A DNA stretch of 52,337 bases from an uncultured Clostridia bacterium. GTDB lineage: Bacteria; Bacillota; Clostridia; Christensenellales; Pumilibacteraceae. The stretch is from the NCBI GenBank assembly GCA_947175335.1, contig CAMWMF010000012.1, positions 1-52,337 on the forward strand, given 5' to 3'. Positions 1 to 52,337 of the stretch are shown in pieces (positions within the stretch are counted from its first letter, which is position 1; the number at the start of each line of letters is the position of its first letter). Below the pieces are notes generated by a model. That model ran no database searches. It was given only the letters and a program-made list of their open reading frames with translations, and was not told the DNA's origin. Made by a program: the position numbers and the translations under genes.

Positions 1-1122
1 GTGGGCGAGCTTCCCGACGCATACAAGTGGCATGACGAGGGGAGCGATACGCTTGGCGCCATTCGCAATCATCCCAACTTCGATTGTCCCGAACTGAAAA
101 AATTGGGGCTTTTCAACATCGACGGAGTGGGCGGCGGCGTGCCGTCACCTGCGGCTTCGTATGCCAAAATGAGCGAGCTGTCGATGGGCAAGGATACCAC
201 TATAGGGCATTGGGAAATTGCGGGCATTGTTTCGCCCGAGCCGTTGCCGACATATCCCGACGGCTTCCCCGAAGAAGTTATTAAGGAATTCGAAAAGCAA
301 ACGGGACGAAAAGTATTGTGCAACAAGCCGTATTCGGGCACCGAGGTCATTAAGGACTACGGCAAAGAGCATATGGCGACCGGGGCGCTTATTTGCTACA
401 CCTCGGCTGACAGTGTTTTCCAAATCGCCGCGCACGAGGATATAGTTCCCGTAAGTAAGCTTTACGAATACTGCGGGATTGCGCGCAATATACTTGTCGG
501 CAAGCATGGAGTAGGCAGGGTAATCGCCCGTCCGTTCAACGGCGAATATCCTTTTACGCGCACGTCAAACAGGCACGATTTTTCGCTTGCGCCGCCTGCC
601 GACACAATGCTTAATTTATTGCAACGTGCAGGGTACGCTACAATTTCGGTGGGAAAGATATACGATATTTTTGCCGGAAGCGGAGTCAGCGAAAGCAACC
701 GCACAACGTCCAATGCGCATGGCATGCAGGTTGCAAAGGCTATGCAGGACAAGGATTTCGAGGGACTGTGCTTTGTAAACCTTGTGGACTTCGATATGAA
801 GTACGGACACCGCAACGACGTTGCCGGATATGCCGCGGCGGCTACCGAGTTTGATAGATTTTTGCCGTCGTTCATGAGCGATATGCGCGACGACGACGTT
901 TTGATCATCACGGCCGACCATGGCTGCGACCCCGCAACGCCATCCACCGATCATTCTCGGGAATACACGCCTATGCTCATTTACGGAAAGCATATTAAGA
1001 GCGGCGTCAACTTAGGCGTGCGCGACAGCTTTGCCGATATATGTGCAACCGCTTTGGAATATTTCGGCGTGGATAAGCAATGTACAAGCGGAAAAAGTTT
1101 TTTGGGATTGGTTAAACAATAA
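1..1122 (+). CDS. deoB: Phosphopentomutase, 5'-truncated by the window edge
   Basis: Interconverts (deoxy)ribose-1-phosphate and (deoxy)ribose-5-phosphate, linking nucleoside phosphorolysis to central carbon metabolism in the cytosol. The family signature around the phosphorylated threonine is visible (GKDTTIGHWEIAG, about residues 63-75), as is the C-terminal metal-binding motif ITADHGCDPATPSTDHSREY. The visible part is 373 residues against roughly 390-400 for the family. It opens at the GELPDA segment that normally follows the first metal-binding aspartate motif, so about 14 N-terminal residues lie upstream of the window and the GTG at base 1 is not the true start. The stop codon overlaps the cdd start by one base, indicating translational coupling in a nucleoside-catabolism operon. 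Confidence 0.95.
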   Translation: MGELPDAYKWHDEGSDTLGAIRNHPNFDCPELKKLGLFNIDGVGGGVPSPAASYAKMSELSMGKDTTIGHWEIAGIVSPEPLPTYPDGFPEEVIKEFEKQTGRKVLCNKPYSGTEVIKDYGKEHMATGALICYTSADSVFQIAAHEDIVPVSKLYEYCGIARNILVGKHGVGRVIARPFNGEYPFTRTSNRHDFSLAPPADTMLNLLQRAGYATISVGKIYDIFAGSGVSESNRTTSNAHGMQVAKAMQDKDFEGLCFVNLVDFDMKYGHRNDVAGYAAAATEFDRFLPSFMSDMRDDDVLIITADHGCDPATPSTDHSREYTPMLIYGKHIKSGVNLGVRDSFADICATALEYFGVDKQCTSGKSFLGLVKQ

Positions 1123-1523
1123 TGGATTATCGTTCGCTGATGGCACAAGCGTGTGAAGCGCGCAAAAACTCATATTCGCCGTACTCGCATTTTTGCGTAG
1201 GCGCGGCGTTGCTTTGCAAAAACGGCAAGGTGTATACGGGCTGCAACATAGAGAATGCGGCATATACGCCTACAAACTGCGCCGAGCGCACCGCGATATT
1301 CAAGGCGGTCAGCGAGGGCGAACGCGAGTTTGAAGCTATTGCTATCATCGGCGGCAAGGCGGGCGAGGAAGGCTCGTTTTGCGCGCCTTGCGGCGTGTGT
1401 AGGCAGGTTATTGCCGAGTTTTGCGACAAGGATTTTAAAATCGTCCTCGGCACTGCCGATAGTATTAATGTATATACGCTTGGCGAGCTGTTACCGTTTT
1501 CGTTTACAAAAGACAATTTGTAA
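1122..1523 (+). CDS. cdd: Cytidine deaminase
   Basis: Deaminates cytidine and deoxycytidine to (deoxy)uridine, feeding the pyrimidine-nucleoside phosphorylase encoded just downstream. The protein is 133 residues, typical of the small tetrameric cytidine deaminases. The zinc-site motifs are present: CAE (C53, E55 as proton shuttle) and PCGVC (C90, C93). The substrate-binding CNIENAAY segment lies at 41-48. Its ATG shares one base with the deoB stop, so the two are translationally coupled. The next gene encodes a surface nucleotidase that would supply substrates, which supports a salvage/catabolic role. Confidence 0.96.
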   Translation: MDYRSLMAQACEARKNSYSPYSHFCVGAALLCKNGKVYTGCNIENAAYTPTNCAERTAIFKAVSEGEREFEAIAIIGGKAGEEGSFCAPCGVCRQVIAEFCDKDFKIVLGTADSINVYTLGELLPFSFTKDNL

Positions 1524-1540
1524 GCTTTCGAGGATAAATT

Positions 1541-3517
1541 ATGAAAAAGCTTATCAGAATGCTTTCAACCATACTCGCTTCCGTTTTTTTGTTGTGTTCG
1601 GTTGTCGGTTGTGCGTTTGACAGGACGCCTAAATTGCCCAAGCTTAACGAGCCTACGGTTACTATCGACGCCGACGGTGTAGCTACGTGGAACAGTGTAG
1701 AAAATGCATTGTATTATATATACGTAATCGACGAAGGCGAGGAAAACCTGACGATAGAATGTCGTGTTCAATTGGTTTCGAATCAGTCTATTAAGGTAAA
1801 AGCCGTAAGCGGCATCGAGGAGTATGCCGACAGCGATTTTTCTAATTATAAAACGTACATAAAAAATACCGTTCAAAAAATCAAGCTCGCCACGCCGCAG
1901 GTTGCGGTAAGCGAGGACGGCAGCGCTACGTGGAATAGGATAGATAACGCACAGTATTACATATATGTAATAAATAGCGGCACCGAAACAAAAACGACCG
2001 AGCTTACCGTTCAGCTTGCCGACAATCAAACGTTCAAGGTCAAGGCGGGCAGTAACGACGTAGATTACGAGTACAGCGACTATTCGCGGCAAGTTACTTA
2101 TACAGCCGACAAGCCGATTGCGCACGCCCATGTCGATGCTAATTCCGACAAAATTTGCGATGATTGCGGAAAGAGCGTTATGGCAGAGCTGTCATTTTTG
2201 GCTGTAAACGATTTGCACGGCAAGTTTATGGATACCGATAATCAACCGGGTGTGGACGAGTTTACCACGTACTTGAAGAACTTGTATGCCGACACTGCGC
2301 GCGAGGAGGTTTTACTTTCGTCTGGCGATATGTGGCAGGGCACTGTGGAATCGTCCACAAACAAGGGTAAGCTTATGACAGAGTGGATGAATGAGGTCGG
2401 GTTTGTATCTATGACTCTCGGCAACCACGAATACGATTGGGGTTCGGCAGTGCTTACGCCCAACAGCAAGCTTGCCGAGTTCCCGTTCCTTGCGATTAAT
2501 ATAACTTACAACGGTAAAAAGGTCGATTATTGTCAGCCGTCTACTATCGTCGAAAAGGGCGGCATAAAGATAGGCATAATAGGCGCGATAGGCGATTGCC
2601 TTAGCTCCATATCTGGCGACTTCAAGACCGGGCTAAGCTTTGCAACCGGCGATACGCTTACTTCGCTTGTCAAGACGGAAGCCGATAGGCTTAGAAACAG
2701 CGAAGGTTGCGAGTTTATAGTGTATTCCATTCACGAGGGATACGGCAGTGAAACCACAAGCATATCGGACTATTACGACGAGTCGCTTTCCGACGGTTAC
2801 GTCGATTTAGTATTCGAGGGCCATACGCACCAAAACTATATTAAAAAGGACGATTACGGTGTTTATCACTTGCAGGGCGGCGGCGAAAACAGGTATGTAA
2901 GCCAAGCTGACGTGTCGTACAATACTGTCACCAAGCAATATACCGTAACGCCGCGTTCGCTCGGGACTAACGTGTACGCCAACAGCAGTCTTAAAGACGA
3001 CCCTATTGTAGAACAAATTTTTAATAAATATTTCCCCGACGGCAATCCGTACACCACGGTTTTAGGCAATATCAAATCCCAAAAGAGCAGCGACGCAATT
3101 TATGATGACGTTTCAAGGCTGTATTATGAAAAGGGCGTTGAGCTATGGGGAAGTGAGTATAACATAGTGCTCGGCGGAGGATTTTTGCGACTGCGTTCGC
3201 CGTATAAGGTATCGGCAGGCAACGTTACGTACGCTTCGCTGTTCTCTATACTGCCGTTCGACAACGATATTGTGCTCGGCAGAATACAAGGCACGTACTT
3301 AAAATCCAAATTTTTGGAGACGAGCAACGCCGATTACCATATTTACAGCACTATTTCGTCGAGCAATGTGTCGAATAATTCCTACTATTATATTATAGTC
3401 GACAGCTACACTTCCACTTTTACGAGTAACAGAATTACCGAAGTTAAGCGGTGGAATAGTGAAAAGTATGCAAGGGATTTGCTGGCCGATTACGTTAAAA
3501 CGGGCGGTTGGGCATAA
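1541..3517 (+). CDS. Surface lipoprotein 5'-nucleotidase (calcineurin-like phosphoesterase)
   Basis: Predicted to strip phosphate from extracellular nucleotides so that nucleosides can be imported. A lipoprotein signal peptide ends at C24 (SVVGC). Two ~70-residue Fn3-like repeats (about 38-107 and 117-187) follow, then a short H-x-H/CDDCG-type motif (about 196-210). The metallophosphoesterase domain carries NDLHG (223-227), GDMWQG (262-267), GNHEYDW (294-300) and a later GHTH, the metal-ligand set of the UshA/NT5E family. The C-terminal part resembles the 5'-nucleotidase substrate-binding domain, which I recognise less firmly. The same repeats occur in the EndA lipoprotein at 4974-6572. The exact substrate (nucleotide or other phosphoester) is inferred from the neighbours. 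Confidence 0.88.
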   Translation: MKKLIRMLSTILASVFLLCSVVGCAFDRTPKLPKLNEPTVTIDADGVATWNSVENALYYIYVIDEGEENLTIECRVQLVSNQSIKVKAVSGIEEYADSDFSNYKTYIKNTVQKIKLATPQVAVSEDGSATWNRIDNAQYYIYVINSGTETKTTELTVQLADNQTFKVKAGSNDVDYEYSDYSRQVTYTADKPIAHAHVDANSDKICDDCGKSVMAELSFLAVNDLHGKFMDTDNQPGVDEFTTYLKNLYADTAREEVLLSSGDMWQGTVESSTNKGKLMTEWMNEVGFVSMTLGNHEYDWGSAVLTPNSKLAEFPFLAINITYNGKKVDYCQPSTIVEKGGIKIGIIGAIGDCLSSISGDFKTGLSFATGDTLTSLVKTEADRLRNSEGCEFIVYSIHEGYGSETTSISDYYDESLSDGYVDLVFEGHTHQNYIKKDDYGVYHLQGGGENRYVSQADVSYNTVTKQYTVTPRSLGTNVYANSSLKDDPIVEQIFNKYFPDGNPYTTVLGNIKSQKSSDAIYDDVSRLYYEKGVELWGSEYNIVLGGGFLRLRSPYKVSAGNVTYASLFSILPFDNDIVLGRIQGTYLKSKFLETSNADYHIYSTISSSNVSNNSYYYIIVDSYTSTFTSNRITEVKRWNSEKYARDLLADYVKTGGWA

Positions 3518-3521
3518 TTAT

Positions 3522-3548
3522 AAGCGCGTTGTATAACAGCGCGCTTTT
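3522..3548 (+). terminator. Possible weak terminator between nucleotidase and pdp genes
   Basis: A 7-bp perfect stem (3522-3528 with 3540-3546) with an 11-nt loop is followed by only a four-T run. It sits directly after the nucleotidase stop and could reduce, rather than end, readthrough into the phosphorylase gene. Confidence 0.4.
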
Positions 3549-3581
3549 GCAATCAAACAACAATTTTGTGAGGTATGAGTT

Positions 3582-4883
3582 ATGAGAATGTACGACATTA
3601 TCAAGAAAAAACGTGACGGCGGAGAGCTTACCACCGAGGAAATCAAGTATTTTATCGGCGGCGTGACCGACGGTAGCATTCCCGACTATCAAACGTCGGC
3701 GTTGTGTATGGCTATATACTTTCGCGGCATGACGGTGCGCGAAACATGCGATCTTACATTTGCCGTGCGCGATTCGGGCGACAGGCTGGATTTTTCGGAT
3801 ATCGACGGCATACGCGTTGATAAACACTCCACTGGCGGTGTGGGCGACAAAACGAGCTTGGTAGTCGCGCCTATTGTGGCGTCGTTCGGTATTAAGGTTG
3901 CCAAAATGAGTGGTAGGGGCTTAGGTCATACCGGTGGCACTGTGGATAAGCTGGAAGCGATAGAAGGATTTAAAACAACGCTTTCGGACGAAGATTTTAT
4001 TAAGCAGGTCAACGACATAGGCTTCGCTATTGTCGGTCAAAGCAAGCAGTTTGCTCCGGCTGACAAAAAGTTGTACGCCTTGCGCGACGTTACGGCTACG
4101 GTGGACAGCATGCCGCTTATCGCCGCGAGCATTATGGGCAAAAAGCTTGCCGCCGACGACGATTGCATAGTGCTTGACGTCAAGACGGGCAGTGGATCGT
4201 TTATGAAGAGCGTGGAGGACAGCAAAGCGCTTGCGCGGCTGATGGTTGATATCGGCAAGAATGCGGGCAAAAAGACGGTAGCGCTCATAACCAATATGGA
4301 CAGACCGCTAGGCTACGCAATAGGCAATTCGCTCGAAGTTATAGAGGCGGTGGAAACGCTTAACGGCCACGGACCGAAAGACTTTACCGAAGTGTGCTTG
4401 ACGCTTGCTGCATACATGCTTTCGCTTGCCGGCAAGGGCAGCGTGGAAAACTGCAAAAAGTTGGCGCAGCAAGCTATTGCCGACGGAAGTGCGCTCGATA
4501 CGTTCAAGCGGATGGTCAAAGCTCAGGGCGGCGACGTAAAGCTTATCGAAAATACCGAAAACTTTAAAAAGGCAAAATATGCTTACGCTGTAAAAAGCGC
4601 CGTAAGCGGATATATTTGCAAGGTGGATACAGAGGCGTATGGGCTTGCAAGCCTTGCGCTTGGTGCGGGACGGAATACCATAGAGGACGTAATAGATTAC
4701 AGTGCTGGTATTATGCTTCGGCGCAAGACGGGCGACTACGTAAAAGCGGGCGAAGAGCTTGCCACTCTGTACGCAAACGATAAGACCAAGTTCACTGCGG
4801 CGGAAAAACTGTTACTTTCGGCGACAATGATGCAGGACGAAAAACCGCAAGACGAGCCTCTTGTATACTGTACGGTCGAGTGA
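3582..4883 (+). CDS. pdp: Pyrimidine-nucleoside phosphorylase
   Basis: Cleaves uridine, deoxyuridine and thymidine with phosphate to the free base and (deoxy)ribose-1-phosphate, the substrate of DeoB. The 433-residue length matches the family. The phosphate-binding motif KHSTGGVGDKTS and the following MSGRGLGHTGGTVDKLEAI are classic for the thymidine/pyrimidine phosphorylase and AnPRT superfamily. The ATG at 3582 has a GTGAGG Shine-Dalgarno about 10 bases upstream. It completes the set deaminase, phosphorylase, mutase encoded in this cluster. From sequence alone I cannot separate Pdp (uridine plus thymidine) from DeoA (thymidine only). Pdp is preferred because of the Gram-positive-type context. 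Confidence 0.94.
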   Translation: MRMYDIIKKKRDGGELTTEEIKYFIGGVTDGSIPDYQTSALCMAIYFRGMTVRETCDLTFAVRDSGDRLDFSDIDGIRVDKHSTGGVGDKTSLVVAPIVASFGIKVAKMSGRGLGHTGGTVDKLEAIEGFKTTLSDEDFIKQVNDIGFAIVGQSKQFAPADKKLYALRDVTATVDSMPLIAASIMGKKLAADDDCIVLDVKTGSGSFMKSVEDSKALARLMVDIGKNAGKKTVALITNMDRPLGYAIGNSLEVIEAVETLNGHGPKDFTEVCLTLAAYMLSLAGKGSVENCKKLAQQAIADGSALDTFKRMVKAQGGDVKLIENTENFKKAKYAYAVKSAVSGYICKVDTEAYGLASLALGAGRNTIEDVIDYSAGIMLRRKTGDYVKAGEELATLYANDKTKFTAAEKLLLSATMMQDEKPQDEPLVYCTVE

Positions 4884-4891
4884 AAAAGTAT

Positions 4892-4919
4892 TTGACTTTT
4901 TGTATCGAAGTGGTATAAT
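4892..4919 (+). promoter_or_regulatory. Sigma-A type promoter for the EndA lipoprotein gene
   Basis: TTGACT at 4892-4897, a 16-bp spacer, then a perfect TATAAT at 4914-4919. It lies between the pdp stop and the nuclease gene, so the nuclease can be transcribed on its own. Confidence 0.8.
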
Positions 4920-4973
4920 ATAGATGAATTGCTGTTTTGCAAATTCATGTCGGATTTTGACGAGGGATGTCTT

Positions 4974-6572
4974 ATGAAAAGGTTTTTAAACACGATTGCG
5001 ATGTGCCTTGCGGCGATGCTTTTGTTTTGCTCGGTTGCCGGCTGTGCGTCCGATAGGGTGCCTACAACTACAAAACCGAGGATTGCTACACCCGAGGTGA
5101 CAATCGGTAGCGACGGCGTCGCATCCTGGGAGCGGGTGGATAACGCATTGTATTACATATACGTTATCGACGGTGGAAATGAAAATCTTACCATCGATCT
5201 CTCAGTCCAATTGTCTAATGACGAGTCCATTACGGTAAAGGCTGTAAGCGGTAGCGAGGACTATGACGATAGCGATTTTTCCGCGTACAAGACTTACACC
5301 GAAAATACCGTTCAACAACCCGGCAAGCTATCCACTCCGCAAGTGACTATTGCAAGCAACGGTGTTGCTTCTTGGAGCAGCGTTGATAATGCGCAGTATT
5401 ATTTCTATATTATAGATAACGGTACCGAAACAAAGACGACCGAGCGCAGCGTAACGCTTACCAACAACCAAACAATAAAGGTTAAGGCGTGCAGCGACGA
5501 CGAGGAATATACCGACAGCGATTATTCGCAAATTAAAACATATATAGTCGGCGCGCCTCAGCCCACCAAGCTCGGTACGCCGCAAGTCAATATAAGCACT
5601 AACGGCGTTGCTACTTGGGGCAGCATTGCCAATGCGCAATACTACTATTACGTTATAAACAGCGGTGCGGAAACAAAGATAACCGGACGCTCCGTAACGC
5701 TTGAAAGCAACCAATCTATCAAGGTTAAGGCGTGCAGCGATGACGCTAATTACGAAAATAGCGACTATTCGCAGGCTAAAACATACATAAAAAGCTCAAC
5801 GATAATTTCGCCCGAAGTGCAAAAGTATTATTCGGGCATTACCGCAACAAGCGGCAATGAGCTTTTGGGTCAGATACACGACCTTATAACAACAACGCAT
5901 ACGTACTACACTTCGTATGACGATTGCAAGAACACCAAATATATATACTTAACCGATCCGGGTCCCAACGGCGGCGCTCTCGAATTCTACACACAAAATA
6001 GTATTATGTCGTTCAGCGGTAATCCTGGCACGTGGAATCGTGAGCATGTATGGTGCAAGAGCCTTTCCAACGGAATGTGGACGGATGTCAGCGGCGGCAC
6101 GCGAAACGGCGGAACCGATTTGCACCATATTCGTCCTGCGGAGGGTGTATTAAACAGCACGCGCGGCAGCTATAAATTCGGCGTAGCGAACGGTGGCAAA
6201 GAAGCATGGTCGAAAGATACAAGCAGGAATAATGTGGCTGTCGGCGGACACATCAGCGGTAGTACTTTCGAACCGCTCGACAAGGTAAAAGGCGACGTCG
6301 CGCGCATAGTGTTTTACGTGTACACGCATTACAATACCTACGCCAACGTTTACGGCACTACCAATGGCAGCGGCGGAGCATTCGGTACGCTTAAATTCAA
6401 TAATATCGTGTCGTTGGCAGAGCCTGCGGCAATCAAACTGATGCTCGAATGGAACGCCGCCGACCCTGTCGATCAAATAGAAATTACGCGCAACAACGAG
6501 GTTTACAAGATACAGGGCAACCGCAACCCGTTTATAGACCATCCCGAATACGCGAGTGCGATATGGGGATAG
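4974..6572 (+). CDS. Surface lipoprotein endonuclease, EndA/endonuclease I family
   Basis: Predicted cell-surface nuclease that degrades extracellular DNA (possibly RNA). The 532-residue protein starts at the ATG at 4974, which has a GAGGGA Shine-Dalgarno and opens a clean lipoprotein signal (lipobox SVAGC, C24). An in-frame TTG at 4929 would add 15 polar residues and is less likely. Three Fn3-like repeats (about 38-108, 120-190, 201-271) precede the nuclease domain. That domain carries NREHVW (355-360) and DLHHIRP (382-388), followed by an N-x-x-R segment, the endonuclease I signature with its catalytic histidine and metal ligands. It has its own promoter but sits against the nucleoside-catabolism genes, so it probably generates their substrates. 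Confidence 0.9.
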   Translation: MKRFLNTIAMCLAAMLLFCSVAGCASDRVPTTTKPRIATPEVTIGSDGVASWERVDNALYYIYVIDGGNENLTIDLSVQLSNDESITVKAVSGSEDYDDSDFSAYKTYTENTVQQPGKLSTPQVTIASNGVASWSSVDNAQYYFYIIDNGTETKTTERSVTLTNNQTIKVKACSDDEEYTDSDYSQIKTYIVGAPQPTKLGTPQVNISTNGVATWGSIANAQYYYYVINSGAETKITGRSVTLESNQSIKVKACSDDANYENSDYSQAKTYIKSSTIISPEVQKYYSGITATSGNELLGQIHDLITTTHTYYTSYDDCKNTKYIYLTDPGPNGGALEFYTQNSIMSFSGNPGTWNREHVWCKSLSNGMWTDVSGGTRNGGTDLHHIRPAEGVLNSTRGSYKFGVANGGKEAWSKDTSRNNVAVGGHISGSTFEPLDKVKGDVARIVFYVYTHYNTYANVYGTTNGSGGAFGTLKFNNIVSLAEPAAIKLMLEWNAADPVDQIEITRNNEVYKIQGNRNPFIDHPEYASAIWG

Positions 6573-6593
6573 GCGTCAAATCCCCGGGTTATC

Positions 6594-6617
6594 GACGTTT
6601 TTGACGTCAAATTACGG
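6594..6617. repeat. Small palindrome in the 6573-6793 spacer
   Basis: Within the 221-bp spacer after the nuclease gene there is a GACGT/ACGTC inverted repeat with a short T-rich loop, near another GCGTCAAA copy. It may be a weak terminator or an operator. Apart from the promoter at 6714-6742 I see nothing else here. Confidence 0.3.
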
Positions 6618-6713
6618 TAGGTATTGTGCATATCTTGGTGCGCACACACAATATTTAGTATAAATGTATACATGAATTTGTAAAAATAAATACAAATTTA
6701 CGCCGTAAATCCG

Positions 6714-6742
6714 TTGCTTTATTCCGAAAAATGAGTTATAAT
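6714..6742 (+). promoter_or_regulatory. Promoter upstream of the RDD gene and ABC importer
   Basis: TTGCTT at 6714-6719 and a perfect TATAAT at 6737-6742 with a 17-bp spacer, about 50 bp before the RDD start. No other convincing promoter precedes the importer genes, so this may drive the whole 6794-14533 block. Confidence 0.75.
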
Positions 6743-6793
6743 AGGAACGAGGGTAACGGATTGACATTTCCGTAACGCTTGGGAGCGCGAGTA

Positions 6794-7645
6794 ATGTTCG
6801 AACTGAGGAAAACCGGTATCGTCAAGCGGGCGTCTGCGTCACTGCTCGATGTGATACTCCTCGTTGTGTTAACAACGGGGTTCATGTTCATCCTCTCGCT
6901 TATTTGCAATTACAGCGATCAGGAAAAACTTTCCAACCAGTATTACGGAGAGTGGGAAGATTTCCGAAAAACGCATGTAGCGGCGGTCGCCGAATATTAC
7001 GGATACGACTATCAAACTACCGGCAGCGAATATACTATCACCAAAAACGGCGAAAAATCCTCGTTGGACGAGCTTATGAAAACGCTTGGCAATTCGAAAG
7101 GTGAGGACGCGGCTACCAAAGCCGCATACGATGCAAGCTTAAAGCTTACGCCCGTAGACAAGGTAAACTGGCAGTACCAATACGTATATAATCTACTCTT
7201 TATGATGATATCTGTCGGCTTGTTGCTTGCATTCATAGTGTTGGAATTTATTTTACCTCTTATATTTAAAAACGGACAAACGGTGGGTAAAAAGGTATTC
7301 GGTATATGCCTTGTTCGCCCCAACTGTGTCAAGATAACCAATTTATCGCTTTTTGCGCGAACTATACTCGGCAAATACGCAATAGAAACGATGTTCCCCG
7401 TGCTACTCGTATTCCTATTCATCTTCGGAGGACTTGGAATACTGGCGCTAATACTGTTAGCGGCATTGGCACTGCTGAATATCGTTTTGTTTTTTGCAAC
7501 AAAAAATAGAACACTCATTCACGATTTGCTTGCCTACACTGTAGCGGCGGATATGCGCACACAAATGATTTTCCAAACGGAAGACGAGCTTGTGGAAAAA
7601 AAGGCGCTCGCTCATAAAGAACTTGTAGCGCAGGCGAATGGTTGA
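6794..7645 (+). CDS. RDD family membrane protein
   Basis: A 283-residue polytopic membrane protein whose specific role is unknown. The N-terminus has the RDD-type pattern (R12 and A13, then D18 at the start of the first hydrophobic segment). After a ~90-residue hydrophilic extracytoplasmic loop come further transmembrane segments. The family motif GQTVGKKVFGICLVRP lies between helices two and three. The ATG at 6794 is chosen because GGGAG lies 8 bases upstream; an in-frame TTG at 6779 has no such site. RDD proteins have been linked to transport in some bacteria. Its position directly before a complete ABC importer suggests an accessory role, which is inference only. Confidence 0.82.
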   Translation: MFELRKTGIVKRASASLLDVILLVVLTTGFMFILSLICNYSDQEKLSNQYYGEWEDFRKTHVAAVAEYYGYDYQTTGSEYTITKNGEKSSLDELMKTLGNSKGEDAATKAAYDASLKLTPVDKVNWQYQYVYNLLFMMISVGLLLAFIVLEFILPLIFKNGQTVGKKVFGICLVRPNCVKITNLSLFARTILGKYAIETMFPVLLVFLFIFGGLGILALILLAALALLNIVLFFATKNRTLIHDLLAYTVAADMRTQMIFQTEDELVEKKALAHKELVAQANG

Positions 7646-7686
7646 TATAGGTTCAAAAAAATAAACAACAGAGAGCGGAAGAAAAC

Positions 7687-9621
7687 ATGAAAGTTGTACT
7701 GCAAAACATCACAAAAATCTTTGCAAGCCGAAACAAAAAGGTCAAAGACGAAGTCATCGCCGTAAACGATTTCAACCTTGAAATCCCCGACGGTAAACTC
7801 GTTTGCCTTTTGGGCCCCTCCGGTTGCGGCAAAAGCACTACGCTGTATATGATAAGCGGATTGCAGGAACCGTCGAGTGGCAAAATATTTTTCGGCGACG
7901 ACGACGTAACCAAGCTTTCGCCCGAAAATCGCGGTATCGGTCTTGTGTTCCAAAACTATGCGCTTTACCCGCATATGACCGTACAGCAAAACATACTGTT
8001 CCCGTTACAGAACTTAAAAGGCGAAAACAAGCTTTCCAAAGAGGAAATGTTGACTCGCGCGTCCGAAGCAGCCAAGCTTGTTCAGATAGAGGAGTATATG
8101 GATCGCAAGCCGTCCGAGCTTTCAGGCGGACAGCAGCAACGCGTAGCTATCGCTCGCGCGCTTGTCAAGATGCCGAGAGTGCTTCTTTTGGACGAGCCGC
8201 TTTCCAACCTCGACGCACGTTTGAGATTGCAAACGCGCGAGGAAATAAGGCGCATACAGCGTCGCACGCAAATTACAACTATATTCGTCACGCACGACCA
8301 AGAAGAAGCTATGTCCATATCCGACTACATAGTAATTATGAAGTTGGGTGTAATAATGCAGACGGGCAAGCCGCAGTGGGTATACGACGATCCCGCAAAC
8401 TTGTTCGTAGCCAAGTTCTTAGGCGCGCCGCCTATCAACGTGTTTACCGGCAAAGTGGAAAACGGCAAGCTGTACATAGGCGAGGAGTGTGTGCTTGACG
8501 TAGACGGCGTAGAAGATCAAGAAGTTTACGTCGGTATTCGTCCCGAGGGATTTATTCTCGATAAAAACGGCAAGCTTAGCACCACGCTTACCGGTATCGA
8601 TGTTATGGGTAGAGACATTTCGGTCGTATCTACGTGCGAAAGCTCGCTCAACCCCGTTGTCCGCTCAATCATTTCCGCGGACGAAATGGGCAATATTGCG
8701 GGCGGAAGCTCGGGCAGTTCTGTAGATCATACAGCGTCCGCTGACGGCGCCGAGCAAGAAAAGGCCAACGAGGACGTAACCGTCAAATTCAATCTCAAAC
8801 CGCACAAGGTGCTTATATTCAATAAAGAAACCGAGCAGCGTGTTTACTTCGGCGACCAGCTTGCCGCGCATGAGCAAATGATAGCCGAAATGGAAGCGGA
8901 AGGTCAGGGTTACGTTACGCATAACGGTCCGCTCCCGCGCGAAGCCGACGATGTGGATAAGAAAGCCACTGCGCCCGCGCCCAAAAAGAACATATTCGTC
9001 AGAGCGATTGACGGCATTAAAGGTCTTTTCTCCAAAAAGAAAGAAACTGCGGTAAGTGCAGACGGCAAAGCAGAAACGACGGAAAATGCGCCGCCCGCAG
9101 TAGACGAAGCGCCTGTCGAGCCGACGGCCGAGAACATAGAGCAAACGGCCGCAGTCGTCGAGGCTATGGCGCCTTCGCCCGAATCGGCGGCAAACGAGCC
9201 TGCGGCGGCCACCGACGCTGCGCCCGAAGTTCAGTCGGCGCCCGAGGCGGAACCGCAATCGGCACCCGAGGACGAACAGGCGGCAACAGTAGCGGAAGGC
9301 GAACCTGTTGCAGTAGAGGAACCTGTTGCAGCGGAAGAAAAGCCTGCGAAGGCTCCCTCCAAAAAGCCTGCGGCAAAAAAGACAACAACAGCCAAAAAGC
9401 CTGCTACAACGGCTAAGAAAACTACAACTACGGCAAAGAAATCCACTACGGCTAAAAAGACTACCGCGACTGCCGCTAAGAAGCCTGCGGCGACCGCAAA
9501 GAAGTCTACCGGCACTACTGCCAAAAAGACTACAACGACAGCAAAGAAACCCGCGACTGCCAAAAAGTCCACGGCAACTACCAAAAAATCTACCGCCGCT
9601 AAGACGGATAAAAAGGATTAA
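7687..9621 (+). CDS. ABC importer ATPase (MsmX/UgpC type) with long Lys/Ala/Thr-rich tail
   Basis: Energises the sugar-type importer encoded next to it. The nucleotide-binding domain is complete: Walker A GPSGCGKS (43-50), Q-loop Q89 (VFQNYALYPHM), signature LSGGQQQ (145-151), Walker B VLLLDE (165-170) and H-loop H203. A TOBE-like region follows (about 240-400, with an inserted low-complexity stretch). MsmX-type ATPases usually end near residue 370. This one continues with a KKNIF...GLFSKKK segment (about 426-453), an Ala/Glu/Pro-rich acidic linker (about 457-550) and a ~93-residue repetitive tail of AKKTTTTAKKPAT-type units (about 552-644) resembling histone H1. The tail is in frame and ends just before the next start, so it appears genuinely encoded. 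Confidence 0.93.
   Translation: MKVVLQNITKIFASRNKKVKDEVIAVNDFNLEIPDGKLVCLLGPSGCGKSTTLYMISGLQEPSSGKIFFGDDDVTKLSPENRGIGLVFQNYALYPHMTVQQNILFPLQNLKGENKLSKEEMLTRASEAAKLVQIEEYMDRKPSELSGGQQQRVAIARALVKMPRVLLLDEPLSNLDARLRLQTREEIRRIQRRTQITTIFVTHDQEEAMSISDYIVIMKLGVIMQTGKPQWVYDDPANLFVAKFLGAPPINVFTGKVENGKLYIGEECVLDVDGVEDQEVYVGIRPEGFILDKNGKLSTTLTGIDVMGRDISVVSTCESSLNPVVRSIISADEMGNIAGGSSGSSVDHTASADGAEQEKANEDVTVKFNLKPHKVLIFNKETEQRVYFGDQLAAHEQMIAEMEAEGQGYVTHNGPLPREADDVDKKATAPAPKKNIFVRAIDGIKGLFSKKKETAVSADGKAETTENAPPAVDEAPVEPTAENIEQTAAVVEAMAPSPESAANEPAAATDAAPEVQSAPEAEPQSAPEDEQAATVAEGEPVAVEEPVAAEEKPAKAPSKKPAAKKTTTAKKPATTAKKTTTTAKKSTTAKKTTATAAKKPAATAKKSTGTTAKKTTTTAKKPATAKKSTATTKKSTAAKTDKKD
9340..9621 (+). repeat. 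Degenerate tandem coding repeat (AKK-TTT/AKK-PA tail)
   Basis: The 3' end of the ATPase gene is an internally repetitive stretch encoding ~5-9 residue units built on AKK plus Thr, Ser, Ala or Pro. Synonymous codons vary between units (AAA/AAG, ACA/ACT/ACG), so the repetition is at the protein level and old rather than a fresh DNA-slippage product. Confidence 0.8.
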
Positions 9622-9624
9622 TGT

Positions 9625-10590
9625 ATGGCTAAAACGAGTACTAAAAATCAGTGGAAAGCTTGGTTATACTTGTTGCCGACGTTAGTTTTGCTCGGAGTAT
9701 TTACGGTATGGCCTATAATCAACACTGTCAGAATGTCGTTGTTGGAAGGCTATAACGGCCTTGCTATGATACGAGGAGAAACGTTCGAGTTCGGCTTTGC
9801 CAACTTTGTTGACGTAGCGACGTATGCCGGATTTATCAACTGTCTTGGCAACACATTGCTTTTGTGTGTTATTACGGTGCCTATTTCAACAATGCTTGCA
9901 CTTCTCATAGCTGTTGCACTCAATTCGATTAAGTTTATACGAAAGGGGATGCAAACCATATTCTTCCTGCCGTACGTTACCAACTCGATAGCAATCGGTA
10001 TGGTATTTATGGCTATGTTCAGTATGGTAGGCGGCAGCGCCACTAACGCGCCCGACTCGGTTGGTATTATCAATAATATCATCAAAGCGTTTGGCGGCAA
10101 GCCGATAAACTGGGTTAACGGAAAGATAAGCGGATATGATCCATCCGAAAGATGGGCCAACATGGCGGTGCTTATAATTTATATAGTATGGAATGCGCTG
10201 CCGTTTAAAATTCTCGTACTTTTGGGCGGACTTCAAGGCGTAAACAAACAGTATTACGACGCGGCCAAGATTGACGGAACTTCTCGCTTCCGCACGTTCT
10301 GGCGCATAACCGTTCCGCTGCTGTCGCCGATGATCGCTTACGTTGTAATAACCGGCTTTATCGGCGGGTTCAAGGAATATTCGAGCGTAGTCGGTATATT
10401 CGGCAATAACATGGGTCCTGCACACACTAATTTCAGAACCAATATGAACACCATGGTCGGATATATTTACGACAGTCTTAAAGATAACAACCAAGGACAG
10501 GCTAGCGCCGCGGCACTCATTTTGTTTGCTATCATATTTGTTGTAACAATGATAAATTTGTACGTAAGCAAAAAGAAGGTTCATTATTAA
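9625..10590 (+). CDS. CUT1-type ABC importer permease, MalF/UgpA-like
   Basis: First of two transmembrane subunits of the importer. The 321-residue protein has about six hydrophobic segments, starting with LYLLPTLVLLGVFTVWPII, the usual opening of MalF/UgpA-type permeases. The cytoplasmic EAA loop that docks on the ATPase is readable as YYDAAKIDGTSRFRTFWRIT followed by VPLLSPMI. Its ATG is 3 bases after the ATPase stop and the second permease follows after 12 bases, so the genes form one transcription unit. CUT1 importers usually take up oligosaccharides or polyol/phospho-glycerol compounds. The nuclease gene at the end of the unit raises the question of a nucleic-acid-derived substrate, which the sequence does not settle. 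Confidence 0.92.
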   Translation: MAKTSTKNQWKAWLYLLPTLVLLGVFTVWPIINTVRMSLLEGYNGLAMIRGETFEFGFANFVDVATYAGFINCLGNTLLLCVITVPISTMLALLIAVALNSIKFIRKGMQTIFFLPYVTNSIAIGMVFMAMFSMVGGSATNAPDSVGIINNIIKAFGGKPINWVNGKISGYDPSERWANMAVLIIYIVWNALPFKILVLLGGLQGVNKQYYDAAKIDGTSRFRTFWRITVPLLSPMIAYVVITGFIGGFKEYSSVVGIFGNNMGPAHTNFRTNMNTMVGYIYDSLKDNNQGQASAAALILFAIIFVVTMINLYVSKKKVHY

Positions 10591-10602
10591 GGAGGTGGGT
10601 AT

Positions 10603-11574
10603 ATGACGGAAAATATGACTGAAAACGTAAAAGAACAGGCAGTTGTTTCCGAGCAAGCTGCCCCGCAAGATAACGATATAGCCACTGCGGACAAGGTAAT
10701 GAAAAAGAGGGATATCGATGCGGTGTCGAAAAAGCAGCTTGTCGTCAAGATATTCGTTCAAATCGGGCTGTATATATTCCTCGGCATAATGGCGCTTGTC
10801 GTGCTGTTCCCGTTCTACTGGATGCTTATTTCATCTGTAAAGACTACCAGCGAATACAATCTGTCCGTACCGACGTTGTGGCCGCACCAGTTTCAATGGT
10901 CCAACTACGCCAAGGCGTTTGATGCCGACGGACTCAATCTGGGGCAGCTGTTCCTTAACACATGCATAGTTGGCATAGTATCCACATTGCTGTCGCTTAT
11001 AATCACGGTGCTTGCGGCATTTGCGTTTGCGCGGCTGGAATTCAAGGGCAAGAACATCCTGTTTGGCGCATTGCTGGCCACAATGATGATACCGGGCGAG
11101 CTGTTTACCGTAACCAACTATGTAACGATTAGCGACTTAGAGTGGCAAAACACGTATACCGTACTTATCGTACCGTTCCTTGTAAGCGTATTTTACATAT
11201 ACTTGCTGCGGCAAAACTTTATGCAAATACCCAACGAGCTGTATCTTGCAGCCAAGGTAGACGGATCGAGCGACTTCAAATACCTGTGGAAGGTTATGAT
11301 ACCGCTTGCGGCGCCTACGCTTGTTTCCATTACCATACTTAAAATGATGGGCGCTTGGAACACTTATGCTTGGCCCAACTTGGTAATTACCGATAGTGCC
11401 AAACAGCTGATTACGGTTGGATTGCGCGGACACTTTACCACGGAATACGGTATACCCGATTTCCCTGCGCAAATGGCCGCTGTTGTTTTGGTCACTATAC
11501 CGCTATTCTTGGTATTCTTGTTCTTCCGCAAATACATAATGCGCGGAGTATCGAAGAGCGGACTTAAAGGATAA
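10603..11574 (+). CDS. CUT1-type ABC importer permease, MalG/UgpE-like
   Basis: Second permease subunit, 323 residues. A hydrophilic ~45-residue N-terminal extension, longer than usual for MalG-type proteins and rich in Glu, Gln, Lys and Asp, precedes the first helix (about 50-72). The EAA loop is clear as LYLAAKVDGSSDFKYLWKVM followed by IPLAAPTL. A full-consensus GGAGGTG Shine-Dalgarno lies right after the preceding stop. Together with the ATPase, the upstream permease and the downstream binding protein it makes a complete CUT1 importer. Confidence 0.92.
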   Translation: MTENMTENVKEQAVVSEQAAPQDNDIATADKVMKKRDIDAVSKKQLVVKIFVQIGLYIFLGIMALVVLFPFYWMLISSVKTTSEYNLSVPTLWPHQFQWSNYAKAFDADGLNLGQLFLNTCIVGIVSTLLSLIITVLAAFAFARLEFKGKNILFGALLATMMIPGELFTVTNYVTISDLEWQNTYTVLIVPFLVSVFYIYLLRQNFMQIPNELYLAAKVDGSSDFKYLWKVMIPLAAPTLVSITILKMMGAWNTYAWPNLVITDSAKQLITVGLRGHFTTEYGIPDFPAQMAAVVLVTIPLFLVFLFFRKYIMRGVSKSGLKG

Positions 11575-11600
11575 AAAACTAAACTTAAAGGAGAAAGTTT

Positions 11601-13031
11601 ATGAAAAAGAAGCTTGGTGCAATCGTGTTGGCAGGTATGATGGCATGCTTGTCGTTTGGCGGTCTTGTCGGCTGCGGAAAAGGCGGCAAAGGCAAAGTAA
11701 AAGACTTTGTCATGCCCGAAGGTGGCTTTGACATGGAAAAGCAGGTAGAAATTAAATTCTATCACACAATGGGTCAGAGCAAACAAAAAATTCTTGCAGA
11801 CTACATCGAGAAATTCAACAAGATTTATCCCAACATCAAGGTTGATGCCAGCCGTGTATTCGGTAAATACGAGGACGTGCGCGACACGATAGTAACCGAA
11901 ATATACGCAGGTGCTCAGCCTAACTTGGCATATTGCTATCCCGATCACGTAGCAATGTACAACGAGGCAGGCGCAGTGCTTCCGTTAAACGATTTCCTTC
12001 CCGACGGCGATTTTAAGGATATAAAGGTAAAAGTTGCCGAAGATAAAGAAGAACCTATCGGCTACACCAAGGAGCAAAAGGAAGCGTTCTTCGAGGCCTA
12101 CTATAACGAGGGCTATCAGTTTGGCGACGGCTCGACTATGTACACGCTTCCGCTTGCCAAATCGACCGAGGTTCTTTACTATAACAAGAAGTTCTTTGAC
12201 GCCAACGACCTTACCGTTCCTACAACGTGGGACGAAATGGAAAGCGTTTGCCAACAGATAAAGACTATTGCTCCGACCAAAACGCCGCTTGGCTACGACT
12301 CGGAAGCAAACTGGTTTATTACGATGTGCGCACAGCTTGATTCTCCGTACACATCGGCTACCGGCGAAAAATACCGTTTTAACAACGAAACCAATCGCAA
12401 TTTTGTTACTCGGTTCAAGGGCTGGTTTGACAAAGGTTACGTTTTGACTTCCGAAACCAATAACGGTTCTTACACTTCCGGCGCGTTCACGGCACAAGAC
12501 GTATATATGTGCATCGGCTCTTCCGCCGGCGCGTCCTATCAAATGCCGGATAGAGAGACGGTAGGCGGTGTAAGCACGCGCAAGTTTGAGGTAGGTATAG
12601 CGCCTATACCGCAGATTGATAAGACAAATCCCAAGGCGATATCTCAGGGCCCGTCCATATGCATATTCAAGGATAACGACCCGCAAAAGGTGCTTGCCAG
12701 CTGGTTGTTCTCCAAATTCCTTACCACAAGCATCGATTTCCAAGCCGAGTTTTCCTTTGACTCCGGCTACGCTCCGGTAATCAAGACGGCGACGGAAAAC
12801 AAAATTTACCAGGCCGGTATTGCCGCTGCTGACGGCTTTGATAACTTAATCCAAACGGCAGTTAAGACTTGTATGGCCAATTCGAATTCGTACTTTACTT
12901 CGCCCGCGTTTGTCGGATCGTCGAGAGCACGTGACGAGGTAGGTAAGCTTATGGCTGCGGTCTTCAACGGAACGCCTGTAAACCAAGCGTTTGAAGACGC
13001 GATATATCAGTGCAATCACTTTGCAGGTTAA
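11601..13031 (+). CDS. Extracellular solute-binding lipoprotein, family 1
   Basis: Captures the importer's substrate outside the membrane. The 476-residue protein has a lipoprotein signal (lipobox LVGC, C25) and the family-1 binding-protein pattern: KFYHTMGQSKQKILADYIEKF near the mature start, a FNKIYPNIKV strand-helix segment, and a central ALPLAKSTEVLYYNKKFF-like segment (TLPLAKSTEVLYYNKKFF). The length fits the family. An AAAGGAGAAAG Shine-Dalgarno precedes the ATG. It follows the two permeases as expected for the system and lies 2 bases upstream of the nuclease-lipoprotein start, so that gene belongs to the same unit. The ligand cannot be read from the sequence. Confidence 0.92.
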   Translation: MKKKLGAIVLAGMMACLSFGGLVGCGKGGKGKVKDFVMPEGGFDMEKQVEIKFYHTMGQSKQKILADYIEKFNKIYPNIKVDASRVFGKYEDVRDTIVTEIYAGAQPNLAYCYPDHVAMYNEAGAVLPLNDFLPDGDFKDIKVKVAEDKEEPIGYTKEQKEAFFEAYYNEGYQFGDGSTMYTLPLAKSTEVLYYNKKFFDANDLTVPTTWDEMESVCQQIKTIAPTKTPLGYDSEANWFITMCAQLDSPYTSATGEKYRFNNETNRNFVTRFKGWFDKGYVLTSETNNGSYTSGAFTAQDVYMCIGSSAGASYQMPDRETVGGVSTRKFEVGIAPIPQIDKTNPKAISQGPSICIFKDNDPQKVLASWLFSKFLTTSIDFQAEFSFDSGYAPVIKTATENKIYQAGIAAADGFDNLIQTAVKTCMANSNSYFTSPAFVGSSRARDEVGKLMAAVFNGTPVNQAFEDAIYQCNHFAG

Positions 13032-13033
13032 TT

Positions 13034-14533
13034 ATGAAAAAGATTAAAACGTTATTATTATCTATATTAGCTGTTGTCGTGTTTGCGTTGTGCGTCGCTT
13101 GCGGCGGCGATGACGGCAACACAACAACTAAACCCGGTAACACGGGGAACCCTCCCGGCGGAACCCAGCAGATTGAAGCTGTCGACTACGCAAGCAAGCT
13201 TAAACTCGACTTGACCAGCAATACCAAAAAGCAAGAGGTTACCGTTCGCTTGTACGTAGACGGCGACACCACGCATTTTACGCCGGTGTTAAATTCCACG
13301 TTGGCAACCAACCCTTCGTCTGACTTTACGGGCAGTGACGGTTACATTAAGGCGCGGTACATAGCGATCAATACTCCCGAATCGACGGGCAAGATCGAGC
13401 AGTGGGGCGGCAAAGCGTCCAAGTTTACGCGCGGCAGGCTGGAAAAAGCCACGTCCATTATAGTAGAATCGGACGACACCCAGTGGAATTTGGACGGCAA
13501 CGGACGTTACATACTTTGGGTATGGTACAAGACGGCTGACTCGGACGAGTACAAAAATCTTAACGTAGAAATTTTGCAGGAAGGTCTTGCGCTCGGCTCG
13601 TCGGTTGCCAACAACCGTTACGGCGAATCGGCTATGAACGCCATGGTGCAGGCGCAAAAGCTTAAACTTTATCTTTACTCGGGACAGAAGGATCCCGACT
13701 TCCCGGGCGATGCGGTAAAGGTAACAATGAAGGAGCTTCGCTGCAATATAGAGGACTATGTAGGCAAACGCGTAAAGGTAGCCGGTTTGATTACGTCCGA
13801 GTACGATAACTGCGTATATGTAGAGAACGTTGATGCGGAAACCGGTATACATTACGGCATACAAGTATTTTACGCTTATGATACAGCCGTGCTTAGCATA
13901 CTCAAAACGGGCAATTGCGTAAGCGTTGTCGGCGTTGTTATGTACTACGAGGCAGGCTCGACATATCAAATTTCCGACATTAAGTACAGCAGATTCCACC
14001 CCGAAGACCCCGACAATTCTCAGCTTATAGAGGAAGACGACGAGGACTATGTATCGTACCCCATGTTCACCGAAGTAAGCGCCCACGATATCGTATCGGG
14101 CAAGCTTACGGTCGAATTGGAGCAGGCTAAGGTAGACGAAGACGGCAACGTTGTAAAGGATGAAGACGGCGAAGTCGTTACCGAAATAGTCAATCGTGAA
14201 TTCGATTACGGTTTTGTGGTTTGGCACACGTCTGTCACGGTTAAGAACTTGACCGTAATCGATGCCTATACGACCAAAACCGGCAACAGCAAGGGCGCGA
14301 TTTCGCTCACTTGCAGGGCCGAGGACGGCACTATCATTACAGTCCGCACAACAGTGTTGACTAACGAAGACGGCGAAGTAATCGAGGAGAGTAAGTACTA
14401 TGACAGAACGACTAAAATAGGCAAAACGATAACCGTAAAAGGCATTGTCGATTACTACAAACAGGAAGGTCACACCGAGGGCAACTATCAAGTCAAAGTT
14501 TACCACGTCGACCTAATTGAAATCCTCGACTAA
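13034..14533 (+). CDS. Lipoprotein with staphylococcal-nuclease-like and OB-type domains
   Basis: Predicted surface nuclease attached to the importer operon. The ATG at 13034 opens a clean signal peptide with lipobox CVAC (C23); earlier in-frame codons lie inside the binding-protein gene. The SNase-like domain spans about 68-215: DGDT (76-79), KARYIAINTPE (106-116), GRYILWVW (157-164) and NVEILQEGLAL (177-187). Equivalents of the S. aureus residues D21, R35, E43 and R87 are visible, but the D40 calcium ligand is replaced by N113. An OB-fold-like module (about 228-335, GKRVKVAGLI...) follows, then a second region from about 350 of uncertain fold with an acidic stretch. Nucleic-acid hydrolysis is likely but not certain because of the N113 substitution. 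Confidence 0.85.
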   Translation: MKKIKTLLLSILAVVVFALCVACGGDDGNTTTKPGNTGNPPGGTQQIEAVDYASKLKLDLTSNTKKQEVTVRLYVDGDTTHFTPVLNSTLATNPSSDFTGSDGYIKARYIAINTPESTGKIEQWGGKASKFTRGRLEKATSIIVESDDTQWNLDGNGRYILWVWYKTADSDEYKNLNVEILQEGLALGSSVANNRYGESAMNAMVQAQKLKLYLYSGQKDPDFPGDAVKVTMKELRCNIEDYVGKRVKVAGLITSEYDNCVYVENVDAETGIHYGIQVFYAYDTAVLSILKTGNCVSVVGVVMYYEAGSTYQISDIKYSRFHPEDPDNSQLIEEDDEDYVSYPMFTEVSAHDIVSGKLTVELEQAKVDEDGNVVKDEDGEVVTEIVNREFDYGFVVWHTSVTVKNLTVIDAYTTKTGNSKGAISLTCRAEDGTIITVRTTVLTNEDGEVIEESKYYDRTTKIGKTITVKGIVDYYKQEGHTEGNYQVKVYHVDLIEILD

Positions 14534-14566
14534 GCACCCAATAGGTGATAATGACACAACAACAAT

Positions 14567-14710
14567 GCGGCGGGTCGCCTAGATTTCTCGGCAAGCTCGA
14601 AATGATGGGGAAGGTCATGCCGCACTGTTCAATAACAGCAATTTTACATAGGAATGCGCGGAATAATTCCCATCATCCCGACCGTAGCGGAGGGATCTAG
14701 GCGAAGCCGC
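14567..14710. repeat. MITE/REP-like imperfect inverted repeat
   Basis: The ends pair as GCGGC (14567-14571) with GCCGC (14706-14710), then a perfect 10-bp arm TCGCCTAGAT (14575-14584) with ATCTAGGCGA (14695-14704), and an inner arm ATGATGGG (14602-14609) with CCCATCAT (14669-14676). The overall arms are about 40 nt with mismatches. It has no coding capacity and looks like a non-autonomous or REP-like repeat. Confidence 0.7.
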
Positions 14711-14720
14711 ACTAACTACT

Positions 14721-14749
14721 TTGTCACTCTGAGCGCAGCGAAGAGTCTC
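14721..14749. repeat. Dispersed intergenic repeat, copy 1
   Basis: A ~28-bp stretch reading TTGTCA, then TCTGA, then CGCAG and GAAGA recurs at 18858-18885 with three or four substitutions. Both copies lie only in intergenic DNA. Confidence 0.7.
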
Positions 14750-14760
14750 AACCAAATTCT

Positions 14761-14781
14761 ACCTTCCCCGTGGGGGAAGGT
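14761..14781. repeat. GC-rich perfect hairpin, copy 1
   Basis: A 9-bp perfect stem ACCTTCCCC/GGGGAAGGT with a GTG loop. The identical 21-bp sequence recurs at 19756-19776, which marks it as part of a repeated element rather than a gene-specific terminator. Confidence 0.75.
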
Positions 14782-14864
14782 GCCCGAAGGGCGTCGGGGC
14801 AACCCGAATTAACTAACACCGGTTTTATAAAAAATAAAACATATAAATTAAAAAGGAGAAGCAC

Positions 14865-17800
14865 ATGAAAAAATTTCTCACATCGGCCATTGCGGCAGCA
14901 TTGGTTGCAACCACGGCAGGCGCGTTTGTAGCATGTGGAGACAAGGACGGCGGCAATAATAATAACGACGCTCAACTTGCGCAAACAGGCCTTGCAACAG
15001 TAATCCAACTTACCTCAAGAATAGCAGAGGAAACGCCTGCCAGCTATACCGTTATGGGCAAAACCAGTGCGGGCGGCAAAATGTACGACGTACAATGGTC
15101 GGTATCCAGTGAGTTCCCCAGCTATGAAACCTACGTTTCCGTCGGCGACAAGGACGAAAACGGACAAGTAACCATTAACATTACAAAAGCAACGGAAGTA
15201 GTTGAATATACGCTTAAAGCCACCGTTACCGTCGGTAGTGCTTCCCAATCGGAAGAATTTAAGCACAAGATTCCCGCGGCCGTAGCTAATCAGGATCAAA
15301 CCGAAGTTACTATTGACTTTACCAATGGCGAGACGTCGGGCGTTCGTAAGGAATTTGACGCCGATCATCAGCTTTGGGAACAGAACGGTATAAAGCTTAC
15401 CAACAGCAAAGGTAATTCTTCTACTAATGTAAACAACGCTTCCTCTAATTACCATGTTCGCATTTACAAGAGTTCGTCTGTTAAAATCGAATATCCCAAC
15501 ATGGCAAAGCTTGTTTTCCACAGCGAAGCGTCGTACACCGACAATAGTGGCAAAACTTCGGATTATCCCGCGTGGTTAAAGAGCAGTCTCGAAGCGGCAA
15601 ATCTCGGTACTGTTACTGCGGATACAGAAAACAATACGGTTACTCTCACTCTTGTGGGCACTATGGACGCAATAGAGTTCGCGGCGTCGGCAGGTCAGAT
15701 TAGATTAACGACGCTCGATATCGTTGCAAACAAAACCGCTGCAACCGACGAAGAAAAGGTTGCGAGTATAAAAGATTCATTCGATCTTACCAATAAAAAC
15801 TACTTTGCGGTAAACACGTACAATCTTCCCGCCGAAAAGCTTGGCGCAACCATAACTTGGGCGGTAACCTCCGACTATGCTACGATTGAAGACGGCAACA
15901 AGCTGAAAGTAACGAGCATGCCTACAAGCGAGACCGAAGTAACGCTCACCGCTACTTTTACGCTTAACGGCAAGACGGCCACCAAACCTATTACCATAAA
16001 GCTTGTTCCGCTCAATCTTGTAAACGACGGCACTGCGGCACATCCGTACACGGCGGCCGAGGCAATAATGGTTACCAGCCTTCTTGCACCCGGTACGACT
16101 GACACGAAGGAAGTATACGTAAAAGGCTATGTCGTCGATCCCGGTACGTATAGTACATTTAACAGCTACGATATATATATTGTAGATGAATACGACGAAA
16201 ACAAAACCAAGGACAGCGAAGGTGCGTTCTACATTTTCTCGGTCAAGGTTGCGGGTAATGAAAATTATTTGTCGGCGACGGCAGGGCTTGAAAAAGGCAA
16301 ACTTGTAACGTTTAAGGGCAAGCTCCAAAACTATCAAAAGGACGGAACTCTTACTCCCGAGCTTACCAACGTTACAATAGTCGACGTGGCCGCTGCCGAA
16401 GGTGCGTCCGATGAAGATATTATTAACGCTGCACAAAAGCTTGTTACCCTTGCTAAAACGACATTCTATGATAAGGACGAACAAGTAACCCTTGAAACAA
16501 CAAAGGGCGGCGCGACTGTTGAATGGTCGGTGAAAAACGGTCCTTCCGAATACGTTACGGTAGCTAACGGCAAGCTTACGGTTACCAAGCTTCCGACGGA
16601 CGCAGACGCAACTGTTACTATTGTCGCTACTATCAAGTCCGGCACGGCTACTCCTGCCACCAAGGAGTTCCCGATTACCGTAAAGAAGTATGTCGATATC
16701 AGCAATATAACCGAAGTAACGTTAGATTTCGCGGGTATTGAAAAGGGTAGCGAAATTAAAGACAACGCTGTTGCTTTAACAACGTTCAAGGGTTGTTTAG
16801 AGGGCGATAATGCAGCCACTCTTGCTGCCGTTGCTGCTTCTAAGGTGTATCAAGGCAACGGAGATGGTGGAGGTGACTACGCAAATAAAGGCGGCTTCAT
16901 TAAGATGGGAACAAGCAGTGCAAAAGGCCAACTTGTCCTCACATTCAAGAAGAACGTAACCAAGGTAACGATTAACTGTATCGGTTGGACAGCCACGGAT
17001 ACTGTTGCCGTAAACGGCGCTACGCCTCAAACTCTGAACAAGTATGACGGAGCTAAGAAAGATTGCGTATTTGAATTGGATGCAGCTTCTAAGGTAATTA
17101 CAATTGACACCGCCAATCGTGCGCTTATATTCTCCATTGCTGTTGAGTTTGATACGGTTAACGATGATGATCCCGACGACGCAAAAATCGCAGCGGCAAA
17201 GACGGCTGCCGATAAAGTGATCAAAGCTTCCTATGCGGCAACTAAAACCGCTATACAGCTTCCTTCTTCCGGCAGTGGTGGCGCTACGTTGAAGTGGGAG
17301 GTAGTAGACGGCAAGGGTGTTGTGACGATTGACAATGAAAACAAGATGACCGTTACCAATCCCACAACAGCTGCGGACGTAGAAGGCGTTACCATTAAAG
17401 TTACCATTACTTGCGGCACCGGCACTCCTTTGACCGAAACCTACACCACCAAGGTTCTTTACACTGCACCCTTCGACTACGGCACGGCGCAGTCTCCGAT
17501 CTCCGTAAGCGCAGCTCTTGCTATTGCTGAGGATGAGTGCAAAGGCGTTGCTAACGCAGCAACCAAGCAAGTAGTTTACATGACGGGTAAGCTTATCAAC
17601 GCGCCTACCGTTAAAACCAGTGATGGTGAGACCTACTATCAGAGCCTTACCCTTGCAGATCTTAATGATGCGAACAAGACTATCATTGTTTATACTGTAA
17701 ATCTGCGCGCAGATGTTGCGGCTCCCGTAGAGAACGACGTTCTTGTTGTTTGCGGTTACATTGTGAATTATGTTTATGTAAAGCCGGGTCAGACTCCGAC

Positions 17801-18650
17801 CACGAATAACGGTACAATCGAATTTACTTCCAATAACAATACCAACGTATATCTCGAAAGCAATACCCGTGGCACTTCCAACATCACAATTAGCAACAAT
17901 GATGACAACGCTACTGTAACAGGTATTCCCGAAACCGCAACCAACGGCACGGAAGTTACGTTTACTGTTGCGGCAAAAACAGGCAAGACAGTTACTGCCG
18001 TCAAAGTAAACGGCACGGCTATTAATCCTACCGAAGCTAATGGAAATACCTATACGTTAACCGTTGCCGGCAATACAACCGTAGTTGTGGAAAGCAAAAA
18101 CGATGGCGATGAAGACCCTGTAGAACTGAAAACCATTACATTCAATTCAACAAATAACAGTAAGGGTGTTAGTGCCTATGAGTCTACTTTTGATGCAACA
18201 CAAGACGGACTTGCCTGGGAAGTAAAGAATTTCAATAACAATAATAATGGATGGAACTATATCAAAGGTGGACATACATCAAAAGCACTCGTAAGTTCAA
18301 TTACGACTAAAACCGCCGTTCAATCAAAAGTAACCAAAGTTGTTGTAACTATAGATGCAGTAACGGCGAACAACATTAACAGTTTCAAGCTTTTGATTTC
18401 TAACAACGCTGATTTGAGTGATGCGACAGAAGTAACGGCCACTATTGCAAAGGGTGATATAACGTTTATTGTTCCCAATGATGCCCAAGGTACAAACAAG
18501 TACTACAGTATTGCGATAGATTGCAAAGTCGGCAAAGCATCCGTACAACTTAGTAAAGTGGTGCTTTGGGGATTTGAGGATACCACTCCTGCTCCCGCTG
18601 CAACTACTTCGGCATTTGAGCTTCCCGAAGCAATCGTAGACGAGCAATAA
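14865..18650 (+). CDS. 1261-residue modular surface lipoprotein (Ig-like and OB-like modules)
   Basis: A large surface protein with no recognisable catalytic domain. The signal peptide ends at a FVAC lipobox (C24). I see four atypical bacterial Ig-like modules, each with a W-x-V strand and a closing K-x-L-V-type strand, beginning near residues 45, 297, 520 and 775. Two OB-like modules (starting near HPYTAAEAI at about 388 and SPISVSAALAI at about 877) resemble the OB module of the nuclease lipoprotein upstream. Three beta-rich, jelly-roll-like segments lie near 146-285, 625-760 and 1090-1245. An adhesion or ligand-capture role is likely. Nucleic-acid binding is an inference from the OB modules and the neighbouring nuclease. 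The C-terminus has no LPXTG and no membrane anchor. Confidence 0.78.
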   Translation: MKKFLTSAIAAALVATTAGAFVACGDKDGGNNNNDAQLAQTGLATVIQLTSRIAEETPASYTVMGKTSAGGKMYDVQWSVSSEFPSYETYVSVGDKDENGQVTINITKATEVVEYTLKATVTVGSASQSEEFKHKIPAAVANQDQTEVTIDFTNGETSGVRKEFDADHQLWEQNGIKLTNSKGNSSTNVNNASSNYHVRIYKSSSVKIEYPNMAKLVFHSEASYTDNSGKTSDYPAWLKSSLEAANLGTVTADTENNTVTLTLVGTMDAIEFAASAGQIRLTTLDIVANKTAATDEEKVASIKDSFDLTNKNYFAVNTYNLPAEKLGATITWAVTSDYATIEDGNKLKVTSMPTSETEVTLTATFTLNGKTATKPITIKLVPLNLVNDGTAAHPYTAAEAIMVTSLLAPGTTDTKEVYVKGYVVDPGTYSTFNSYDIYIVDEYDENKTKDSEGAFYIFSVKVAGNENYLSATAGLEKGKLVTFKGKLQNYQKDGTLTPELTNVTIVDVAAAEGASDEDIINAAQKLVTLAKTTFYDKDEQVTLETTKGGATVEWSVKNGPSEYVTVANGKLTVTKLPTDADATVTIVATIKSGTATPATKEFPITVKKYVDISNITEVTLDFAGIEKGSEIKDNAVALTTFKGCLEGDNAATLAAVAASKVYQGNGDGGGDYANKGGFIKMGTSSAKGQLVLTFKKNVTKVTINCIGWTATDTVAVNGATPQTLNKYDGAKKDCVFELDAASKVITIDTANRALIFSIAVEFDTVNDDDPDDAKIAAAKTAADKVIKASYAATKTAIQLPSSGSGGATLKWEVVDGKGVVTIDNENKMTVTNPTTAADVEGVTIKVTITCGTGTPLTETYTTKVLYTAPFDYGTAQSPISVSAALAIAEDECKGVANAATKQVVYMTGKLINAPTVKTSDGETYYQSLTLADLNDANKTIIVYTVNLRADVAAPVENDVLVVCGYIVNYVYVKPGQTPTTNNGTIEFTSNNNTNVYLESNTRGTSNITISNNDDNATVTGIPETATNGTEVTFTVAAKTGKTVTAVKVNGTAINPTEANGNTYTLTVAGNTTVVVESKNDGDEDPVELKTITFNSTNNSKGVSAYESTFDATQDGLAWEVKNFNNNNNGWNYIKGGHTSKALVSSITTKTAVQSKVTKVVVTIDAVTANNINSFKLLISNNADLSDATEVTATIAKGDITFIVPNDAQGTNKYYSIAIDCKVGKASVQLSKVVLWGFEDTTPAPAATTSAFELPEAIVDEQ

Positions 18651-18691
18651 TCCTATCCAACCTAAAACAACAAAGTAACAAAACAAAAAAG

Positions 18692-18719
18692 CAGCTTTCC
18701 AATCGGAAGGCTGTTTTTT
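18692..18719 (+). terminator. Rho-independent terminator after the Ig/OB lipoprotein gene
   Basis: A 9-bp stem (18692-18700 with 18705-18713, one G-T pair), AATC loop and a six-T run. Confidence 0.9.
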
Positions 18720-18857
18720 GTTGCTGTCATTTTACTTTGCCTGTGGTGGGTGAATAAAAAAGGACGAGATTGCTCGCGTTGCTCGGAATAAGCCCAAGGG
18801 CTTGCTTCGTAGGACAAAAAGAATAGTTTGCTTAATATGAAACAAAGTAATTTTTTT

Positions 18858-18885
18858 TTGTCATTCTGAACGCAGTGAAGAATCT
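18858..18885. repeat. Dispersed intergenic repeat, copy 2
   Basis: Near-copy of 14721-14749 (TTGTCA, TCTGA, CGCAG, GAAGA in the same order). It directly abuts the 26-bp repeat at 18889-18914. Confidence 0.7.
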
Positions 18886-18888
18886 AAT

Positions 18889-18914
18889 CCTTAATGCGGC
18901 TATGCCGCCACAAT
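18889..18914. repeat. 26-bp direct repeat, left copy, flanking the TA module
   Basis: Identical over 26 bp to 19805-19830. It contains a GCGGC/GCCGC mini-hairpin with a TAT loop. The two copies bracket the antitoxin/toxin pair. Confidence 0.8.
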
Positions 18915-18927
18915 AGTGTAAACAAAA

Positions 18928-18957
18928 ATGCGCCTAATATATTGACAATAGGCGCAT
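18928..18957. promoter_or_regulatory. Palindromic operator overlapping the antitoxin promoter
   Basis: Perfect 9-bp arms ATGCGCCTA (18928-18936) and TAGGCGCAT (18949-18957) enclose the TTGACA -35 hexamer at 18942-18947. This is the layout expected of a toxin-antitoxin operator autoregulated by its antitoxin. Confidence 0.75.
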
Positions 18958-18969
18958 ATGTGATATAAT
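18942..18969 (+). promoter_or_regulatory. Promoter of the toxin-antitoxin pair
   Basis: Consensus TTGACA (18942-18947), 16-bp spacer, TATAAT (18964-18969), 30 bp before the antitoxin ATG. Confidence 0.85.
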
Positions 18970-18998
18970 AACCATATCATATAATTGTGAGGTGTATT

Positions 18999-19292
18999 AT
19001 GAAAGCGAATATGAACATTAAAGTAGATACCGACGTAAGAGATGCGGCTAAAAATATATTCGGGCAAATGGGTTTGGATATGACGACGGCCGTAAATATG
19101 TTTTTGCTTGCGGCAATAAGGGAAAAGGGTATACCGTTTGCCGTCACCACAGTCCCCAAAGCGAGCGATGAGCAAATTATCGAAATGTTGGCAAGCAAGC
19201 TCCGCAATGCGGAAGCGCAAGAGCAAGCAGGGCAAATGCGTAGCTTTGACGATTTTGTTGCGGAGATGAAAGCGGCGTATGCAAACAACTAA
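18999..19292 (+). CDS. RelB/DinJ family antitoxin
   Basis: A 97-residue antitoxin of a type II toxin-antitoxin pair, expected to neutralise the toxin and repress its own promoter. The N-terminus MKANMNIKVDTDVRDAAKNI and the following MGLDMTTAVNMFLLAAIREK form the ribbon-helix-helix domain typical of RelB/DinJ. The C-terminal half is charged and helical, as for toxin-wrapping tails. The ATG at 18999 is chosen because TGAGGTG lies just upstream; an in-frame TTG at 18987 overlaps that site. The gene overlaps the toxin reading frame by 14 bp, the usual coupled arrangement. The partner is interrupted, so this may now act as a solitary antitoxin. Confidence 0.9.
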   Translation: MKANMNIKVDTDVRDAAKNIFGQMGLDMTTAVNMFLLAAIREKGIPFAVTTVPKASDEQIIEMLASKLRNAEAQEQAGQMRSFDDFVAEMKAAYANN

Positions 19293-19614
19293 ATACAAAA
19301 GAATTATTCTTCCGCAAGCAGAAGCGGACATTCGCGAAGCATTAAACTACATATCTAACGAGCTTTGCAATCCAGCCGCAGCGAGCAAATTACTCGCGGA
19401 TATGGTTGAAGCTATGGAAAGCGTTTCTATGTTTCCAAATTAACGCCCAAAGCTTAATGACAAAAGACTAACCGAAGGCAATGGATATAGACGCGTTGAC
19501 GTAAATAATTTTGTATTGATTTACAAAGTTGTAGAGGAAGTTAAGGAAGTGCGTGTTATGGCGGCGTTATATGCTCAGTCCGACGTAGTCTCAAGATTGT
19601 TAAAACATATGTAA
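19279..19614 (+). pseudogene. RelE/ParE-family toxin interrupted by an in-frame stop
   Basis: The frame opens at ATG 19279 inside the antitoxin gene and reads MQTTKYKRIILPQAEADIRE through SVSMFPN, then meets TAA at 19441-19443 after 54 codons. In the same frame it continues without interruption for 56 more codons (RPKLNDKRL, GYRRVDVNNFVLIYKV, VRVMAALYAQSD) to TAA at 19612-19614. The two halves match the N- and C-terminal parts of a RelE/ParE fold, and the total of about 111 codons fits the family. The second half has no start codon with a ribosome-binding site at its beginning. A nonsense mutation that inactivates the toxin is the simplest reading. Confidence 0.85.
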
Positions 19615-19639
19615 TAATATGCCGATTTTAGATAAATTA

Positions 19640-19672
19640 AACAGCCATTCGATTTATGGAAGGCTGTTTTTT
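19640..19672 (+). terminator. Terminator of the toxin-antitoxin pair
   Basis: AACAGCC (19640-19646) pairs with GGCTGTT (19662-19668), extended by TTC/GAA across a bulged A, and ends in a six-T run. Confidence 0.85.
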
Positions 19673-19687
19673 GTTGCAATTTTTTTG

Positions 19688-19800
19688 CCCTCATCAGTCG
19701 CTATGCGACAGGTCCCGAGGGAAGCTCTTCACTTGGATAAGCTGTATCGCTTGCTACCTTCCCCGTGGGGGAAGGTGGGCGCGAAGCGCTCGGATGAGGG
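19688..19800. repeat. 113-bp inverted-repeat element containing hairpin copy 2
   Basis: Terminal inverted repeats CCCTCATC (19688-19695) and GATGAGGG (19793-19800) enclose the same 21-bp ACCTTCCCC/GGGGAAGGT hairpin (19756-19776) found at 14761-14781. It has no credible coding capacity and looks like a short non-autonomous repeat. Confidence 0.7.
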
Positions 19801-19804
19801 GCGA

Positions 19805-19830
19805 CCTTAATGCGGCTATGCCGCCACAAT
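19805..19830. repeat. 26-bp direct repeat, right copy
   Basis: Identical to 18889-18914. It lies just downstream of the surE stop, where its small hairpin could also fold in the minus-strand transcript. Confidence 0.8.
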
Positions 19831-19832
19831 TC

Positions 19833-20552
19833 TTAATTCTTACTTAACTTTTCGTGCGCTGCATAATCGGTGGAATCGACGCGAAGCGGGGATATGGTGA
19901 TATGTCCGGTAAACGTTGCGTCGGTGTCGAGTTCTAAATTGCGCGTGCCTTTGTAAAGACTGATAAGGCGGGGCATTACCATATCGTTGGGCAAAAAGTC
20001 GAACGTGTCGCTGTATACCTTTCCGCCAACCTTTGTTATAAGTATTTCGTCGCCATCGGCGGGTACGTTTACGTTCAGTATATTTGTGTATTCCAACAGC
20101 TTGCGCTTTTCTATTTCGGCGAATATTCTGTCGAGGTTTTTTACCGCGTTGTCAAACGAAGCGTAGTCCGATGACAGCGCTATCGATTTTGCGCCGCAGT
20201 TGGACGCCTCGAAGCAAGCGCCCACGGTACCCGAATAATGAATATCAGCGCCGAGGTTAAAGCCTTTGTTTATGCCGGACAATACAAGGTCGAATTTTTT
20301 GCCCATTCCAAGCATCGCCACGCGCACGCAGTCGGCAGGGGTGGAGTCCACGCTGTACGCTTCTATGCCGTCAAATGCGTCGTCTACCTTTTTTACCTCG
20401 TAGCTGTTATGTATTTCAATCGAGTGGCTTGTTCCGCTTTGTTGTACCTTGGGCGCAAACACGCAAACCTCGCCCTTGGTCTTTGCCCAAGAAACAAGGT
20501 GCTTTATTCCTTCTGCGTAAATACCGTCGTCGTTTACAACAAGTATTTTCAT
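19833..20552 (-). CDS. surE: 5'/3'-nucleotidase SurE
   Basis: Metal-dependent phosphatase acting on nucleoside 5'- and 3'-monophosphates; some members also act on short polyphosphate. The 239-residue length is typical. The start MKILVVNDDG carries the metal-binding ND-D pair. SGTSHS, DSTPADCV and SGINKGFNLG...YSGTVGACFEA are the other conserved blocks. The start overlaps the end of the preceding DHH gene by 4 bp, so the three minus-strand genes are translationally coupled. Its neighbours are predicted to turn short oligonucleotides into mononucleotides, which SurE could dephosphorylate. That links it to the nucleic-acid catabolism seen at 1-14533. Confidence 0.95.
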   Translation of the reverse strand: MKILVVNDDGIYAEGIKHLVSWAKTKGEVCVFAPKVQQSGTSHSIEIHNSYEVKKVDDAFDGIEAYSVDSTPADCVRVAMLGMGKKFDLVLSGINKGFNLGADIHYSGTVGACFEASNCGAKSIALSSDYASFDNAVKNLDRIFAEIEKRKLLEYTNILNVNVPADGDEILITKVGGKVYSDTFDFLPNDMVMPRLISLYKGTRNLELDTDATFTGHITISPLRVDSTDYAAHEKLSKN

Positions 20553-21541
20553 AGTTTATCTCCGTTTGTCGCTTTATACTCGCCGAGCAATTTGTCCGCT
20601 TCAGCTATAAGCGATTGCATTTCTTCCGCCGTATAGCACGTTGCACCCGCCGACATATTGTGTCCGCCGCCGTGGTATTTGAGTGCAAGGTCGTTTATAC
20701 CCAAGTACCGCGACCGCACACGTACGCGGATATTGTTCTTAGCCACGTTGTCTATAAACGCTATCCAAATAAGACTGCCGCGAATATATTTAAGCTCGCC
20801 GACGGCTTCGCTCGCTTGTTCCAGCGTTAAATTCAGCCGTTCTTGCGTGGCTTTGTCCACGTATATGTACGCTACGCCGTTGGGCGTTATTTTCAGGTTT
20901 TCGTATACGTAAGATTTAAGCCTAAACGCTTCCAGGTCGTCGGTGTACAGGTTGGCAAACAGCGTTTGCGTGTCTATACCTATATCGAGCAGTGCGCCCG
21001 CAAGCCGCATTGTTTCGCCCGTAACGTCGTCGTGGCGGAACCGTCCGCTGTCGGTGACCATGCCGCAGTATATGTACGTTGCCGCTTCCTTGGTTATTTT
21101 AAGCTTATCTTTAAACGTCACGTAAAAGTCGGCTATCATCTCGCTTGCTGACGAGCGGTAGTCTTCTATCCAGCACAAGTCGCCGTACGGCTTGTCGTCT
21201 ATGTGGTGGTCTATCTTTATCAGCTCTTTTGCCTTTTGGTAGTTGCGGTTGGATATGCGATCCGCCGTGCCCGTGTCGATTATTATTTGCAATGCGCCGT
21301 CGTACACTTCGTCAATTTTGTCGTCGGGTATATCGTCGCCGCCGCCCAAAAAGGCGAGGTGAGCGGAATTATCGTCGTTAATCAAAAATATCTTTTTGTT
21401 CGGATAGGTGGCGCGAAGTATGCTGACAAGGCCTTTAGTGGAACCTATGGCGTCGCCGTCGGGGCGGATATGCCGCGATACTATAATCTTGTCGTAGCTC
21501 TCTATCTTTTGCAGGATTTTTCTTTTGAGTTGCTCGTTCAT
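20549..21541 (-). CDS. DHH-family oligoribonuclease/pAp phosphatase, NrnA-like (second in operon)
   Basis: Predicted to degrade short RNA oligomers (nanoRNA) and/or dephosphorylate 3'-phosphoadenosine 5'-phosphate. The 330-residue protein has the DHH-domain motifs RPDGDAIGS (about 24-32), IIIDTGTADR and IDHHIDD, followed by a DHHA1 domain with the GGGHNMSAG substrate-binding motif near the C-terminus. It is clearly paralogous to the gene at 21546-22478, with matching motif order but extensive divergence. Only 4 bp separate them. Two tandem NrnA-type genes suggest split substrate ranges, for example RNA dimers versus longer oligomers or c-di-nucleotide products, though this is inference. Confidence 0.9.
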   Translation of the reverse strand: MNEQLKRKILQKIESYDKIIVSRHIRPDGDAIGSTKGLVSILRATYPNKKIFLINDDNSAHLAFLGGGDDIPDDKIDEVYDGALQIIIDTGTADRISNRNYQKAKELIKIDHHIDDKPYGDLCWIEDYRSSASEMIADFYVTFKDKLKITKEAATYIYCGMVTDSGRFRHDDVTGETMRLAGALLDIGIDTQTLFANLYTDDLEAFRLKSYVYENLKITPNGVAYIYVDKATQERLNLTLEQASEAVGELKYIRGSLIWIAFIDNVAKNNIRVRVRSRYLGINDLALKYHGGGHNMSAGATCYTAEEMQSLIAEADKLLGEYKATNGDKL

Positions 21542-21545
21542 ATTA

Positions 21546-22478
21546 TTACTCCGTTACAGCCAGCGCGTCCAAATCGTCAAGCAGCTTCATTGCGGTTGCC
21601 TTGTCGGGGACTATGCAGCCGCTCGCTTTTTTGTGTCCGCCGCCGCCGTACTTTACGGCAATGGGGTTTATGTTGGGATTGTTGGAGCGCAGCTCGCAGT
21701 GCACGCCGTCGTCGCTTTCGGTAAAGTTTACCCACATATGCACGCCCTTTATGTCGCGCATAAGTCCTACAAGCCCTGTGGACACGATGGGGACGTCGCC
21801 GGTTTGGGGCAGTTCCTCGCGCGCCGTGTATATGTATGCGACGTTGTGCGGGGTGAATTTGATTTTGTGCATATTGTTCGCTTTATTCAATATCTCCGAA
21901 AAATCCTCGGCGTTCAAGTTGTAGTTGAGCGCGTTTAGGTCTATCGGCTGCGACATCAAAAACGCAGCCAGCTCAAAGGTTCGCGACGATACCGAATCGA
22001 AAGCAAACCGTCCGCTGTCGGTGACCATGCCCATATACAGCATTGTTGCCGATTGCAGCGACAGCTTCCAGCCGCATTCCTTTGCCATCAACGTGACCAT
22101 GCCGCATGCGCTTTCGAACGTGCTGTCAATCACTTCCACGTCTGCTACCTTGTCGCATAAAATGTGGTGGTCTATGCGCACCGTCGCTGCGGCTGTCTTG
22201 TACCGCTGGTCGCAAACCATATGCGCTCCGCCGCAATCCAAAACTATTGCGAGCGCGTTGTTAAAATATTCGTCGGGGATTTCGTCCATAACCGTGTCGA
22301 TAAAGGGCAGGCGGGTAGCGGGATCGCCCACCATATACACGTCCTTGCCTTTAAAGTTATCTTTAATAAGCGTCGCAAGCCCGATTTGGCTGCCTATCGC
22401 GTCGCCGTCGGGGTAAGAATGGCGGTGTATTATTATCCGCGGATACTTTTTAATCAACTGTAATACTTGTTCGAACAT
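21546..22478 (-). CDS. DHH-family oligoribonuclease/pAp phosphatase, NrnA-like (first in operon)
   Basis: First gene of the minus-strand operon, 310 residues. The motifs are YPDGDAIGS (about 22-30), IVLDCGGAH, IDHHILCD and the C-terminal YGGGGHKKASG, which together define the DHH/DHHA1 family with its two-metal active site. A GGAGAC Shine-Dalgarno precedes the ATG and a consensus promoter lies 45 bp further upstream. Functionally it should overlap the following paralogue (nanoRNA turnover, pAp hydrolysis). A cyclic-dinucleotide phosphodiesterase role is less likely because no sensor or membrane domain is attached. Confidence 0.9.
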   Translation of the reverse strand: MFEQVLQLIKKYPRIIIHRHSYPDGDAIGSQIGLATLIKDNFKGKDVYMVGDPATRLPFIDTVMDEIPDEYFNNALAIVLDCGGAHMVCDQRYKTAAATVRIDHHILCDKVADVEVIDSTFESACGMVTLMAKECGWKLSLQSATMLYMGMVTDSGRFAFDSVSSRTFELAAFLMSQPIDLNALNYNLNAEDFSEILNKANNMHKIKFTPHNVAYIYTAREELPQTGDVPIVSTGLVGLMRDIKGVHMWVNFTESDDGVHCELRSNNPNINPIAVKYGGGGHKKASGCIVPDKATAMKLLDDLDALAVTE

Positions 22479-22522
22479 AATGTCTCCTCGCTTACTTACG
22501 GCTAACGCCGATGTAACAGAGC

Positions 22523-22551
22523 ATTATATCATAACACCGTATATTTGTCAA
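22523..22551 (-). promoter_or_regulatory. Promoter of the DHH-DHH-surE operon
   Basis: On the minus strand, consensus TTGACA (22551-22546), a 17-bp spacer and a perfect TATAAT (22528-22523). It diverges from the promoter of the TIR gene 25 bp away. Confidence 0.88.
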
Positions 22552-22575
22552 TACCGAATTTGTTTTTGTCGGATA

Positions 22576-22604
22576 TTGCAAAAGTAGATTATATGTGTTA
22601 TAAT
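22576..22604 (+). promoter_or_regulatory. Promoter of the TIR-NTPase-TPR-kinase gene
   Basis: TTGCAA (22576-22581), 17-bp spacer, perfect TATAAT (22599-22604), leaving a ~40-nt leader before the GTG start. I see no obvious operator. Confidence 0.82.
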
Positions 22605-22651
22605 ATAAACCGTTTTATGATATATTGCTTAACATTGCGGAGGAAGTTTAG

Positions 22652-25600
22652 GTGAAGATATTTATAAGCTATGGCAGAGACAATTACAGCTTCGTAGTCG
22701 AGCGCGTTGTAAAAGAGCTTTGCGCCGAGTTTGGCGACGACAGCGTTTTATTTGACAAACAGCTTAAACCGTCATACAACTTTGACGAGAGCTTACAGGA
22801 AATGATTACTGCCGCGGACGTAGTCGTACTGTTTATGACACCTCATTCCGTTCGCAAAAACGAAAGCGTGTGTTTGGACGAGATTGCGTTTGCTCGCGGC
22901 AACAAGACGCCTATAATTCCGATAATGCTTGTAGATTGCACTCCGCCGCTTTTGGTGTCGCGCATACAGTGGTTGGATTTTCGCGGCAGCTTTTTGGACG
23001 GAGATATAATAGAGGAGAACTTTAAAAAATCGTTCGGGGAGCTTGTCGATGTTATTAACGGCAAAAAGGAGCTAGACCATGGCGGCGCGCAAAACGAGCT
23101 TATTACGTTGTTAGAACCGTTCGACTTTGGCGCGCAAATGGCAGGTAGCGTAAAAAATTACGTTCCCAGGCAGCAGATGCAGCAAAAGGTTAAGTGCTGG
23201 ATATGCGACGGCGGCGAATCGTTTTTTTGGTTGACGGGCAATCCCGGTACGGGAAAAAGCAGTTTTTCCAGTTGGTGCGCATTGGAAAACGACGAGGCGG
23301 TAGGCGCGCACTTTTGTTCGTACTATCTTCCGCAAACTTGCGACGCAAAACGGCTTTTTAAGCATTTGGCGTACCACTTGTGCATGAAAAGCCCCGAGTA
23401 CGAGGAATATGTTCTTAATAATATAGACTTTCATGCGCTTAACGATTTGTCCGTTTCGGAGGTTTTTGCCACACTTTTCGTTAAGGCGGCAGGCGCAATA
23501 ACCGCGCGGCAAAACATGCTGCTCATTATCGACGGCATAGACGAGATGGAGATGTCCGTTATCAAAGAGGTGTCGGCGGCGTTGTTCGCTAACCGACTGT
23601 ATATCCCGCGCTGGTTAAAGTTTTTTATGACCTCGCGACCCGATCCCGCGCTTACGGGGCAGCTGTCTTTTATTAAGCCGGTTTCGGTCAGCGACGAGAT
23701 AGAGGACTATATACGAAGCGAAGCGGCGGCCAGAGGACTTACGTTGAGCGACAATATTGTAAATACGTTGCGTGAACACAGCGAGGGCAGCTACTTGTAC
23801 GTATCTGGCATTTTGGACGATATTGCACGCGACGGCGAGGATTGTCTTGCGCATTTGCCGAGCGGTATGGGCGCGGTATTTACCAAGTATTTCGACAGGC
23901 AGTCGCGTAACTTTAATGCACCCGAAACCACCAAAACGCTTTTGCAGGTTATGTGTGCCGCAAAAGAGCCGCTACCTGCCACTGCGCTTGCAAAAATCAT
24001 AGGAGTGTCGGAATATTCAGTGCGGCAGGTGGTTGGCGAGCTCGGTTCATTTATTACCGCCGCCGACGGCGGTTTAAGGTTTTACCACAAGCAGTTAAAG
24101 GATTGGCTTGTCGACGAAAGCAATACACATTATTGGGTGAGCGTGGCTGACGGCAATAGGTTGATTGCCGATTGGATAGCGCAAAACATAGACGATTTTA
24201 TTTTCGACGACTACATGGTCAAGTACGGGTTTATACATCTTATAGAGGAGAAAAAGTACGACGCAGTCCATGGCATACTTGCCGAAAACGAACTCCTTGC
24301 CGAAAATGCTTTTCTCGACAGCGTACTTTCGCTTGCCGCGGACGGTAAGTTTTCCGTAATATTCAAGGCGATAAAGCATCTTTGCACGCAATACGGCGAG
24401 TCCGATTTTCCGCTTCGCCGCACGATAAAGCACATGATGGAAAACGGCTGTTACGACAAGTGCGAGCAGTACATGAAAAGCGTATTCAGCTCGAAGTCGA
24501 CCGAGTGGATTAATAAATTTGCGTTGCTTATACACAGGCGCGTAAGCGGCAATATAGTAGAGGTGCGCGCGCTTTGCAACGAAAGCTGGGATAACGCGCC
24601 TGCAGACGTGCGTGCGGACATAGAGTTTTATCTCGGCGAGGCGTGCCGAGAAAACGGCGATATGGAAATAGCTTGCGGACATTACAAAAATGCTATTGAG
24701 CTTGCGGCTAAGTTTCCCAATAACTCCGCCAACTATTTGAGCCGCTTAAAGCTTATAGACATCGCTTACGTGGAGGGTAAGATCGATTTTGCTCTTTCCG
24801 AACTCAAATCGCTAAAAGTCGGGGAGTCTTTGCGGCAGGCAAACTACTTGAAAAATCGGCTTATGGGGCACGTCAAGGAAGCGCTCGGTTATTTTGACGA
24901 AGCAAAGGCGTTTTACATAAAGTCGCTCGGCATAGCCAAGAGAATAAAAAAGAACTATCTTGTTATGGAATCTTTTAACAGTATCGGCGGCGTGTGTTCG
25001 GATATCGACGAGGGATTTATGTATCTTGCCAACGGTAGAAAAATAGCGCGGGCTAACAATTACCGACTGGAATACGGCAAAAACATGACGTTCACGTCAA
25101 GATTGTTTTTGATGGACAATAAACCGATTGAGGCGGCGGACGCTGCGCGCGAGGCGGAAACCTGCTTGCTGGACGTCGGATATATGCCGGGGGCGGCAGC
25201 GGCAAAGATGCACTACGCCGTTGCACTGTACAAGCTGGGTAACTACGCCGCGGCTAAGCAATTATTAGAGGAAAGCAACGAAATATATAATAGGGAAAAC
25301 ATATACCCGCATCTTCATCTCGCCGCGATAGAGTGGCTTATTCGCGCTAACCAGCGACTGCGCTGCTATTCGCCTTTAAACACGGACGTAGATAAACTTC
25401 TCGAAGCTAACAAAAATCTCGAATATATGAGTAAAACGGTAGACGCCGTTAAGCGCGGCGTCCTTGCCAATACGGTAATGAACGAGTTTGTAAAGCTACG
25501 CGAAACGGGCGCTTACAGCATCGGTTACCATAACAAAAACTACGTTGTGGAAGCGGAGGGCAACAAGTACGTTGTGCGCGAGCCTGTCGAGGACTTCGAG

Positions 25601-26494
25601 TCCGTCGATATTCGCGTAAACGACGAAAACGATATGCTCATGTTTGCCTCGCAATCGTTGCCGTATTTAAACGCGCCGCAGTATATAGGCAGTGCATACA
25701 TGGGCGACGTGTTATGCGCTATACACGGGTTTGTGGACGGCAAATCGCTGGGCGTTATGTACGGCGATCTTGCGCCCATTGACGACTGTCTTGTAGACGT
25801 CTTGGCGGAGAATATAGCAAAAATGCATTTACAAGCCGTTCCCGAAAAGTTTACGGCAGGCTTACCGTACGGAACGGTGCGCGAGTTTTACGACTTTGAA
25901 AAGGGATTTTTGCGGCGGCTTATCGAAAAATGGTACGCGCTTATGAAGCCTTTTTACGACTCACTCGGATTGCCGGACATTGCCGTTATGCTTGACGACG
26001 GGCAAAACGTGTTGACCGAGCGACCGTTTTCGCTTTGTCACTGCGACGTCCATCGGGGGAACTTGCTTTGGGATGAAGACAGGGGCGTAATGCATTTTAT
26101 CGATTGGGAGCTAACGCAAATTGCCGACCCCGTTTACGATATTGCAATTCATTTCCATAAGATTCACTACACCGCGGCGCAGGAAAAACGCTTCCTCGAT
26201 TTGTACAAGGCTACAACCGGGTTCGATATTCCCGATATTGAAAATCAAATTGATTATTACCGTAAAGCGGAAGAGGTAAAGAGCAACATTATCGACGGCA
26301 TACGTTGCATTATGGAAATACCTCAAACTTACGACGACACCGCCAAACGGTTTGCCGAGCGCTATCTGTTTAAGCTTAATTATTTGTCGGCGCGGTTCGG
26401 CTTTAAGCTTAAAGTAAACTCTGCGGAAGAACTGTACAAAATTCTCTGCGACAACAAAGCAAGAGTAGCTGACATTATAAACGGTAAAGCGTAA
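22652..26494 (+). CDS. TIR-STAND(NACHT-type) NTPase-TPR-APH kinase fusion protein
   Basis: A 1280-residue four-part protein starting at GTG 22652 with a GGAGGAAG Shine-Dalgarno. The TIR domain is at about 1-135: MKIFISYGRD, then AADVVVLFMTPHS and CLDEIAFA, where E77 sits at the position of the NADase glutamate. A STAND-type NTPase follows at about 165-350, with Walker A GNPGTGKSS (196-204), Walker B LLIIDGIDEM (290-299) and a TSRPD sensor (327-331). A winged-helix-like region runs to about 515. A helical TPR array spans about 640-910. The C-terminal kinase is of the aminoglycoside/choline phosphotransferase type (about 955-1250), with catalytic loop H1130-x-D1132-x4-N1137 and metal-binding D1151 (IDWE). 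All key residues are intact. TIR-STAND-TPR proteins are typical of bacterial immunity; a C-terminal APH-type kinase is not a combination I know. Confidence 0.88.
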   Translation: MKIFISYGRDNYSFVVERVVKELCAEFGDDSVLFDKQLKPSYNFDESLQEMITAADVVVLFMTPHSVRKNESVCLDEIAFARGNKTPIIPIMLVDCTPPLLVSRIQWLDFRGSFLDGDIIEENFKKSFGELVDVINGKKELDHGGAQNELITLLEPFDFGAQMAGSVKNYVPRQQMQQKVKCWICDGGESFFWLTGNPGTGKSSFSSWCALENDEAVGAHFCSYYLPQTCDAKRLFKHLAYHLCMKSPEYEEYVLNNIDFHALNDLSVSEVFATLFVKAAGAITARQNMLLIIDGIDEMEMSVIKEVSAALFANRLYIPRWLKFFMTSRPDPALTGQLSFIKPVSVSDEIEDYIRSEAAARGLTLSDNIVNTLREHSEGSYLYVSGILDDIARDGEDCLAHLPSGMGAVFTKYFDRQSRNFNAPETTKTLLQVMCAAKEPLPATALAKIIGVSEYSVRQVVGELGSFITAADGGLRFYHKQLKDWLVDESNTHYWVSVADGNRLIADWIAQNIDDFIFDDYMVKYGFIHLIEEKKYDAVHGILAENELLAENAFLDSVLSLAADGKFSVIFKAIKHLCTQYGESDFPLRRTIKHMMENGCYDKCEQYMKSVFSSKSTEWINKFALLIHRRVSGNIVEVRALCNESWDNAPADVRADIEFYLGEACRENGDMEIACGHYKNAIELAAKFPNNSANYLSRLKLIDIAYVEGKIDFALSELKSLKVGESLRQANYLKNRLMGHVKEALGYFDEAKAFYIKSLGIAKRIKKNYLVMESFNSIGGVCSDIDEGFMYLANGRKIARANNYRLEYGKNMTFTSRLFLMDNKPIEAADAAREAETCLLDVGYMPGAAAAKMHYAVALYKLGNYAAAKQLLEESNEIYNRENIYPHLHLAAIEWLIRANQRLRCYSPLNTDVDKLLEANKNLEYMSKTVDAVKRGVLANTVMNEFVKLRETGAYSIGYHNKNYVVEAEGNKYVVREPVEDFESVDIRVNDENDMLMFASQSLPYLNAPQYIGSAYMGDVLCAIHGFVDGKSLGVMYGDLAPIDDCLVDVLAENIAKMHLQAVPEKFTAGLPYGTVREFYDFEKGFLRRLIEKWYALMKPFYDSLGLPDIAVMLDDGQNVLTERPFSLCHCDVHRGNLLWDEDRGVMHFIDWELTQIADPVYDIAIHFHKIHYTAAQEKRFLDLYKATTGFDIPDIENQIDYYRKAEEVKSNIIDGIRCIMEIPQTYDDTAKRFAERYLFKLNYLSARFGFKLKVNSAEELYKILCDNKARVADIINGKA

Positions 26495-26523
26495 GCGTTA
26501 CGCAATAGGTAATTTGTTTTGCC

Positions 26524-26552
26524 TTGACAACTCGTGCGTGTTGTATTATAAT
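26524..26552 (+). promoter_or_regulatory. Promoter of the FAD oxidoreductase gene
   Basis: Perfect TTGACA (26524-26529), 17-bp spacer, perfect TATAAT (26547-26552), only 20 bp before the ATG. It separates this gene from the TIR gene upstream. Confidence 0.9.
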
Positions 26553-26571
26553 TGTTTAGGAGAAAATAATT

Positions 26572-27936
26572 ATGAATTACGACGTTATTATTATCGGTGC
26601 CGGCCCGGGTGGAATATTCTCTGCCTACGAGCTGCGCAACAGCGGACTGCGCGTGGCGGTATTCGAGGAGGGCAACGAGCTTTCCAAGCGTAAATGCCCG
26701 ATCGACGGCGACAAAATCAAGTCGTGCATAAGCTGTAAAACGTGTTCTATTATGTCCGGCTTCGGCGGCGCCGGCGCGTTTTCGGACGGCAAATATAATA
26801 TTACAAACGACTTTGGCGGAAGCCTTTACGAGCATATCGGCAAGAAAACCGCCTTGGATTTGATGGAGTACGTGGATAGTATTAACGTTGCACACGGCGG
26901 TGCGGCGACCAAGCGATATTCCACGGCGGGTTCGCCGTTCCACAAAATCTGCACGCAGAACAAGCTGCACCTTTTGGATGCAAACGTGCGCCATTTGGGT
27001 ACGGATATTAATTACACCGTGCTTTCCAATCTTTACGCCGAGCTTAAAGACAAGGTGGACTTTTACTTTAATACACACGTCGGAGACATCAAAAAGACCG
27101 CGAGCGGCTTCGAGGTCGTGGCGGACAAAAGTTATTCGTGCAAGTATTGCATTGTTTCGGCGGGCAGGAGCGGCAGCAAGTGGATGGAAAAGGTGTGCAA
27201 CAATCTCGGCATTGTTACGCATTCCAACCGCGTTGATATCGGCGTAAGGGTGGAGCTTAACGCCGAGGTGTTCGAGCATATAACCGACGAGCTTTACGAG
27301 AGCAAAATAGTATACACTACCGAAAAGTACGAGGACAGAGTGCGCACCTTCTGTATGAACCCGCACGGCATTGTCGTCAACGAAAATACCAACGGCATTA
27401 TTACCGTGAACGGGCACAGCTTCGAGGACGAATCGCGCAAGACCAACAACACCAACTTCGCCTTGCTTGTGTCCAAGCACTTCTCTGAGCCGTTCAAGGA
27501 CAGCAACGGCTACGGCGAGAGCATTGCGCGGCTTTCAAACATGCTCGGCGGCGGCGTTATAGTGCAACGCTTCGGCGATATGGTGCGCGGCAGGCGCAGT
27601 ACGCAAAAGCGTATCGAGGAAAACCTTGTTGTGCCCACGCTCAGCGCGACGCCCGGGGATTTGAGCCTTATTCTGCCTAAGCGTATTCTCGACGGCATAA
27701 TCGAAATGATTTACGCGCTCGACAAGGTTGCAAACGGCACGGCAAATGACGAAACGCTTTTGTACGGCGTAGAGGTCAAGTTCTATAATATGGAAGTGGA
27801 AACGGACGAAAACCTCGAGGTCAGTCACAAAGGGCTTTATATAATAGGCGACGGCAGCGGTGTGACGCACTCGCTTTCGCACGCGTCGGCAAGCGGTGTG
27901 CACGTCGCGCGGCATATCCTTTCGAGAATAGCGTAA
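26572..27936 (+). CDS. FAD-dependent dehydrogenase, COG2509 type
   Basis: A 454-residue flavoprotein of unknown substrate. The N-terminal Rossmann dinucleotide-binding motif IIGAGPGGIFSAYEL (about 6-20) ends in the acidic VFEEG strand. A cysteine-rich segment C-P...CISCKTC (about 43-60) and SGFGGAGAFSDGKYN are characteristic of the COG2509 family. The C-terminal block YIIGDGSGVTHSLSHASASG closes the FAD site. An AGGAGA Shine-Dalgarno lies close to the ATG, and a terminator follows, so it is a single-gene transcription unit. Members are common in anaerobic Firmicutes; no function is firmly assigned that I know of. Confidence 0.9.
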   Translation: MNYDVIIIGAGPGGIFSAYELRNSGLRVAVFEEGNELSKRKCPIDGDKIKSCISCKTCSIMSGFGGAGAFSDGKYNITNDFGGSLYEHIGKKTALDLMEYVDSINVAHGGAATKRYSTAGSPFHKICTQNKLHLLDANVRHLGTDINYTVLSNLYAELKDKVDFYFNTHVGDIKKTASGFEVVADKSYSCKYCIVSAGRSGSKWMEKVCNNLGIVTHSNRVDIGVRVELNAEVFEHITDELYESKIVYTTEKYEDRVRTFCMNPHGIVVNENTNGIITVNGHSFEDESRKTNNTNFALLVSKHFSEPFKDSNGYGESIARLSNMLGGGVIVQRFGDMVRGRRSTQKRIEENLVVPTLSATPGDLSLILPKRILDGIIEMIYALDKVANGTANDETLLYGVEVKFYNMEVETDENLEVSHKGLYIIGDGSGVTHSLSHASASGVHVARHILSRIA

Positions 27937-27966
27937 TAATATCCTAAATATATTAGGCGCTTCAAT

Positions 27967-27998
27967 GAGCTTATTCCTTTCGGAACAAGCTCTTTTTT
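27967..27998 (+). terminator. Terminator after the FAD oxidoreductase gene
   Basis: GAGCTT-A-TTCC pairs with GGAA-C-AAGCTC (one A/C mismatch) around a TTTC loop, followed by six Ts. Confidence 0.9.
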
Positions 27999-28084
27999 GT
28001 GCTGTAATATGTCATTTAAAATGCAACGTAATCGGTGAGCAAATAGTTTAGAATAGTGGAGTAAACAGCTAGAGGAGGATTATT

Positions 28085-28352
28085 ATGGAAAATAACGAAC
28101 ACTTTTCGCGCGAGTATGCGCTCAATCGCAATACAATCAACTTGTTCGGCGTTGTGGGCATGTATAAAAGCGCGTTCGGTAAGTGTATTAATTATTCAGC
28201 TATTCAGCAGAATTAAAAATGCGCTGAAAAATTTTCCGCAAGTTCAATTTGACAATCGGCATGTATTTATAGACGTACCCAAGCCGGCGGAAATGTTTAC
28301 GGCAATATTAACGCTGCATTCGGCATTGAGTTATTTGTTTACACTTAATTAA
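28085..28352 (+). pseudogene. Small ORF with probable frameshift, unknown family
   Basis: A full AGAGGAGGA Shine-Dalgarno precedes ATG 28085, which opens a 43-codon frame (MENNEHFSREYALNRNTINL through YSAIQQN, stop 28214-28216). Codon use then becomes convincing in another frame, continuing SRIKNALKNFPQVQFDNRHV and VPKPAEMFTAILTLHSALSY to the stop at 28350-28352. Joined, they would make a protein of about 90 residues. I do not recognise the family. The strong ribosome site suggests a once-functional gene now carrying an indel; alternatively the 43-residue product is real and the rest is chance. The spacer 28353-28469 holds only the promoter of the next gene. Confidence 0.45.
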
Positions 28353-28361
28353 ACGATTGTC

Positions 28362-28390
28362 TTGTGTTTTTGTCGATAATATGGTATAGT
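28362..28390 (+). promoter_or_regulatory. Promoter of the carbonic anhydrase gene
   Basis: TTGTGT (28362-28367), 17-bp spacer, TATAGT (28385-28390), 80 bp before the ATG. Confidence 0.65.
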
Positions 28391-28469
28391 ATTAATCATA
28401 AAATAACAAACGATATGCGTATGCTATGCACATATTTTATCGAACAACACGAGGAGATTAATAGGTAGT

Positions 28470-29021
28470 ATGAAACACGACAATATATCGGCATCCGTTG
28501 CGTTGGAAAAGTTGAAGCAAGGCAATATAGCTTATATAAATTCTGCCGTCGGCGCAGGGGACATATCGCCCGAAAGACGTATGTATACAAGTGAACACGG
28601 ACAAAAGCCGTATGCCGTTGTCGTAAGTTGTTCCGATTCCCGAGTCATTCCCGAAAGTATTTTTTCGGCGGGTATAGGGGATTTATTTGTAATACGAGTT
28701 GCCGGCAATGTTATAGACAGCACTCAGCTTGGTAGTATTGAATATGCCACCAAGCATTTGGGATGCAAGCTTGTTGTCGTACTCGGGCATACCGGATGCG
28801 GCGCGGTGACGGCAGCGGTTAATGAAAACGGCGGGTACGTGAAATTTATCACCGACGAAATAAAGCATGCTATAGGTGACGAACATGACACCGTTAAGGC
28901 AAGTGTTCTCAATGTAAAACAAAGCGTAGCAAAAATACAACAGCTGTTGAATAATGCCGACTTCGTTACTATGGGCGCGCTATATCATACCGATAGCGGC
29001 GTTGTGGATTTTGAACTGTAA
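28470..29021 (+). CDS. Beta-class carbonic anhydrase
   Basis: Interconverts CO2 and bicarbonate in the cytosol. The 183-residue protein has the beta-class zinc and proton-relay motifs: CSDSR (C54, D56, R58) and GHTGCGA (H107, C110). The AGxGDLFVIRVAGN segment (67-80 region) between them is also typical. It starts at ATG 28470 with a GAGGAG Shine-Dalgarno a little upstream. The length is at the short end for bacterial beta enzymes (about 190-220) but all catalytic residues are present. It is monocistronic, with separate promoters before it and after it. Confidence 0.93.
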   Translation: MKHDNISASVALEKLKQGNIAYINSAVGAGDISPERRMYTSEHGQKPYAVVVSCSDSRVIPESIFSAGIGDLFVIRVAGNVIDSTQLGSIEYATKHLGCKLVVVLGHTGCGAVTAAVNENGGYVKFITDEIKHAIGDEHDTVKASVLNVKQSVAKIQQLLNNADFVTMGALYHTDSGVVDFEL

Positions 29022-29033
29022 TTACCATAACAC

Positions 29034-29062
29034 TTGACAAGCATGTATTTGTTATGTACAAT
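29034..29062 (+). promoter_or_regulatory. Promoter of the two small envelope-protein genes
   Basis: Perfect TTGACA (29034-29039), 17-bp spacer, TACAAT (29057-29062), 30 bp before the ATG at 29092. Confidence 0.85.
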
Positions 29063-29091
29063 TATATAAAACAAATCCAGAGGAGACGATT

Positions 29092-29637
29092 ATGGACAAA
29101 AAGACAGTACATATAGTTGTATCCGTAATTTTGGGTATTGCGGCTTTTACTATTGTCGCCACAGCGATATCTTTACTTTTTGACGCAATTTTGGCAAACG
29201 ATCCTATAACAATTACCGAACCCGTCAAAAATGTTGAAGATACTATATTGTACATAAAACACTCGTCGATAGCTGTGTTTTGTATAGCTATCCCTGCCGT
29301 GGTGTGCTATTTTCTTACTTACTTTTCCAAATCCAAAAAAGTATTCGGGTTTATATCTGCGTTGCTCAGCCTTGTGGTTATAGCGATGTGCTTAGGCTTT
29401 ATTTTCGACTTGCGTGGCATTGTTCTTGCCTATAAAGAAGGTGCAAACACAAGCTATTCTTTGGCTTCCGCGTACTTTTCCGAGCTCGGAAAAATGTTTA
29501 TATCATTTTTGTTCCCGGCGGCGTACTTTACAGTGATTACGGTATCCTCGTTCCGCACCGAAAAGTCTGCTGCGCAGCCCGCACCCACGGCACAGCCTGA
29601 ACAAACCGTTATAGCAACGCCCGAACAAGGAGAGTAG
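29092..29637 (+). CDS. Small four-helix membrane protein, unknown
   Basis: A 181-residue protein that I do not recognise. Four hydrophobic segments are visible at about 5-30, 63-83, 88-112 and 139-158, joined by short loops. The C-terminal ~20 residues are rich in Pro, Ala and Gln and probably cytoplasmic (PAPTAQPEQTVIATPEQGE). An AGAGGAG Shine-Dalgarno precedes the ATG. The next gene begins 2 bases after the stop, so the two proteins are co-expressed and may interact in the membrane. Confidence 0.75.
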   Translation: MDKKTVHIVVSVILGIAAFTIVATAISLLFDAILANDPITITEPVKNVEDTILYIKHSSIAVFCIAIPAVVCYFLTYFSKSKKVFGFISALLSLVVIAMCLGFIFDLRGIVLAYKEGANTSYSLASAYFSELGKMFISFLFPAAYFTVITVSSFRTEKSAAQPAPTAQPEQTVIATPEQGE

Positions 29638-29639
29638 AC

Positions 29640-30146
29640 ATGAAAAAGATTAAAGTATTTTTAGCGCTTATATTCTCGCTTGCGTGCATGTTCTCGCTTG
29701 TCGCTTGCGGCGGCAATAACGGGTATTATGTAGAGGATAGCTTCGACGCCGATATTTCTTATTATACATACGATGGAGGACATGCGTCGGCTTCGGTAGA
29801 GTTCCAAGTATATATTGCGGATAAAGGCAAGAATGAAATTTCATACACCTTGACTATGTACTATTACGGGGAAAAAATAGAATCCGAATCATTTACCAGT
29901 ACTTGTAATTCTAACGGGAAAGAAACAGTTGACGTATCTAAATATTGGTCGGTAGATTATTATAAGTCCAATGTATCAGAATATGGTTTTGATGTATGGC
30001 TGACCAATGTTAAGGTGACAAAAAGCTCGTCTATAGACAGCGCATACGTCGGTTTGGCAATCGGTTTTGGCGTAGCCGGCGGATTGATTTTGGCAGGAAT
30101 AATAGTGCTGTACATTTGTTTGAACAAAAAGGGCGCTAAGGCATAA
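29640..30146 (+). CDS. Small lipoprotein with C-terminal membrane helix, unknown
   Basis: A 168-residue protein with a lipoprotein signal (LVAC, C23), then a short beta-rich extracellular domain rich in Tyr, Ser and Asp (about 30-135). A C-terminal transmembrane helix (about 140-161, VGLAIGFGVAGGLILAGIIV) ends in a positively charged LNKKGAKA tail. Having both lipid and helix anchors is unusual for so small a protein. It is coupled to the four-helix protein upstream. No family was recognised. A strong hairpin follows at 30185-30221. Confidence 0.75.
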   Translation: MKKIKVFLALIFSLACMFSLVACGGNNGYYVEDSFDADISYYTYDGGHASASVEFQVYIADKGKNEISYTLTMYYYGEKIESESFTSTCNSNGKETVDVSKYWSVDYYKSNVSEYGFDVWLTNVKVTKSSSIDSAYVGLAIGFGVAGGLILAGIIVLYICLNKKGAKA

Positions 30147-30184
30147 GTGTCATAAACGTGCTGTTATAAAAATTCACATTATTT

Positions 30185-30221
30185 TATAACTCGGCAAAGC
30201 TGACTGCTTTGTCGAGTTATA
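30185..30221 (+). terminator. Strong hairpin, probable terminator
   Basis: A 16-bp stem (30185-30200 with 30206-30221, a single G-T pair) with a 5-nt loop. The following run ACTATTTTAC is only moderately T-rich. Confidence 0.7.
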
Positions 30222-30230
30222 CTATTTTAC

Positions 30231-30259
30231 TTGACATTTTTATATTTGTGTGGTAAAGT
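30231..30259 (+). promoter_or_regulatory. Promoter of the dnaG-rpoD operon
   Basis: Perfect TTGACA (30231-30236), 17-bp spacer, TAAAGT (30254-30259). The leader is about 100 nt and contains GCAATTACCG and CGGTAATC stretches that can pair around a central AT-rich part. Confidence 0.7.
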
Positions 30260-30367
30260 ATTATGGCTAAAATGCCTTAGTCTATGCAATTACCGAATAG
30301 GGATAGCTATTAGATGAAAAATTGCTATGGTAAACGGTAATCATGGCAAGAATTATTAAGAGGGTTT

Positions 30368-32149
30368 GTGGACAAAGAGTTTTCCGATTTCATATCCAAG
30401 GTGCTTGACAAGACGGACATAGTGTCGCTAATATCGCGGTATGCACAAGTCGAGCGCAAAGGCAACACGTATTGGGCTTGCTGTCCGTTTCACCATGAAA
30501 CGCAGCCGTCGTTTTCCATTACGCCGAGCAAGCAGTTTTTTCACTGCTTCGGTTGTAAGGAAAGCGGCAACGCACTTTCGTTTTTGATGAAGATAGAGAA
30601 CATTGAGTTTATAGACGCGCTCAAAATGCTTGCCGAGCAGGCGGGGCTGGAAATGCCCAAGCCGAAAAATAAAACGTTTACGCGCGAACGTGTGGACAAG
30701 AAACAGCGCGAACGGTTGTTCCATCTTATGCGAGCCGCGGCTAGGCATTATTACGATAACCTGAGCAGTCCGCGTGCAAAGGCGTTTAACGATTATCTTC
30801 AATCGCGTGAAATCCCGCCCGAAATGGTGCGCAAGTTCGGGCTGGGTGCAAGCCTCGACTTTACCGAAATGCTCGACTACTTAAAGTTACAGGGTTATTC
30901 CTATGAGGAAATGTACAACGCCGGCATTGCCGAGAAAAAAGACGGCAGATATTATGACGTATTCGGCAAGCGTCTTATGTTTCCGGTAATAGACAATATG
31001 AATAACGTTGTGGCGTTTGGCGGGCGAACGTTGGAAAAGGACGCGCACTTTGCCAAATACCGCAACAGCTCGGAAACGTGGTTCTTTGAAAAATCACAAG
31101 TAATATACGGCGTAAACCTACTGAAAAAGCTCAAAAATTCGGGCACTCAAAAAATAACTAGCGTAATCGTGGTAGAAGGATATATGGACGTTATTTCCTT
31201 GCATAAAGCGGGGTTTAACACGGCGGTCGCCACTATGGGTACTGCATTTACCACCAAAAACGCGCGTCAGCTAAAACAGTACACCGACACTATCTATATC
31301 AGCTACGACGGCGATACTGCCGGGCAAAAGGCGATAATGCGCGGGCTTGACATTTTGCGCGAGGTGGGACTTACGGTCAAGGTTGTTAGGTTGCCCGACG
31401 GGCTCGATCCCGATGACCTTATCAAGCGCGACGGCGCACAAGGGTACCAAAAGCTTTTGGACGAGGCCGTGCAGCTTACTCAACACAAGATAGACGTACT
31501 AAAAGCGAGCTGCGATTTGAGCGATCCGGATAAACGGGCACAGTTTGCAGTAGAGGCGGTAAATGTGATAAGCGCACACGACAACGCCGTAGAACAGGAC
31601 AAGTTTTATTCATATCTATCCGCAGTTACGGGGTTTGCTGTGGAAGACCTTAAACGTCAGGCGCGCGACGACCTGATGGCAAAGGCAAAGCGTATGCAAG
31701 CCCAAGCCCCGCCACGCGACGTCGCAAGCTCGCAAACGGACGATGAACAGGCGGAGTATTCCGACACAATTAAATTCTTTTTGGCGAGCATAATACTCAA
31801 ACGCGATTACGTGAATTACGATAGAGTAGTCACCGATGCCATGCCGGACGGATTTTCCAGGCGACTGTATAATTGGTGCAGGCAGCATGAAGACTTTGAA
31901 ATCACCGACGTATTCAACGAGTTCGGGTACGAAAGCAAGCTGCTAAACGAGCTGCAAGACTACAAGTTCAAGCCGGGTGACGGCGAGCAAAAGTTTATAG
32001 ACGTTCAAACAGAGCTGTATAGAGAAGTGCTAACCAAAGAGCGTGACAATCTTTCCCAACTTCACAAAACAACAAACGACCCCAAATATCTCGAAATGGT
32101 AGGCAAATTGAATATTGAGCTTGCCAAATTAAAGAAATACCGCAGTTAA
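30368..32149 (+). CDS. dnaG: DNA primase
   Basis: Synthesises RNA primers at the replication fork. At 593 residues it has normal length. The N-terminal zinc ribbon is C39-x2-H42...C60-x2-C63 (CPFH and CFGC). The TOPRIM core is visible as VVVEGYMDVISLHKAGF followed by ATMGTAFT and the metal-binding SYDGDTAG. The GTG start at 30368 has an AGAGGG Shine-Dalgarno. The C-terminal helicase-interaction domain is present (about 450-593). rpoD follows after 12 bp, the macromolecular-synthesis arrangement conserved in many Firmicutes. Confidence 0.97.
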   Translation: MDKEFSDFISKVLDKTDIVSLISRYAQVERKGNTYWACCPFHHETQPSFSITPSKQFFHCFGCKESGNALSFLMKIENIEFIDALKMLAEQAGLEMPKPKNKTFTRERVDKKQRERLFHLMRAAARHYYDNLSSPRAKAFNDYLQSREIPPEMVRKFGLGASLDFTEMLDYLKLQGYSYEEMYNAGIAEKKDGRYYDVFGKRLMFPVIDNMNNVVAFGGRTLEKDAHFAKYRNSSETWFFEKSQVIYGVNLLKKLKNSGTQKITSVIVVEGYMDVISLHKAGFNTAVATMGTAFTTKNARQLKQYTDTIYISYDGDTAGQKAIMRGLDILREVGLTVKVVRLPDGLDPDDLIKRDGAQGYQKLLDEAVQLTQHKIDVLKASCDLSDPDKRAQFAVEAVNVISAHDNAVEQDKFYSYLSAVTGFAVEDLKRQARDDLMAKAKRMQAQAPPRDVASSQTDDEQAEYSDTIKFFLASIILKRDYVNYDRVVTDAMPDGFSRRLYNWCRQHEDFEITDVFNEFGYESKLLNELQDYKFKPGDGEQKFIDVQTELYREVLTKERDNLSQLHKTTNDPKYLEMVGKLNIELAKLKKYRS

Positions 32150-32161
32150 AGGAGTGCACAC

Positions 32162-33478
32162 ATGAGAGGACACAAGGAATCCAAAAAACAAGCAGTAGAA
32201 GAAATGCAAGCGGAAGCGCCGTACGCGCCGTCCGAAACCATTACCGCAGCACTTAACGAATTACTTTCGGGCGCGGCGGCGGACGGTATCGAGTACAACG
32301 TTATTCTGGACAAGCTTGTGCCGCTCGAAGCCGGCGCAAGCGATATGGACTATGCACTCAAACTGTTTGAAGATAACGGCATAAGCATACTTAAAGACGG
32401 GAAAAAAGCGCCAATACTTACATCCAAAATGAACAATGCGCTTTCCAAGCTGATTGCGCTTGGTAAGACGCGTAACTTTTTGTCGAATATCGAGATAGGC
32501 GAAAGGCTTACTATCGAGTGCGGTGCGGACGCACAGCAGCTTGAGGAGGCGATGCGCATTATTCGCGAAAGTGATATAGAAATAACAGACGGTCAAGTAA
32601 AGAACGCCGAGCTAAAAAGCATAGAAAGTCTTATAAGCGGCGAAACCAATGCTGACGATCCGGTCAAGGTGTTCCTAAAAGACATAGGCAGGATTCCGCT
32701 GCTCAACGCCGACGAGGAAACCGAGCTGGCAAAGCGCATGTCGGAAGGCGACGAGTACGCAAAAAACAAGCTGACCGAGGCCAACCTCAGGCTTGTCGTT
32801 GCTATAGCCAAGCGTTATGTAGGGCGCGGTATGCAGTTGCTCGATTTGATACAGGAGGGCAACCTCGGCTTGATGAAGGCTGTGGAAAAATTCGACTATA
32901 CCAAAGGGTTCAGGTTTTCTACGTACGCGACTTGGTGGATTCGTCAGGCAATAACGCGTGCGATTGCCGATCAAGCCCGTACCATTCGTATACCGGTGCA
33001 TATGGTGGAAACTATAAACAAGCTGGCGCGCACTACGCGCATACTCGTGCAAAAGCTGGGTAGAGATCCCACGCCAGAGGAGCTTGCCGAGGAGATGGAC
33101 TTGCCTGTTGAGCGTGTAATGGAAATCCAACGTATCAGTCAAGATCCGGTTTCGCTGGAAATGCCTGTCGGCGAGGAAGAGGACAGCCACTTGGGCGACT
33201 TTTTGGAGGACGAAAAGTCCAAGGCTCCGCAGGATTATGCGGAAGCGGGTATGCTCAGAGAACAGCTTGCCGCAGTGCTTAATACGCTTACACCGCGCGA
33301 GGAAATGGTTATCCGCTTGCGCTACGGATTGGACGACGCGCACCCGCGCACGTTGGAGGACGTAGGTAAGGAGTTCGGAGTAACGCGTGAGCGCATTCGC
33401 CAAATCGAGGCAAAGGCATTGCGTAAGCTGAGAAATCCCACGCGCTCCAAGCGCTTAAAGGATTTTACCGATAAATAA
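32162..33478 (+). CDS. rpoD: Primary RNA polymerase sigma factor (sigma-70/SigA)
   Basis: Housekeeping sigma factor that recognises the -35/-10 promoters found through this window. The 438-residue protein has a divergent region 1.1-like N-terminus, region 1.2 ([20 protein letters not shown]), region 2 ([40 protein letters not shown]), region 3 and region 4 ([20 protein letters not shown]). It starts at ATG 32162 after an AAAGGAG site. trmK begins on the base after its stop codon, so the operon continues. Confidence 0.97.
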
Positions 33479-34093
33479 ATGAGTAAAAGGCTGGACTTAA
33501 TCAAATCGTTAATAATCCCGTCAAGGACGATAGCCGATGTCGGCTGCGATCACGGCTTGATAGCCGAATACTGCACGACAAAAGCCGAGCGGGTTATAGC
33601 CTCCGACATAAGCGAAAAGTGCCTGCAAAAGGCACGAGTCAGGCTGTCGGGCGCAACCAACGTAACGTTTATATGCTGCGACGGACTGTGCTACAAATGT
33701 GACGAGGCGATTATTTCCGGCATGGGCGGGATACTTATCGCACAAATCTTGCGGGCGGCGGCCGACTTGCCCAAAACGCTTATACTCAGTCCGCACCGCG
33801 ATAGCGGAATTGTAAGGACAACATTGCTGGAATTGGGCTACGGCATAGACCGAGATATACCGATATACGACCGCGACAAGTTCTATTCGGTAATACGCGC
33901 AAACAAAGGTTGCGGCACAAGGGAATTGTCACATTTACAGACAGTTTTCGGTACCGATTGCGCAACGCCCAACGCCGATTTGCAACGTCGGCTGTCGCAG
34001 CTTTATGCGGTCTATTCGCGCGCACCCGATGCAAACAAACAACAACTATCCGACGTAACGGCTGTAATGCGTTTGCAAAATATGCAACCGTAA
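33479..34093 (+). CDS. trmK: tRNA (adenine22-N1)-methyltransferase
   Basis: SAM-dependent methyltransferase that makes m1A at position 22 of tRNA. The N-terminus carries the SAM motif IADVGCDHGLIAEYC (about 18-32) and ASDISEKCLQKA, then the ISGMGGILIAQIL segment (about 78-90) characteristic of TrmK/COG2384. At 204 residues it is a little shorter than B. subtilis TrmK. It starts immediately after the rpoD stop, a position conserved for trmK downstream of rpoD in Firmicutes. Confidence 0.9.
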   Translation: MSKRLDLIKSLIIPSRTIADVGCDHGLIAEYCTTKAERVIASDISEKCLQKARVRLSGATNVTFICCDGLCYKCDEAIISGMGGILIAQILRAAADLPKTLILSPHRDSGIVRTTLLELGYGIDRDIPIYDRDKFYSVIRANKGCGTRELSHLQTVFGTDCATPNADLQRRLSQLYAVYSRAPDANKQQLSDVTAVMRLQNMQP

Positions 34094-34125
34094 AGGGCGG
34101 ACGTAATATAATAAAGGAGAGTATC

Positions 34126-34860
34126 ATGGACGAAAAAATCAAACAGTCGTTTAAAATGATGATTGCTTATCAAAAAAAGGACATTGAGCTTCGTAAGCTC
34201 AACAACCTTATCGATCGTGACGAGGCGCTTGCCGTAATGAACAAATATAAGCACGCGTTTAACGAGGCTAAGCGTGCAATAGCCGAGTGCGAGCAGCAAG
34301 CGGGTGTGCTTTTGGATATGTTTGCGGAGTTGCAAAAATATATCGAGGACAACGAGTCCGTACTTGCCGAGCTGGAAAATTCGGATAGCGGCGACTCGGA
34401 GGAGGAGCTTGAACGCCGTGTCAAACGGTTGGAGAGCTTAAAGTCCAAGTTCCAGTCCGCCGACAAAAAGATGCACGACATACAAGACAAGGCGAGAGCT
34501 GTTTGTAACCGCCGTGCCGAAGCGCTCAAAACGGGCAAGGCCGCTCAACAAAGGTTTGTCGAAGCGCGCGAAAAGCACGGCAAGCTTGTCAGCTCCAAGG
34601 CCGATGAGTTGAATAAGCTCAAAGCCGAATTGGAGGAAATGCGAAAATCATTGGATCCCAAGCTTTTCGCCGAATACGCAAAGTTGGTTGACGAAAACAA
34701 ATTTCCGCCAATTGTTCGCGGCGTAGGCGACGATAAAAAGAATATGTTTAACTGCGGCGGATGCGGCTTGAATTTGTCGCAAAAGGGTAATGCGTCTTTG
34801 AACGATCAAGGCTGGTTCCGCTGTGAAAACTGTCACAGAATAATAGTATTGCTTGATTAA
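34126..34860 (+). CDS. Coiled-coil zinc-ribbon protein, COG1579 family
   Basis: A 244-residue protein of the conserved C4 zinc-ribbon family, often found beside rpoD/trmK. A long, charged, helical coiled coil (about 10-185) is followed by the zinc ribbon CGGCGLNL...CENCHRI (two CxxC pairs at about 208-236). The ATG at 34126 is chosen for its AAAGGAGA Shine-Dalgarno; upstream in-frame codons lie within trmK. The function is not firmly known. A nucleic-acid-binding or scaffold role is the usual suggestion. Confidence 0.88.
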   Translation: MDEKIKQSFKMMIAYQKKDIELRKLNNLIDRDEALAVMNKYKHAFNEAKRAIAECEQQAGVLLDMFAELQKYIEDNESVLAELENSDSGDSEEELERRVKRLESLKSKFQSADKKMHDIQDKARAVCNRRAEALKTGKAAQQRFVEAREKHGKLVSSKADELNKLKAELEEMRKSLDPKLFAEYAKLVDENKFPPIVRGVGDDKKNMFNCGGCGLNLSQKGNASLNDQGWFRCENCHRIIVLLD

Positions 34861-34873
34861 CAACGAGGTGATT

Positions 34874-35737
34874 ATGACAACACGTATACGCAAGGCGGTT
34901 ATACCGTGCGGCGGCATGGGCACAAGGTTTTTCCCTGCTACAAAGGCTATCCCTAAGGAAATAATGCCCGTTATCGATACGCCTGTGCTTTCGCACATAG
35001 TAGACGAGCTTATTGCCGGCGGTATCGACCAAATATATATAATACTTGGCGAGGGTAAGCAGGCGATTAAGGAATACTTTGTTCCCAATCCGCGACTGGA
35101 AAAGCAGTTGGCGCACAAGCCCGAAGTGCTCGAAACGTTACGGAATATAACCAAAAACGCCGAAATCACATTCGGCTTGCAAAAAGTTCCGCGCGGAAGC
35201 GGTGACGCAATTATGTGTGCGCGGGAGTTTACTGGCGACGAACCGTTCATTATGGCGAACGGTGACGACCTTATTGTCAGCGACGTATCGGCGTCCAAGC
35301 AGCTTTGCGACGCGTATGCCAAACAGCCTGCACTGGTGCTTGGCGTACAGCAAGTACCGGAAACGGAAACGTATAAGTACGGCATAGTCGATCCCAAGAG
35401 TATCGACGGCAGATTCGTGTGGTGCAAAGGCATGGTCGAAAAACCCAAGCAGAACCCGCCGTCGCGATATGCGGCTATCGGTAGATACGTACTTACGCCG
35501 GAAATATACGAGCGCATAGAGCAAGTGCCGGAAGTAAACGGCGAGGTCAGCCTTACCGACGCTATCTATGCAATGATCAAGGACGGAAAGGTTTACGCAT
35601 ATGAGCTTGAAGGTAGGCGGTACGATATGGGCGACAAGTTCGGCGCTCTGACCGCAACGGTGGATTTTGCATTAAAGCGCCCCGATTTGAAAGATAAGTT
35701 TGCCGAATACTTAAAATCGGTCGTAAACGGAAAATAG
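34874..35737 (+). CDS. galU: UTP-glucose-1-phosphate uridylyltransferase
   Basis: Makes UDP-glucose for envelope glycans and galactose metabolism. At 287 residues the length is typical. The nucleotide-binding motif GGMGTRFFPATKAIPKEIMP (about 12-31) is diagnostic, and VEKPKQNPPSRYAAIGRYVL and GDKFG near the end also match GalU. The ATG at 34874 follows a GAGGTG site. The next gene starts 4 bp after the stop. Confidence 0.95.
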   Translation: MTTRIRKAVIPCGGMGTRFFPATKAIPKEIMPVIDTPVLSHIVDELIAGGIDQIYIILGEGKQAIKEYFVPNPRLEKQLAHKPEVLETLRNITKNAEITFGLQKVPRGSGDAIMCAREFTGDEPFIMANGDDLIVSDVSASKQLCDAYAKQPALVLGVQQVPETETYKYGIVDPKSIDGRFVWCKGMVEKPKQNPPSRYAAIGRYVLTPEIYERIEQVPEVNGEVSLTDAIYAMIKDGKVYAYELEGRRYDMGDKFGALTATVDFALKRPDLKDKFAEYLKSVVNGK

Positions 35738-35741
35738 TACA

Positions 35742-36380
35742 ATGGCGGAAATGAGAGTAAACGCGCTTTGCACCGCTAATATTGAAAAGGCAAAAACATC
35801 TTGCGACAAGGTTATAGCTTGTTGCGATAACGCGCCGATAACAGACGGCGTAAAGATAGTGGTGCCGTATACCAAAACGTTGGGCGGCGGAGTAAGCGAT
35901 ATATATTTGCCCGACATGGCAGATGAAGATTTGCTGGAAAACGCGTGCGATTATATACTGACCAACAACGCGCATGCAATTATAAGAGCTGCGTACGACT
36001 TGACCGAGGCGGGGATAATCGAAGCGCGCTACAAGCTTTCGCCCATAATGCTGTTGCATAAGCTTGGAATACTCGGGCAATGCACGATAGCGGGCGGCGT
36101 GTGCTTGGATAACGACGATTTGGATTTGATGGCACAGGAGGGAGTACCGCTTATACTATTACCGACAGCGGATGCCGGATACGGCCACGGTTTTGCGCCT
36201 GTGTGCGCGGCGGTGCATAGGGGAATTCAAGTTGGAATAGGTACGTTTGACGGAAGATATAACGCTAACGCCGACCTCGACTACGAAATAAAGTTTTTAA
36301 CGCTCACCGCAAACGCGGAAATGCGAACCGAAAATGCTCTCGATACCCCAACTTTAAAAAAGATTTTGGCATTTGCGTAA
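35742..36380 (+). CDS. Shortened amidohydrolase-like protein
   Basis: A 212-residue protein that reads like part of a TrzN/SAH-deaminase-type amidohydrolase. It has the pattern LGILGQ..., then LDLMAQEGVPLILLPTADAG, GFAPVCAAVHRGIQVGIGTF and DG. Full-length members are about 420-450 residues, so roughly half, including the N-terminal HxH metal site, is absent. The expected histidine before the NDDLDLM helix is also missing (IAGGVCL). It is therefore probably not a standard hydrolase, though it is open and well coded. Starts at 35742 or 35751 are both possible. It is coupled to galU. It could be a binding protein or a decayed gene. Confidence 0.6.
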   Translation: MAEMRVNALCTANIEKAKTSCDKVIACCDNAPITDGVKIVVPYTKTLGGGVSDIYLPDMADEDLLENACDYILTNNAHAIIRAAYDLTEAGIIEARYKLSPIMLLHKLGILGQCTIAGGVCLDNDDLDLMAQEGVPLILLPTADAGYGHGFAPVCAAVHRGIQVGIGTFDGRYNANADLDYEIKFLTLTANAEMRTENALDTPTLKKILAFA

Positions 36381-36409
36381 AATTTATTGTGTAATACGAT
36401 AAAAATAAG

Positions 36410-36438
36410 TTGACAAAGTTCAATCGATTTAGTACAAT
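36410..36438 (+). promoter_or_regulatory. Promoter of tRNA-Leu
   Basis: Perfect TTGACA (36410-36415), 17-bp spacer, TACAAT (36433-36438), 12 bp before the tRNA. Confidence 0.88.
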
Positions 36439-36450
36439 ATGTTAGCAATT

Positions 36451-36534
36451 GCGGTTATGGCGGAATTGGCAGACGCGCAAGACTAAGGATCTTGTGGTAA
36501 CTCCGTGCAGGTTCAAGTCCTGTTAACCGCACCA
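36451..36534 (+). tRNA. tRNA-Leu, anticodon AAG
   Basis: Acceptor stem GCGGTTA/TAACCGC with encoded ACCA, D-arm GGCGGAATTGGCAGACGC, anticodon stem CAAGA/TCTTG with loop CTAAGGA, a long class II variable arm, and T-arm around GGTTCAAGTCC. The loop places AAG at positions 34-36, so this leucine tRNA has A at the wobble position rather than the usual G. The terminal CCA is encoded. Confidence 0.95.
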
Positions 36535-36549
36535 CCAAACAACGCATAG

Positions 36550-36573
36550 GGGCGCTATCAAAGCGCCCTTTTT
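36550..36573 (+). terminator. Terminator of tRNA-Leu
   Basis: GGGCGCT (36550-36556) pairs with AGCGCCC (36562-36568), followed by five Ts. The remaining spacer to 36686 shows only a small GCACTT/AAGTGC palindrome (36624-36637). Confidence 0.9.
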
Positions 36574-36686
36574 GCGTGTCTCGCGCTCGGTCATTTAGGT
36601 GGTTCTAAACTCCCGTCGCGCTCGCACTTAAAAGTGCCCAATATGCAACCCTTCTGTGTCGTTTGGCACTCCATATCGAGGTATGT

Positions 36687-37190
36687 ATGAAACAAGATAA
36701 ATTTTTAACTGTTTTCGCAGTGTTCGATGACGAGACACAGCAAAAGCTGAAAGCTTTGCAGAACAGAGTGTTGAGCTTGGGATATGCGGGTACGCAAACA
36801 ATGGGTATTCCTTTTCACATTTCGCTCGGCAGCTTTAAGGTTGAGGACGAGCAGGAGCTTATAGTTAGAATAAAAGAAGTTTGTTCTCAACACAGCGAAT
36901 TTGATATTAACCTCAATAAGGTCAATCACTTTAATAACCGCGTGTTGTTTATCGAACCGTCGGAGAATAAAGACCTACGTGGTTTACATGAATTATTCGA
37001 TAACAATTTTGCCGACGGTTTTCCTTGGCACGCTCATGCAACAATATTTTGCGGCAACGAGAAACAAGTGATAGAAGCTAAGCAATGTCTAAATGACATT
37101 TTCGTGCCGATAAAGGCAAAGGTGGTAGGAATTCAAATGGGGGAATTCTTCCCTACGAGAATGATAATAGAAGAAAAGCTTTGTCAATGA
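36687..37190 (+). CDS. 2H phosphoesterase (2'-5' RNA ligase/LigT-like)
   Basis: A 167-residue cytosolic protein with the two catalytic H-x-(S/T) motifs of the 2H superfamily: FHISLGSF (H44, S46) and WHAHATIF (H117, T119). Such enzymes act on 2',3'-cyclic phosphates or related RNA ends; the substrate here is unknown. The ATG at 36687 has a GAGGT site just upstream. It is followed after 28 bp by a GNAT acetyltransferase. Confidence 0.85.
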   Translation: MKQDKFLTVFAVFDDETQQKLKALQNRVLSLGYAGTQTMGIPFHISLGSFKVEDEQELIVRIKEVCSQHSEFDINLNKVNHFNNRVLFIEPSENKDLRGLHELFDNNFADGFPWHAHATIFCGNEKQVIEAKQCLNDIFVPIKAKVVGIQMGEFFPTRMIIEEKLCQ

Positions 37191-37218
37191 ATCGATATTG
37201 GTTTAAATAAGGTGTCCA

Positions 37219-37656
37219 ATGAAAAAATACACATTAGTTCCATATAAATCCGGCGACCACGATAGCTATATCAAGTGTCAAATGGACGCTTACGAAAAGT
37301 ACATTATAGAATATTTCGGCACTTGCGATATGTCGGTTATGGAAGAACATTTAATGCAATTACAGTCCGACTTATTCAAAATCGTTGTAGAAGGAAAAAC
37401 TGCCGGTTATGTTTATTACAATGAGGAAGCTGATAAAATTGTAGTTGACGTTTTTACATTATTGCCGGAATTCCGCGGTAAAGGCTTGGGCACCTTAATT
37501 TTGCAGGACTTTATCGAAACTGCAAACAGGCTTGATAAACCCATAGTGTTAGATACGTTTAAGAGTAATCCCGCCAAGAGGTTTTACATACGGAACGGGT
37601 TTTCCATTGTTGACGAAACTTATTCTCATTACATATTGAGATACGGATACTACTAG
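37219..37656 (+). CDS. GNAT family N-acetyltransferase
   Basis: A 145-residue acetyltransferase. The acetyl-CoA pyrophosphate-binding loop RGKGLGT is at 86-92, preceded by the beta-strand VVDVFTLLPEF. The C-terminal FYIRNGFSIVDETYSHYILR matches the GNAT end. The acceptor substrate is unknown. An AAGGTG site precedes the ATG. It is probably transcribed with the 2H phosphoesterase gene. Confidence 0.9.
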   Translation: MKKYTLVPYKSGDHDSYIKCQMDAYEKYIIEYFGTCDMSVMEEHLMQLQSDLFKIVVEGKTAGYVYYNEEADKIVVDVFTLLPEFRGKGLGTLILQDFIETANRLDKPIVLDTFKSNPAKRFYIRNGFSIVDETYSHYILRYGYY

Positions 37657-37668
37657 ATATATCGAAAA

Positions 37669-37699
37669 CAAAGCGGATGGAGCAAATCTGTCCGCTTTG
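37669..37699 (+). terminator. Probable weak terminator after the GNAT gene
   Basis: CAAAGCGGA (37669-37677) pairs with TCCGCTTTG (37691-37699), a 9-bp stem. Only a broken T-rich stretch follows. Confidence 0.6.
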
Positions 37700-37835
37700 C
37701 TTGTTCATATACTATATAGTGTAGTTATATTGACGTTGCATACACGTGTTGTGCATATTATGATAAAATTTTCGCATAATGGCAAACAACTTGTAAATTT
37801 AGTGCGAAATTTTGGTTGTTAAAAGGTATTTATGT

Positions 37836-37864
37836 TTGACAAATGCTTGCCAATGCGGTATAAT
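37836..37864 (+). promoter_or_regulatory. Consensus promoter of the surface-protease operon
   Basis: Perfect TTGACA (37836-37841), 17-bp spacer, perfect TATAAT (37859-37864). It lies 207 bp before the protease ATG and defines a long 5' leader. Confidence 0.92.
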
Positions 37865-37870
37865 AATTAG

Positions 37871-38071
37871 TACGTATCGGTTTTGGATTGGACAAAGGCG
37901 TCTACCAATGCCGATATTGTCGTATAAAAAATCCGACGTTTTTGAGCGTCCGGGTGATTAAATACGACAAAACGGCGGCTTGATTTTATATAGGTAGCCG
38001 ACCGAAAACGTCTAACCAATAATGATATGTTCGTACTGTAAACAGTAACGCTACATTCGAGAGGATACATA
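37871..38071 (+). promoter_or_regulatory. Structured 5' leader RNA, possible regulatory element
   Basis: Two helices are clear: a 7-bp stem GTCGTAT (37919-37925) with ATACGAC (37961-37967) enclosing a CCGACG/CGTCCGG hairpin, and CGGCGGCT pairing with AGCCGACCG (about 37974-38005). Two stretches around 37896-37925 and 38004-38038 share a degenerate repeat (CGTCTA, CCAAT, GATAT, TCGTA in order). No known riboswitch class was recognised and no terminator precedes the gene. Confidence 0.45.
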
Positions 38072-41000
38072 ATGACTAATACAGCTCGAAAGGCACTCAA
38101 CAAAAAACTAATACTTATTTTGATGGCGGCATTGTTGGCGCTGGTCTTGGCATTGCAGGTTGTGTATGCGCCCGCTATTGTTTCCGTGCCCAATACCAAC
38201 CACGGCGGCGATACGACTACTGCCGACCCTATGAACGGCGTTTCGGTTACGTACAAGCAGGCGGACAACGGCTTGGCCGGTTCGGACTATATGCTTACCG
38301 ACGAAACAGTAAGAACCGCATCGAATAAGTCCACGCCTGCACCGAGCAAAACTGTTGACGTAATTATATCTCTTGACGGTACACCAATGATGAAATATGC
38401 GACGGACAACGGATTGTCGGTCGCGCAGGCTGTCGCCACCGAGGGTGGACAAAAGAATTTGGAAAACCTTCGTCGCATACGCGAGAGCGCGGCGAGTGCT
38501 TTATCTAATTATATTATAGAAAGGCGTTATGATTACGGCACGGTAATGAACGCGTTTTCCGCTTCCGTGCGCTATGGCGATATTGCGGCAATCGAGCGCA
38601 ACAGCCATGTCCAAAACGTATTACTTTCCGAAACTTATCTCGCGCCGCAAGCGGTTACCGAAAACTACGTTGACGTTTATGAGTCCGGTATATTCAATTC
38701 GTCGGGCGTTGGCTACGACGGCACGGGCACGGTTGTTGCCGTTGTCGATACAGGCACGGACTACACGCACGAAGTGTTTAACATGGAGCTTGACTCCGAC
38801 ACACTTGCTATTAACAAGGACACGGTTAAGGCGATTGCACCTGCGCTTACCGCAACGTCGCTTTCTGCAATGCTGGGTGAGGCGATAGACGAGGACGATC
38901 TTTACCTTACAACCAAGCTGCCCTATGCATACGATTATGCAGATAAAGACGCCAATGTTTACCCGCACGAATCGCACGGCACGCACGTTGCCGGTATTAT
39001 AGCGGGCAAATCCAACACGATTACGGGCGTTGCTCCCGGTGCGCAAATAGCTACATTCAAGGTTTTCTCCGACTACAACAGCGGCGCAAAGACCGAATGG
39101 ATTTTGGCTGCGCTTAACGACGCCGTATTGCTCGGCGTAGACGCCATAAATATGTCGCTCGGCACGTCGTGCGGATTTTCGCGCGAGGTGGACGAGTTGC
39201 TTATAAACCAAGTTTACGATTCTATTAACGAAGCGGGCATATGCTTGGTTGTTGCAGCGAGCAACGACGGATCGTCGGCGCAAAGCAGTACTTGGGGTAA
39301 CACCAACCTTGCAAGCAATCCCGATTCAGGTACGGTAGGTTCGCCCGGATCTTACAATGCAGCGCTTTCGGTTGCTTCGGTCAGCGGCGTAAAAACCAAA
39401 TACTTTATGTACAACGGCAAGGAAAAATACTTTGCCGAATCGCGCTTGATCGGCAAAATCGAATCTAACGATTTTGTTGCCGGTTTGCTTGGCGACAAAA
39501 CGGAAGGAGAGTTCGAGTATGTTGTTGTTCCCGGTGTAGGCGGGGACAGCGATTATGCCACAGTGGACGTTATGGGCAAAATCGCGGTTGTCAAGCGCGG
39601 CGTAACAAACTTCGAGGACAAGGTGCGCGCGGCACGCGATCAAGGCGCCGTAGGCGTAATAGTATATAACAACGTTTCCGGTACGATTTCCATGTCCGTC
39701 GGTACACAACTGATGATACCCAGCTGCTTCATCACAATGGACCTTTCGAAGGATATGGTAGCGGCGGGCAGCGGCAAAATCAAGCTGTCCACGTCGTACC
39801 TTGCCGGCCCGTTTATGTCCGACTTTTCCAGTTGGGGTTGCTTGCCCAACCTTATTCTCGCGCCCGATATCACTGCGCATGGCGGCGAGATTAACTCGGC
39901 AATAGCAGGCGGCGACCAGTATGACAAGCTTAGCGGCACTTCCATGGCGAGCCCCAACCTCGCCGGTGCGCTTATATTGGTACGCGAATTCGTAAAGGAA
40001 AAGGAACCCAATGCTTCCACCATAGCCATACGCGATGAATCGTACAGCCGTATGATGAGTACCGCAACGATAGTCAAAAACGAGGATGGCAATCCCTATT
40101 CGCCGCGTAAGCAGGGCGCCGGTATTGCCGATATTTCTCATTCCATAAACACTCCCGCATATCTTACTGTGGACGGTTTGAACAAACCCAAGCTTTCGCT
40201 CGGCGACGATCCCGAACGCACGGGTGTGTATGAATTGAAGTTCAATCTTGTCAATGATTCCAGCAGCGCCGTAAGCTATTCGCTCGATCAGTACGTTATG
40301 ACGGAAAGCATGTCCAGCGACGATCGCACAGTTTCGGAAAAAGCGCATTTGTTTACCGACACTACCAATACCTATTCTGTAAAGACAAGAAAGGGTAGCG
40401 CTAAGCTTACGGGGCGCAGCGTTTTGGTCAGCGGTTACGGCGAAGCGGAAATTACGGTCAAAATCGAGCTTTCCGCAGAGAATAAGCAGTATTTGAACAG
40501 TCTTTTCCTTAATGGTATGTTTGTGGAAGGCTACGTGTTGCTCAAAAACCAAAACCCCCATGGCATAGACCTTAACATACCTTATATGGCGTTTTACGGC
40601 GACTGGGCTGACGCGCCGATGTTGGACGTTACAGAATACGAAGTTGGCGAATCCGCAGTAGATACTTCGGTATTGGAAGACGAAAAGCTTAAAGCCGACG
40701 TTCACGGCACACTGCCGTACTCGGGCTTTTACTCGGCATGGTCGACGGATAATATAGGCTATTACGGTATGGGCGCGTTTGCATTCAACCTTGCAAGCGG
40801 CTATACTAAGCCCGTAACGCGCGAAAGATACGCCGCGCTTACAACCAACTCCGACGGCGACTATATGTTGTATATGATTAATGCCGGCTTGTTGCGTAAC
40901 GCAAAGTATGTGGAAATGGAAATACGCAACAGCGCAACGGGCGAGCTTATATGGACGGGCGTCGACTACAATGCGCGCAAGTCTCATTCCAGCGGTGGTG

Positions 41001-44000
41001 CGCAAACGGGCGGTATGGTTCTTATCGAGCTTGATATTCGCAAGCTCAATTTGCCCAACAACGCAAAGTACACGTTTAACATGACGTGCTATCTCGACTG
41101 GAAAAAAGATAACGAATATATCGGCGATTATACCGACCAAATAGACAAAATGGACGAGTACAAGTACGGCAACAAAAATACTTTCTCGTTCGAATTCACT
41201 GTGGACAACGAAGCACCGCAGCTTACAAGGGCGTCCGTCCGCAAGATAGAAAGCGGCACGTCCACAAGATACCAGCTTGAATTGGGCTTGTACGACAACC
41301 ATTATATGCAGGGCTTCGGCGTGTACACGTACAGCAGCAAGGAAATGATAAACGGCTATGAACGCCTTATGGATCAGTTAAGCTTAAAAGACGGCTTAAT
41401 CCCCGTAAACGGCGATTTCAATACCGAAACGTTGTTTACAATGGATATTTCCGGATACTGGAATAAGATAATGGAAAACGATGGCAAGCTGTACTTAACA
41501 CTGTACGACTACGCCAAAAACCTAAGCTCATACGAGATAGTTATCAACGAGGACGGCGACGGTTCCGCCAACCCCGACGCGTCGTTGATTGTTGCGCCCA
41601 AAACAGATTTGATTATTGCCAAAAAGCGCAACGTTCGCGACGATTATACGCTCAAAATTTACGAGCAGCTTGATTTCGAGACTTTGCTCACAGTCAGTGC
41701 AAACGTCAATGAGGGCACCGATTTGCCTGCTCAGTATCAGGAAGGATACTGGATGAAAAACCTCGCTTGGGAAATCGAAGACGAATCTGTTGCGACAATA
41801 ACGGATGAGGGCATGTTAACGGCGAGAAAGACAGGTGAAACGTATCTTAAAATACACACGCCCAATGTTAGCGCATATGACGAAACCGATACACAGCACT
41901 GTCTTAAATTCAAAATAACTGTTACTACCGAGCAGCTGGCCGGCGGCTTAAAGATTACCGGCGTGGAAATGTCTGCGACGTCAGTCAATTTGGAACGTGG
42001 TGAAACGATTACCATTTCTGCGCGCGTTAAGCCGTACGATTACGAAGGCGAGTATCAGCTTGCTTGGGAAGCGACGGGCGACGGCTTTATTGTGTCGTAC
42101 GAAGTATCCGAGGATGGCAATTCAATTACGCTTAAAGCGTTAAAGAGTGGGTATTCTCGCGTAAAGGCCAACATTGTCGGACGGTACGATTCAGGTTACT
42201 GTGACGTCAATGTATTGCAGGAATTCACGGTTAGCGACAATGTTTATTTGCGCTCGTACACAGGCCGTGGCGGCGACTGGGTCAACGAAAACGGCGAGGT
42301 AGAGCATAACGTTGTGGAAATTCCCAAGGATTTGGGCGTTTCGTACATATATCCCAGCGCGTTTTATGGCAATGAGTACATAGAAAAGGTTATCATTCCC
42401 GAAGGAATAACCTCCATTATGCGTGCAACGTTCTTCAATTGCTCAAATCTCCGCGAGGTCGTTCTTCCCGAATCGCTCACCACCATAGACTACTTGGCGT
42501 TTGCCAACTGCAACAAGCTGGAAAAAATAAATCTCGGCAACGTTCAGTCCATAGGTGATTCGTCGTTCTGGGGTTGCGCGATTGAAAATCCCGATTTATC
42601 TAAATGCACGTATATAGACAAATACGCATTTGCGTACAGCCAGGTTACAACTTTGGATTTGTCGCGTGTCGGTATGATAGGCGGTGGCGCGTTTGCGTAC
42701 TGCCGAGGCTTAACGTCGGTTGTAATACCCGAAAATACCTCGTTGGAATATGACACATTGTATTTGACGAGCGCCTCGCCGAGAAATATGGGCGGCGTCT
42801 TCGCGTTTTGCACCAATCTCAAAAAAGTCACGATCAAGTCACGTACGGTAGGCGACAGCGCGTTCTTTGCATGTTTTAGTATAGAAAGCGTTATCTTCGA
42901 AAACGATGTGGATGTTATAGGCGAGATGGCGTTTGCGCACTGCTATGATCTTAAAAACGTCACTTTCTACGGCAAGGCGTACAAAATAAGCGATATGGCT
43001 TTCTATATGGACATAGAGCTTGAGGAAATAACTTTGCCCGACGGTTTGACGATAATGGGCAGCAGCGTATTCGGCAACTGCAGAAAGCTTTCTTCCGTAA
43101 AGATTTCGTCCGGTGCAATGCTCGACAATATCAGCGCCGGCTCGCTCGGTGGACTTGATATAGAAGAATTTGTTGTGGAAAACGGCAATAAATATCTTTC
43201 GTCCGAGGACGGCGTTTTGTATGACAAGGCCAAGAAAAAGCTGATTGCTTATCCTACGGCAAGGGAGACCGAAGGTACGTTTACTGTGCCCGACAGTGTA
43301 CTCACCATAGGCACGGGTGCGTTTGCAAGGGTGGATACACTTCAAGTAATCAACCTTAACAATGTCGAATATATCGAGTCGGAAGCTTTCTTTAACGCTA
43401 TGTTCATAAACGGTGACGGTAATGTCAGTTATTTGAATTTTGAAGGCATTAACAACATTAAGTATATCGGTGAATACGCGTTTTATAGATCGGTTATTGC
43501 AACGTTGCCCATATCCGAAGATAACACTACATATATAGGCGATAGGGCGTTCTATATGGCTTCGGTGTATCATGGAAGCTTTGGAACTGTCAATCCTACG
43601 TTGACAATACCCAAAAACTTAAAATATTTAGGTGACTACGCTTTTGCCGGTGGCGTCGTAACTTCCTCGACGTCCAATGATAAGTTCGTATTCTCTAACG
43701 AATTTACTAATGTCACGTTTGCTAAAAGCTCTATCAAGCGCGTGGGTAAAGGGGTATTTGCGTACAATAATCTGCTCAGCAATGTCGATTTTGGCAACTT
43801 AGAAGCTATAAGCGACAGTATGTTTGAAAATTGTGCTTGGACTGCACAATCGTCTAGAAGCGGTATAAAGGCAATCAATATACCGAATACGGTTAAGACA
43901 ATAGGCAGCAGAGCGTTTATGGGCGACTACATGCTTACGAGCGTTACTTTGCCGTCGAGCTTGACCGAGATTGCGAACAATGCGTTTAACGGCACGGCTA

Positions 44001-45538
44001 TTACTTCGTTACAATTGCCTGACGGCGTGACGCGCATAGGCACGGGCGCTTTCGAGGACTCCAAGCTTCAAAGCATAACGCTTCCGTCAGCTACTACCGC
44101 AATCGGCAATAGAGCTTTTGCCGGCACGCCTTTGACCGCAGTTAGCTACAAATCAAATAGCGGAGTCAAGACAATAGGCAACGGTGCGTTTAGGGACTGT
44201 GAGTCGCTTGTTACCGCCGAGTTCCCGTATGCCGAAACGATAGGCGACAATGCCTTTGCCGGCTGCAAAGCGCTTGAACATATCGACTTGTCGGCGTTAG
44301 TTACGTTGGGCGCAGGCGCGTTTACAGACTGCGAAGCACTGGGTGCAATCGTAATGAACAACGTTGAAACTATAGGCGAGCGTGCCTTTGCGGGCGCGAC
44401 TAATGTTTCAGCCGTAACAATGCCCAATATTCAAAAGATCGGTGCGGAAGCGTTTAGCGGCACTATCATAACTGCTGTCGAGCTACCCGAATGCTTTGTG
44501 ACCGCGGAGGATCAAGCGTTCTACGGTGCTAATTCGCTTAAGTCCATCACAATAGACGAAAAGAACGGCACATACAAGAGCTTAGACGGAGTGCTGTATA
44601 GTGTAAACAAAAACGGCACGTATTCGTTAGTCAGCTATCCTGCCGGCAAGACGGACACGGAATACACTGTTTACTACAAAACGAGCAAGCTTAACGCATA
44701 CGCGTTCAACAGCAACACATCGTTGCAAACGGTAGTACTTCCGGTGTACTTGCAGGTAATCGGCAAATCGGCAATGAACGGCATGACAGGCCTTACTTCG
44801 TTGTATTTGAATGCTGTCAATGCTCCGACGCTTGAAAGCCATGCTTATATGGTATATCCCGAAAATGGTGACGACGACGGCGCGGGCAGCAGTTCGGAAG
44901 CTGACGACGGTGTTGTCAGCGACGATAACGTCGACAACGACAATGAATTAATCGAGCGCAACGACGGCGTGTTCACCAACTTCTACGACAACTTTAATTT
45001 TGCTTTTGCAGACGCCGATAAGGCACAACTGAAAATATACATTCCGTACAATGCAAACGGTTATGACGGAATTGTATGGAAGCAGTACGTAGGCAAATGC
45101 TTAGTAACCGACACTAAGTTACATATCACTCTTGCGACGCTCGAGCTTATAGAGGATATGCAAGCCGAGCTTGCTAAGGAAACGAATGACAAGGACAATA
45201 TTCGCGCTTTGCTTGACGATTACAACATGGTTACGGCTGCTCAGCAAAAGTTTATTAAGGGCGAATATGATTACAGCTATGTAGACGACGCAGGTAATAC
45301 GGTAAGCATCGACGCGGCATACTACAACGGAATACTTGGCGGTGTAAATTACTATCAAGAATTGTCCAATCGTTTGGGTGGCTCAGGAATAGCTTCGTCC
45401 GCTACCGATTCCGCATCGCACACGGTAGCGTTGGCTTTGTCCGACGAGTCTGTTGTTCCTGTAATAGCGATAATCGCCGTGTTGTGCTTGCTTGCTTTGT
45501 CAGCATTAACTATAACTGCAAAAAGGAGGGGCAAATAA
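38072..45538 (+). CDS. Giant membrane-anchored subtilase with PA, Ig-like and BspA LRR modules
   Basis: A 2488-residue surface protease. An N-terminal signal sequence (hydrophobic 14-33) is followed by a propeptide-like region. The S8 domain has the full catalytic triad: D226 (VVDTGTDYTH), H302 (HGTHVAGIIAG) and S624 (GTSMASPNLAGA). A PA-type insert lies between H and S (about 440-590). C5a-peptidase-like Fn3 domains follow (about 690-1190), then two Big_2-like Ig modules (about 1190-1390). A long array of BspA/LRR_5 repeats (about 1410-2240; units like IGDRAFYMASV and IGNGAFRDCESL) comes next. A C-terminal transmembrane helix (about 2458-2480) with a KRRGK tail anchors it; there is no LPXTG. 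The ATG follows GAGAGGA. It starts an operon with further surface proteins and a peptide-type binding protein. Confidence 0.92.
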   Translation: MTNTARKALNKKLILILMAALLALVLALQVVYAPAIVSVPNTNHGGDTTTADPMNGVSVTYKQADNGLAGSDYMLTDETVRTASNKSTPAPSKTVDVIISLDGTPMMKYATDNGLSVAQAVATEGGQKNLENLRRIRESAASALSNYIIERRYDYGTVMNAFSASVRYGDIAAIERNSHVQNVLLSETYLAPQAVTENYVDVYESGIFNSSGVGYDGTGTVVAVVDTGTDYTHEVFNMELDSDTLAINKDTVKAIAPALTATSLSAMLGEAIDEDDLYLTTKLPYAYDYADKDANVYPHESHGTHVAGIIAGKSNTITGVAPGAQIATFKVFSDYNSGAKTEWILAALNDAVLLGVDAINMSLGTSCGFSREVDELLINQVYDSINEAGICLVVAASNDGSSAQSSTWGNTNLASNPDSGTVGSPGSYNAALSVASVSGVKTKYFMYNGKEKYFAESRLIGKIESNDFVAGLLGDKTEGEFEYVVVPGVGGDSDYATVDVMGKIAVVKRGVTNFEDKVRAARDQGAVGVIVYNNVSGTISMSVGTQLMIPSCFITMDLSKDMVAAGSGKIKLSTSYLAGPFMSDFSSWGCLPNLILAPDITAHGGEINSAIAGGDQYDKLSGTSMASPNLAGALILVREFVKEKEPNASTIAIRDESYSRMMSTATIVKNEDGNPYSPRKQGAGIADISHSINTPAYLTVDGLNKPKLSLGDDPERTGVYELKFNLVNDSSSAVSYSLDQYVMTESMSSDDRTVSEKAHLFTDTTNTYSVKTRKGSAKLTGRSVLVSGYGEAEITVKIELSAENKQYLNSLFLNGMFVEGYVLLKNQNPHGIDLNIPYMAFYGDWADAPMLDVTEYEVGESAVDTSVLEDEKLKADVHGTLPYSGFYSAWSTDNIGYYGMGAFAFNLASGYTKPVTRERYAALTTNSDGDYMLYMINAGLLRNAKYVEMEIRNSATGELIWTGVDYNARKSHSSGGAQTGGMVLIELDIRKLNLPNNAKYTFNMTCYLDWKKDNEYIGDYTDQIDKMDEYKYGNKNTFSFEFTVDNEAPQLTRASVRKIESGTSTRYQLELGLYDNHYMQGFGVYTYSSKEMINGYERLMDQLSLKDGLIPVNGDFNTETLFTMDISGYWNKIMENDGKLYLTLYDYAKNLSSYEIVINEDGDGSANPDASLIVAPKTDLIIAKKRNVRDDYTLKIYEQLDFETLLTVSANVNEGTDLPAQYQEGYWMKNLAWEIEDESVATITDEGMLTARKTGETYLKIHTPNVSAYDETDTQHCLKFKITVTTEQLAGGLKITGVEMSATSVNLERGETITISARVKPYDYEGEYQLAWEATGDGFIVSYEVSEDGNSITLKALKSGYSRVKANIVGRYDSGYCDVNVLQEFTVSDNVYLRSYTGRGGDWVNENGEVEHNVVEIPKDLGVSYIYPSAFYGNEYIEKVIIPEGITSIMRATFFNCSNLREVVLPESLTTIDYLAFANCNKLEKINLGNVQSIGDSSFWGCAIENPDLSKCTYIDKYAFAYSQVTTLDLSRVGMIGGGAFAYCRGLTSVVIPENTSLEYDTLYLTSASPRNMGGVFAFCTNLKKVTIKSRTVGDSAFFACFSIESVIFENDVDVIGEMAFAHCYDLKNVTFYGKAYKISDMAFYMDIELEEITLPDGLTIMGSSVFGNCRKLSSVKISSGAMLDNISAGSLGGLDIEEFVVENGNKYLSSEDGVLYDKAKKKLIAYPTARETEGTFTVPDSVLTIGTGAFARVDTLQVINLNNVEYIESEAFFNAMFINGDGNVSYLNFEGINNIKYIGEYAFYRSVIATLPISEDNTTYIGDRAFYMASVYHGSFGTVNPTLTIPKNLKYLGDYAFAGGVVTSSTSNDKFVFSNEFTNVTFAKSSIKRVGKGVFAYNNLLSNVDFGNLEAISDSMFENCAWTAQSSRSGIKAINIPNTVKTIGSRAFMGDYMLTSVTLPSSLTEIANNAFNGTAITSLQLPDGVTRIGTGAFEDSKLQSITLPSATTAIGNRAFAGTPLTAVSYKSNSGVKTIGNGAFRDCESLVTAEFPYAETIGDNAFAGCKALEHIDLSALVTLGAGAFTDCEALGAIVMNNVETIGERAFAGATNVSAVTMPNIQKIGAEAFSGTIITAVELPECFVTAEDQAFYGANSLKSITIDEKNGTYKSLDGVLYSVNKNGTYSLVSYPAGKTDTEYTVYYKTSKLNAYAFNSNTSLQTVVLPVYLQVIGKSAMNGMTGLTSLYLNAVNAPTLESHAYMVYPENGDDDGAGSSSEADDGVVSDDNVDNDNELIERNDGVFTNFYDNFNFAFADADKAQLKIYIPYNANGYDGIVWKQYVGKCLVTDTKLHITLATLELIEDMQAELAKETNDKDNIRALLDDYNMVTAAQQKFIKGEYDYSYVDDAGNTVSIDAAYYNGILGGVNYYQELSNRLGGSGIASSATDSASHTVALALSDESVVPVIAIIAVLCLLALSALTITAKRRGK

Positions 45539-47550
45539 TGGCTGAGGTCAAGAATACTAAAAAGAAGCCTGTCGCCAAAAAGTCCGCGCAAAATGCTGCG
45601 GACACTGTGACGGAAAATCTTGAAGCTACTGTTCCCGAAGCTGCGGCTGCTACGGAACAACCGATAGAACAAGCCGCAACTAAAAAGCCCGCTTCAACTA
45701 AAAAAACTGCTTCAACTAAAAAGCCCGCCGCTAAAAAATCGTCCAAACAAACGACAAAGACGACGATTTCCGAACAGCCTGAAACTGCGGCGGTGATAGC
45801 TGACGAGCAAGTTGCAGATACTGCCGAACACACGGAAACCGAACCGGCAACCGAGCCTACGCCCGATATTGTAGAACAGCCTGTTGCTACAGACGAGCAA
45901 AAAGTAGACGAACCCAAGGCCGAAAGCGTTGCCGAGCAAAAAGCTGACGAACTTAAGTCCGAAAATGCTGCTGAGCAAAAAGAGCCGGTAGCGCAAAGCG
46001 AAAAGCCGACCAAAACATCCGGTAAAAAGTTCCCGCTCAGCAAGAACATGATAATCATTTTGTCGTGCGTGCTTGCGCTTGTAATTGTCGGAGTTATACT
46101 TGCCGTATGTCTTACGTCTTGTAAAGGCGGTGACGGCAATAGCAAACAGTATACGGTCACATTCATAGTAGACGGCGAAGTGATGACTACGTACACACTG
46201 TCTGCGGGCGAAACAGTAAAAGCACCCGAAAATAATCCAACCAAGGAAATGCACGAATTCGCGGGCTGGGCTTGGGAAAACCCGAATAATGCGAGCCAAA
46301 CTCAAATGTTTGAATTCGGCACCAAAATATCTCAAAACATAACGCTCGTTGCTAAGTTCCGCGGCAAAACGTGGGTAAAGATTACATTAGACCCCAACGG
46401 CGGCACATTTGACGCCGACGCGCAGGTCGAGTTGTTAGTCGCTACCGCTTCCGGAAATCAAATTGCCGAGCCGAATGATAAACCCACTCGAATCGGATAT
46501 ACGTTTAACGGTTGGTTTACGGAAAAAGAGTGCTACAACAAGTTCACATTTGACGTACTTCCCGTAGAAAACTTCACGTTGTATGCCGATTGGGCAAAAG
46601 ACACCGAAAATTTTGTTTACGTGACTTATTACGGCAACGGCGAAGAGCTGCGCGTCGATCCCGTGCGCAAAGGAGAAGACGTTGTTTTGCCCGATTTCTT
46701 TGCAGATAACAGCGATATCGTCGTAGGCGATTGGATGATAGACAACAATCCAAACAAGCCGTACACAGCCGGTAAGGCTACCGACGACCTGCATTTGTAC
46801 GTCAACTATTATACGGACGGATTGGAGTTCAACGTTGTAAGGACTACTGCAACGGTTACAGGCTATAACGGTACGGCTACCGAGGTTATAGTACCGTCCG
46901 CGTATAACGGCAGAACGGTTACCGGTATCGGTTCTTACGCGTTTTACAGAACGGGTCAGCTTCCTGCGATTACGTCGATTAAGCTTCCGGATACGATTGC
47001 CACAATAGGCGAAGGCGCCTTTTACGACTGTCAGTATCTCGTGTCTGTCAATCTTACGAGCAATGTAACTTCTATCGGCAAGAATGCGTTTTATCGCAAC
47101 ACAAGGCTTAGATCGATAGGTGACATAACGAGCGTGGAAAATTTGGGCGCCGGCGCGTTTAACGGTTGCAAGGATTTGCGCGAAATAACGCTCGGGAATT
47201 TATTGACAGTAATAGGCGATTACACATTTAACGACTGTGCATCGCTTACAAAAATCGATTTGTCCGACGCATTGACCGAAATAGGCGAATACGCTTTCAG
47301 CGGTTGCACTGCGTTAACGTCTGTCGATTTGGACTCGCTTATTTTGGACTCGATTGCCGACAACGCTTTTGCCGATTGTTTAGGGTTGACGGAAGTCAAT
47401 ATCGCAAAAACAAGCGGCGAGGTGGTTATGCAGGGTAATCCGTTTGCGGGCTGCCGAAACGTAACTGTATACGTTCCGTCGGCGTTGCTCGAAACGTATC
47501 AAAACAACACAAACAACACTCAATTCAAGGATAAATTTGCGACAAGGTAA
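45538..47550 (+). CDS. Type II membrane protein: Lys/Ala cytoplasmic tail, InlB-type repeats, LRR_5
   Basis: A 670-residue protein starting at ATG 45538, which shares a base with the protease stop and has an AAGGAGGGG site. Residues 1-165 are low complexity: KKPVAKKSA and STKKPAAKKSSK units followed by a Glu/Ala/Pro-rich acidic stretch. A single membrane helix (about 170-192) follows, placing that tail in the cytoplasm. Outside are InlB/Listeria-Bacteroides-type repeats (about 204-400; FAGWAW, GYTFNGWFTE, TLYADW motifs) and BspA-type LRRs (about 450-650). The tail resembles that of the ABC ATPase at 7687-9621. The function is unknown; adhesion or protein-protein contact is likely. Confidence 0.85.
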   Translation: MAEVKNTKKKPVAKKSAQNAADTVTENLEATVPEAAAATEQPIEQAATKKPASTKKTASTKKPAAKKSSKQTTKTTISEQPETAAVIADEQVADTAEHTETEPATEPTPDIVEQPVATDEQKVDEPKAESVAEQKADELKSENAAEQKEPVAQSEKPTKTSGKKFPLSKNMIIILSCVLALVIVGVILAVCLTSCKGGDGNSKQYTVTFIVDGEVMTTYTLSAGETVKAPENNPTKEMHEFAGWAWENPNNASQTQMFEFGTKISQNITLVAKFRGKTWVKITLDPNGGTFDADAQVELLVATASGNQIAEPNDKPTRIGYTFNGWFTEKECYNKFTFDVLPVENFTLYADWAKDTENFVYVTYYGNGEELRVDPVRKGEDVVLPDFFADNSDIVVGDWMIDNNPNKPYTAGKATDDLHLYVNYYTDGLEFNVVRTTATVTGYNGTATEVIVPSAYNGRTVTGIGSYAFYRTGQLPAITSIKLPDTIATIGEGAFYDCQYLVSVNLTSNVTSIGKNAFYRNTRLRSIGDITSVENLGAGAFNGCKDLREITLGNLLTVIGDYTFNDCASLTKIDLSDALTEIGEYAFSGCTALTSVDLDSLILDSIADNAFADCLGLTEVNIAKTSGEVVMQGNPFAGCRNVTVYVPSALLETYQNNTNNTQFKDKFATR

Positions 47551-47554
47551 TCAA

Positions 47555-49066
47555 ATGCAAAAAGTAGTTTCCAAAAAACGCAGAAAGCTTGTTCTGTCCA
47601 TAATGTTGGCTGTGGTCGCGGCGCTCGGCATATTCGTTTTTGTTGCATGCTCGGACGACGTTACCGAGAATGATTTTAAAGCAAAAGGGTATACCGTTGC
47701 CGTTACGTACGATTTTCAGGGCGGCACGTACAATAACAAAACGTATACGCGCCTTCTTGTTAAGCCTGACAGTAAGCTCCCCGTGCCGAATTCGGATAAA
47801 GGCGGTGTTCGTATTCCGTCAAAAACCGGATATTCGTTTAGGGGCTATTACTTGCCTGAGATCGACGCAGGCGGCAATGTAAAAAAAGACAGTGACGGCA
47901 ACGTTATAGTCAGCGACACTGCTTGGAACTTCGATAGCGATACTGTAGCCGACAAGGACGTAACGTTGTATGCCAAGTGGTGGGATAATTACAAAGTAGT
48001 TTTACATTACGGCAGCACGTATGACAAAACCAAAGAAATCACACTGCAACGCAACCAAGACGGCAGTCCGACAGACTTGTCTTCATCGCCGTTAAGGGTG
48101 GATAATTACACGTTCTTGTCTTACAATCTTGTTAAGGACAGCGAAAACGAAGAAACGGCTTTGACTGATTTTCCGTACAAGTGGAATGACACGGCGTTTA
48201 GCGGCGATTCTATGGTTATGGATGTATGGGGTAAGTCACTCGACGGCGTTTACATACTTGTAAAGAATGCAAGCGATTTGCGCATTTCCTCCGTAGGGGA
48301 AGCTACCAATTACTATTTGCTTGCCGACATCGATATGAAGGGCGCCACGTACGACAACGATAACGATAAGAATAAAAATCAAATTCCCAAATCGTATCGC
48401 GGCAAGTTTGTGGGCAATGGTCATACCATAAGCAATTTCAAGATGACTCTGCGCACTCCTGACCAATCGTACGACAGTTTCGGACTGTTTAGAACATTGG
48501 AAAACGGTGCGGAAATAACGGACGTCACATTCAAGGATATTACGCTTAGCTACGATTTAACCAACGCTAACATACAAAGTTATTATTTGGGTATGCTTGC
48601 AGGTCAAAGCAGTGCGGGTGTGGTTGTTAAGAACGTAAACTTCACTACGAGCGAACAGGGCAACAACACCTTTGAGTACTTGATTGGCGTTGGAGTAAGC
48701 AATGATAATCTCAATATTGCGAGCGATATGCTAATCGCACAAAAGCCCACATCGGTTACTTTGCAGGATTGCGCTGCGACCGGCATAAAATACGTGCATT
48801 CCACCGCGGTTATAACCGCCGACAAAGAATTCGTTCTGTACGTTAAGTACACCAATGAAGACGGGGTAATCACGTTAGGCGAGGACGCTATATACGGATT
48901 GGCGCAAAGAAACGATAACGGCGGCTATGACGAAAAGAGAATTAAGGAATATTCGTACGTTTCCGCCAACAAATATCAGCTCACTCGATTGAGATACGTA
49001 TATGATGTAGAGTTCACAATCGAAAACGGTGAGATATCCGCAACAATGGTTTTGGTTTCACAATAA
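47555..49066 (+). CDS. InlB-repeat surface lipoprotein
   Basis: A 503-residue lipoprotein (basic N-terminus KKRRK, hydrophobic segment, lipobox FVAC with C32). The ATG at 47555 lies 4 bp after the preceding stop. InlB/Flg_new-type repeats are visible at about 48-150 (GYSFRGYYLPE, VTLYAKWWDN) and less clearly at about 150-230. The C-terminal part (about 235-420) resembles a GLUG-type or beta-helical adhesin segment (KFVGNGHTISNFKMTL; GLFRTLENGAEITDVTFKDI). No enzyme motif is seen. It belongs to the protease operon. Confidence 0.82.
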   Translation: MQKVVSKKRRKLVLSIMLAVVAALGIFVFVACSDDVTENDFKAKGYTVAVTYDFQGGTYNNKTYTRLLVKPDSKLPVPNSDKGGVRIPSKTGYSFRGYYLPEIDAGGNVKKDSDGNVIVSDTAWNFDSDTVADKDVTLYAKWWDNYKVVLHYGSTYDKTKEITLQRNQDGSPTDLSSSPLRVDNYTFLSYNLVKDSENEETALTDFPYKWNDTAFSGDSMVMDVWGKSLDGVYILVKNASDLRISSVGEATNYYLLADIDMKGATYDNDNDKNKNQIPKSYRGKFVGNGHTISNFKMTLRTPDQSYDSFGLFRTLENGAEITDVTFKDITLSYDLTNANIQSYYLGMLAGQSSAGVVVKNVNFTTSEQGNNTFEYLIGVGVSNDNLNIASDMLIAQKPTSVTLQDCAATGIKYVHSTAVITADKEFVLYVKYTNEDGVITLGEDAIYGLAQRNDNGGYDEKRIKEYSYVSANKYQLTRLRYVYDVEFTIENGEISATMVLVSQ

Positions 49067-49103
49067 CAACATATTACAAACTTTGGTAAATTCAGGAGGT
49101 ATC

Positions 49104-51746
49104 ATGAATAATAGATTAAAAAAATCGATCGCAAAAATGTTATGCTTGACAACATGCGTATCTGCGATAGCTACGCCGCTTATGGCATGCGGAAAGAAGG
49201 ACGATATTCCCGCGTTAGTACTTGCTACCGACGCGTTGGATACGGTTTTTAATCCGTTCTTCTACACCTCGGGTGCCGACGGCGAAATTGTAGGTCAAAC
49301 TCAAATAGGCATGCTTTCCAGCGATAAGGACGGCAAGCTTATTGCAAACTGGGATGAGCCGTGCGTAGCGCTTGCTTGGGGCTATGAAAAGCATGGAAGT
49401 AAGGATGATGTTCAGGGTAATAACTACAATGGATATCAAACCGACTACTACTATGCGATTAAGGACAACATCATGTTCAGTGACGGCAAGCCGCTCACTA
49501 AGGATGACGTTTTGTTCAATATTTACATGTATCTCGATCCGGCGTACACCGGCTCCAATACAATGTATTCTGTAAAGATACAGGGCTTGACCGAGTATAG
49601 AACGCAGACCGAGGATTTGGATAACGCGTCCGGCGCGGAGGAATTCTTCCAGTCGGCTGTTGACGGTCGTATGACGGCAATAGAGGAGTGGTGCGACGAT
49701 CAAAATTATGCTTGGACCCAAGAATATTTTGACAGATGCGACTATACCGGTGACGACGATAATACGCTGGAAAGCGATATGAATAAGGTTTTATCGTATT
49801 ATAGGGATTCGTTAAACGATACTTGGACTTCCGCTATTTCCGCCGATATCGTAAAAGACGAGAACAACGGCCAGAACTACGCTAAGGATTACGCAAAGTA
49901 TAAGGACAAAGACAAGAATTATATTTTCACCGAGCCGTGGCAATTGTTCTTGTATTACAACAATCTTTTTACTCTTACAGCGCACCGTAATCAGAAAGGT
50001 GAAATTGATTATTATGAATACGACCATTCTTTCCCCGCAAAAGACATTCCCGCAAGCGCAAGTGACAGAACGGGCGAGGCGTTTAAAAATGCGCTTATAG
50101 AGTATGCGTACAACACCAAGTTTTACGTTAATCCCAATGGCGGAACAGCCAGAACAAAAGCATTCAAGGATAACATGGTCGCAATTTTGTACGGCAATTA
50201 TTCCGTGTACGTCAATATGAGCGATTATTTGCTTTCCGACGCCAAACATCGTTACTTTGGTGAGAATATGCCTGTCAAAAACGTAAAGGGCATAAAAATC
50301 GAGCATATGAGTGAAATCCCTTATACCGATAAGGATTCCGGAAATAAGACCATGATTACGCTTAAAGATAAAGATGGCAATCCCAAATCATACGACGTTT
50401 TGCATATTACAATCAACGGCGTCGACCCCAAAGCTGAGCAAAACTTTGCGTTTACCGTGGCCCCCGGACATCACTATTCGACCCCGGAAGAATGGGCAAA
50501 AGCAACGGGCGATAACGGAGCTGACAACGAATTCTTTGGCGTAAAATTCTCCGATCCCGAATTTATGGACAGCGTAAGAGTTAAGCAGTTGCCTTTGGGC
50601 GCAGGACCGTTCCGCGCAGCAAAGAGCGACGGCGGCGTTGCTACGAGCAAAGGTCAGTTTTTCGGTAGCAACAACATAGTCAACTTTGAGGCAAATCCCT
50701 ATTTCTTGCTTGGTGAGCCCAAGATTAAAAAATTACGTTACAAGGTTATAAGCAACTCTCAGCTTTACAACGCGGTTAACACCGGCGATGTTGATTATGC
50801 GTCTCCGTCAATGAACAGCCAAGATATAAACGGATTGTTGAATAATGATAAGCTCAGTTCCAAAAATACCCAAAACCTCGGTTATGGTTATATAGGAGTA
50901 AGCGCACAGTATATTCCCAATATTTATATCCGCAAAGGCATCATGACAACCTTTAATGCGCAATCTACTGTCGATTATTACGGCGATACCGGCGCTGAGC
51001 TTATTACACGTCCTATGTCTAGAACATTAACAGATTATTATCGTGATGATTGGGATGTTTGGTATCCGTTTGATGAGAGCGGCATTGCAGCTCGTGACTG
51101 GTTCTTGAAAGGCGGTTGCGAGAAGAGAGGCGATGTTTGGTACGATGAAAACGGCAACGTGATGAAGTATACGTTTACAATTGCCGGCGACAGCGACGAC
51201 CACCCCGCAAACAACCTGCTTTTGCGTTCTGCTAGTATTCTCAACAAAATGGGCTTAGATATTACCGTAACGCACGATTCTACCGCGCTTTCCAAGCTGT
51301 CCAGCGGACTTCTTACCGTGTGGGCTGCCGCGTGGAGTTCATCGTCCGATCCAGATATGTATCAGGTATACCACAAGGATTCGCAAGCTACAAGTACCAC
51401 CGCATGGGGATATAGGTATTTGTTAAGTAATAAATACACCGGTTTGAAGGTCAATCCCGATAATTTCGATCAAGTTCAGATGATTAAGGATTTGTCCGAC
51501 AAGATAGACGCCGGTAGGGAAACGGATGTAGTGAGCGAGCGCTTCGAAATTTATTCTGTAAATCATGGTAATGATAAGTGTGCATTGGATATGCTTATGG
51601 ATCTAGCGGTCGAGTTCCCGACGTATCAAAGACAAGTTTACTACGTTTGGAGAAAGGGCGTATTTAACGAGTCCACTTTGTCGAGCGAAGTAACTTCTTA
51701 TCAATCTCCGTTGTCCAGAATTTGGGAAGTCGAGATTACCAAATAA
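49104..51746 (+). CDS. Extracellular solute-binding lipoprotein, family 5 (oligopeptide type)
   Basis: Binding protein of an Opp/Dpp-type importer. The 880-residue product starts at ATG 49104 (CAGGAGGT site) and has a lipobox LMAC (C29). Family-5 motifs are visible: LDTVFNPFFYTSGAD near the start, DNIMFSDGKPLTKDDVLFNI (about 131-150), PLGAGPFRA and NFEANPYFLLGEPKIKKLRY in the middle, and an ADSDDH/LLRSASILNKMGLDITV segment late. The protein is over 300 residues longer than typical OppA because of insertions around 190-430. The permease gene begins 147 bp downstream after a strong hairpin. The pairing with a surface protease suggests peptides as ligands. Confidence 0.92.
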   Translation: MNNRLKKSIAKMLCLTTCVSAIATPLMACGKKDDIPALVLATDALDTVFNPFFYTSGADGEIVGQTQIGMLSSDKDGKLIANWDEPCVALAWGYEKHGSKDDVQGNNYNGYQTDYYYAIKDNIMFSDGKPLTKDDVLFNIYMYLDPAYTGSNTMYSVKIQGLTEYRTQTEDLDNASGAEEFFQSAVDGRMTAIEEWCDDQNYAWTQEYFDRCDYTGDDDNTLESDMNKVLSYYRDSLNDTWTSAISADIVKDENNGQNYAKDYAKYKDKDKNYIFTEPWQLFLYYNNLFTLTAHRNQKGEIDYYEYDHSFPAKDIPASASDRTGEAFKNALIEYAYNTKFYVNPNGGTARTKAFKDNMVAILYGNYSVYVNMSDYLLSDAKHRYFGENMPVKNVKGIKIEHMSEIPYTDKDSGNKTMITLKDKDGNPKSYDVLHITINGVDPKAEQNFAFTVAPGHHYSTPEEWAKATGDNGADNEFFGVKFSDPEFMDSVRVKQLPLGAGPFRAAKSDGGVATSKGQFFGSNNIVNFEANPYFLLGEPKIKKLRYKVISNSQLYNAVNTGDVDYASPSMNSQDINGLLNNDKLSSKNTQNLGYGYIGVSAQYIPNIYIRKGIMTTFNAQSTVDYYGDTGAELITRPMSRTLTDYYRDDWDVWYPFDESGIAARDWFLKGGCEKRGDVWYDENGNVMKYTFTIAGDSDDHPANNLLLRSASILNKMGLDITVTHDSTALSKLSSGLLTVWAAAWSSSSDPDMYQVYHKDSQATSTTAWGYRYLLSNKYTGLKVNPDNFDQVQMIKDLSDKIDAGRETDVVSERFEIYSVNHGNDKCALDMLMDLAVEFPTYQRQVYYVWRKGVFNESTLSSEVTSYQSPLSRIWEVEITK

Positions 51747-51802
51747 TCAAATTAAATTCGGTGCTGTATGCCGAGTAAACACAAGTGTGTGCGCTTAGCA
51801 AC

Positions 51803-51832
51803 GCGTGTCCCGCTACAAGCAGCGGGACACGC
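51803..51832 (+). terminator. Attenuating hairpin between binding protein and permease genes
   Basis: A perfect 12-bp stem (51803-51814 with 51821-51832) and 6-nt loop, without a good T-run. It probably protects the upstream mRNA or partly terminates, giving more binding protein than permease. Confidence 0.65.
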
Positions 51833-51893
51833 CACCAATTTTCTACTCGAATAAAAAAGTATAGGTTTTACTATTACGATTAAAGGTTAAAAA

Positions 51894-52337
51894 ATGGTTA
51901 AGTACATCATTAAAAGAGTTTTATACTCCATACTGATTTTGCTACTGGTATCCGTTTTACTATACCTTGTTATGCGTATGATTCCTTCCGACTACGTCGA
52001 TCAGAGCTTTCGTTCTCAGCTTAATCAAGGCTCGATTACAGAGGCGGACATTCAGCACTATAAGGAACTGTACGGCATTGCAGATAATTCATTTGCAGGC
52101 ATAATGAAAGGGTATTGGCAATGGTTTACCAAGGCATTGCGTGGCGATTTGGGTATGTCGTTTAAATTCCAGCAGCCTGTCGGCACTGTTATTTCCGAAC
52201 ATATGTGGATTTCGTTCGGCATAGGAATGGCGGCGTTTATATTCCAGTTTATCATCGCTATTCCTTTGGGCATTAAAGCCGCTACACGCCAGTACGGAGC
52301 TGTTGACTACTCTACGTCGGTTTTGGCTATGATAGGT
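51894..52337 (+). CDS. Opp/Dpp-type ABC permease, 3'-truncated by the window edge
   Basis: The ATG at 51894 opens a frame that runs off the window: 148 residues of a permease. The start MVKYIIKRVLYSILILLLVS and the following LYLVMRMIPSDYVDQ match the first helix and periplasmic start of OppB/DppB. LRGDLGMSF is the conserved motif before the second helix, and a further hydrophobic segment (FGIGMAAFIFQFIIAIPLGI) follows. An AAAGG site is near the start. The remaining system components (OppC, OppD, OppF) should lie downstream. Confidence 0.9.
   Translation, partial: MVKYIIKRVLYSILILLLVSVLLYLVMRMIPSDYVDQSFRSQLNQGSITEADIQHYKELYGIADNSFAGIMKGYWQWFTKALRGDLGMSFKFQQPVGTVISEHMWISFGIGMAAFIFQFIIAIPLGIKAATRQYGAVDYSTSVLAMIG

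Follow-up and report, generated by a model that had tools for sequence, protein, structure and literature searches.

The gene at positions 22,652 to 26,494 of the window (the whole 52,337-nucleotide stretch of DNA analysed here, from an uncultured Clostridia bacterium) encodes a 1280-residue protein in which, as assigned by profile searches, a TIR domain, a STAND NTPase, a winged helix, a TPR region and an APH-type kinase follow one another in a single chain. Judged by its sequence, it would be classed as a TIR-STAND (TNL/NLR-like) switch, as it combines a TIR domain bearing the conserved Glu with Walker A and B motifs, a winged helix and repeats. We give an even chance to the reading that it works as a single-chain switch whose TIR domain cleaves NAD+ under the control of the TPR region and the C-terminal kinase, most likely in response to infection or stress. 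The gene, its domains and its catalytic residues are as follows.

22652..26494, + strand: whole gene, TIR-STAND-wHTH-TPR-APH protein of 1280 aa; GTG start, open over 1280 codons
22658..22990, + strand: TIR domain, residues 3-113; Pfam TIR_2, 3.1e-16, over the curated cut-off
22880..22882, + strand: E77, the putative NADase glutamate, in CLDE; C74 and E77 conserved in 15 of 15 proteins of an alignment, including three from the window group
23183..23638, + strand: STAND NTPase of NPHP3_N type, residues 178-329; Pfam NPHP3_N, 1e-17, over the curated cut-off
23237..23263, + strand: Walker A motif GNPGTGKSS, residues 196-204 (G196-S204, including K202); G199, G201 and K202 in 15 of 15 of the same proteins
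23519..23545, + strand: Walker B motif LLIIDGIDE, residues 290-298; D294 in 15 of 15 of the same proteins
23927..24268, + strand: winged-helix segment, residues 426-539; Pfam HTH_TANC1, 4.5e-7, over the curated cut-off
24626..25294, + strand: TPR region, about residues 659-881; TPR_12 in three stretches plus weaker TPR models
25517..26224, + strand: APH-type kinase, residues 956-1191; Pfam APH, 1e-21, over the curated cut-off
26039..26104, + strand: kinase catalytic motif H1130-x-D1132...N1137 and D1151; from sequence and alignment

A preliminary description of this DNA had proposed a single intact 1280-residue frame with the order TIR, STAND NTPase, TPR and APH-type kinase. The open GTG-start frame and the Pfam domain search bear out both points, with the best TPR_12 stretch (residues 659-697, 9.8e-10) likewise over its curated cut-off, and all the residues named there (E77, Walker A/B, K202, H1130/D1132/N1137/D1151) are present as given. 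The winged-helix segment is missing from the domain list of that description.

Among PDB entries, the TIR-STAND family profile matches Cat1, AbTIR, SARM1 and RPP1, the first three being NADase TIRs, and the match spans the TIR domain into the NTPase of the plant TNLs RPP1 and Roq1. Together with the TIR, STAND, winged-helix and TPR matches over Pfam cut-offs, this supports the likeness to TIR-STAND and NLR-like proteins noted in the preliminary description. The kinase profile matches spectinomycin phosphotransferase, choline kinase, LicA and APH(3') in the PDB. The kinase carries the HxDxxxxN and D-W-E motifs, and H1130, D1132, N1137 and D1151 are preserved in both orthologues and in a relative from genome G827. 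A further motif, G-[YHF]-[HY]-N-x-N, is common to the kinase of the window protein, that of G827 and stand-alone actinobacterial kinases. Reading the kinase as a resistance gene was rejected, since it sits inside a switch protein.

Two intact full-length orthologues share 89% and 87% identity with the window protein. Whole-gene dN/dS is 0.056-0.075 and does not exceed 0.113 in any named domain across three species pairs; the APH part, at 0.058, 0.042 and 0.057 in these pairs, is about as low as the NTPase and TPR parts. The two intact orthologues and the low dN/dS demonstrate that the gene is under purifying selection and maintained. These orthologues, the low dN/dS and a homologue aligning end to end at 25% identity rule out a chance ORF, and an identical layout in other assemblies rules out an assembly chimera. 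The gene is chromosomal and syntenic in sister species, and an exact empty site was found in G004, a sister species nested within the species tree, which we read as a loss. There, the DHH, DHH, SurE and FAD genes are retained without the TIR gene. The immediate surroundings of the gene contain the following features.

22549..22566, no strand: 18-nt imperfect direct repeat, left copy, matching its right counterpart at 83%; empty site in G004
22576..22604, + strand: promoter-like site TTGCAA-17-TATAAT with TG ahead of the -10; the string TGTGTTATAAT lies upstream of the gene in 4 of 4 species having the gene
22639..22643, + strand: GGAGG ribosome-binding-like site, 8 nt ahead of the start; from sequence
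26503..26520, no strand: 18-nt imperfect direct repeat, right copy; less marked in the orthologues of G015 and G008
21546..22478, - strand: divergent neighbour, DHH-DHHA1 (NrnA-like), by Pfam; retained where the gene is absent
20549..21541, - strand: second DHH-DHHA1 protein, by Pfam, context only
19833..20552, - strand: SurE, by Pfam, context only
26572..27936, + strand: FAD-dependent protein downstream with its own promoter-like site, by Pfam, context only

Promoter-like sites number 12 in the region against 6.3 expected, and the 18-nt repeat is one of 19 two-copy families, of which short ones often arise by chance. Because the divergent DHH-DHHA1 gene is retained where the TIR gene is absent, it is not an obligate part of the system. 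The preliminary description had suggested looking for a defence island, and none was recognised: PADLOC returned no defence gene among 9 neighbours (the sole match being the FAD protein, weakly, to a desaturase model), and Pfam recognised no defence or mobile genes among the 29 window proteins scanned, most of them housekeeping- or uptake-type proteins.

Beyond the close orthologues, the homologue that aligns end to end at 25% identity has 1290 residues and comes from a different family of the order; the layout thus recurs outside the family. Occurrence is patchy, in 11 of the 396 genomes searched from the order. A C-terminally fused or directly adjoining module, either an enzyme or a cysteine-rich one, accompanies 9 of the 11 relatives seen in complete view; this is a raw count. 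Four of these are C-terminal fusions, with an APH-type kinase in G827, a methyltransferase in G404 and a DUF3109-like tail in G333 and G822. In another five, an enzyme gene overlaps or lies within 9 nt: an MBL in G332, a HAD in G385, a methyltransferase in G113, an inositol phosphatase in G018 (plus an MBL upstream) and an MBL in G510, where a short inositol phosphatase frame follows 31 nt on. No recognised enzyme adjoins the gene in G172 or G369 (2 of 11), the neighbours of G172 being viewed only as ORFs. The count leaves out G329 (gene in pieces), the second G510 copy (runs off its contig), G516 (a match without TIR) and G820 (5' part missing; near-identical to G822, with the same tail). The fused methyltransferase of G404 and the separate one of G113 are 37.6% identical over 245 aa, and the APH part, fused in the window protein and in G827, is a separate gene 98 nt upstream in G404. 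Pfam places the G822 tail in DUF3109 at 1.4e-5, below the cut-off, and gives no match up to E 1 for the G333 tail; the two tails are 43% identical. RelA/SpoT-RyR and TrkA-RyR genes neighbour the G510 copies. As the relatives carry unrelated modules, fused or adjoining, the C-terminal part looks like an exchangeable enzyme slot. Adjacency in compact genomes can be due to chance, above all for the common HAD of G385.

An APH profile built from three near-identical rows (E <= 1e-8) yielded nothing beyond G000, G012 and a single short free-standing APH frame in 396 genomes of the order; in 398 genomes of the phylum it yielded G000 alone. These counts say little about how frequent the fusion is, because the profile missed the separate APH gene of G404 although that genome belonged to the order sample, and neither sample included G827. 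Viral contigs held no relative when queried with the window protein, an 11-row TIR-STAND alignment and a 6-row APH alignment; among 50,697 phage records there was no match to the window protein, and the phage records also gave none to the G510 protein. On plasmids, matches were confined to the APH part or to portions of STAND or TIR. Actinobacterial plasmid kinases akin to this APH have a GntR or HTH regulator adjoining or one gene off in 3 of 3 regions.

Two AlphaFold models were both poor (mean pLDDT 44.4 and 42.1); fold searches based on them count for little. For the TIR part of one model, the best 50 of 846 matches were mostly TIR structures, none at E <= 0.001; for the kinase model, the first rows were choline kinases with TM-scores of 0.12-0.24, giving no usable fold match. 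Since the models are this poor, the kinase cannot be placed on the switch.

In the switch that we propose, the STAND NTPase, winged helix and TPR region would keep the TIR domains apart at rest. A signal read through the TPR region and the C-terminal kinase module, most likely arising from infection or stress, would lead to nucleotide exchange at the NTPase and oligomerisation, whereupon the TIR domains would assemble, cleave NAD+ and stop the cell, possibly as a defence against phage. The kinase is most likely a sensing or bait part, of which the substrate, product or catalytic state would be read; as our second choice, it would be a regulatory enzyme with a small-molecule substrate. The strong purifying selection on the APH and TPR parts is unlike that of the usual arms-race decoy and counts against this explanation, as do the failure to recognise defence genes nearby and the two relatives in which no recognised enzyme adjoins the gene.

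The preliminary description had suggested a two-effector switch, in which TIR and kinase would both be outputs and the kinase, after activation of the switch, would phosphorylate a small molecule of the cell. We consider this unlikely: the kinase motif is intact and under purifying selection, and passages of Kaur et al. (PMC7159879, PMC8195603) count APH-type kinases among the effector or variable domains found in related conflict systems, but the same place in relatives holds a methyltransferase, a cysteine-rich domain or nothing, with an enzyme gene adjoining, and a second-killer role shared by all of these is hard to see. Unrelated modules at the C-terminal place fit sensing, bait or an accessory enzyme at least equally. 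We also regard it as quite improbable that the kinase and neighbouring phosphoesterases produce or remove a nucleotide signal connected with the TIR product, thereby tuning or ending the response. Both APH-fused genes adjoin phosphoesterases, and pAp phosphatases are among the best NCBIfam models for these: the divergent neighbour in the window matches NrnA (5.3e-72), and the PHP gene overlapping the G827 gene matches RNase RNM (6.4e-34) and 3',5'-nucleoside bisphosphate phosphatase (1.6e-33). Similarly, the G332 MBL matches RNase Z and cyclic-nucleotide phosphodiesterase, and the G018 inositol phosphatase matches HisN first and CysQ lower, at 1.6e-19. However, every one of these matches lies under its curated cut-off, the folds concerned are general, and G004 keeps the two DHH genes, SurE and the FAD gene without the TIR gene.

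It is similarly improbable, in our judgement, that the protein lies outside immunity, as a metabolic or stress regulator assembled from the same parts (a MalT-like STAND and TPR arrangement reading a metabolite). Such a role would agree with the chromosomal, syntenic position and low dN/dS, the failure to recognise any defence or mobile gene among the 29 window proteins scanned, the absence of matches in the phage records and viral contig scans, and the regulators beside the related actinobacterial plasmid kinases. The N-terminal TIR domain with its conserved NADase residues, the patchy occurrence with an exact absence in one nested species and the RyR-containing neighbours of the G510 copies speak against it.

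More broadly, and tentatively, the protein may represent an undescribed bacterial TIR-STAND-TPR family with an exchangeable slot for small-molecule enzymes (kinase, methyltransferase, MBL, inositol phosphatase, HAD or PHP; fused or adjoining), the enzyme being either a guarded or reporting part, like the integrated domains of plant NLRs, or one arm of a cycle in which kinase and phosphoesterase act on a nucleotide signal and so set the TIR switch. Should sensing reside in the slot, the NLR-like proteins of bacteria would gain new recognition by taking in enzymes, as plant NLRs do, and exchanging a single module would be a way to test what such switches watch. The kinase built into this TIR-STAND protein also offers a system for asking if phosphorylation of a small molecule determines the threshold of NAD+-depleting immunity.

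Avs and bNACHT proteins consist of an effector, a STAND NTPase and a repeat or sensor part, and Avs recognise the phage terminase or portal. The window protein shares this effector-STAND-repeat layout and differs by its C-terminal kinase. In PADLOC, it matched no Avs or bNACHT model at E <= 0.1, which rules out a known Avs system, and ThsB was the sole match. Thoeris pairs a TIR protein with a ThsA-type effector; the likeness is limited to weak TIR matches (ThsB, 1.4e-5, in PADLOC; ThcB4, 0.0022, far under its cut-off), whereas the window protein adds STAND, TPR and APH parts. A known Thoeris system was ruled out, with no ThsA model among the 9 neighbours (PADLOC). Among the full-text literature matches listed, no description of the architecture was found, and no named system emerged beyond the weak ThsB match. 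The term 'undescribed' in the preliminary description nevertheless calls for some restraint: passages of PMC7159879 and PMC8195603 report active APH-type small-molecule kinases, and also TIR, among the occasional variable domains of the vWA-MoxR-VMAP, iSTAND2 and TERNS3 conflict systems. Unlike these systems, the window protein holds all parts in one chain with TIR and STAND, and Pfam reported no vWA, MoxR or VMAP among the 29 window proteins scanned. With APH and choline-kinase enzymes, its kinase shares HxDxxxxN and the metal-binding Asp, and differs by its fusion to a TIR-STAND switch. The repeats of plant TNLs are LRRs. The window protein resembles RPP1 and Roq1 in having TIR, STAND NTPase, winged helix and repeats, but its repeats are TPRs, its NTPase is of NPHP3_N type and it ends in an APH-type kinase. 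In carrying a foreign C-terminal domain it is also like plant NLRs with integrated domains, a parallel that does not imply a decoy role.

The window gene, at 22652-26494 (+), is an uninterrupted reading frame of 1280 codons. A Pfam search, in which every match below lay above the curated cut-off, bore out the TIR domain, STAND NTPase, TPRs and APH kinase that the preliminary description had placed in one frame, and the positions of its named catalytic residues were confirmed in the protein.

Residues 3-113: TIR_2
Residues 178-329: NPHP3_N (STAND NTPase)
Residues 426-539: HTH_TANC1
Starting at residue 659: TPR_12
Residues 956-1191: APH

This TIR_2 match is the only one in the whole of its own genome. 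The gene has a promoter-like site (scoring 10/12) and a ribosome-binding-like site, and the divergent DHH-DHHA1 (NrnA-like) gene and the downstream FAD-dependent gene each have a promoter-like site of their own (12/12). Judged from these sites, the window gene may be a self-contained unit.

Intact full-length orthologues are present in the sister species G015 and G008 (89% and 87% identity). The orthologue of a third, G012 (97-98%), is divided between two contig ends, and a stop codon near the beginning of one piece was taken for a contig-end artefact. The records of these close relatives are metagenome-assembled, named "uncultured Clostridia bacterium" or "Clostridiales bacterium". Counting its own genome, matches to the window protein were found in five of 61 relatives, the fifth (G018) carrying a distant TIR-STAND protein. 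For the entire gene, dN/dS was 0.075, 0.056 and 0.073 in the three species pairs; it never exceeded 0.113 in any named domain, and reached up to 0.187 in the TIR-NTPase linker and up to 0.161 in the tail. The dS of the window gene relative to G015 (0.75) was similar to that of four flanking genes (0.62-0.86), whereas relative to G008 it was raised (1.30, compared with 0.59-0.90). The gene tree joins G015 with G008 (90/83), which the species tree does not; together with the raised dS, this points to possible recombination or faster change in the G008 lineage.

The other genes of the window include the following.

1122-14533 (+): a gene run that would lend itself to using external nucleic acid (cytidine deaminase, calcineurin-type phosphoesterase, pyrimidine nucleoside phosphorylase, endonuclease I, an ABC transporter with solute-binding protein, and a staphylococcal-nuclease domain protein)
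19833-22478 (-): SurE and two NrnA-like DHH-DHHA1 genes, beyond a more distant NrnA-like gene in 20/20 genomes of the genus; a close orthologue of the first DHH-DHHA1 gene is limited to 5/20
38072-45538 (+): a subtilase of 2488 residues with BspA-type leucine-rich repeats
45484-47550 (+): after the subtilase, a second leucine-rich repeat protein, with Listeria-Bacteroides repeats

Close orthologues of the DHH and FAD neighbours are present in the same five of 20 genomes of the genus. In one of these, the sister species G004, their matched ends are separated by 158 nt and the window gene is absent exactly. An 18-nt repeat flanks the window gene, its two copies matching at 83%; it is one of 19 two-copy families, short ones often being due to chance. 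The empty site holds one copy, and the G015 and G008 orthologues have a weaker right copy. A species tree built from the housekeeping NrnA gene of 20 genomes gave (G015,(G004,(G008,(G012,G000)))), with G000 the window's own genome; the node uniting all five has support of 100/99, that of the inner four 96/97 and that of G008+G012+G000 91/88. Considering the nested place of G004 in this tree, the simplest reading is that G004 lost the gene.

Among 396 genomes of the order, a search with the TIR-STAND part found 11 that have a match (E <= 1e-8), and a profile from an 11-row TIR-STAND alignment found matches in 3 of 398 genomes of the phylum (E <= 1e-20). With this alignment and threshold, genome sets around G510, G404, G385 and G332, which overlap and each count the centre genome, gave 1/81, 1/81, 5/69 and 1/78. 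All 12 relatives scanned whole (the second G510 copy up to its contig end; G820 and G516 left out) had TIR_2 and NPHP3_N above cut-off, and C74, E77, G199, G201, K202, D294 and R329 were invariant in 15/15 proteins of an alignment that includes three from the window group (window protein and near orthologues). A zinc-ribbon-like segment stands ahead of the TIR domain in G385, G333, G369 and G822 (L071, L073, L076, L090), called by eye in the first two and from Zn_Ribbon_YjdM below cut-off in the others. In G329 (L077:3423-8573) the TIR-STAND sequence is apparently broken, with several frames in tandem; the single piece scanned has TIR and a winged helix.

The layout, kinase included, recurs in G827, from another family of the order: its 1290-residue protein aligns with residues 3 to 1218 of the window protein (315/1274 identical, 1e-85), and its gene overlaps a PHP phosphoesterase gene by 4 nt. 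Elsewhere the C-terminal position holds another module or none, in the latter case usually with an enzyme gene alongside.

G404: fused methyltransferase (Methyltransf_23, 3.6e-19); an additional APH gene 98 nt upstream
G333, G822: cysteine-rich DUF3109-like tail (43% identity over 165 aa)
G332: nothing fused; MBL-fold gene overlaps by 26 nt
G385: nothing fused; HAD-fold gene 9 nt downstream
G018: nothing fused; inositol phosphatase gene overlaps by 8 nt, MBL upstream
G113: nothing fused; methyltransferase gene overlaps by 4 nt
G510: nothing fused; MBL overlaps by 23 nt, then a shortened inositol phosphatase frame 31 nt on

Among the 11 relatives with a complete view, four had a fused module and five an adjacent enzyme (raw counts); in G172 and G369 neither was recognised, G369 having a small DUF4279-like frame (below cut-off) 9 nt downstream. 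The fused methyltransferase of G404 and the separate one of G113 share 37.6% identity over 245 aa; for the two MBLs (G332, G510) the figure is 29.8% over 252 aa. That partners of one type turn up in separate genomes, fused here and free there, argues for a probable functional link between partner enzymes and TIR-STAND proteins, the HAD case being weak on its own. The MBL gene of G018 (L012:7506-8240, -) also overlaps the called start of the TIR-STAND gene (best Pfam match Anti-Pycsar Apyc1, 3.5e-12, below cut-off). In G510, a TrkA_N + RyR protein lies upstream of the first TIR-STAND copy (L082:1841-3634, +), and a RelA/SpoT + RyR protein with a below-cut-off SLOG/LSDAT match lies near the second (L083:1813-4407, -).

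The kinase profile matches structures of spectinomycin phosphotransferase, choline kinase LicA and APH(3'); NCBIfam matches were all far below cut-off, thiamine kinase first. Outside its own group, the best BLAST matches of the window kinase were stand-alone plasmid kinases of Streptomyces and Nocardia (100 and 98 bits), then G827 (80 bits), and the G827 kinase was nearest to that of Nocardia (100 bits), with the window group next. All these kinases have a G-[YHF]-[HY]-N-x-N motif in common; the G404 kinase lacks it, and the G165 fragment does not span the region. A GntR or HTH regulator gene adjoins two of the three plasmid kinases (L094, L095, L096), with one opposite-strand gene between in the third. 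The end-to-end alignment of the window and G827 proteins favours a single origin of the fusion; given the nearness of both kinases to actinobacterial ones, the fusions may instead have arisen independently. On this point the split in the APH tree is weak (71/66), and long branches meet. In the TIR-STAND tree, the window group falls together with G827 and G172 (support 88/92, not starred; long branches meet there too).

Since different modules occupy one position, the C-terminal module would fit best as a sensing or bait part. The kinase is strongly constrained, which would be less expected of a decoy, as decoys evolve fast, than of an enzyme or a protein that binds a metabolite. Matches of pAp-type phosphoesterase models to genes near both APH-fused genes suggest a nucleotide link; however, all these matches are below cut-off, and G004 retains those genes without the TIR-STAND switch.

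Among the matches listed in full-text literature, with subscription papers mostly outside its scope, we found no report of a TIR-STAND-TPR-APH protein, which is weak evidence. In PADLOC, six of seven whole family proteins matched TIR-containing models (ThsB, Aga TIR, SAVED-TIR, PDC-S66 and like) through the TIR part only, G827 had no match, and none of the seven matched Avs models. The methyltransferase part of G404 matched mad2 (5.2e-17), and G332 and G510 had weak matches on the NTPase side. In TIR-STAND proteins such as TNLs, and in bacterial TIRs, activation brings TIR domains together and NAD+ is cleaved; by analogy, the activated window protein would assemble its TIR domains and cleave NAD+. 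Against the PDB, the family profile matches TIR proteins best (Cat1, bacterial TIRs, AT1G72930, RPP1, AbTIR, Roq1 and SARM1), and in RPP1 and Roq1 the match extends from the TIR domain into the NTPase.
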